From: a virus
Virus record (IMG/VR): IMGVR_UViG_3300037171_000099
Coordinates: 1-25,266 of that record
Direction: 5' to 3' (one strand)
DNA: 25,266 bases
Of this stretch, positions 1-25,266 are shown in pieces; positions within the stretch are counted from its first letter, which is position 1, and the number at the start of each line of letters is the position of its first letter. The notes under the pieces are model-generated. The model worked only from the letters and a program-made list of their open reading frames with translations. It did not search any database and was not told the DNA's origin. The position numbers and the translations under genes were made by a program.

Positions 1-726
1 ATGGTTCGAGTACTCCGTGGTGTCGGTGCACAGGCCGGTGCCCGCTTGGTAGCACTCGAATTTGAAGTTCGGATGTCGCCAGGCCTGCGCGGTCTGCAAC
101 AGCCGCAGCGGATAAACGATGTACGCAAGTCCCCGGAACGCCGGCGTCATGCCGACGCCCTCGATCGCCTCGATGGTGGGGTCCGGCATTTGATCTTCGC
201 TGCCGAGATACAGCACGAACGTCTCGGCGTAGACCGCGGAGGCCGCGAGCCGATCCGCATATTGATCGTCCGTTTCGGCGAGCGTGCCGAGCTCGGTGCT
301 CGCCGGCTGCTGCGGCCGGATGTCGTACACCAGTGTGCCGTTCTCCCAGATGCGCGACACGCCGCCGATCGCCGTGTCGCCGTCCTTGATCGCCTCGCAG
401 AAGCCGATCGCGATCGACTGCTGGTAGCTGTACTGCTCCTGCTGCGGGCCGCCCTTGCCGCCGACGTTATTCTCGCTCTGGATATACGGCGCGAGCCAGA
501 TGACCGTGCCCGAGACGCACGCGGTGCCGGCCAAGATCGGCACGGGTTCGCCGATGGTCGATGTCGTGGTGCGGTTGTCGGTGAGTTGCGGGCCGGCCGG
601 CAGCTGCGTCGGGAACAGCACGGAGCCCGCCAAGCTCCCAAGCGCGAAACCCAATTCGGGATTACCAAAATACGCACCGACGACCGTGCCGACGACGATT
701 AAGGCTGCTTGCCCTAAATTTGAGAT
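1..726 (-). CDS. J-like / GTA-like tail tip protein, N-terminal part (runs off left edge)
   Basis: An open frame of about 242 codons runs off the left end of the window, so only the N-terminus is present. It opens with a hydrophobic, glycine-rich stretch (NLGQAALIVVGTVVGAYFG, then NPELGFALGSLAG), followed by a beta-rich region containing LTDNRTTTSTIGEPVPILAG and a VIWLAPYI stretch. This order is typical of the N-termini of phage tail tip/host-specificity proteins (J-like, GTA TIM-barrel-protein-like) that follow NlpC/P60 in tail operons. The protein would sit at the tail tip and contact the host. No ATG, GTG or TTG precedes the conserved start. I place the start at ATC (726..724), because a GGGAG ribosome binding site lies 7 bases upstream and an in-frame TGA lies about 65 bases upstream. 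This start overlaps the end of the preceding HNH gene by 13 bases. Family call is fairly sure; start codon is uncertain. Confidence 0.8.
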   Translation of the reverse strand, partial: MSNLGQAALIVVGTVVGAYFGNPELGFALGSLAGSVLFPTQLPAGPQLTDNRTTTSTIGEPVPILAGTACVSGTVIWLAPYIQSENNVGGKGGPQQEQYSYQQSIAIGFCEAIKDGDTAIGGVSRIWENGTLVYDIRPQQPASTELGTLAETDDQYADRLAASAVYAETFVLYLGSEDQMPDPTIEAIEGVGMTPAFRGLAYIVYPLRLLQTAQAWRHPNFKFECYQAGTGLCTDTTEYSNH

Positions 727-1208
727 GGCTGGTCTCCCAAAAACGATTCCTTGGCGAACCGGTACGCCTCGGAAGCGACGGATTTCTCAGCGTAGTTTCC
801 CAAGCACAAGAGCCGGCCATTGAGGCGGATCATCGCTCGCCATTTGCCATGGTTCTCGTATACGCCGCGAACGCCAGAGTTTTTGTTGTTGGCGTTCGGT
901 TTTGCCACAAAAAGTCGGTTTGTCTGATCGGTCGCGGGTCTCAAATTATCCCATCGATTGTCGTCTTTCACCTCATTGCGGTGATCCACCTGCCGCCTCG
1001 GCATCGCCCCCGTCATCATCAGCCACGCCAGCCGATTTGCCATGTAGGCGCGGCCGTCGAGTTTGATCTGCCGGTAGCCCTTGGTGGAGATGTACCCGGC
1101 GCGCTTTCCGATCATGCCGCGATTGTTCGGACATTTGAGCCAATAGAAATACCCGGTCTGCGGCTCGTAACGCAGACACTCGCGGCAGCGGTCGAGAAGC
1201 TTACTCAT
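714..1208 (-). CDS. HNH endonuclease with AP2-like DNA-binding domain (free-standing homing-type)
   Basis: The 164-residue protein has an HNH_3-type nuclease core: ANRLAWLMMTGAMP at residues 57-70, then VDH (74-76), and DN..WDNLR ending near residue 90. An AP2-like domain follows, SGVRGVYENHGKWRA at 111-125, with LCLGNYAEKSVASEAY after it. Proteins of this build are common in phages as mobile, self-spreading endonucleases or nicking enzymes. The ATG lies inside the stop region of the NlpC/P60 gene (ATGAGTAA), and the 3' end overlaps the start of the J-like gene. It therefore sits exactly between two tail tip genes that are normally adjacent, which fits a mobile insertion. The frame is intact. 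It is probably not a structural gene. Confidence 0.85.
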   Translation of the reverse strand: MSKLLDRCRECLRYEPQTGYFYWLKCPNNRGMIGKRAGYISTKGYRQIKLDGRAYMANRLAWLMMTGAMPRRQVDHRNEVKDDNRWDNLRPATDQTNRLFVAKPNANNKNSGVRGVYENHGKWRAMIRLNGRLLCLGNYAEKSVASEAYRFAKESFLGDQPSQI

Positions 1209-1617
1209 ACATGACCATCGGGATCGCCCAGAAGCCGGCCGTGCGCTTGACCCAGGGCCGCTGGTAGCCGTGTTCGACCACGCGGCCGACACCCTGGTAA
1301 CAGTGGATCAGCGTCGAGCCGGTGAAGATGCCGGCGTGCGACGGGTGGCTCGTGTTCGGGAACTGAATCAGCACCAGCGCGGCCGGCTGCAGCTCGATCG
1401 TGTGCGTGACGCGATTCAGCGTATCGACCAGCAGTGCTTGCGGGTTCCTCGCATAGTTCAACGGCAGGTTCTCGAGGCCGACCGTGCAGCCGAGCTCGGC
1501 GAGCATGCCGCCGATAAATCCCAAACAGTCGCAGCCCATCCGCGTGCGGCCCTGGTGCAAGAAGCGCACGCCGAGCCACTCGCGCGCCTGGGCGATCAGG
1601 GCGTCGGGCGTGATCAT
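1201..1617 (-). CDS. NlpC/P60 family peptidase, tail-associated
   Basis: The 138-residue protein matches the phage/GTA NlpC/P60 cell-wall peptidase found in tail tip operons. The likely nucleophile is Cys31 in MGCDCLGF, the catalytic His is His94 in SHAGIF, and the N-terminal AREWLGVRF motif precedes the Cys as usual. In related phages the protein sits at the tail tip and locally cuts peptidoglycan peptides, or helps assemble the tip as lambda gpK does. The start overlaps the DUF2163 stop by ATGA, which fixes the start and shows translational coupling. The following HNH gene overlaps the end. Confidence 0.9.
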   Translation of the reverse strand: MITPDALIAQAREWLGVRFLHQGRTRMGCDCLGFIGGMLAELGCTVGLENLPLNYARNPQALLVDTLNRVTHTIELQPAALVLIQFPNTSHPSHAGIFTGSTLIHCYQGVGRVVEHGYQRPWVKRTAGFWAIPMVMYE

Positions 1618-2567
1618 GAGCCGAGCTCACTGGTGGTCGTGGGGCCGGCGGTGAGCGAATCGAGGCCGGGGATGTACATGCCGAAGGCGCGAATATTCAG
1701 GATGTTGCGGTAGATCTTGCCGCAGGTGAGCGGCTGGCGATCGCAGCCCGGCTTCAGCGTGAACGTGTCCCCGGGCGCCATCGGGTTCGGGAATTGATCC
1801 CAAAACTGCACCACGCCGCCGTTCGCATTGGGATCGAGCTTGACCTCGCGAAAGTAACCGGCGTTGGCGCCGCTGGTGAACGTCAGCTTGCCGCCGACGT
1901 AGCTGAAGCCCGACGGCGGCGAGCCCTGCACCAGGTCGACGGAGAACTGCTGCAGGGTGTCGGGTTCCGCCACCGTGCCGGTGATGATGTGGGGAGTCAC
2001 GTTGAATTTGCAGCGCGCGTCGCCGAACTCGACCACGTTGCACGACGCGGTAAAGGTGCGGATCACGGTCTGCGACAGCAGCTGCGTGAGCCCTCGAACC
2101 TCGGTCGTGTACTTGCCGTCGCTGTCGCGGCTGATGGTTCCCAAGAAACCCGACTTGATGATGTAGTAGCCGTGGGCGGGCGCCATCCAGTTGCACACCA
2201 GCACCGTCACAGGCGCCTGGTCGAGCAGCCCCGCTTCGATATCGTCGACCGTCACGTCGAGCACGGTGTTGCCGCGCGGCGGCGAATCGGCGTCGGTGTC
2301 GCCTTGGAACGCGCCGGTCACTTCCAAGTTATCGACCGAGAGATCCGTGTTGCTCGAGACGTCGCCGGCGGTGACGTTCGCCACCGCGTAGTAAGTGCCG
2401 GCGAAGATGTCGACCGGCGAGTCGCCGGTGGTCGGGATCGTAATGTCCCGATCGTGCTCGGTGCCGCGGATCATCTCGCCGTTGCCCATCTGGATCGTCC
2501 AGAGAAACGCGAGGGACGTGGCATCGGCCTTCAAGTCGGCGAGCAGCTGCGCCGGGATCGTCTTCAC
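1614..2567 (-). CDS. DUF2163 family tail assembly protein (BR0599-like)
   Basis: The 317-residue protein belongs to the DUF2163/BR0599-type tail proteins that accompany DUF2460 and NlpC/P60 in gene transfer agents and many siphophages. Recognisable parts are the N-terminal LADLKADATSLAFLWTIQM, the region DVTVDDIEAGLLDQAPV, the CNW...GYYIIKSGFLG core, and the C-terminal CDRQPLTCGKIYRNILNIRAFG with a Cys pair. In the GTA structure, proteins of this type form part of the baseplate hub, so a hub role is inferred. The start is GTG at 2567, because that codon forms a GTGA overlap with the stop of the preceding 37-residue gene. The frame is also open further upstream, but that stretch is the shadow of the small gene. 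Confidence 0.85.
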   Translation of the reverse strand: MKTIPAQLLADLKADATSLAFLWTIQMGNGEMIRGTEHDRDITIPTTGDSPVDIFAGTYYAVANVTAGDVSSNTDLSVDNLEVTGAFQGDTDADSPPRGNTVLDVTVDDIEAGLLDQAPVTVLVCNWMAPAHGYYIIKSGFLGTISRDSDGKYTTEVRGLTQLLSQTVIRTFTASCNVVEFGDARCKFNVTPHIITGTVAEPDTLQQFSVDLVQGSPPSGFSYVGGKLTFTSGANAGYFREVKLDPNANGGVVQFWDQFPNPMAPGDTFTLKPGCDRQPLTCGKIYRNILNIRAFGMYIPGLDSLTAGPTTTSELGS

Positions 2568-2677
2568 GGACCGACGCGCCAATTCGTGAAGATGAACAGC
2601 GACGCCACTGCGGCGACGAACGCGCCCACGATCAGCACCAGCCCGAGCCCGCACAGGATGTCGAGCAGCAGTCTCAC
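2564..2677 (-). CDS. 37-residue single-span membrane protein between DUF2460 and DUF2163
   Basis: A short frame encodes a basic N-terminus (MRLLLDIL), a hydrophobic span (GLGLVLIVGAFVAAVASLFI) and a short polar tail ending in WRVGP. It starts with GTG in a GTGA overlap with the DUF2460 stop and ends in a GTGA overlap with the DUF2163 start. Both junctions are exact, which makes accidental coding unlikely. One transmembrane helix is predicted, topology unknown. I do not recognise a family. A role as small membrane protein during tail assembly or lysis is only a guess. Confidence 0.65.
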   Translation of the reverse strand: MRLLLDILCGLGLVLIVGAFVAAVASLFIFTNWRVGP

Positions 2678-3318
2678 GCGAGCGGCGTCCGGATTTCCGC
2701 CAGCTGCACGGTGACGCTCATGATTTCATGATTGGAGATCGTGGGATTGAACTGCGCGTCGAAGCGCACCCACACGTCGAACTGGCCGCCCCAGCTGGTG
2801 GGCGTGCCCGCGAAACCGTCGCCGATCGACACGACGCCGGTCGCTTCGTTCAAGGTCCAATCGGTTTGCGGTGCGCCCACATCGTTCGCGATCATGATGG
2901 TGGATCCGATCGGCCGCGTGATCTCGCGCAGCTGCGTGGTGCGGCCGCTTTTCGTGGTGTACTCCTTGACCAGCTGGAAATTCGCCGGCGAGTCGGCGGA
3001 GGCCTCGAGCGGCTGATCGGTCGCCGCCGGCGTGCGGGAGATGCGGCACGACTGAAAGTCCATCCAGTCTTTGAAGCGAAAGCCCGACCACGTCGCGCCC
3101 ATCGCGAGCCAGAAATCGTAGATGTCGAGAATGTCTTCCTGCGGCTGGTCGCCCATTGGCACGCCGGTATATTTCCACAGGAACCGCGACCACTTGCGGT
3201 CGCGCCGTTCGAAGCCGCCTTCGCGCGCCGTGATCTTGACCAGCAGGTTCGGCTCGGGAATGAACCCGTAGGTCGGGCAACCCGGGAAGGTCTCCGCGAG
3301 ATCCGGAATGATCGTCAT
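2674..3318 (-). CDS. DUF2460 family tail protein (distal tail/hub component)
   Basis: The 214-residue protein matches DUF2460, the protein directly after the tape measure in GTA-like tail modules. Typical pieces are GFERRDRKWSRFLWKYTG near residues 35-51, then DIYDFWLAMGATWSGFRFKD, and TTQLREITRPI in the second half. In the Rhodobacter GTA this position is the distal tail protein, which links the tail tube to the hub; the same role is inferred here. Its ATG overlaps the tape measure stop (ATGA), and its own stop overlaps the small membrane protein gene. Confidence 0.88.
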   Translation of the reverse strand: MTIIPDLAETFPGCPTYGFIPEPNLLVKITAREGGFERRDRKWSRFLWKYTGVPMGDQPQEDILDIYDFWLAMGATWSGFRFKDWMDFQSCRISRTPAATDQPLEASADSPANFQLVKEYTTKSGRTTQLREITRPIGSTIMIANDVGAPQTDWTLNEATGVVSIGDGFAGTPTSWGGQFDVWVRFDAQFNPTISNHEIMSVTVQLAEIRTPLA

Positions 3319-5903
3319 TGATTGTTCCGCCTATTGGCCTGGGCGAGCGAGCGCGCGGCCGCCGCCGCGGTCTGCATCTGCGACGCCCGCGAGATCGTGC
3401 CGCCCGGCGCTTGGATCGTGAAATGGTTGGTGACGTTCTGCGTCTTGCCCGACGCGGCCGGGATCACGTTCATGTTGTGCGCGCCGGAATAGACGAGCTC
3501 CTTGCCCTTCTCGCCGACGATGCCCCAGCGATTCGCGCCGAGCGTGCCGCCCTCCGCGAACCCGGGCAGCGCGACGGAGATCGAGTTCGCGATCGAGTCC
3601 TGACTCACGCCCGCCGCCGCCGCGCCGGTCGAGGCGACGCCCGCGCCGCCGCCGCCGAACAAACCCATGATGCCGTTCATGCCGCCCGCCCCGCCGCCGC
3701 CGAGGCCGCCGCCAAAAATACCGGCGAGCGCGCCCGCAACGCCGCCGCCGGCGCCGCCCGTGCCGAAGACGCTCTGCGAGAAGTCCTTCGCGACCAGCTG
3801 GTCGAGTTGCTTCTCGATGTCGGTAAAAAACGAGCGCAGCGCCTTGCGAAACGACTCTGCGCCGCTGATGAGCTTCGAGAAGTTATCGGCGAAGGCCGAC
3901 TCGAGTCCGGAGCGCACCGAATTCTCCAGCTGCGTCGTGGTCGCCTGCAGCGCGACCAGGCTCGATTGAAATTTCTGCACCCCGGCGACGAGCTGGACGT
4001 TGCTCGCGCCGGCGTCGTTGGCGATGGTCTGCTCCTGGGCGCCGATCGCCTGCAGCTGGCCGAGCGCGAGCAAGCGCGCCGCGGCGATCGCCTGCTGGCC
4101 CTCGAGTTCGGTTTTCTGCCCGGTGGTGACCTCGGCATCCAACGCGGCCGTGGTGATCTCGAGCTGCTGCTTGATCGCATCGGCCCGCAGGTTCAGATCG
4201 TTGATGAGCCCCTGCAGGTCGACCTGATGCTGCTGCCGGTCGAGATCGTCGAGGCCCGTTTGATTGCCGGTCGCGGTGTAGTCCGCGCGCTGTTGGCGCG
4301 TCTGCAGCTCGAGCGACGACATGGCGGCCTCATGCAAATGCCCGGCGAGTTTCAGGGCTTCGTTGTCGAGCTGTGTGATGCCGGCGGCATCCTCCTGCCG
4401 GATCTGCGCGGCTTTGAGCGACAGAATATTCTTCTGGGCGTCCCTGCCGGCCGTGCCCATCCGGTCGAAGGCTTTGCCGAGCTCGCCGGTGGTGATCGCG
4501 TACTGCTCGGCCGCGAGCCGGCCGAGGCCGAACGCTTGGACCTGATTTTCGAGCGCGACCCGGGTCGCGTCGGTTTTTTTGGTATCGACCTCGAGCTGCA
4601 GCTTGTTGGCCCAGGACTGCGCTTCTTTCGCGATCTTCTGCCCTTCGGCGCCGGCGGCTTTGATCGCGTCGGCGAGCGGCCCGAACTTCAACTTGTACGC
4701 GGTCAAGGCGGCGCCGCCCAGGTCGAACGCGGAGGCCTGATCTTTCAGGCCGTCGCGATACTTTTCGAGCTCCTTGGCGCCGGCGGCTCCCGCTTCGGCC
4801 GCCTCGAGATTCGGTCCTGACCCTTTGCCCTTGTTCAGCGCCTCTTTGGCGTCGAAGGCCTCTTTCGCGGCCGCGATCTCGGTCGCGGTCTGTTGGTGCC
4901 AGAGACCGGCGAGCGCATCGGTTGCGGCTTTTTCGGTGGCGACGTTGTCGGCCGCGCCCTGCTTCCAAATCTCGGCGGCCTCGGTGAAGTTGCCCTGCGC
5001 GGCCTGGACCGCGGCGGCCGCCGTCGCACCGATCGCCGTCCCCCACTTCTGGAACTGCGCGACCGCTTCGATGACGACGCTCGCGACCAGCTGCACGGCG
5101 GTGGTGATTTCCTCGGCGATGACGCGGAACTTCTCGCCGCCCGTGCCGTTCGCCTCGAAGCTCGAGACCAACGAATTGAGAACCGGCAGCAACTGCGCGG
5201 AGATCGCGATCCCCAGGCCGTCGACGGCGGTCGCTTTGGCGATGGAGAGTTTCTGCGAGAACTCCTCGGCGGCAGCCGCCAGCTGCCCCGACATGACGAT
5301 ACCGGCCGCCTCGGCTTGCGCCTTGAAAGCGGCGAGGCCTGCGGCGCCCTGGTCGAGCACCGGGATGAGCGCCTGGCCCTGACGGCCGAGCAGCTGCACG
5401 GCGAAGGCGGTCTTGTTGGGCCCGTCGGCCATCTGCGCGAACTTGTTCGCGATCTCGGGCAGGATCTGGCCGGCGTCCTTGATCGAGCCGTCGGCGTTTT
5501 TCACGTCGATGCCGAGTGCGCGGAACGCGACGCCGGCTTTGCTGCTGGCGCTGCCGGCCGCTTCGGCGATATTGACGTTCAGCTTTTTGAGCGACTGGCC
5601 GAGCTCGTCCTGCGAGAGTCCGGAGGCGGCCGCCGCGAGGGTCATCGCGGAGAGACCTTCGACCGACACGCCGGCGGATTGCGACAGCCGCTCGAGCGAG
5701 GCCGCGCTCTCGATGCTCGAGGCGGCGAACTCCGCGATCTTGCCGACGGCGAAGGCGCTGCCGATTTTATCGGCAAGCCCTGCGAGCGCTTCGTTCGAAT
5801 CTTTCGAGAAGGACTGGAGCTTGCTGGTGGCCTGGTCGAGCGCCTTGATGTACTGGCTGTTGTCAGCCTGCATCCGAACGACGAGTGCGGCGAGATCGGT
5901 CAT
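3315..5903 (-). CDS. Tail tape measure protein, lambda family
   Basis: The 862-residue protein is by far the longest here and sits where a tape measure belongs, straight after the tail chaperones. The N-terminus (DLAALVVRMQADNSQYIKALDQ) is the usual tape measure start. Long alanine/glutamine-rich helical stretches fill the middle. Near residues 690-725 the segment FADNFSKLISGAESFRKA and FFTDIEKQLDQLVA matches the C-terminal domain of the lambda tape measure family, followed by a glycine-rich run (GGGLGGGGAGGMNG) and then FAEGGTLGANRWGIVGEKG. It sets tail length and is released with DNA. Assuming about 1.5 angstrom per residue, it would give a tail on the order of 130 nm. The start overlaps the chaperone stop by ATGA. 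Confidence 0.95.
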   Translation of the reverse strand: MTDLAALVVRMQADNSQYIKALDQATSKLQSFSKDSNEALAGLADKIGSAFAVGKIAEFAASSIESAASLERLSQSAGVSVEGLSAMTLAAAASGLSQDELGQSLKKLNVNIAEAAGSASSKAGVAFRALGIDVKNADGSIKDAGQILPEIANKFAQMADGPNKTAFAVQLLGRQGQALIPVLDQGAAGLAAFKAQAEAAGIVMSGQLAAAAEEFSQKLSIAKATAVDGLGIAISAQLLPVLNSLVSSFEANGTGGEKFRVIAEEITTAVQLVASVVIEAVAQFQKWGTAIGATAAAAVQAAQGNFTEAAEIWKQGAADNVATEKAATDALAGLWHQQTATEIAAAKEAFDAKEALNKGKGSGPNLEAAEAGAAGAKELEKYRDGLKDQASAFDLGGAALTAYKLKFGPLADAIKAAGAEGQKIAKEAQSWANKLQLEVDTKKTDATRVALENQVQAFGLGRLAAEQYAITTGELGKAFDRMGTAGRDAQKNILSLKAAQIRQEDAAGITQLDNEALKLAGHLHEAAMSSLELQTRQQRADYTATGNQTGLDDLDRQQHQVDLQGLINDLNLRADAIKQQLEITTAALDAEVTTGQKTELEGQQAIAAARLLALGQLQAIGAQEQTIANDAGASNVQLVAGVQKFQSSLVALQATTTQLENSVRSGLESAFADNFSKLISGAESFRKALRSFFTDIEKQLDQLVAKDFSQSVFGTGGAGGGVAGALAGIFGGGLGGGGAGGMNGIMGLFGGGGAGVASTGAAAAGVSQDSIANSISVALPGFAEGGTLGANRWGIVGEKGKELVYSGAHNMNVIPAASGKTQNVTNHFTIQAPGGTISRASQMQTAAAAARSLAQANRRNNQ

Positions 5904-6268
5904 CGGCGTTTCCCTTTTGCGGCCTGGGTGACCTGGCGCGCGGCGCGGCGCGCGGCGCGGCGTTCCTGGTAGGCGGCGTAGTCGAGCTTCTGGACGAGGA
6001 TGCTCGCGGCCTCGGCGTCGCGATCCTCGGGGAGCTTCAACAGGTAATCGTCGATGGAAATTTTCGCGCCCTCCTTGAGATGAGGCTTTAGCAGTTCCGT
6101 GACGATCATCGCGGCGTGCGTGTTATCGCGCATCGGTCCCCACGGTTCCTCGCGCCAGTACAATTTCCAGCGTTCGGTCTCGCGATGCGTCAGCCGCCCG
6201 ATCTCAACGATCGAGCGCCCCAACAAGGCCGCGAGCCGATGCTCGAAGAGCTCCTGGGGCGTTAAGCG
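5900..6268 (-). CDS. Tail assembly chaperone, frameshift-extended part (lambda T-like domain of G-T)
   Basis: This frame is read after a -1 shift at the slippery site 6268..6274 and continues from codon CGC (6268) for 122 residues, beginning KRLTPQELFEHRLAALLG after the shift. It contains LGRSIVEIGRLTHRETERW and ends in an arginine/alanine-rich helix (YAAYQERRAARRAARQ). The fusion product would be about 217 residues (95 from the upstream frame plus 122). As in lambda gpGT, the minor fusion form is expected to bridge tape measure and tail tube subunits during assembly and to be absent from the virion. No start with a ribosome binding site is needed; a TTG at 6226 exists but lies inside the conserved-looking part. 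Confidence 0.85.
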   Translation of the reverse strand, partial: RLTPQELFEHRLAALLGRSIVEIGRLTHRETERWKLYWREEPWGPMRDNTHAAMIVTELLKPHLKEGAKISIDDYLLKLPEDRDAEAASILVQKLDYAAYQERRAARRAARQVTQAAKGKRR

Positions 6269-6552
6269 TTTTTTGCCGGCTCGCCCTCCTTGGGATCATC
6301 GAGCTTGGTCAAGCGAAACGCTTCGGCGCTCACCTTGTCGACCACGATCTGCGGCAGCGCCATCGCGGCTGCCTCGCTCGCGACAGGCGGCTCGAGAGTG
6401 CATTTCCACGCGACGTACGGCTCCGAGCGGTGCTGCTCGCCGTGGTTGATGAGCCGGCGCACTTCGGCCATCTCGGCGCCCGATAATTCCCGCACGCGAT
6501 AGGTGCGCCCGCGAATCGAGATCTCGTTCGCTTTGAAATCGAGCTCACTCAT
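6262..6552 (-). CDS. Tail assembly chaperone, short form (lambda G-like)
   Basis: The 96-residue protein lies between the tail tube and tape measure genes, the position of the G/GT pair. It contains YRVRELSGAEMAEVRRLINH, a helix typical of these chaperones. The last codons read GCA AAA AAC GCT TAA, so the heptamer A AAA AAC lies just two codons before the stop. Most ribosomes end here and make the short form. The start overlaps the tail tube stop by ATGA. The family call rests on position, size and the slippery site together. Confidence 0.88.
   Translation of the reverse strand: MSELDFKANEISIRGRTYRVRELSGAEMAEVRRLINHGEQHRSEPYVAWKCTLEPPVASEAAAMALPQIVVDKVSAEAFRLTKLDDPKEGEPAKNA
6268..6274 (-). 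promoter_or_regulatory. -1 programmed ribosomal frameshift site A AAA AAC
   Basis: On the minus strand the heptamer AAAAAAC is in the correct register (GC A AAA AAC GC T TAA) for tandem -1 slippage. The -1 frame downstream is open for 122 codons to the tape measure start, and its protein looks chaperone-like. The gene order (tail tube, this pair, tape measure) is the conserved place for such a site in long-tailed phages. Confidence 0.9.
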
Positions 6553-6980
6553 GACGTGCGCGCGAGTCGGCCGGTGGACTTACCGGTGAACTTGATGGTG
6601 TTTTGCTTGCTGACGCTCGGCACGAAATCGTACGAGAGCATCGCGAGCTCGGCGTGGAAAATGTAGGGCGGCGATGAGCCCTCGACCACGATCTGGACGT
6701 TGCGGCGATTCTTGTCGTCGACGTCGTCCATCAGCTGCTCTTGAATGGGCTCGTCCATCGAGAAGTTCGCACCAAACGACATTTCGCTGCCGTCGGAGAG
6801 GCCCGCGACATACTCCTTGAAGCCGTTGGAGCAGAACGTGGTGACATCGACCTGATCGTTCTTGGTGCCGATGCCGGACATGTCGGCAACCTCGCAATAG
6901 CGAGAGAAGGTCTCGGGCGACTCGCCGTTGCCGACCTCCAAAAAAACTTTACCAACGAAAGCTGAGCTAGGGGTGTCCAT
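6549..6980 (-). CDS. Major tail (tube) protein
   Basis: The 143-residue protein has the pattern of phage tail tube subunits: FVGKVFLEVGNGESPETFSRY at the N-terminus, then SGIGTKNDQVDVTTF, a DGSEMSFGANFSMDE strand and a C-terminal YDFVPSVSKQNTIKFTGKSTG. Many copies form the tube around the tape measure. It lies between the tail terminator and the chaperone pair, as in lambda-type tails. The end overlaps the chaperone ATG by four bases. Confidence 0.9.
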   Translation of the reverse strand: MDTPSSAFVGKVFLEVGNGESPETFSRYCEVADMSGIGTKNDQVDVTTFCSNGFKEYVAGLSDGSEMSFGANFSMDEPIQEQLMDDVDDKNRRNVQIVVEGSSPPYIFHAELAMLSYDFVPSVSKQNTIKFTGKSTGRLARTS

Positions 6981-6984
6981 CGTT

Positions 6985-7389
6985 TCAATCCTCCTGATAC
7001 CAAATGTTGTACAGCTGAACTATGCGAATGATCCCGGGCTCGGGATCGGTCATCGGAAACTCGTTGGTCAGGTGCACCGTGTCGATCGCGACCTCGCCGA
7101 AATTGCCGGTGAAATCGACGAGCGCCTTGCGCAGCGCCTTCGCCAGCGCCCACGCATCGTCGCCGGTCATGGCGTAGGAGTCCACCTGCATGTCGGTCGA
7201 GACCAGCGTGTCGGTGCCACAGAACAGCACATCGCGCAGCGTCGTGGTGCGCTGGACCATCACGGCCGGCAGCTGCGCGACCTGGGGCGGCAGCCGCTCG
7301 CGGATCAGCCCATAAAGGTTGGTGCCCACGACCGCCGTCACGGGTGCGACGCCTGAGAGAAACTGCAGGATGCCTTGCTCGAGCGTCAT
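6985..7389 (-). CDS. DUF3168-like tail terminator / tail completion protein
   Basis: The 134-residue protein contains MTLEQGILQFLSG at its start and the typical YAMTGDDAWALAKALRKAL helix in the second half, with IRIVQLYNIWYQED near the end. These features match the DUF3168/tail completion family, which caps the head end of the tail tube. I chose ATG at 7389 because it makes an ATGA overlap with the preceding gene. The frame is open further upstream, but that stretch lies within the preceding gene. Confidence 0.82.
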   Translation of the reverse strand: MTLEQGILQFLSGVAPVTAVVGTNLYGLIRERLPPQVAQLPAVMVQRTTTLRDVLFCGTDTLVSTDMQVDSYAMTGDDAWALAKALRKALVDFTGNFGEVAIDTVHLTNEFPMTDPEPGIIRIVQLYNIWYQED

Positions 7390-7823
7390 TGGCCTTTCGC
7401 CGCTTTCAAGACCGACTTGAGCAGGTTCGCGCGGAACGCTTCCTCGCAGGCATCGCGCGTCTCGAGAAGCGAGCGCCGCAGCCACGGCTGGGCCGCCATC
7501 TTGCGCGTGCCCAACTCGAGGAACTGAGTCGCGTAGTAGGCCCGCTGCCGCACGCCCAAAATACCGCTCGCAACGTTCTTCGCCGAATTGATGGTTGAGA
7601 TGGTGCGCAAGCTCAGCTTCGCGAAGCCCGGCGCGACCAGCAATCCGTCATAGGTGCGAAACGGAATTGTGCCCACCGCGATGAGCTCCTGGGCGCGCAG
7701 CAGCGCGGGTTTGATCCCGGCCTTGCAGGCGCGTTTCAACGCGAGACCGTCCTCGAGCTTGCCCAAGGCCTGCAGCTGCGCGGTGAGTGCGGCGACGCCC
7801 TCGAGCGTGGACGAGGCGGCCAT
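7386..7823 (-). CDS. HK97 gp10-like head-tail connector / minor tail protein
   Basis: The 145-residue protein is alpha-helical at its N-terminus (LEGVAALTAQLQALGKLED) and then has ACKAGIKPALLRAQELIAVG, a long spacer, and YYATQFLELGTRKMAAQPWLRRSL. The 'ELGTRKM.AQPWLR' core is the hallmark of the HK97 gp10 family. The ATG at 7823 shares its A with the preceding stop (TAATG). The role is in the head-tail joint, between adaptor and terminator. Confidence 0.9.
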   Translation of the reverse strand: MAASSTLEGVAALTAQLQALGKLEDGLALKRACKAGIKPALLRAQELIAVGTIPFRTYDGLLVAPGFAKLSLRTISTINSAKNVASGILGVRQRAYYATQFLELGTRKMAAQPWLRRSLLETRDACEEAFRANLLKSVLKAAKGQ

Positions 7824-8236
7824 TACGGGGTGGCTCCCGCGCGAAAGCCGGCGGCGTCGCGCTTGATGCAATTCAGCTGGATCTCGACGCGCAGCGTGAT
7901 GTCGCGCGTGAGGCCAGTGATTTCGTAGTACTCGAAGATCGCCGGCGATTGACCGGGGTTCGTGCAGTACACCAGCCGCATGCCTGCAAGGACGCCCGGC
8001 CGATAGCGGATCCGGATGCGAGTGGTCTGCTGGCCCTCGACCTGCTGCGCCTGGAACGTCTCGGGCGACTTCCAGTCGTCAATCGCGAACAGCACGTTCT
8101 CGGCCCACAGCACAAAGTCCTGCGACGGCGTGCCCGACGCATCGAGGCCGCCGGCGCGCACTTCGAGATTGCCGACGTGGCGCAGTTCGCCCGACATGGT
8201 GGGGCGGATCTGCCGACGGCGAACCCCGGCGCCCAT
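7823..8236 (-). CDS. Head-tail adaptor (phage head-tail joining family)
   Basis: The 137-residue protein has SGELRHVGNLEVRAG near the start, a central WKSPETFQAQQVEGQQTTRI strand pair, the IRYRPGVLAGMRLVY segment, and IFEYYEITGLTRDITLRVEI near the end. This is the usual beta-barrel layout of SPP1 gp16 / lambda gpFII-like head closure proteins ('IRYR.G......R......Y.I'). The ATG at 8236 directly abuts the stop of the preceding 70-residue gene. An internal ATG (MSGELRH) is an alternative start. Confidence 0.85.
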   Translation of the reverse strand: MGAGVRRRQIRPTMSGELRHVGNLEVRAGGLDASGTPSQDFVLWAENVLFAIDDWKSPETFQAQQVEGQQTTRIRIRYRPGVLAGMRLVYCTNPGQSPAIFEYYEITGLTRDITLRVEIQLNCIKRDAAGFRAGATP

Positions 8237-8449
8237 TTACTTGGCCGCCTCCGCGCCGTCGCCACCCGACGGAATTGTCGGCAATTGTGGTGGCGAAGCG
8301 GCGCGGCCGGTGGGCGCCGTGGTGGTGTTTGACGGAGACGATAGCCGTTTTTTCTTCGCTTGCAAGCGCGCTTCGACGACGGCCAGGCGCGCGCGGATCG
8401 CTGCCGGCAGGTGGGCGCGGACCTTGCCGCACAGGCCGCAGCCGCTCAT
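8237..8449 (-). CDS. Hypothetical 70-residue protein with N-terminal CGLC motif
   Basis: The N-terminus reads MSGCGLCGKVRAHLPAAI, giving a close Cys pair, followed by a basic helix (RARLAVVEARLQAKKKRL) and a low-complexity Ser/Thr/Pro/Gly tail. It starts in an ATGA overlap with the preceding small membrane protein and is followed without a gap by the adaptor gene. I do not recognise a family. The coupling on both sides supports that it is translated. Confidence 0.65.
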   Translation of the reverse strand: MSGCGLCGKVRAHLPAAIRARLAVVEARLQAKKKRLSSPSNTTTAPTGRAASPPQLPTIPSGGDGAEAAK

Positions 8450-8550
8450 TTGCTGTAGTCCGTGAAGAACACGGCGATGATCAAGAGGATGATCCCAATG
8501 ACGACAAGCGCCCCTACCCCGTAGCCGAAAATTTCAAGCGCGAGTTTCAT
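8446..8550 (-). CDS. 34-residue single-span membrane protein
   Basis: The frame encodes MKLALEIFGYGVGALVV, then IGIILLIIAVFF and the short tail TDYSK. Nearly the whole protein is one hydrophobic helix. It starts in an ATGA overlap with the connector stop and ends in an ATGA overlap with the next gene, so both ends are fixed by coupling. It resembles the 37-residue membrane protein at 2564-2677 in size and position logic, not in sequence. Function unknown. Confidence 0.65.
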   Translation of the reverse strand: MKLALEIFGYGVGALVVIGIILLIIAVFFTDYSK

Positions 8551-9056
8551 ACGCCCATCCCGACGCGGTACGGGAACAGCATCGACTCGCAGCGCGTCTC
8601 GATCAGTTCGAAGTTGTCGGTGTTGCGATCGAACAGCGACTCCATGTACAGCAGGATCGCGGCTTTGACGTCGCGGCGCAGCGGCTGCGATTGATCTTTG
8701 AGCATCGGGTTATTCGCCCAATACGCGAGCCAGGTTTCCTGCGTCCAGCCTTCCCAGCCGTACCAGGCCTGCACGCCCGGGCCGTTGACGATGTTGGTGA
8801 CATCGAGCGCGGCGGGATACGGATCGATCCAGCTGGGCGAGTCCTTGGGGTCCGGGGCGGGCTGCGGATTCGAATCGCTCGGGGAGTTGAGCTCCACGAG
8901 CTCGGCGAGCGAGCGCTGCGTGAAGTTCTCGGCCCAATCGATCGCGGCGCCGATCAGGTCTTCGATGCGCGAATCCCAATAGGTGTTGCCCAGGTCGATC
9001 GACAGCTGGAACTTGGCGTCATCGAGCGAGATGTACTGGCCGCGCGGTGAGTTCAT
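8547..9056 (-). CDS. Head-tail connector (HK97 gp6-like)
   Basis: The 169-residue protein begins MNSPRGQYISLDDAKFQLSI and continues DLGNTYWDSRIEDLIGAAID with WAENFTQRSLAEL, the classic N-terminus of the phage gp6-like connector family (helices for the portal-adaptor ring). The middle is an unusually long insert rich in Pro, Ser and Trp (SPSDSNPQPAPDPKDSPSWI and WYGWEGWTQETWLAYW). The family C-terminus returns with RRDVKAAILLYMESLFD. The ATG overlaps the stop of the GT8-like gene (ATGA), so the start of the connector block is coupled to the sugar-transfer island. Confidence 0.87.
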   Translation of the reverse strand: MNSPRGQYISLDDAKFQLSIDLGNTYWDSRIEDLIGAAIDWAENFTQRSLAELVELNSPSDSNPQPAPDPKDSPSWIDPYPAALDVTNIVNGPGVQAWYGWEGWTQETWLAYWANNPMLKDQSQPLRRDVKAAILLYMESLFDRNTDNFELIETRCESMLFPYRVGMGV

Positions 9057-9769
9057 CGGTAGTGCTCCATGATCCAGCTGTGCTTGCGTCGCATGTGCGG
9101 CTCCCAGGGATCGACGTGGCCGTGCATGATGACCATTCGAGCGTTGGTCGGCAGATGTCCACCATGCCGCGGCGCGATCTGGTTGCGGTAGGAATATACG
9201 CCGTCGCGCTCCGTGAATTTCGGCTCGTTGGGTCCCAGGCACACCCCGATCCACGCCTGGTCGCTGCCAATGTAGTGCGCCTTGAGCCCCAGGAGCGGCG
9301 AAGTCAGCGGGTCGAATTGTTCCCAGAGTTGGGGCCGGGTTCCGGCTTTGTGCTGGATCAGTGAGCCGTTATAGGGGGTGCCGCGCGCGGTGTCGCCGTA
9401 GATTTTGAAATCGAGATCTTCAGCAAATAGCCCGGTGATGTCGCGGACGATAACGACATCGAGATCGAGCGAAACGAACCGGGGACCGAGGAAGCCAGCT
9501 GCCTCACGAGAGAACATTCGAAGGCGTCGATAGCAGCTTGGATTTCCGCGTCCGTGAGGGCTGGGGACATTCGCGTAGTCGCTCCACAGTTTGATGATCC
9601 GCACATCCGGCGAGATCCCGACCGCATCGTCGGTGATGCACACCAGTTCGAACGGCGCATGGTAATGGCGCGTGAGCATGCTGTGCAGCACGTTGACCGT
9701 GGCCGGGCCGAACTTCGATCGATAGCCGCGCGCCGGCGTCCACTTCCAGCAGACAAAGGTTGTCAGCAC
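9053..9769 (-). CDS. GT8-like glycosyltransferase (DxD), sugar-transfer island
   Basis: The 238-residue protein has a GT-A-type layout: FVCWKWTPARGYRSKFGPAT at the N-terminus, FELVCITDDAVGIS at 40-53, and SLDLDVVIVRDI at 100-111, where D102-x-D104 is a metal/nucleotide-sugar binding DxD motif. Further down, DFKIYGDTARGTPYNGSLI and HYIGSDQAWIG follow the pattern of GT8-related transferases that keep a 'D..W' acceptor-side motif. It likely moves a sugar from a nucleotide-sugar donor in the cytoplasm. The acceptor is unknown. The start overlaps the GT2 stop by 7 bases, the end overlaps the connector start. Confidence 0.78.
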   Translation of the reverse strand: MLTTFVCWKWTPARGYRSKFGPATVNVLHSMLTRHYHAPFELVCITDDAVGISPDVRIIKLWSDYANVPSPHGRGNPSCYRRLRMFSREAAGFLGPRFVSLDLDVVIVRDITGLFAEDLDFKIYGDTARGTPYNGSLIQHKAGTRPQLWEQFDPLTSPLLGLKAHYIGSDQAWIGVCLGPNEPKFTERDGVYSYRNQIAPRHGGHLPTNARMVIMHGHVDPWEPHMRRKHSWIMEHYR

Positions 9770-10482
9770 GGCGACTCGAAAAGTTTCCTATAGGGGAACG
9801 TGAGCCGGCGCGGCGTCCAGGCGCCTTCGAGGGCGCGGGCCGCGGTGACGCGCGGCATGCCGAAGGCATCCATCGGCTCTTTGCGCCCGTAGGTGGTGGT
9901 CGAGGCGTCGGGCACGACGGTACGGGGAACCCTGATCAGCCACTGCGGCAGCATCACGATTTTGGCGTGCTGGTTCACCCGATCGCGAAATTCCGCATCG
10001 GTCCCGTAGAAGCCCGCATAGCGTTCGTCGTAGCCGCCGATCTTCTCGAAGAGGGCGCGCGTCATCAGCCAGCTGTTCGGGTGCGGTTTGTACCTCGACA
10101 GGTCGCCGTCGCGCTCGAGCGTGCGCCGCTCGAAGCGGTAGACGTGCTTGGCCGGCCGTTCGGTGCCAAGGATGGCCGCCATCGTTGCGTGTGGAACGAT
10201 GTGATCGATATCGGTCAGGAGCAGCCACGGCGTGGTCGCGTGGTGCGCTGCGATGTTGCGCGCCGCGTCCTGGTTCCAGCGCACGTCGACCCCGATCTTG
10301 AAGATGGTCAGCGGGCAGCCTATCGGCTCGCCCTGTGCGTCGCCGTCCGGCGATCCGTCGTCGACCACGATCACCGCCAGCTGCTCGAGCACATCGGCGC
10401 CGTACGCCCGTATCCGCTCGAACTGGAGCCGCAGCATTCCCGCGTTGCAATAATAGGGGAAACACAGCGTGAGTTTTCTCAC
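9763..10482 (-). CDS. GT2-type glycosyltransferase
   Basis: The 239-residue protein has the family 2 GT-A signature: LTLCFPYYCNAGMLRLQFER at the N-terminus, VIVVDDGSPDG at 37-47, the WNQDAARNIAA segment at 69-79, and LLLTDIDHIVP at 87-97 with a D91-x-D93 motif. A second half with IGGYDERYAGFYGTDAEFRDR carries the usual 'GYDE...G.D.E...R' acceptor region. It is soluble, with no membrane span. The start overlaps the HNH-type gene stop by ATGA. The acceptor cannot be read from sequence. Confidence 0.88.
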   Translation of the reverse strand: MRKLTLCFPYYCNAGMLRLQFERIRAYGADVLEQLAVIVVDDGSPDGDAQGEPIGCPLTIFKIGVDVRWNQDAARNIAAHHATTPWLLLTDIDHIVPHATMAAILGTERPAKHVYRFERRTLERDGDLSRYKPHPNSWLMTRALFEKIGGYDERYAGFYGTDAEFRDRVNQHAKIVMLPQWLIRVPRTVVPDASTTTYGRKEPMDAFGMPRVTAARALEGAWTPRRLTFPYRKLFESPC

Positions 10483-10877
10483 GCGGCTCGATTCCGAAGG
10501 TTATCCTCCATGGTGACCCATCGACAATTGGACGGCTCGTAATCGAGATTCGAACGTTTGCGGTCAATCGTGAGGTGGTCTGCATAGCCGTGCGAGAGAG
10601 CCCACGCCGCAAATGTTTCGAAGCTGTCCCACTCCGCGCAAATCTTTATCCCGCGATCCACGTAGTATTTTTTCGCCGACGGGTTGCAGCACGCCGTCAC
10701 GCCACAGCGGCTGCGCATCCACTCCCACTCTTTGTGAAGGCGCGTCCTGCTCATCCCATGCTTCGTGTGGGCGCAGCTGACGCAAAGCCTCGCGGCTCGC
10801 CGAGCCAGCGACATGCGCGTCCAGTTCTTCGGCATTGGCCGGTCTTCATTGCATTTTGGGCACCTCACGAGGCGCAT
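10479..10877 (-). CDS. HNH-like phage nuclease/DNA-binding protein with zinc ribbon
   Basis: The 132-residue protein starts MRLVRCPKCNEDRPMPKNWT with a CPKC pair, and a second pair (CVSC) at 32-35 completes a probable zinc ribbon. The C-terminal part (HKEWEWMRSRC, then YVDRGIKICAEWDSFETF, then HLTIDRKRSN and YEPSNCRWVTMEDNLRNR) matches a widespread phage protein type with the pattern 'Y..RGI..C..W..F..F..........IDR...N..YEP.NCRW', often annotated as HNH endonuclease or intron-type DNA-binding protein. It splits two island genes but is coupled to both. I chose ATG at 10877, which overlaps the end of the preceding gene by 13 bases. Confidence 0.75.
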   Translation of the reverse strand: MRLVRCPKCNEDRPMPKNWTRMSLARRAARLCVSCAHTKHGMSRTRLHKEWEWMRSRCGVTACCNPSAKKYYVDRGIKICAEWDSFETFAAWALSHGYADHLTIDRKRSNLDYEPSNCRWVTMEDNLRNRAA

Positions 10878-11494
10878 TGCGCGGTCGCCTCGAGATCGGC
10901 GCGACTGATGCGGCCGAACGCATGCACGGCGGAGCTCGAGCCGCAGAGCCACGTCGAGATCCCCACGGCGCGCAGCTGCTGGGCGGCGGTGTCGAACTGC
11001 GCGCCCCACTCGGCCAGGCGCTTATCCCCGGTGGCGTGGCCTTCCACCCAGGGATATTGCGGGAACCAGTGCGCCTCGTTTTTCGGTCCGCGCTTCATGT
11101 CGAAGCCGACCAGGTAGAGCTCGGCCGGGCGCATCTGATAGGCGAGATTGAGCGCACAGAACCCCGAGTGCGTGCCGTTGAGGCAGCCGGGTTCGTCGGT
11201 GAGTGTGGTCGACGTGTGGTCGCAGTCGAACAGGTGGACGTGCTCGAGGCCGTCGGCCTTGACGTTCTTCATGGTCGAGCGACGCAGCCAAACGGGTTTG
11301 CCAAACCGCGATATCGAGCCGAATCGCCGCTCGGTCCAGATCCGATCCATCGACACGACCGCGTCGACGCGCGGCGCATAGATGGCCGCATCGTTCACGG
11401 CGATCACGAAGCCGGGCAGCTTGCGCAAATCGAGTTGGCTCGCGGACCAGCCGCCGCCGAGCACGGTCACGCGTTTTACGTCTTGCGCAGCCAT
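10865..11494 (-). CDS. MptE/DUF115-like Rossmann-type protein (second copy in the island)
   Basis: The 209-residue protein begins with DVKRVTVLGGGWSASQLDLR, a glycine-rich nucleotide-binding-type loop, then PGFVIAVNDAAIYAPRVDAV and VVSMDRIWTERRF. The second half has LNGTHSGFCALNLAYQ and PAELYLVGFDM. The order 'G.G.S...D', 'VIAVND.....P..DA', 'H SG..A...A', 'LYLVGFD' is that of the MptE-like/DUF115 group, which in phages and flagellar islands goes together with sugar transfer. It shares the 'NSG..A.........LLGFD' block with the gene at 12830-13420, so the two are probably paralogs. Reaction not known. The start overlaps the GT-D/methyltransferase stop by 19 bases. Confidence 0.7.
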   Translation of the reverse strand: MAAQDVKRVTVLGGGWSASQLDLRKLPGFVIAVNDAAIYAPRVDAVVSMDRIWTERRFGSISRFGKPVWLRRSTMKNVKADGLEHVHLFDCDHTSTTLTDEPGCLNGTHSGFCALNLAYQMRPAELYLVGFDMKRGPKNEAHWFPQYPWVEGHATGDKRLAEWGAQFDTAAQQLRAVGISTWLCGSSSAVHAFGRISRADLEATAQCAS

Positions 11495-12657
11495 ACGCGA
11501 AGCTCCTTGCCTGTGGCCTGCGCACCCTCGACCGACCAGCCGATGCGCCGCAGTTCGGTGAGCCACCAGTCGGCCGGCTCGACGATCAGGTGGGCGTTGC
11601 GGCCGTCGGGCAAGACTGCGTTCGCTGGCTTGGTCGAGATCACGAAGTAGGCGGCGCGCGCGGCGAGGCGCCACAAATGATCGAGCACCGCGGTGAGCTT
11701 GGTGGGTTCGACGTGCTCGAGCACGTCCGTGCACACGACCAGGTCGGCGGGCTTGGGCATTTTCGCGTGCGCCATGACGCCGGGATCGTAGTTCTGCCAC
11801 CGGAACGCCGGCAGCGCGGCCGCGAGCTTCGCCTCGCCGCAGCCGTAATCGAGCAACGTCTCGGCCTCGAGACCGGTCGCGAAGGCCTCGACCGCCTCGG
11901 CATGTTTCGCGCCGTCGGCGCCCCAGCTGCGTTTGCGATGCAGCTGCGCCAGCTGCTGCCGGTACGGCGCGCTGGTCAGATCGTTGACCTGGTAGAGGTA
12001 CGCGCCGGCGTGCCGCATGAACATCCCGATGTGACCGAGATCGAGCGCGTGAATCCCCTTCCACGAGAGCCGATAGGCCAGCGCGGTCGCCGTCGCGCCC
12101 AGGCACAGCAGCACGATGCGATCGTGGAGGCCCGAGGCCAGGACCTCGACCTCGCGCTCGAGCAGATCGATTTCCGCATACGCATGCTGGCGCGACCCGG
12201 AGACCGTGGTGACGCTGTGCGCCTCGCCCTCGAGCATTTCGACGGTGATCGATTTTTTATCGCCGACGACGAGGATCACGTCCTTGCCGCGCCACAGGTC
12301 GCGGACCTGGTCCCAATATTTCGGCGTGTCGATCCACGGCGCGTTATCGGGCCGCGTGATGAAGGCGCTGCCATAGACGGCCGCGCCGCAGTACTTGACG
12401 TAGCGTTCCTCCGCGTACCGCAGCCACTGCTCCTTGCGCGGGCAGCCGTTGAAGATGTTCGGCAGGCACACGATGCAATCCCCGGGGTGCAGCGCGATCA
12501 TTTGGAGCTCGCGCGCGAGATTGGCATCGAAGCGCTGCGACGTGCAGCCGTTCTCGACCGCGCAGCGCCACTCGCCGTCGCCGAAGCGCGCGATCGAGCG
12601 CGTGGCCGCGAGCTCGAGGGTTTGGTCTTCGGAAAGTATTTGCGGATACTTTTTCAA
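11476..12657 (-). CDS. Bifunctional GT-D fold glycosyltransferase + SAM methyltransferase
   Basis: The 393-residue protein has two domains. Residues 15-235 carry the GT-D (DUF1792-type) signature SIARFGDGEWRC at 21-32 and VCLPNIFNG at 63-71, with DVILVVGDKK at 126-135 and LLCLGATATALAY at 183-195. Residues 245-393 are a class I methyltransferase: LLDYGCGEAKLA at 268-279 (motif I), YDPGV at 290-294, and VVCTDVLEHVEP at 307-318. The start is TTG at 12657, since it forms a TTGA overlap with the preceding small gene; a GTG at 12696 would lengthen it by 13 residues of shadow-like sequence. The fusion would let one protein add a sugar and methylate the sugar or the acceptor. Substrates are not visible. 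Confidence 0.82.
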   Translation of the reverse strand: MKKYPQILSEDQTLELAATRSIARFGDGEWRCAVENGCTSQRFDANLARELQMIALHPGDCIVCLPNIFNGCPRKEQWLRYAEERYVKYCGAAVYGSAFITRPDNAPWIDTPKYWDQVRDLWRGKDVILVVGDKKSITVEMLEGEAHSVTTVSGSRQHAYAEIDLLEREVEVLASGLHDRIVLLCLGATATALAYRLSWKGIHALDLGHIGMFMRHAGAYLYQVNDLTSAPYRQQLAQLHRKRSWGADGAKHAEAVEAFATGLEAETLLDYGCGEAKLAAALPAFRWQNYDPGVMAHAKMPKPADLVVCTDVLEHVEPTKLTAVLDHLWRLAARAAYFVISTKPANAVLPDGRNAHLIVEPADWWLTELRRIGWSVEGAQATGKELRVWLRKT

Positions 12658-12833
12658 GACTCGTCCAGCACTTCGACGCGGCCGCCGATCACCCACATGC
12701 CGAAGCGCACCAGGCGCACGCCGAGCCAGATCCGAAACACAAACACGCGCGAGAGGCGGATCCGCACCACGAGTTCCTGTGCCAGGACCTCATCGAGCTC
12801 GCGGTGTCCGACGCTGGTGTTCAGCAATTTCAT
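12654..12833 (-). CDS. 59-residue basic, hydrophobic protein in the island
   Basis: The protein reads MKLLNTSVGHRELDEVLAQE, then LVVRIRLSRVFVFRIWLG and VRLVRFGMWVIGG, ending VEVLDES. The middle is an amphipathic, Arg-spaced hydrophobic stretch that could bind the membrane surface or form a helix. It starts in an ATGA overlap with the MptE/DUF115-like gene and ends in a TTGA overlap with the GT-D gene, so it lies tightly coupled in the island. I do not know the family. Confidence 0.7.
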   Translation of the reverse strand: MKLLNTSVGHRELDEVLAQELVVRIRLSRVFVFRIWLGVRLVRFGMWVIGGRVEVLDES

Positions 12834-13420
12834 ACGCAGTCTCCGATCGGTTGGCGCGCGAAACACTGTAGCGCGGTCTTGGGCGAGCAGTTGATGACGG
12901 TGACGCCGGCGGCCTCGAGATCGACGCTGAGCTTGTTCATGGCCGCGACCCAGGTCGGGTACATGCCGCCGTTCCCCAGGCCGCGCGGATGGTCGCCGTG
13001 CCAGTGCGTCTTGCCGCCGCTGCGTTGGAAATCGAACCCGAGCAGCAGGATGCGCGTGCAACCGAACAGCGCGGCCAGGCCGATCGCCTGGTAACCGGAA
13101 TTTTTGCCGGTGTGGATCATCGTCGGGTTCGTCGACAGGCCCGGCTTGTCCATGCCATAGATCCAGTGCAAATCGAATTGATCGCGGGCGCGCGCCGACA
13201 CGGTCCACTTCTCGCCATGGAACACGGTCGCGATCTCGGGGAAATAGTGGATCCACCATTGATCGTCGCAAGCATAGAGCGCGTCCGCCCATGGCGCGGC
13301 GCGAAAGCTCGTGTTGACGACTATGGTGCGCTGGCACGCTCGTGACGTGAGGACGTCTTGCGGCGTGAGGCTGGGGCCCGACGCGATGATGCAGACGGTC
13401 TCGCCTTGCCATCGTCCTTG
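12830..13420 (-). CDS. MptE/DUF115-like Rossmann-type protein (first copy), start codon missing or frameshifted
   Basis: The conserved domain begins WQGETVCIIASGPSLTPQDV, the typical N-terminal 'ASGPSLT' loop of this phage family, followed by IVVNTSFRAAPWADALYACD, then DQWWIHYF, then HTGKNSGYQAIGLAALFG and RILLLGFDFQ. About 196 residues are shown. No ATG, GTG or TTG occurs in this frame upstream of the conserved loop; the first (GTG at 13225) would remove the loop and the first strand. The frame is joined to the preceding gene by a -1 shift at G GGC CCC (13426..13420), which would give a fusion of about 277 residues. Other explanations are an unusual start codon or a sequence error. The domain call is solid, the start is not. 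The stop overlaps the next gene by ATGA. Confidence 0.7.
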   Translation of the reverse strand, partial: QGRWQGETVCIIASGPSLTPQDVLTSRACQRTIVVNTSFRAAPWADALYACDDQWWIHYFPEIATVFHGEKWTVSARARDQFDLHWIYGMDKPGLSTNPTMIHTGKNSGYQAIGLAALFGCTRILLLGFDFQRSGGKTHWHGDHPRGLGNGGMYPTWVAAMNKLSVDLEAAGVTVINCSPKTALQCFARQPIGDCV

Positions 13421-13662
13421 GGGCCCGCCATGTCTTGGGCTACCGGCGGCGGCGGGCTTGCCGACGGCGCCCCGGCGTGCTGCGTGAGCGGCGCACGCTG
13501 GAAGGCCTGGACGCGCTGCGGTTGCGGATCATCGGGCAGGATCACGATCATGCTTTTCTGCTTGAGCGCGTCCGCGTAGCCCTTCTCCGCCGAAAAGATC
13601 TGGCCGCTCCGGAGCAGCCCGTAACGACCCTTGAATGTTTTCAGCGCTCGACACTGCGGCAT
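13321..13662 (-). CDS. Small head-region protein after capsid, possible frameshift donor
   Basis: The 113-residue protein starts MPQCRALKTFKGRYGLLRSG, then QIFSAEKGYADALKQK, resembling small phage proteins with the pattern 'ALK.F.GRYG..R.G......YA..L' that often follow the major capsid gene. The second half is low complexity: Pro-rich (SASPPPPVAQ) and then Arg/Ser-rich. From about residue 82 on, it overlaps the MptE/DUF115-like frame. If the -1 shift at 13420-13426 is used, the first 81 residues become the N-terminus of that protein. The ATG has GGAG about 7 bases upstream. Function unknown. Confidence 0.65.
   Translation of the reverse strand: MPQCRALKTFKGRYGLLRSGQIFSAEKGYADALKQKSMIVILPDDPQPQRVQAFQRAPLTQHAGAPSASPPPPVAQDMAGPKDDGKARPSASSRRAPASRRKTSSRHERASAP
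13420..13426 (-). promoter_or_regulatory. Candidate -1 slippery heptamer G GGC CCC
   Basis: In the frame of the 113-residue gene the codons are GCG GGC CCC AAG, so the heptamer GGGCCCC has the X XXY YYZ form and the right register. A -1 slip leads directly into the MptE/DUF115-like frame that lacks its own start. GC-only heptamers are usually weak slip sites, so this is a hypothesis, not an established site. Confidence 0.35.
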
Positions 13663-13731
13663 GGATGGACTCCGAATTAACGATACGTACAGTTTTTTAG
13701 GTCGCCCCGGGACCGCGCTTAGCTTGTGGGT

Positions 13732-13753
13732 CGGCGTGCCGGGGCACACGCCG
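13732..13753 (-). other. Hairpin after the major capsid gene
   Basis: Arms CGGCGTG (13732-13738) and CACGCCG (13747-13753) pair perfectly over 7 bases with an 8-base loop. The hairpin lies 16 bases past the capsid stop in the 106-base gap before the next gene, the longest gap within the minus-strand late operon. There is no T-run behind it on the minus strand, so it is not a classical intrinsic terminator. It could protect the 3' end of capsid mRNA or attenuate downstream transcription. Confidence 0.45.
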
Positions 13754-13768
13754 CCCGCGCCTTGAGCC

Positions 13769-15118
13769 TTACGTGTTGCTGGTGCCCGCCGGGAACGATC
13801 CATAGACGAACGCCGCCGGCCGCGTGACCGCGAGCCCCAAGCGTTCTTCGCACAGAATCGTGACCATGTTGCGAATGAAATTGTCCTGGTTCTCCGTCGA
13901 TACCAGGATCTGCGCTTCTTCGCGATCGAACAGCGTGGCGGCCAACTTGAACGCGCCGACCAAAAAGTCGCCCGGCTCGAACGAATAGCTCTGCACCACC
14001 GGCACACCCCACAGCATCGCCGGCGTGGCCATGCCAGGGCTCGCGTAGATGTAGCGATGCAGCGTGTCTTTCGTCAGTTCGAGCGAGTGCCAGTCGGTCG
14101 GGCTCATGACAATGCCCGTGGTCGGATAGAAGGCCAATTGCACTTGCAGCATCGCGTGGCGAATCACGTCGATGCGGGTGTCGTACTCGGCCGCGTGCGC
14201 GCCGCTATAGTCCGTTGCCTGCGGGACGATCCCCTGCAGGTTGCCCGCGACACCGTCGCCCATGAGGATCTGCTGTTCCTCGGCGAGCTTGAGGCCGAAG
14301 GTCATGCGGCCGTTGATCAGCGTCGCCAGCTGCTTGAAGTCCGCGAGGACCTGCTTCGATGCGTTGATCCAGTGCCCGATCGTCTCGACCGGCACATTCA
14401 ACCGCTCATAGGTCAGGTTCGACTCGGGCTTGAGGGCGCCTTCGGAAATGACCCCCGCCGCGTTGGTGAACACCAATTCCCGCACCCACTCGATGAGATT
14501 CGACTCGGTAGTGCCGACGTCCAGCAGATCCCGCACGGTCAAGGGCATGAAGTTCGGCACAACGACGCCCGGCAAGTACTCGGGAATGATGCCGCCGCCG
14601 CCCGATAACGGGATGCTCGTGATCGTCTTCAACTTGAACGGCGCGCTCGTGGCCTTGGCGCTGCGGCCCTTCGGCGCGAACTCCTTGAGCTCGGTCGACT
14701 CGATGAATAGTTCGCCGGCGTTCTTGCCTCTGCTTCCGCCGCCGCCCGGGCCGCGCGCCAGCAGCTTCTGCTCGAGATCGAGAATGCGCCGGTCGAGCGC
14801 CTGCTTTTCCTCAACTGCCTTCGCGTGGTCGGCCACGATTTTCGCGCCGTCGGCGTTGAGCTTAGCGATCGCGTCTTTCGTACCGTCCTGCACGCTGCCG
14901 AATTTTTTGAAATCGTCGTCGTACTTGGCGAGCACGGCTTTGATCTCTGCGCCGTGTGCGGTCAGCGCCTCTCGGATCGCGGCGCGCAGCGCCTCGCCCG
15001 AGGGGGCGTCGCACAGCGCGAGCTTGCCGCGATACCAGTAGAAATCTTGTTCGAGGACGTTGCCGTCCCAATCGAGCACGCCGCGCGTGATAATTTTTCG
15101 AGCCTGGGGAATGAACAT
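13769..15118 (-). CDS. Major capsid protein, HK97 fold, with N-terminal delta domain
   Basis: The 449-residue protein has an N-terminal part of about 170 residues with heptad-like coiled coil (IREALTAHGAEIKAVL near 48, AKAVEEKQALDRRILDLEQK near 98) and a glycine-rich hinge near 126-130; this acts as scaffold and is normally cut off by the protease. The capsid part begins near LKTITSIPLSGGGGIIPEYL and includes VRDLLDVGTTESNLIEWVRE (P-domain and E-loop region), GHWINASKQVLADF, EEQQILMGDG and the C-terminal DFLVGAFKLAATLFDREEAQ with RNMVTILCEERLGLAVTRP. This matches HK97 gp5-like capsid proteins. An AAGGAAA ribosome binding site precedes the ATG. Confidence 0.96.
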   Translation of the reverse strand: MFIPQARKIITRGVLDWDGNVLEQDFYWYRGKLALCDAPSGEALRAAIREALTAHGAEIKAVLAKYDDDFKKFGSVQDGTKDAIAKLNADGAKIVADHAKAVEEKQALDRRILDLEQKLLARGPGGGGSRGKNAGELFIESTELKEFAPKGRSAKATSAPFKLKTITSIPLSGGGGIIPEYLPGVVVPNFMPLTVRDLLDVGTTESNLIEWVRELVFTNAAGVISEGALKPESNLTYERLNVPVETIGHWINASKQVLADFKQLATLINGRMTFGLKLAEEQQILMGDGVAGNLQGIVPQATDYSGAHAAEYDTRIDVIRHAMLQVQLAFYPTTGIVMSPTDWHSLELTKDTLHRYIYASPGMATPAMLWGVPVVQSYSFEPGDFLVGAFKLAATLFDREEAQILVSTENQDNFIRNMVTILCEERLGLAVTRPAAFVYGSFPAGTSNT

Positions 15119-15130
15119 GAGGGGATTTCC

Positions 15131-15814
15131 TTACGAGAGTTTGAGGGGGTTGTCGCGGATCATCGCCAGGATCGCATCGGTCTCTTTCGAGTCGATGTTT
15201 GCCCCGTCAGCATCACGCTGTTCCAGCAAAACCCGCAGGCCGCGACTGGCGATCGCTTTGGCCTGGGTTCGAGAAAAACTCCCTGCCTCGCGCAGGAAAT
15301 CTTCGAAGTCTGCGAGCGACGGCAAGCTGCCGGCCGCCAATAATGATTTGACCGATGTGATGGTCGCCTCGGTGTTCGCGGGGAACGTCGCGAACGAGTA
15401 CTCCCACAGATCGAGCGCGATCAGGCGATTGACGTTGGTCGCGCCGTCGTATTCCTCGGTGACCGGGTCATAGCCGATCGACAGGCCGCGGACCACTTTC
15501 GCCTTGGCGAGTGCGTGCGCCTCTTTCGCTTGCTGCACGTCATTGATGAGCAGCTGGCCCGCGACGGCCAGGCCCTTGCCGTCTTCGGCGATGTCGGTCG
15601 TGTAGCCGATCGGCGAGTGGCTGTCGTGCTGCCAGAGAATCGGCGGCATGGCGTCGTCGGTCTTCCACTTCGCGAGCGATGCGGCGAACGCGCCCGGCAC
15701 GACAACGTCGCGCATCTGGTCCGCGTTATTGAACGTCGAGGCGTAGCCCTCGAAGGTGCCATCGTCCTTGATCTTTTTGAACAGGAACGGGACCTGGCGA
15801 TGTTTGAGCTTCAT
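15131..15814 (-). CDS. Prohead protease, HK97 family (U35)
   Basis: The 227-residue protein has the herpesvirus-like protease core: FEGYASTFNNADQMRDVVVPG at 21-41, PPILWQHDSHSPIG at 57-70 with the catalytic His63, and VVRGLSIGYDP at 107-117 with the nucleophile Ser112. Downstream, LDLWEYSFATFPAN is also typical. It cleaves the delta domain of the capsid protein during maturation. It lies between portal and capsid as expected, with an ATGA overlap to the portal stop. The tail of about 50 residues is helical and probably autocleaved. Confidence 0.95.
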   Translation of the reverse strand: MKLKHRQVPFLFKKIKDDGTFEGYASTFNNADQMRDVVVPGAFAASLAKWKTDDAMPPILWQHDSHSPIGYTTDIAEDGKGLAVAGQLLINDVQQAKEAHALAKAKVVRGLSIGYDPVTEEYDGATNVNRLIALDLWEYSFATFPANTEATITSVKSLLAAGSLPSLADFEDFLREAGSFSRTQAKAIASRGLRVLLEQRDADGANIDSKETDAILAMIRDNPLKLS

Positions 15815-17178
15815 GGCGGCGTTTCCTTGGGCTGACCGATCGGCGGAAAGTTGAAGATGTGCTGCGGCGGCGGTGTCGGCGCCGGCGGCGTCTCACCCAG
15901 CTTTTCCAGCGGAACCAAGTTCGATTGCACGGTGAGAATGTCGCCGCCCGGCATCGGGGCTAAATCCTCTTTGGCGCGGATCTCGTTGCGGGTCATGATC
16001 CCGTTTTGCGAGAGCGTTGACCAGAGCGCGGAGCGCGCGGCCGAGTCGGCGCCGAGCAGATCGTCGGTGTCGATCGTCAGATACAGCGACGATTTCTGCG
16101 GCGTGGCGATCAGCGAGCGGCCGCACTCCTGCTCGAGCCCGCGCACGTACGGACGCAGCGACAGCGACAGCCAGCCCAAGAGCAGCTGCTCGATGCCCGA
16201 GCCCCAGGCCGTGACGCCGGCGGCGGCGTGCCCGACCAGCACCGGCGGAACGCTGAACCAGCGGCACACGTCTTCGACCGAGAACTGTCGCGAGGCGAGC
16301 AGCTGCACGTCCTGCGGGTTCATGGTGATCGATTTGAAGTCGAGACCGCCCTCGAGCACCATCAGGCCGCCCGACTCCGGCCCCGAGATCGTGAATTTTT
16401 TGAGGTCGTCGCGCAGCATGTCGCGCTGCTCTTTCTTCAAGTACTTTTCCGACTGGATGAAGCCGCCGGTGCGCATCCCGTTTTTGAAGGCCTGCGAGGT
16501 CGCTTCGTCGGCCGCCTTCGAGATCCCGAGGGAGTTGCGCGCGTACTCGATGCGCGAGAGGCCGACCAGGCCGTCCATGGTGCGATCTCGCCAGTGGAAA
16601 ATTTGATTGGCGGGAAAGTCCTGCGTCTCGAGCGGCGAGTAGTACTTGTAGCGGATCTCGTACTGCTTCGGGTTCGTGTTCGGGATCTCGAGCCGATACG
16701 GCACGACATACTCCGGACGGATCGGATCGATGTTGATCACCTGGTTCTGACTGTTGAGCGTCTTCCTCGCGTAGCCGTTTCCCCACAGCAGCTCGGACGC
16801 GATCATGACTTTCCAGAAGCTGCACGAGGACATGTTCTGATTCGGCTGGTCGTGCAACACCGTGTACAGCGGCACGTCGAGCGCCGGCTCGCCGAAGGTC
16901 ACGTTGCCCGGGCCCTTTCGATTGAGGATGAACGGCAGCGTCGAAATCGTGTCGGCGATCAGCCACACGCATGACCACACGGTAGCGAGCGCGAGCGCCG
17001 CGTTCGGCGTGATGATCTGCCCGGTGCCCGCTCGAGCGGCGTTGACCGGTGGCCGCGCCTGGCCGCCGGCGGCGACCGGATAGAAGCCGCCCGACAGCGC
17101 GCCGCCGCCGTAGTCGAAGAAGCTATTGAAAAATTCGGCGGTCTTTTTCCGCCAAGCAGGCTGCGCGGCGGTTCTCAT
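15811..17178 (-). CDS. Portal protein, HK97 family
   Basis: The 455-residue protein shows the HK97-type portal pattern: TVWSCVWLIADTISTLPFI, a later LLWGNGYARKTL, a central IFHWRDRTMDGLVGLSRIEY with ARNSLGISKAADEATSQAF, and RQFSVEDVCRWFSVPPVLVG followed by WGSGIEQLLLGWLSLSLRPY. Twelve copies form the ring through which DNA enters and leaves the head. The C-terminal tail is Pro-rich (PPAPTPPPQHIF). The ATG overlaps the terminase stop (ATGA). Confidence 0.96.
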   Translation of the reverse strand: MRTAAQPAWRKKTAEFFNSFFDYGGGALSGGFYPVAAGGQARPPVNAARAGTGQIITPNAALALATVWSCVWLIADTISTLPFILNRKGPGNVTFGEPALDVPLYTVLHDQPNQNMSSCSFWKVMIASELLWGNGYARKTLNSQNQVINIDPIRPEYVVPYRLEIPNTNPKQYEIRYKYYSPLETQDFPANQIFHWRDRTMDGLVGLSRIEYARNSLGISKAADEATSQAFKNGMRTGGFIQSEKYLKKEQRDMLRDDLKKFTISGPESGGLMVLEGGLDFKSITMNPQDVQLLASRQFSVEDVCRWFSVPPVLVGHAAAGVTAWGSGIEQLLLGWLSLSLRPYVRGLEQECGRSLIATPQKSSLYLTIDTDDLLGADSAARSALWSTLSQNGIMTRNEIRAKEDLAPMPGGDILTVQSNLVPLEKLGETPPAPTPPPQHIFNFPPIGQPKETPP

Positions 17179-18926
17179 CCGACGATCGCCTGGCCGAAGA
17201 AGCCGGCCGCGTCTTCGTCGCCGGGCTCGGCCGCTGACAGCCCGAACGCCATCAGGAGCGCGACCATGCCGTCGATCTTTTCGGCGCTGCGTTTTTTGTC
17301 GGGTGCTGAGTTGCGATTGCTGTCATAGCGAGGCACCAGGTTAGCGGCGTTCCACAAAAGAATCGGGTTCCCTGCGTGCCGCAGCTTGCCCGAAACGTAG
17401 GCGATTTCGCAGGCCTGCATCGCGGGTTGGTACGATCGCGGGCCCTGAATAAACTTCTCCATCTCGATGCCGGCCTCGGCCAATTCGAGCGCCAGCTGCG
17501 TCGCGTTCCACGGATCGTACGCTACTTTGGACGGCGAGAAGCGCTCCCAATCGGCGACAACTTCGTCGCGGATCACTCGATAATCGGCGACGTCGCCCTC
17601 CGTTTGCGTCAAAAAACCGGCCGAAACCCAGCCCGCGTACGGCACCGATCGGCGCTCGGTGCGCTGTTGCACGGCGAGCGCCGGAACCCAATAGCGGCCC
17701 CACGTGTAGTACACATCGTCCTTCAGCCACAGCAAGCGCCAGGCGTTCATGTCGCGCGTGCTCGCGAGATCGAGCGCACCCCAACAGGGATAGCCGACCA
17801 GCGCGTCGAGATCGACGGGGCCTGAGCATTTGCGCCAGCGCCGCAGGTCCACCCAGCCGGTGGCGGCGGATGCACGCCGATTGAGCCGCTTGATTTGGAA
17901 TTCCGAGAGCGCGCCGGGCTGCGAGCGCGCCTCGCTCGCATACTCCTGCATTTTCTCGAGCGCGACCGAGACGCCGAGCATCGGGTTGGCCTTGACCCAC
18001 TTCGACTGATCGAAGTCGTCATCGTCATCGTCGATCGCGTAGTAGATCACCAGCATGTGATCGCCCTCGAGCACGCGGTTGAGAATCTGCTGTGCGTAGT
18101 GGCGGATCTCGGGCCACGGTCCGGGTGTCTCGTAGCCCTCCGTCGTGGTGTACAAGAACAGCGGGTCGCGGCGCGCGCCGGCGGCCGAGCGCAGCACGTC
18201 GAAGAGGTCGCGGGTTTTGTGCGCGTGCAGCTCGTCGAATGCGAGCGCCGACGGGTTCAATCCGTCCTGGGTCGAGGCCTTCGAGTTGATCGGCCGGAAG
18301 ATCCCGCCCGCCTCGTAGCGCACGATCGAGTTCGCGAAGGCCTCGAGCGTGAAGCTCGATTGCAATCCGGAGTTCTGCAGCACCATGCGCCGCGCAATGC
18401 TGAACACGATGCGCGCCTGGTCGCCGGTGGTCGCGGCCGAGAGCACCTGCGGGCCGTGCTCGGGCTCCATGCAGAACACGTACAGCAGGATCGCCGCCGC
18501 GAGACTCGACTTGGCGTTCTTGCGCGCGACACTGAACAGCGCCGTGGTGAAGCGGCGCGCGCCGTCGTGGCGGCGGAAGCCGAACAGCTGCACGACGAAG
18601 AAGCACTGGCACGGCTCGAGGCAAATCGTTTCGGTCGACCACGTGCCCTCGACGTGCGGCAGCCGCTCGATGAATTTGCAGGCCTTGATCGCGGAATTGG
18701 CCGACCAGAGGAACGGCGGCCGCTTGGTTTGGGTGGCGGCGAGGTCGCGCATGAAGCGTTTCGCGGCCAGCCGGATCCACTTTCCGTAGCACTCGCCGCG
18801 GGTATCGTCAATGGCATCCTCGGCGTACGCGATCGCCGTGAGGATATAGTCTTTAGTCCCCGAGCTCCTTGAGATCGTCGAACGGGGTTTCCGACTTGCC
18901 TTTGCGCTTTTGGGCGATGCTGACAC
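17175..18926 (-). CDS. terL: Terminase large subunit
   Basis: The 583-residue protein has an N-terminal ATPase with Walker A-like VARKNAKSS at 133-141, Walker B SALAFDEL at 226-233 and the coupling motif LYTTTEG at 259-265, then a C-terminal nuclease with acidic sites in GALDLAST (Asp386) and VAYDPWNA (Asp471). It pumps DNA into the head and cuts it. The only usual start codon before the conserved N-terminus (TKDYILTAIAYAEDAID from residue 24) is GTG at 18926, which overlaps the small subunit gene by 74 bases. The 22 added residues look like shadow of that gene, so the true start may lie nearer 18860, where there is no ATG, GTG or TTG. Confidence 0.94.
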   Translation of the reverse strand: MSASPKSAKASRKPRSTISRSSGTKDYILTAIAYAEDAIDDTRGECYGKWIRLAAKRFMRDLAATQTKRPPFLWSANSAIKACKFIERLPHVEGTWSTETICLEPCQCFFVVQLFGFRRHDGARRFTTALFSVARKNAKSSLAAAILLYVFCMEPEHGPQVLSAATTGDQARIVFSIARRMVLQNSGLQSSFTLEAFANSIVRYEAGGIFRPINSKASTQDGLNPSALAFDELHAHKTRDLFDVLRSAAGARRDPLFLYTTTEGYETPGPWPEIRHYAQQILNRVLEGDHMLVIYYAIDDDDDDFDQSKWVKANPMLGVSVALEKMQEYASEARSQPGALSEFQIKRLNRRASAATGWVDLRRWRKCSGPVDLDALVGYPCWGALDLASTRDMNAWRLLWLKDDVYYTWGRYWVPALAVQQRTERRSVPYAGWVSAGFLTQTEGDVADYRVIRDEVVADWERFSPSKVAYDPWNATQLALELAEAGIEMEKFIQGPRSYQPAMQACEIAYVSGKLRHAGNPILLWNAANLVPRYDSNRNSAPDKKRSAEKIDGMVALLMAFGLSAAEPGDEDAAGFFGQAIVG

Positions 18927-19335
18927 GCGACCTCGACGACGGACTGAAGCCCATTTCGACCATGCAAGAGTGCATCATTTTTGCCTCGGCCTTCATGATC
19001 GAGTAGTACGGCGACTGCTGCCACACCCCCTGCACCTGCGATTTGATCACCGGGCCGTAGGTGTCCAACTTCTCGCAGGCCTCGAGGTAGCGCACCTTTG
19101 CGCGGCAGAAAATTTCGAGGATCGAGCGATCGAGGATCGTGAGCAGGCCAGCTGGTGCCGCGTTGACCATCTCGAGCCAGACGCCCCGCATCGCGTCGGC
19201 TGACTTGCCCACGAATTCAGGCGGCGGACCAATCCCTTGCGTCGGGATCGGCTCAGAGAGGTTGGGTTTGCGCTTGCCGGGATTGCCAGTGACCACCTTG
19301 AGCCAGCTGGGTTTCGGCTTTCGGCCCGCTACCAC
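18853..19335 (-). CDS. terS: Terminase small subunit, P27 family
   Basis: The 160-residue protein starts with RKPKPSWLKVVTGNPGKRK, the near-universal opening of P27-type small terminases. LDRSILEIFCRAKVRYLEAC and VWQQSPYYSIMKAEAKMMHS follow as the helical core that binds and recognises phage DNA ends. The C-terminus is basic (SRSRVSIAQKRKGK). It starts with GTG at 19335, 33 bases after the stop of the HNH gene, across a G-rich gap. Confidence 0.93.
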   Translation of the reverse strand: MVAGRKPKPSWLKVVTGNPGKRKPNLSEPIPTQGIGPPPEFVGKSADAMRGVWLEMVNAAPAGLLTILDRSILEIFCRAKVRYLEACEKLDTYGPVIKSQVQGVWQQSPYYSIMKAEAKMMHSCMVEMGFSPSSRSRVSIAQKRKGKSETPFDDLKELGD

Positions 19336-19369
19336 GACCCCGCCCCGTCAATTTGATCGACCCCCCCCC
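19336..19369 (-). other. G-rich gap between HNH and terS, possible cos region
   Basis: On the minus strand this gap begins with a run of nine G, then TCGATCAAATTGAC and GGGGCGGGG before the terS GTG. The first base of the run is the last base of the HNH stop. In HK97-type phages the cos site lies close to terS and the neighbouring HNH gene, so a packaging signal here is plausible, but no known cos sequence is recognised. Confidence 0.3.
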
Positions 19370-19818
19370 TATCCAATTTCGCGACGCCAAAAATTTGCCA
19401 CAGGACGCGCTTCCACAAGGATCGCTTTTCTAGTTCTAACCCCCCCAGGGCCGCCACCGTGGATGCGCCCCAGCGCCGCGAGCTCGTCGAGCCGACGTTG
19501 CGCGAGTTCGATGCGCCGCTTGGTGCTGTTGTGGCAGTAGGTGCACAGCGACTGCCAGTTGTCTTCGTCCCAGAACAGTTGGCTGTCGCCGCGGTGCGGG
19601 ATGATGTGATCGACCACGCTGGCGATGACGTATAGACCGCGACGTTCATCGAAGACGCAGAGCGGATGCTCGTTGAGCCAGCGCGCGCGCGCGCGGAGCC
19701 AGCGGTTGTCGTAGCCTTGGGCGGTGCGCGTGCCGCGTCGTTGTCGATCGAACAGCGCACGCAGCGTTGGTGTGATGACCGAACCTGGTGGTCGATGAGT
19801 CTTCGGCATCGTCGGCAT
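19369..19818 (-). CDS. HNH endonuclease, packaging-associated (HK97 gp74-like)
   Basis: The 149-residue protein has RGTRTAQGYDNRWLRARARW, typical for packaging-linked HNH proteins, and the nuclease core VVDHIIPHRGDSQLFWDEDN at 68-87 with LCTYCHNSTK at 91-100. His71, Asn87 and His96 form the H-N-H triad, and Cys54, Cys92, Cys95 could bind zinc. In HK97-like phages such proteins assist terminase in cutting at cos. The last 25 residues after RIHGGGPGG do not resemble the family end, and the gene contains a run of seven G (19440-19446), so a slip in this run may have changed the tail. ATG at 19818 is used; TTG at 19833 is an alternative. No strong ribosome binding site is visible. Confidence 0.87.
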   Translation of the reverse strand: MPTMPKTHRPPGSVITPTLRALFDRQRRGTRTAQGYDNRWLRARARWLNEHPLCVFDERRGLYVIASVVDHIIPHRGDSQLFWDEDNWQSLCTYCHNSTKRRIELAQRRLDELAALGRIHGGGPGGVRTRKAILVEARPVANFWRREIG

Positions 19819-19843
19819 AGATTGAACAGTCAATGAGTTGCGG

Positions 19844-20299
19844 CTATCGATCGATCGTCACGCCGCGATCATACGCGCGCGCGCCCAACCGCGTTGGCGT
19901 CAGCGCATCAACGATTGCTGAGAACTGCACGTCGAGCGTCGACAGTTCTTGAATGTGTGCGAGCACTGCGCCGTGTGGCGCATCCACGCTGCCGCGTGCC
20001 AACACGATGACATCGACGAATCGATCGTCGACGATCACGCCGGCGTGCATCAAACAATCGAGCACGGTCTTGACGCGATTGTCGATATCGAACGTGCGCG
20101 CGTTGGGCGGATAAAACACGAGACCAATCGCGAGCCGATCAGTGGTCCAGTGACGTCGCACACGTTGCTCGAGCACTGAATCGCCGACTGCTTTTTTGTA
20201 GTCGCGATACGGCTCCGATCGATGCACTTTTCCATCGACTGCACGCCAAGCGTGATTCGCCGACGGTGGCCACGGCAATTCGCAGGTGACGCTAGCCAT
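19844..20299 (-). CDS. rusA: RusA-family Holliday junction resolvase
   Basis: The 151-residue protein opens with CELPWPPSANHAWRAVDGK, like RusA proteins, and holds the catalytic block RTFDIDNRVKTVLDCL at 68-83 (Asp71, Asp73, Lys77) and GVIVDDRFVDVI at 87-98 (Asp91/Asp92). RusA cuts four-way DNA junctions, which in phages resolves branched DNA before packaging. I chose ATG at 20299 (MASVTCELPW); it overlaps the end of the preceding 51-residue gene. The last 40 residues are longer than in the classical enzyme. Confidence 0.9.
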   Translation of the reverse strand: MASVTCELPWPPSANHAWRAVDGKVHRSEPYRDYKKAVGDSVLEQRVRRHWTTDRLAIGLVFYPPNARTFDIDNRVKTVLDCLMHAGVIVDDRFVDVIVLARGSVDAPHGAVLAHIQELSTLDVQFSAIVDALTPTRLGARAYDRGVTIDR

Positions 20300-20447
20300 A
20301 GAAGCCGAAGCGAATAGCGAGCTCAAGCTGTCGTTCCATCTCAACTTCCAGCCTTGCAGAGACCTCTTTTTCGAGCCAACGGAGATCGTCTTCGCTGAGT
20401 GAATCGAGCAGCTTGCGATCGACTCGATAGGTTGTCGTGTAGGTCAC
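20292..20447 (-). CDS. 51-residue hypothetical helical protein
   Basis: The frame reads (GTG)TYTTTYRVDRKLLDSLSEDD, then LRWLEKEVSARLEVEMERQL, then ELAIRFGFYG. It is acidic/basic and strongly helical, with a possible short coiled coil. The GTG shares its first base with the TAG of the preceding 15-codon frame (TAGTG), and the stop overlaps the RusA ATG. It is not a family I recognise. Confidence 0.6.
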   Translation of the reverse strand: MTYTTTYRVDRKLLDSLSEDDLRWLEKEVSARLEVEMERQLELAIRFGFYG

Positions 20448-20494
20448 TAGCCGTCGCCGGCGACGTGCAAGAGGTCGATTTCGACGTCGCTCAT
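20447..20494 (-). pseudogene. 15-codon frame, remnant copy of the C-terminus of the gene at 20765-21013
   Basis: The frame encodes MSDVEIDLLHVAGDG and a stop. The 82-residue protein encoded at 20765-21013 ends in AEIDLAHVAGDG, and the DNA is a 33/36 match (20448-20483 against 20766-20801). It starts in an ATGA overlap with the preceding gene and ends in TAGTG, so ribosomes probably cross it and it may serve for coupling. As a protein it is probably meaningless. Confidence 0.5.
20448..20483. repeat. Direct repeat copy 1 (36 bp)
   Basis: This copy matches 20766-20801 at 33 of 36 positions, including an unbroken 21-base block starting TAGCCGTCGCCGGCGACGTG. Both copies lie at the 3' end of a reading frame and end it with a stop, which suggests duplication of a gene end with its coupling signal. 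Confidence 0.8.
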
Positions 20495-20688
20495 TTGGCC
20501 GGCCACGGTTCGGCTAATACTTTGCGATGGCACGCAACGCAATCGTTCGGGTGCCCGACTTTATCGCCTTTGTCCTCAAGCGGGCCCGAGCCAAGGTGCA
20601 TCCATTTGCCGCACAACGAGCGCGTACCCCGAAAATAATGGTACTCGCGCGCGTTGCTCGGCATGAACCAACCCTCGTCGGCGCTCAT
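20491..20688 (-). CDS. 65-residue hypothetical protein, possible zinc binding
   Basis: The protein starts MSADEGWFMPSNAREYHYFR, then GTRSLCGKWMHLGSG, then HPNDCVACHRKVLAEPWPAK. Cys in SLCGKW and CVAC with a nearby His could form a small zinc site. The layout 'HYFR..RSLCGKW......C.AC.RKL' recurs in small phage proteins of unknown role. It begins in an ATGA overlap with the 26-residue membrane peptide and ends in ATGA with the next frame. Confidence 0.6.
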   Translation of the reverse strand: MSADEGWFMPSNAREYHYFRGTRSLCGKWMHLGSGPLEDKGDKVGHPNDCVACHRKVLAEPWPAK

Positions 20689-20765
20689 GTGAACATCAAC
20701 CACAAGAGCACGGGAAACGCGACGATAGCGGCCCAATTGCAAATGTCGTGTGCGACTTGCGCCAT
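20685..20765 (-). CDS. 26-residue membrane peptide
   Basis: The frame encodes MAQVAHDICNWAAIVAFPVL followed by LWLMFT. Almost all of the second half is hydrophobic, long enough for one span. Its ATG shares a base with the preceding stop (TAATG), and its stop overlaps the next ATG. The perfect fit on both sides is the main reason to accept such a short gene. Function unknown. Confidence 0.5.
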   Translation of the reverse strand: MAQVAHDICNWAAIVAFPVLLWLMFT

Positions 20766-21013
20766 TAGCCGTCGCCGGCGACGTGCGCAAGGTCGATTTC
20801 GGCGATCGTCACAATGCCGCCGGCGCGACCGATCAATTCGAAGTGTTTTCCGATCGATGCCTCACCGAATAAGCGGAAAAACTCGACCGAATATTTGATG
20901 CCGTAAATTGTGATCGTGCGCAAAGCGCCGGTCGGATCGATGGTCAAATTTCCATCGTCGTACTGGAGGTGACCTGCCAACTTTCGCAGGTTGCCGTTGA
21001 TGCGGTTATCCAT
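20765..21013 (-). CDS. 82-residue hypothetical phage protein
   Basis: The protein starts MDNRINGNLRKLAGHLQYDD, goes on GNLTIDPTGALRTITIYGIK, then YSVEFFRLFGEASIGKHFEL, and ends AEIDLAHVAGDG. It looks small, globular and beta-rich. The ATG at 21013 shares its first base with the stop of the preceding gene (TGATG). I do not recognise a family. Confidence 0.65.
   Translation of the reverse strand: MDNRINGNLRKLAGHLQYDDGNLTIDPTGALRTITIYGIKYSVEFFRLFGEASIGKHFELIGRAGGIVTIAEIDLAHVAGDG
20766..20801. repeat. Direct repeat copy 2 (36 bp)
   Basis: This is the presumably original copy, encoding the C-terminal AEIDLAHVAGDG of the 82-residue gene. It matches 20448-20483 at 33 of 36 positions, 318 bases away. 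Confidence 0.8.
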
Positions 21014-21486
21014 CAGCGACCGCTCGCGACGCGATACGCGTCCGCCTCGCAAGCGGACTGCGCGATTTCCTGAGTGTCGAACGAGGCGCCGATTTTGGCC
21101 GCGTGCACCGGCGGACCCGCTTTTCGTTCAGCGAACCAGTGATCGCCCAGCTTGCGCACTCGGTGCGTCGCGCTCTCGAAGGTCATGGCGTTGACGTGTT
21201 CCCATTGCATGTGATCGAGCTCCGATCCGTGCGGCGGAAAATCCGCCGGTGTGATCGGGACTGCATGGTAACCGCGCAGCGTGTCTTTAGCGACGAAGCC
21301 GTGACGCTCGAGATCCGCCAGTCGCCGCGAGAGGATCGGACGCGGAATCAACGCATGCAGCGACAGCTCGTAGAGCGTAGAACCGGGAAATTGCCGCACG
21401 GCCGATAGTACCAGCGCCATTTGCGGCGCCAGCGGTTTGTCGAGAAAAGTCCCGATCGATCCCCATACTGTTAACTCAGCGGTCAA
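21013..21486 (-). CDS. Winged-helix (MarR-like) DNA-binding protein
   Basis: The 157-residue protein has a helix-turn-helix region: PQMALVLSAVRQFPGSTLYE, then LSLHALIPRPILSRRLADLE, then RHGFVAKDTLRGYHAV. 'LSRRLADLERHGFV' is the recognition helix and wing of a MarR/PadR-type domain. It probably controls phage gene expression near the start of the leftward operon. I chose TTG at 21486, because GGGGAGG lies 8 bases upstream; an upstream TTG at 21531 has no such signal. The second half (HMQWEHVNAMTFESATHRV) has no clear match. Confidence 0.68.
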   Translation of the reverse strand: MTAELTVWGSIGTFLDKPLAPQMALVLSAVRQFPGSTLYELSLHALIPRPILSRRLADLERHGFVAKDTLRGYHAVPITPADFPPHGSELDHMQWEHVNAMTFESATHRVRKLGDHWFAERKAGPPVHAAKIGASFDTQEIAQSACEADAYRVASGR

Positions 21487-21622
21487 TTTCGCTGCCTCCC
21501 CAATCGGCGTTCGGCGTTCTGGCCATATCAACCCAACGCCCCATCGGAAAAGTGGCCGGCTCAGAGCGTCCTACGCGGTTTTCGGTGATTCTAAAACAGC
21601 CGCCGTTGCCGGGCGTGTCCAT
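21476..21622 (-). CDS. 48-residue hypothetical protein, first gene of the leftward operon
   Basis: The frame reads MDTPGNGGCFRITENRVGRS, then EPATFPMGRWVDMARTP, then NADWGGSEIDR. It overlaps the start of the winged-helix gene by 11 bases. It is the first frame after the divergent control region. The ribosome binding site is weak. It could be a leader peptide for the regulator. No family recognised. Confidence 0.5.
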   Translation of the reverse strand: MDTPGNGGCFRITENRVGRSEPATFPMGRWVDMARTPNADWGGSEIDR

Positions 21623-21742
21623 TTTCAGAGCTTCAAATGAGGTAGCTGATTAAAAGCAGCAGAAATAGCTAGTTAGTTGATTTAGTTCACGTTTTATTTT
21701 CTTTTTGCTGCTATTATCTGACCTCGGCAAGGAGGAAATTTT
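21623..21742. promoter_or_regulatory. Divergent control region with inverted repeat and likely -10 boxes
   Basis: This AT-rich stretch separates the leftward late operon from the rightward operon. AGCAGCA (21655-21661) and TGCTGCT (21706-21712) form an inverted repeat that extends with mismatches to about 18 bases per arm. A rightward -10-like TATTAT (21712-21717) overlaps the right arm, and a leftward -10-like TTTAAT (21654..21649) overlaps the left arm. -35 boxes are not convincing. A strong ribosome binding site AAGGAGG (21729-21735) lies 7 bases before the rightward gene. Confidence 0.5.
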
Positions 21743-21940
21743 ATGTGTGACACCGTCTACGCGTCGATTCGCAAGTTGATCGAGATCCACCAGCGAATCG
21801 AGGAAATGAAGCAATTGGACCTCGACCTGGGCGCATCGTTGATCCAGCCGCCGATTCTGTGGACCTACGCGCCTCGCGAAATCGCGCCGACTGCCGATAA
21901 CCTGTCATTGCCCCTTTTTCTCCAAATCCAGGCGGACTAA
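21743..21940 (+). CDS. 65-residue hypothetical protein, first gene of the rightward operon
   Basis: The protein begins MCDTVYASIRKLIEIHQRIE, has EMKQLDLDLGASLIQPP, and ends SLPLFLQIQAD. The N-terminal half is a charged helix. It has the strongest ribosome binding site in the window (AAGGAGG, 7-base spacing), so it is probably well expressed. The next gene starts 3 bases after its stop. No family recognised. Confidence 0.65.
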   Translation: MCDTVYASIRKLIEIHQRIEEMKQLDLDLGASLIQPPILWTYAPREIAPTADNLSLPLFLQIQAD

Positions 21941-21943
21941 ATC

Positions 21944-22480
21944 ATGACCATTTTTCGCATTGCGTTAATTCTCGGCCTGCTGGCGACGGCGCCGGCGATG
22001 GCGGTGAACCTGGCGGGCCTGAATCTCGATTCGCCGGCGACGCTCACCGACCTGCACAGCACGATGGGGGTCGACTGGACTCCGCCGAAACGATTTGTGA
22101 ATCCCGAGCCGCTCGCCGCGCCGGGGACTTATCGCGGATTCACGCAGCTGGTTGGGTGCTATGTACAGACGGTCGTGACACTCGATGCGGCAAGCCGAGT
22201 TAGCCTCATCGGGCTGAGCTTCAGTTCAACATGCTTCGATAAAATCGAAGCGGCCGCGATCGGCAAATGGGGCACGCCGACCAAGACGAGCACTGCGACG
22301 GAAAGCACGCTGTTCGGCGTCACAGTGCAGAACGTCGAGCACGACTGGGCGATGCCCGAGAACGCGAGTATCGCGCTACTCAAGTACGGAACCACGATTG
22401 AGCGCGGCTCGCTGGAAATCGAGACGGCCGCCCACGCCACCATGGTCCACGGCCTTCTCAACGCGGGCGGTAAGCTTTAG
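21944..22480 (+). CDS. Secreted/periplasmic hypothetical protein
   Basis: The 178-residue protein has a clear signal peptide: MTIFRIALILGLLATAPAMA with a probable cut after AMA, then VNLAGLNLDS. The mature part has two Cys (in VGCYVQT and SSTCFDK) that could form a disulfide in the periplasm, and repeated beta-like segments such as SRVSLIGLSFSSTCFDKI. It lacks a lipobox and membrane spans. It sits in the rightward operon of a phage whose other genes are cytoplasmic, so a host-altering 'moron' function is possible. No family recognised. Confidence 0.7.
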   Translation: MTIFRIALILGLLATAPAMAVNLAGLNLDSPATLTDLHSTMGVDWTPPKRFVNPEPLAAPGTYRGFTQLVGCYVQTVVTLDAASRVSLIGLSFSSTCFDKIEAAAIGKWGTPTKTSTATESTLFGVTVQNVEHDWAMPENASIALLKYGTTIERGSLEIETAAHATMVHGLLNAGGKL

Positions 22481-22492
22481 CTTGGGCCATGT

Positions 22493-22515
22493 GATCCGCA
22501 CTACGCCGAGCAGCT
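22493..22515. repeat. 23-bp direct repeat copy 1 (remnant of the DPHYAEQL gene start)
   Basis: The sequence GATCCGCACTACGCCGAGCA and the next three bases are identical to 23418-23440, where they encode DPHYAEQL in a real gene. The match continues imperfectly for about 13 more bases. Here, in the 92-base gap between two genes, the corresponding frame is cut by a TAG before it and runs into the next gene, so it looks like a dead copy. Confidence 0.8.
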
Positions 22516-22572
22516 TCCGCAGTCCGCAGTTTCGCACCACCTGTCATCACAACCGCGAGGAGCGCCGCCGCG

Positions 22573-23400
22573 ATGCCCGTTAAAACTGCGATCGAATGGA
22601 CGGAATTTTCTTGGAATCCTTTTGTCGGCTGCACGATCCACACGGCCGGATGCACGAACTGCTACGCGATGCGCGTGGCGCGGCGGCTGCAGGAGTTCGG
22701 CCAGCCGAGCTACCAGGGCGTGGTCAAGGTGGTGAACAAGTCGCCGGTCTGGACCGGTCGCGTCAATCGCGCCAGCGAGGCGCAGTTCCGCAAACCGTTC
22801 AAGATCAAAAAGCCGTCGCTGATCTTCGTCAATTCGATGTCGGACTTTTTCCATCCGGAGGCGCTCGATGAGTGGCGACTCGACGCGCTCGGGGTCATGC
22901 GATCCACGCGGCACCAATATCAGGTGCTGACCAAACGACCGGAAAATATCGCGCCGTGGCTCGCGCGCAGCGGCTTGCCAATTCCCTCGAATATGTGGAT
23001 AGGCGCCACGGTCGAGCGCGCTGACTGCGTGCACCGCATTGTTACGCTGCGAGACGTGCCGGCGAAGATCCGCTTTCTGTCGATCGAGCCTTTGATCGGC
23101 CCGGTCGGACCGATGGATTTGACCGGGATTTCGTGGGTCATTCTCGGCGGTGAATCCGGGCCAGGCGCGCGCAACATGCGGCCGCTCTGGGCGCGCGAAG
23201 TCCGCGATCAGTGCATCGCGCAGAACGTGCCGCTGTTTTTTAAGCAGTGGGGAATCGCTTACAACAATCCGATTTTTCACGAAGCGCCAGCCGGAACCAC
23301 CGGCACGCAGTGGGTCGCAAAACACGATCCGGTCGGCAAGGGCGGCTCGAAGCTCGACGGCTGCGAGTGGAAAGACTATCCCGCGTTCGGTGCCCCATGA
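22573..23400 (+). CDS. Phage Gp37/Gp68 family protein (DUF5131, putative radical SAM type)
   Basis: The 275-residue protein matches the Gp37/Gp68 family: IEWTEFSWNPFVGCTIHTAG at the N-terminus and CTNCYAMRVARRLQEFG after it, with Cys20, Cys27 and Cys30 that could hold an iron-sulfur cluster. Further motifs are LIFVNSMSDFFHPEAL, YQVLTKRPENI, MWIGATVERAD, RFLSIEPLIGPV, and VILGGESGPGARNMRPLW with VPLFFKQWG. The family is widespread in phages and plasmids. Its reaction is not established; the Cys pattern suggests radical SAM chemistry. It is followed by an ATGA overlap. Confidence 0.9.
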   Translation: MPVKTAIEWTEFSWNPFVGCTIHTAGCTNCYAMRVARRLQEFGQPSYQGVVKVVNKSPVWTGRVNRASEAQFRKPFKIKKPSLIFVNSMSDFFHPEALDEWRLDALGVMRSTRHQYQVLTKRPENIAPWLARSGLPIPSNMWIGATVERADCVHRIVTLRDVPAKIRFLSIEPLIGPVGPMDLTGISWVILGGESGPGARNMRPLWAREVRDQCIAQNVPLFFKQWGIAYNNPIFHEAPAGTTGTQWVAKHDPVGKGGSKLDGCEWKDYPAFGAP

Positions 23401-23681
23401 AGGGCAGCATCGCGATCGATCCGCACTACGCCGAGCAGCTGCAGCAGTCAGCGGCGTCGTTGGGTCAGCTGTTGATCTGGACCATCTACCAGCACCCGCG
23501 CGACTTTCCCGACTGGTTCGTCGCGCGCCCGTACGTCATCCGGCCGAAGACCTCGGGACCTATGCCGATGCACCTGATGGCGCACACCCTCGACTGCTTG
23601 CGCCTCATGCTGCCGAACGGGCTCACGCGCCTGGACCGTCAGCCGGCCGACGATCCGGTCATATTGGAGACATGGGTATGA
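23397..23681 (+). CDS. 94-residue hypothetical phage protein (paralog of 23845-24171)
   Basis: The protein reads MKGSIAIDPHYAEQLQQSAA, then LLIWTIYQHPRDFPDWFVAR and PYVIRPKTSGPMPMHLMAH, then TLDCLRLMLPNGLTRLDRQP and DDPVILETWV. The pattern 'WT.Y..P.DFP..FVAR......TL..LR..LP.GL.RLDR.P.DDP.I.ETW' is a recurring small phage protein of unknown function. It starts in ATGA with the Gp37/Gp68 gene and ends in ATGA with the DUF551 gene. A related copy lies on the other strand at 23845-24171. Confidence 0.75.
   Translation: MKGSIAIDPHYAEQLQQSAASLGQLLIWTIYQHPRDFPDWFVARPYVIRPKTSGPMPMHLMAHTLDCLRLMLPNGLTRLDRQPADDPVILETWV
23418..23440. repeat. 23-bp direct repeat copy 2 (inside the 94-residue gene)
   Basis: The copy encodes residues 8-15 (DPHYAEQL) of the 94-residue protein and is identical to 22493-22515. 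The distance between copies is 925 bases, enclosing the Gp37/Gp68 gene. Confidence 0.8.
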
Positions 23682-24025
23682 CCATCGCAGACCAGGAGAC
23701 GATCGACTGGATCGCGGTCGACGTGGGCTTGCCGGATAGCGATACGACGGTCCTGATCTTCGGTCCCGCCGACGAGCCAGTGTGGCTGGGCTGTTACGCA
23801 TTGGGCGGAGATCCCGAGGGGACCAGGCCGACGTTGAGCCAGTGTTACTCCCAGGTCTCGATGAGAACGGGCGCATCGTCGGGCAGCCGATCGGTGCGCG
23901 TCAGGCCGCGCGGCAGCTGCGCCCGCAGGCCCTCGAGCGTCGGCGACTCCAAGTGCACCGGCATCGGCGTGATGCCGCCGTGGGTCATGCAGGGGCGCGC
24001 GATGAATCGTTCGGGCGATCCGTAG
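23678..24025 (+). pseudogene. DUF551-like gene, truncated 3' by a recombination junction
   Basis: The first about 45 residues (MTIADQETIDWIAVDVGLPD, SDTTVLIFGPADEPVWLGCY) match DUF551, a small phage family of unknown function with the pattern 'W..V...LP..D..VL.......VWLG'. The family normally ends with a Trp-rich 'THWM...P' tail. Here the frame instead continues for about 69 residues (ending AMNRSGDP) antisense to the gene at 23845-24171, and this part looks like shadow sequence. The break is near 23810-23845. The gene is probably non-functional or makes an altered protein. Confidence 0.6.
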
Positions 24026-24171
24026 ACGGTCCACAGGATGGTCTCGTCGACCTTCTCCGCGCCGGTCTGCATCCGCTGCGCGGCCCGGGCGTCGATCAGG
24101 CGACTACCGCGACCGTTCCACACGACCAGGACCGTGGCGAACAGAGCGTGCATCACGTGCGACAGGTTCAA
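23845..24171 (-). CDS. 108-residue hypothetical phage protein (inverted paralog of 23397-23681)
   Basis: The C-terminal two thirds read TILWTVYGSPERFIARPCMT, GGITPMPVHLESPTLEGLRA and QLPRGLTRTDRLPDDAPVLI then ETWE, clearly related to the 94-residue protein on the other strand. The N-terminal part (MNLSHVMHALFATVLVVWNG) is a hydrophobic extension not found in the paralog. The start is TTG at 24171 with GGGAG 7 bases upstream; ATG at 24072 is an alternative without the extension. It follows the winged-helix gene in the same direction. Confidence 0.68.
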   Translation of the reverse strand: MNLSHVMHALFATVLVVWNGRGSRLIDARAAQRMQTGAEKVDETILWTVYGSPERFIARPCMTHGGITPMPVHLESPTLEGLRAQLPRGLTRTDRLPDDAPVLIETWE

Positions 24172-24198
24172 CAGGTCGCTCCCAGTTTTTGCACAGGG

Positions 24199-24207
24199 TT
24201 ATCCACA
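24199..24207 (+). other. DnaA box TTATCCACA
   Basis: A perfect consensus DnaA box lies in the 51-base gap between two leftward genes. A weaker similar site TTGTCCACC follows at 24211-24219. It could mark a host-DnaA-dependent replication origin beside the replication-type gene, or be chance. Confidence 0.45.
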
Positions 24208-24222
24208 ACCTTGTCCACCGTT

Positions 24223-24645
24223 TCAGTGCTCGCGCTTAGCTCGCGCGGCCGCCATTTCATCGACGAACAGCGACCGCGTCTCGGGTGGCGCCGGCAGCGT
24301 CGAGGGCTTCGGGTGGTCGATTTTCTGCTCGGCCCAGGCGTTGATCACCAGGTAGCGCGAGCGCCGGATGTCGTACCGGCCAATCAGGCCTTCGCGCTCG
24401 ATCTCCCGCAAACAGGCTTCGATCCTCAAGCCGAACGCGCTCTCGCCTGGGAACAGTTCGAACGCAAAAAGGCCGGGGTCCTCGCGCATCCGGCCTTGAT
24501 CGTCGGCGATCGTGTGCAGCAGCATCCGGCCTTGATCGTCGGCGATCGTGTGCAGCAGCAGATACAGCAACCGCGAGTCGTGCGACAAGTTTCGGAAGGA
24601 CTGCCATCGGCAGATATCGGGCGGCAGCTGGCGCTTTCGGCTCAT
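24223..24645 (-). CDS. Winged-helix/replication-type phage protein with internal duplication
   Basis: The 140-residue protein starts MSRKRQLPPDICRWQSFRNL, then SHDSRLLYLLLHTIADDQGR. The pattern 'L...SRLLY..L...ADD.GR...DP..F....FP' is that of phage replication or helix-turn-helix proteins whose N-terminus resembles replisome organizers. The middle has LRIEACLREIEREGLIGRYD and RYLVINAWAEQKIDHPKPS. A 36-base perfect tandem duplication doubles LLHTIADDQGRM inside the DNA-binding helix region. I chose ATG at 24645 because AAGGA lies 5 bases upstream; the frame is open to 24765 but that part is not protein-like. Confidence 0.72.
   Translation of the reverse strand: MSRKRQLPPDICRWQSFRNLSHDSRLLYLLLHTIADDQGRMLLHTIADDQGRMREDPGLFAFELFPGESAFGLRIEACLREIEREGLIGRYDIRRSRYLVINAWAEQKIDHPKPSTLPAPPETRSLFVDEMAAARAKREH
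24487..24558. repeat. Perfect tandem repeat, 2 x 36 bp, in frame
   Basis: The units 24487-24522 and 24523-24558 are identical. Each encodes LLHTIADDQGRM on the minus strand. The length is a multiple of three, so the frame is kept and the protein gains 12 residues. Confidence 0.95.
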
Positions 24646-24797
24646 CGCATCCTTGTCCCGGTTTTTGTTGGTAGGGCCGCCGAGCTCGGCCGCAAGCGCA
24701 AATTGCGCGCACGCGCCCACGAAGATTGTAAATCCAAATCTTAGATCCGAATCCGACGCCCGCACGCCCGCGCGCGCCCGTTCTTTAGCTGAAAAAA

Positions 24798-24817
24798 TTC
24801 GCGAAAAGTTTCGCGAA
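24798..24817. promoter_or_regulatory. Operator-like palindrome O1
   Basis: The 20-base palindrome TTCGCGAAAAGTTTCGCGAA has 9-base perfect arms and a 2-base centre. It lies upstream of the leftward winged-helix gene. An almost identical site lies 40 bases further right. Confidence 0.75.
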
Positions 24818-24823
24818 CTAGGG

Positions 24824-24838
24824 ATTTAACAGTTAAAT
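24824..24838. promoter_or_regulatory. Palindrome between the two operators
   Basis: ATTTAAC, A, GTTAAAT: 7-base perfect arms and a 1-base centre. It differs in sequence from O1 and O2 and could be a site for another protein or part of a promoter. Confidence 0.5.
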
Positions 24839-24857
24839 TCGCGAAAAGTTTCGCGTG
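24838..24857. promoter_or_regulatory. Operator-like palindrome O2
   Basis: TTCGCGAAAAGTTTCGCGTG repeats O1 with two changed end bases. The extended direct repeat (AAATTCGCG...) spans 24795-24815 and 24835-24855. A -35-like TTGACG (24862-24867) follows directly on the plus strand, so a bound repressor would block rightward transcription. No good -10 box at 17-base spacing is seen. Confidence 0.7.
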
Positions 24858-24920
24858 GTGCTTGACGAACGCGGGGCAGCTGTGACCGTAATAAGCGCAG
24901 CAAAAAAACCGGAGCCACCC

Positions 24921-25211
24921 GTGAGTGCCACCTTCCACACCAGCATCGGCGCGATCCCCTTGAGCGCGGCTGCCGTCGAGCAGATTCGCGAGAAGGTTCG
25001 TGGGGTGTTGTACAACGGCAAGGACGTTGACCGCCGCGCCTTCGGCTGCTGCTCGACGGGGGAAAAAATCGCGGTTGCCCTGGTGCTCGAGCGTCACGAT
25101 TTGCTCGAGGGCTACGGCATGCTCGAGGCCGTTGACCGGCTAGGCGCGGACTGGTACCGCGCGGCGCTCTACGTGAAGCGCAACGGTTGGGAATCGGAAG
25201 TCGGGCCGTGA
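24921..25211 (+). CDS. 96-residue hypothetical protein, first gene right of the operators
   Basis: The protein reads (GTG)SATFHTSIGAIPLSAAAVEQ, then IREKVRGVLYNGKDVDRRAF, then CCSTGEKIAVALVLERHDLL, EGYGMLEAVDRLGADWYRAA and LYVKRNGWESEVGP. The start is GTG at 24921 with GGAG 6 bases upstream. The frame is open back to 24855, but that would place the start in O2. It is compact, with an early helix and likely mixed fold. No family recognised. Its stop overlaps the next gene by GTGA. Confidence 0.65.
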   Translation: MSATFHTSIGAIPLSAAAVEQIREKVRGVLYNGKDVDRRAFGCCSTGEKIAVALVLERHDLLEGYGMLEAVDRLGADWYRAALYVKRNGWESEVGP

Positions 25212-25266
25212 TCGCGAACCTGCCCGAACTGCGGAAGCTCTCAGGCCTCAAGCGCCGCAGCGACGT
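25208..25266 (+). CDS. Start of a phage protein, cut by the right edge
   Basis: The frame starts with GTG in a GTGA overlap and reads IANLPELRKLSGLKRRSD before the window ends. Only the N-terminus is present. The opening resembles small basic phage DNA-binding proteins ('NLP.L.KL..L.RR.D'), but too little is visible for a call. Confidence 0.5.
   Translation, partial: MIANLPELRKLSGLKRRSD

Follow-up and report, generated by a model that had tools for sequence, protein, structure and literature searches.

Two questions are raised by the locus described here: what a set of sugar-transfer genes is doing between the capsid and head-tail connector genes of a phage, and how the first of these genes, which has no start codon, is expressed. 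The window, meaning the whole stretch analysed, comprises 25,266 nucleotides (positions 1 to 25,266 of IMG/VR virus record IMGVR_UViG_3300037171_000099). Its late operon lies on the minus strand in the order terminase, portal, protease, capsid, island, connector and tail genes, and the portal-protease-capsid neighbourhood around the island is of the HK97 type. A sequence-only reading of the window had described the island as a series of minus-strand genes joined by stop/start overlaps up to the connector. All of these genes were recovered as described, ORF coordinates and family matches being in agreement, and adjacent island genes overlapped each other by 3 to 19 bases (Table 1).

Table 1. 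Coordinates of the island, its borders and the predicted recoding region in the window.
Feature	Coordinates	Strand	Basis or remarks
Major capsid protein	13769..15118	-	Directly upstream of the island; most relatives have a homologue at this position
o114, 113-aa protein, zero frame	13321..13662	-	phrog_2616 (12/20 members)
Interval for entry into the -1 frame	13387..13528	-	Between TGA 13531-13529 and the motif IASGPSL at 13387
Candidate slip site G_GGC_CCC, o114 phase (tentative)	13420..13426	-	C_CCC alone kept in the two nearest relatives
MptE-like 1, Maf/GT42-fold domain, -1 frame, predicted o114 fusion	12830..13528	-	phrog_4603 (E 6e-47); fold model
59-aa hydrophobic/amphipathic protein	12654..12833	-	Weak conservation (31-42%) in some relatives
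GT-D fused to SAM methyltransferase, TTG start	11476..12657	-	PF08759, 99.4 bits; Methyltransf_23 (PF13489), 33.3 bits
MptE-like 2, divergent second phrog_4603 member, own ATG	10865..11494	-	phrog_4603 (E 2e-20)
HNH endonuclease gene	10479..10877	-	phrog_3377 (E 3e-29)
GT2-family glycosyltransferase	9763..10482	-	PF10111, 27.8 bits, and PF00535, 25.9 bits, both barely above cut-off
GT8-like glycosyltransferase	9053..9769	-	phrog_1962 (E 1.2e-7); invariant DLD motif
Head-tail connector (Ad1), downstream island border	8547..9056	-	phrog_40 (1.9e-6); PF05135, 20.9 bits, slightly under cut-off

The fusion of a GT-D transferase with a methyltransferase, also claimed in that reading, was borne out, as both profiles scored above cut-off within one protein, which was 54-67% identical across 18 relatives. 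Both MptE-like proteins matched phrog_4603, which carries the label "alpha-2;3-sialyltransferase". The weakest family call in the island was the GT8-like protein. It was without a Pfam match, its phrog_1962 match is labelled glycosyltransferase, and its profile gave a single marginal match in the PDB, to the galactosyltransferase 6mw5 (E 0.34).

Relatives of the island were sought with the GT8-like and GT-D proteins, whose scans yielded about 23 further contigs; tblastn recovered Tetraselmis viridis virus S20, a cultured tailed phage. A search for the same gene order in other phages, suggested by the sequence-only reading, was thus successful: S20 and about 23 IMG/VR contigs had the whole set or most of it in the slot flanked by capsid and connector, and because of this recurrence the gene order in the window is not a matter of chance. 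The capsid homologues shared 51-88% identity with that of the window in most relatives and about 40% in S20 and locus L027. The usual order was capsid, o114, MptE-like 1, in some cases the small protein, GT-D::methyltransferase, a second methyltransferase (Methyltransf_23), MptE-like 2, GT2, GT8-like and connector. Nearly every relative whose cassette is complete had the second methyltransferase (18 in one cluster). It was missing from the window, where the GT-D::methyltransferase and MptE-like 2 genes overlap directly. The HNH gene, which lies between MptE-like 2 and GT2, occurred only in the window's own contigs and at that place in none of the other relatives examined, and is probably an insertion peculiar to the window phage. 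Neither this insertion nor the lost methyltransferase had figured in the sequence-only reading, nor had o114 and the frameshift.

Five close relatives (L041, L043, L044, L046 and L051) kept o114 and MptE-like 1, the remaining island being absent or replaced, and in most of the distant relatives the slot contained only an o114-like gene and MptE-like 1. Since the pair is kept where the other genes are not, we consider it to be the core of the island and the other genes to be accessory. The position of the pair after the capsid gene was retained in most distant relatives that had upstream genes on the contig. In bacterial genomes, a GT8 relative was found at four loci, of which at least L117 and L118 were beside phage head or packaging genes. 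Around the GT8 relative of the Bradyrhizobium locus (L115), no match was obtained with the structural-gene profiles used here.

In the window, no ATG, GTG or TTG lies between the in-frame stop at 13531-13529 and the first motif of MptE-like 1, with which its domain begins. The open frame is -1 relative to o114, and the o114 stop codon falls inside it. When viral contigs were scanned with a profile of MptE-like 1, at least 570 relatives were matched, 80 of which were analysed; together with the loci collected earlier, they formed 70 clusters at 90% identity. No start was found within 45 codons upstream in 54 of the 70 clusters, and 52 of those overlapped an upstream ORF at -1. A second sample of 32 new clusters was obtained by scanning with distant members; 22 of these qualified by the same rule (no start, -1 overlap), save that the search stretch ended 5 codons before the motif rather than 8; the clusters share kinship, so these counts, and those of the heptamers below, do not represent independent events. 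At the same loci, start-less cases numbered 0 in 13 other gene families and 52 out of 68 for MptE-like 1, start-less profile matches of MptE-like 2 having been taken as cross-hits to MptE-like 1 ORFs and excluded.

A missing start might be produced by a frameshift error in sequencing or assembly, and the records are indeed mostly metagenomic assemblies. However, dozens of independent contigs showed the same -1 relation, as did the isolates S20, Psp6 and D3, and other genes in the same contigs were intact. The recurrence and the intact-gene control refute such an error for the family, and its probability is practically nil.

Slippery heptamers of the form X_XXY_YYZ occurred in the zero-frame phase within the entry stretch in 45 of the 52 qualifying clusters of the first sample, compared with 16.0 (sd 3.0, maximum 25 in 1000) in codon shuffles and with 11 and 3 in the other two phases. 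The second sample behaved alike (19 of 22 clusters; shuffles 4.4, sd 1.9, maximum 12; other phases 5 and 8). The type of heptamer varied across relatives (GGGAAAA, AAAAAAC, CCCAAAA, CCCTTTG, AAACCCT) while the pattern was constant. At five loci (L083, L192, L200, L204 and L079) the -1 frame was open for just 10-18 codons, and the heptamer was still inside. No canonical heptamer was found in L029, L051, L060, L071, L080 and L090. RNA folding downstream was mildly stronger than in shuffles (mean z -0.82 over 46 loci, some below -2), and with so weak an effect downstream structure was rejected as the main frameshift signal. The lack of a start, the constant -1 frame, the in-phase heptamers and the start-bearing control families together lead us to programmed -1 frameshifting that would yield an o114::glycosyltransferase protein. 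As far as can be judged from these sequence patterns, MptE-like 1 is very probably expressed in this way in the family.

The arrangement is also carried by cultured phages. The transferase gene of Psp6 (Pseudomonas putida) is without a start, and S20 has C_CCT_TTG at the junction, its annotated start truncating the transferase. In D3 and PMG1, orf6.5 and orf7 stand in the -1 relation with C_CCA_AAG, and a possible GTG start lies 20 codons upstream. The transferase proteins of S20, D3 and Psp6 have all been truncated by gene callers. PAJU2 and Eowyn have stand-alone versions with their own ATG that bear the annotation label "structural protein", and MptE-like 1 likewise appears to stand alone in L067-L069 and L117. 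A possible start is present in about a quarter of the clusters, and in some relatives codons -10 to -18 contain real starts. For these reasons the predicted fusion of o114 with MptE-like 1 is not universal.

In the window itself and its two nearest relatives (L038 and L039), no canonical heptamer was found at the usual place. The window reads G_GGC_CCC at 13426-13420, and heptamers of the GGGCCC type are also present in L172 and L178. This heptamer was rejected as a slip site conserved throughout the window clade, since the nearest relatives read GAC CCC. The exact slip site in the window copy is therefore uncertain. Between -200 and -80 nt, variable sites in the window clade fell at third positions of the zero frame (18 vs 3), and between -40 and +60 nt at third positions of the -1 frame (11 vs 2). 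For this clade, the pattern of substitutions supports a switch in the frame of selection somewhere from about -80 to -40 nt, and frameshift expression of the window's own MptE-like 1 appears likely.

Alternatively, MptE-like 1 could be translated separately from a non-standard start inside o114, without any fusion. The window clade, with no canonical heptamer, would fit such a start, as would the GTG codon of D3 and PMG1 and the real starts of some relatives. Against this stand the absence of ATG, GTG and TTG from most members when every instance of the other tested families has one, the excess of right-phase heptamers far above shuffles in two samples, and a frame that is always -1. We regard separate initiation as quite improbable and retain programmed frameshifting as the reading for the family.

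Structure prediction, by which the sequence-only reading had proposed to test transferase identity, gave a model of MptE-like 1 with pLDDT 88.9 and pTM 0.89. Foldseek against the PDB returned no significant match for this model; the best (E 0.007) were unrelated folds, and Maf and GT42 enzymes did not rank high. The Maf/GT42 assignment rests on re-alignment of the Foldseek candidates, in which Maf (5mu5) came first (Z 14.9 over 178 residues, 3.2 Å), the others including CstII (11.6; range for CstII and CstI, Z 10.4 to 11.6), the pterin enzyme MptE (8sd5, Z 11.5) and human GT29 sialyltransferases (Z 8 to 9). PDB sequence searches gave no match for MptE-like 1 (E up to 10) and nothing useful for o114 or MptE-like 2, and the score of MptE-like 1 against PF01973 (28 bits) was under the cut-off of 34.6. 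Motifs conserved across the MptE-like 1 family include SGPS, NSG, LLGFD and HWHGDH. The fold is shared with MptE and with thiamine pyrophosphokinases (Z 7-10), so the MptE-like proteins might instead be related to pterin or thiamine pyrophosphokinases and serve some other function. We think this very unlikely: Maf is clearly first, GT42 enzymes score level with MptE while aligning over more residues, HWHGDH is conserved family-wide, and the neighbouring genes are glycosyltransferases. The predicted fold instead favours a Maf/GT42-type glycosyltransferase. The label "MptE/DUF115-like" in the sequence-only reading was sound in so far as MptE has the same fold, but it was too vague, the closest enzymes being the flagellin glycosyltransferase Maf and the GT42 sialyltransferases.

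For o114, the model consisted of a confident N-terminal domain (residues 1-46) followed by a disordered Pro-rich tail. The nearest folds to this domain were YqbF (the top Foldseek match), ribosomal L9-N, GINS and the head-binding C-terminal domain of lambda gpFI. The likeness to gpFI-C (2lsm) amounted to Z 5.2, with 0.9 Å over 42 residues, and was tied with the ribosomal L9 and GINS domains; with such a score, equalled by unrelated small folds, membership of the gpFI family is not established. Pfam gave nothing meaningful on o114 relatives, and the BFVD matches of o114 were mostly unnamed phage proteins.

We consider a late-operon glycosylation module, its key enzyme made by programmed -1 frameshifting, a reasonably probable explanation of the locus as a whole. 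Most ribosomes on o114 would terminate at its own stop codon, and a fraction would slip one base back near the end of the folded domain into the -1 frame. The product of slippage would join a small head-region domain, through a flexible Pro/Ala-rich linker, to a Maf/GT42-type glycosyltransferase. The o114 domain may dock on the capsid or procapsid and so tether the transferase, which would add the first sugar to a virion protein. GT2, GT-D, the GT8-like protein and MptE-like 2 would then lengthen the glycan, and the methyltransferase or methyltransferases would cap it. The gene set, its order, the missing start, the -1 frame, the heptamers and the frame switch underlying this scheme are read from sequence and the folds are predicted; we infer the slippage in cells, the docking on the head, the acceptor and the donor sugars. 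We also regard as possible but somewhat doubtful a wider version, in which the efficiency of slippage would set the number of transferases per procapsid, the head would be glycosylated during assembly, accessory transferases and methyltransferases would be swapped in the operon slot, and the system would be widespread in phages.

A multi-enzyme glycan pathway within the late structural operon had already been suggested from the sequence alone. This part is upheld by the two Maf/GT42-like proteins, GT-D, GT2, the GT8-like protein and the methyltransferases, which are kept together in one slot in many phages; as targets that reading had named the virion, the host surface or DNA. Virion proteins are marginally probable as the target, and we favour them because the enzymes are encoded in the late operon and the lead transferase is apparently joined by frameshifting to a protein encoded next to the capsid gene. 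GT2, GT8-like and GT-D enzymes commonly work on surface polysaccharides, and the 59-aa protein could be membrane-associated, as would suit an island that alters the O-antigen or capsule of the host, as in superinfection exclusion. Such a role seems unlikely, as the slot between capsid and connector is a late structural one in most relatives, the lead enzyme is predicted to be fused to a capsid-adjacent protein, and the island holds neither a flippase nor a polyprenyl-linked multi-spanning enzyme. Modification of the virion therefore remains our preferred reading.

Among known systems, Maf enzymes attach nonulosonic acids to Ser/Thr of flagellin by O-glycosylation (PMC11339370). The Maf of Magnetospirillum (5mu5) resembles MptE-like 1 in predicted structure and would also share with it the modification of a self-assembling structural protein; unlike the phage protein, which has about 200 aa, lies in a head operon and is apparently a frameshift fusion, it has 632 aa. 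The GT42 sialyltransferases CstI and CstII of Campylobacter are alike in fold (Z 10-12), and PHROG 4603 is named after an alpha-2,3-sialyltransferase, but they share only 12-18% identity with MptE-like 1. Phage glycosyltransferases have been linked to glycans of the major capsid protein in the mycobacteriophages Che8 and Rita (PMC11256854, citing Freeman 2023). In Maravista (PMC11256854), the glycosyltransferase genes are located close to the genome's 3′ end and not in the capsid-connector slot, and a frameshift fusion is not mentioned. Lambda gpFI, to which the o114 domain has only the weak likeness given above, is a capsid chaperone according to a paper on TP901-1 (PMC4493119, citing Popovic 2012). 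That paper contains the proposal that the TP901-1 gpFI homologue gets to capsids through a -1 frameshift, which makes the likeness of o114 to gpFI an attractive one; on the western blots in that paper, a second capsid band did not appear.

A review (PMC5009743) covers coat proteins that are extended through -1 frameshifting. The tail chaperones G/GT and the coat extensions of T3 and Lactobacillus phage A2 likewise have an X_XXY_YYZ site close to where a short zero-frame gene of a structural operon ends. Known phage -1 frameshifts add a structural domain or a chaperone extension, whereas MptE-like 1 is a predicted enzyme. No frameshifted glycosyltransferase was reported in PMC5009743 or PMC10885494, and a literature search for frameshifting with phage glycosyltransferases or sialyltransferases found no case among the open-licence papers searched. 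If the explanation is correct, recoding would be the means by which many phages express PHROG 4603, a family that at present bears the label sialyltransferase and is often given a wrong or truncated start, and phage frameshifting would extend from structural extensions to an enzyme. It would also represent a way of directing a sugar transferase to the virus shell, and virion glycosylation would become testable in cultured phages. The same window carries a textbook A_AAA_AAC at the end of its tail chaperone gene G, with gpT in the -1 frame.

The cassette of glycosyltransferase and methyltransferase genes recurs in other loci. In a 67-kb contig (L025), neither o114, the small gene just after the capsid gene, nor MptE-like 1, nor any profiled structural gene was found in the 19 kb examined around it. 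Judged from gene content, this is probably a portion of the island transferred into a different background. A near-complete cassette was also found in the bacterial genome of Bradyrhizobium sp. JYMT SZCCT0428 (L115), in surroundings with no matches to the phage structural profiles used in the analysis. Nearly all full-cassette relatives carry an extra SAM methyltransferase between GT-D::MT and MptE-like 2, which has been lost from the window.

MptE-like 1, the predicted transferase, has relatives in tandem 3′ of the capsid gene and as stand-alone members. If the “structural protein” label of the PAJU2 and Eowyn members is experimental, the transferase would remain on virions. In “Tetraselmis viridis virus S20”, the annotated start of the sialyltransferase gene (5128) cuts the protein short. 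The host in this record is given as a green alga, yet the gene content is that of a tailed bacteriophage.

Coordinates of features in the window and compared loci
Feature	Locus	Position	Strand	Remarks
GT-D::MT, MT2, MptE-like 2, GT2, GT8-like	L025	9001-12845		
Near-complete cassette	L115	4308-9702		
Second SAM methyltransferase	L006	2660-3325		16 other loci besides L006 and L007
Second SAM methyltransferase	L007	6797-7510		
Tandem MptE-like 1 domains	L067	2676-3754		
Tandem MptE-like 1 domains	L084	4295-5558		
Stand-alone MptE-like 1	L120 (PAJU2)	2489-3058		
Stand-alone MptE-like 1	L124 (Eowyn)	2486-3058		
Sialyltransferase	L002 (NC_020840.1)	4840-5595		
Tail assembly chaperone pair (gene G/gpT-like)	window	5900-6552	-	slip sequence, frame relation
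HNH endonuclease	window	714-1202	-	HNH_3, 44 bits; amid tail genes
HNH endonuclease	window	19369-19833	-	HNH, 28.5 bits; adjoins terminase
DUF5131 protein	window	22573-23400	+	265 bits; non-structural part
ORF with perfect direct duplication	window	24223-24765	-	LLHTIADDQGRM repeated

Gene G of the window's tail assembly chaperone pair ends in GCA AAA AAC GCT TAA, and the gpT-like frame lies at -1 without an upstream start. By its sequence, A_AAA_AAC here is a predicted classical frameshift site, in the operon that also carries the island. The two tabulated HNH genes are additional to that of the island.

Follow-up and report, generated by a model that had tools for sequence, protein, structure and literature searches.

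Palindromic octamer arrays beside a phage rep gene as putative initiator-binding iterons, and their co-variation with a Rep residue

Described initiators and the phage locus

The initiator O of phage lambda has an N-terminal DNA-binding domain, and its iterons, four (or six) inverted repeats of about 19 bp, lie inside gene O with an AT-rich block alongside (PMC7466680). The RepA_N initiators of staphylococcal plasmids and of a PLE satellite combine a DnaD-like domain with inverted-repeat iterons that converge on an A-tract (PMC7145576; PDB 4pql, 4pt7, 4pta, 5kbj). Phage SPP1 has two origins, one of which, oriL, is in the gene for its replisome organizer (gene 38, gp38), and encodes its own helicase loader and helicase (PMC6316719). 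In most temperate phages, origins and the specificity of their initiators are unmapped.

The DNA analyzed here is a tailed phage fragment of 25,266 bases from IMG/VR (henceforth the window), with genes for terminase, portal, major head protein and tape measure. Near its right end, an array of short palindromes occupies the intergenic region between a leftward gene, here termed rep, and a rightward small gene. We propose, with a probability of roughly 0.75, that these palindromes serve as iterons to which Rep binds, within a phage replication origin that overlaps the divergent promoters of rep and of an excisionase-integrase (xis-int) gene group. Like lambda, the locus combines an initiator DNA-binding domain with inverted-repeat iterons beside an AT-rich block; unlike in lambda, its palindromes are 8 bp long, recur at 12-bp steps and precede rep, whose product consists of the DNA-binding domain alone. 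The iterons are thus outside the initiator gene in the window, and inside it in actinophage relatives. The likeness to RepA_N systems lies in inverted sub-repeats meeting at an A-tract (TTCGCGAAA-AG-TTTCGCGAA in the window; A/T-rich linkers in several relatives); unlike those initiators, the window Rep has no match to the Pfam RepA_N profile (PF06970), which does not appear among its profile matches at cut-offs of E 1 and of E 5. Unlike in SPP1, neither a helicase loader nor a helicase was recognized beside the window rep. Finally, the actinophage proteins annotated as 'replication initiation protein / RepA-like' (e.g. in Gordonia phage Lucky10 and Mycobacterium phage Brujita) share a homologous N-terminal domain and TCGCGA arrays with this locus, but, unlike in the window group, the arrays, with 10-11-bp steps, are contained in rep itself, and the protein has a length of 260-300 aa.

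The octamer array and its surroundings

A preliminary description of this DNA had reported two near-identical 20-bp palindromes 40 bp apart, a third palindrome between them and TTGACG right after the second copy, all of which we located. The two copies, TTCGCGAAAAGTTTCGCGAA at 24798-24817 and TTCGCGAAAAGTTTCGCGTG at 24838-24857, differ in their last two bases and are spaced by 40 bp from start to start. These sequences are real and not chance occurrences: at up to 3 mismatches the 20-mer has these two matches in the window and no others, with 0.03 expected from shuffled sequences. As judged from related phages, the unit is better described as a self-complementary octamer, TTCGCGAA, than as a 20-bp operator, with four octamers in the window grouped 2+2 (starts 24798, 24810, 24838 and 24850):

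24798-24805, unstranded: octamer 1, TTCGCGAA, self-complementary
24810-24817, unstranded: octamer 2, TTCGCGAA, 12 bp from octamer 1
24824-24838, unstranded: palindrome ATTTAACAGTTAAAT, whose final T doubles as the opening base of the second 20-bp copy
24838-24845, unstranded: octamer 3, TTCGCGAA, 28 bp from octamer 2, where relatives have 12 bp
24850-24857, unstranded: octamer 4, decayed to TTCGCGTG, 12 bp from octamer 3
24862-24867, plus strand: TTGACG, possible -35 element of a rightward promoter; similar TTGAC/TTGC sequences occur in relatives

A viral-contig scan with the 20-mer (six contigs) and searches for Rep relatives (an overlapping set) gave eight related phage records in total. In each of them the region ahead of rep has, at the corresponding position, 4-6 octamers spaced by exactly 12 bp. 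The window array is split by a TTAACTGTTAA palindrome, which in the sister record L004 lies beside an unbroken four-octamer array; hence the 40-bp spacing is peculiar to the window record, and the operator pair four helical turns apart that had been envisaged gives way to contiguous octamers. The outermost octamer on the rep-distal side is imperfect in three relatives too (CTCGCGAA or CTCCGGAA). Since the linkers vary among relatives, while the octamers hardly do, the array is not a simple tandem duplication. All five octamers of one record, L010, read [TC]TCCGGAA, i.e. TTCCGGAA replaces TTCGCGAA throughout, and another, L011, has one TTCCGGAA among its TTCGCGAA copies; both words are self-complementary, so that the octamer changes preserve the dyad. 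Every relative genome has a single array, and for this reason the check suggested earlier, a search for further sites elsewhere in the genome, does not decide the question where an origin is concerned.

A pattern scan of GTDB species genomes yielded six stretches, five of them taken for coding or tandem look-alikes on account of their flanking frames and with no Rep by profile search, and one, from Pseudoclavibacter, falling within a Rep-type gene. A host search that took in 369 genomes from one class and a further set of 398 from one phylum turned up no close Rep and eight distant ones. A distant Rep relative, L029, has seven TCGCGA copies directly upstream of rep (-99 to -31) at 11-12-bp steps, like the window group.

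The array is flanked by rep, about 150 bp away, and by a divergent gene group, with two further elements on the rep side:

24187-24219, plus strand: three DnaA-box-like 9-mers at 12-bp steps just past the rep stop (TTTTGCACA at 24187, TTATCCACA at 24199, TTGTCCACC at 24211)
24223-24645, minus strand: rep, predicted winged-helix replication-initiator domain (phrog_2149, E 3.7e-13; alignments; AF2 model)
24724-24754, unstranded: AT-rich block conserved in an 8-genome alignment, reading GGATCTAAGATTT on the rep strand, with GC-rich arms on either side
24921-25211, plus strand: small gene, first of the rightward group, with homologues in L003-L007
25208-25266, plus strand: first part of a DUF4224/excisionase-type gene that runs past the window end (95% identity to the L004 gene over 19 aa)

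The AT-rich block lies between the array and rep and is a candidate unwinding element. DnaA boxes directly follow rep in 8 of 8 genomes checked, the window included, typically as TGTGGATAA and then weaker boxes at about 12-bp steps. Both are plausibly features of an origin, and GC skew gives no clear origin signal, with no minimum at the array. On the other side, the excisionase-type gene of L004 matches DUF4224 (E 1.3e-7) and the phrog_1266 excisionase, and in relatives the group divergent from rep comprises an excisionase-type gene, a ribbon-helix-helix (RHH)-like protein and a serine or tyrosine recombinase. A consensus scan for a sigma-70 promoter near TTGACG found no full match. Two other genes of the neighborhood are also kept in relatives, namely a DUF5131 gene near the replication region (22573-23400; Pfam E 6e-79) and, downstream of rep, one for a small protein of unassigned function (23845-24171), found in every relative with the module.

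Rep and its co-variation with the octamer

The N-terminal domain of the window Rep (residues 43-127) matches the PHROG 2149 and 1408 profiles (E 3.7e-13 and 1.2e-12). Given that the protein has 140 aa (128 aa in relatives) against the 289 positions of the profile, it is a domain-only relative of these families and not a full member. The additional length stems from a 12-aa tandem duplication (LLHTIADDQGRM twice), encoded by an exact 36-bp tandem duplication at 24487-24558 that is absent from L004 and all other relatives; it may be a real event or an assembly artefact. AF2 predicts a winged helix, with a mean pLDDT of 75 in the best of five models and poorer values in the rest. The N-terminal domains of staphylococcal RepA are among its top structural matches (4pql: Z 7.9, rmsd 3.3 over 87 residues), and unrelated winged helices reach the same Z. 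A sequence search of the PDB with two alignments retrieved nothing credible.

Actinophages, among others, encode Rep homologues with identities of about 24-32%. Many actinophage rep genes contain two clusters of TCGCGA at 10-11-bp steps, situated just after the region for the DNA-binding domain, and in Gordonia phage Mcklovin TCCGGA takes the place of TCGCGA. The spacing within these genes cannot be divided by three. When codons are shuffled with the protein sequence left unchanged, about one copy results (means 0.3-1.9), compared with the 5-8 observed. In the open-access literature we found no paper that describes these arrays or ties TTCGCGAA or TCGCGA to phage replication.

A comparison of 84 distinct Reps, using the motif that follows the wing, revealed that the DNA word and one Rep residue change together. 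All 77 Reps with Asp in this motif (Q[RKY][IV]D) have TCGCGA-type arrays; the window Rep, with QKID, carries this specificity-linked Asp. The seven non-Asp Reps include five with TCCGG-type arrays, one with a mixed array (L011/G008) and one with neither, such that 5 of the 6 that have an array are of the TCCGGA type. The association of Asp with array type has a Fisher p of 2e-7 with kinship disregarded; on the tree the type of array changes four times, with 3-4 switches that are independent, and of 4 paired comparisons 3-4 concur and none conflicts, although so few switches do not bring an independent-pairs sign test below 0.05. This position, D98 in the 128-aa numbering, is the best separator of the DNA types among all Rep columns, and its codon lies outside the in-gene arrays; the next-best two columns are located in or beside those arrays and may follow from them.

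The Asp/Ser prediction was written down before a DNA-first scan for TCCGGA, covering at least 120 stretches, among whose listed matches were 13 further Rep-type genes. Three of these were too distant to read, and the ten with a readable motif all have Ser, a result that is one-sided and weaker than it appears because Ser is common in the wider Rep family. Matches of the TCGCGA-first scan outside the known groups (L029 and the Pseudoclavibacter prophages L026/L042 and L036) are all Asp. A second protein-first scan added a small number of loci, none of them a new TCCGGA type, and hence offered no test of the prediction. There are exceptions to a strict correspondence. L011/G008 has Ser (QAVS) despite a mostly TTCGCGAA array, and two Ser Reps of the TCCGGA-first scan (L314 and L374) have some TCGCGA copies mixed in, which suggests that Ser may accept both words. 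Conversely, no comparable array lies close to the genes of more distant proteobacterial Reps whose motif is QRID or QKID (L268-L270, L177), and therefore Asp alone does not suffice to predict the word.

Together these observations make it well supported, from comparative data, that Rep binds the octamer arrays. We consider it about an even chance that a single post-wing residue (Asp as opposed to Ser, Gln or Glu) determines which of the two palindromes, TCGCGA or TCCGGA, makes up the origin, as part of a recognition code in a large family of phage initiators. This family would span phages of Actinomycetota as well as of other hosts, and its arrays could be placed either within rep or ahead of it. 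Binding word and initiator residue can both be read from sequence and co-change in several lineages, offering a testable site, protein and single-residue switch; the predictions extend beyond the uncultured window group to well-studied laboratory actinophages. If the code is true, replication-compatibility groups of phages could be defined from sequence.

Proposed role and its alternatives

In the proposed mechanism, Rep, probably as dimers, would align on the 12-bp-spaced palindromes and open or mark the adjoining AT-rich block; together with host DnaA, on the boxes at the other end of rep, it would start phage genome replication. Given the position of the array between divergent genes, bound Rep would regulate two promoters as well, that of rep and that of the xis-int genes. 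The array with its conservation, the paired change of octamer and Rep residue and the DnaA boxes are seen directly in the sequences; binding, origin activity and autoregulation are predicted. Points against the iteron-origin interpretation include the GC skew, the exceptions to the Asp/Ser correspondence and the fact that Rep lacks the C-terminal half of the longer initiators.

The strongest alternative, which we regard as unlikely, is that Rep binds the array solely as an autorepressor or switch of the divergent rep and xis-int genes, the origin being elsewhere. The divergent placement beside a TTGAC/TTGC element would suit such a role, as would the missing GC-skew minimum and the fact that window-group arrays are upstream of rep, when most arrays of the wider family are inside it. 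However, the in-gene actinophage arrays are hard to explain as promoter operators and occupy the position of lambda-type origins, and the DnaA boxes and AT-rich block are conserved together with the array.

Still less probable is an operator for the RHH-like regulator encoded between xis and int (2194-2475 in L004, and in relatives). An 8-bp palindrome suits one RHH dimer, as in MetJ/Arc, and all seven relatives whose sequence extends over that region have the gene. Yet its putative DNA-reading strand, RFMIRLP, is the same in G002, which has TTCGCGAA, and G006, which has TTCCGGAA, and the co-variation of Rep leaves this protein no role. The RHH assignment itself comes from sequence alone, with a low-confidence structure model and a fold search that gave no match.

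The preliminary description had favored operators of a phage repressor for two divergent genes. Its view of protein-binding-type sites in a divergent intergenic region stands, but Rep displaces a repressor as the favored binder, and this best-supported binder is encoded in the window (24223-24645), where the regulator had been thought absent. A classical CI/Cro-type repressor would fit a temperate-type phage whose relatives have integrase and excisionase genes, and the divergent region itself; we deem it highly improbable in view of the unconserved 40-bp spacing, the single-copy array and the Rep residue that co-varies with the octamer. Least credible of all are sites for a host protein or a partition centromere: plasmid centromeres can hold arrays of short repeats, but no par genes were recognized nearby, the octamer changes together with a phage Rep residue, and the GTDB scan gave just the six stretches described above.

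Apart from the TCGCGA and TCCGGA arrays, some rep genes contain other repeats. A second repeat is present in L168 (1912-1950), in the same place in L169-L174 and L179, and also in L164, L165 and L180; it reads GGGGAACA at 8-bp steps, or CTGATTCC at 7-bp steps in enterobacterial and Pseudomonas relatives. Within rep it comes immediately behind the TCGCGA array or behind the DNA-binding domain. A Rep relative from a Pseudomonadota prophage, L274, has CACGTG at 10-bp steps within the gene, about 366-416 from the rep start, and L167 has ACGCGT copies at 1904-1953; these are possibly other palindromes in the same role.
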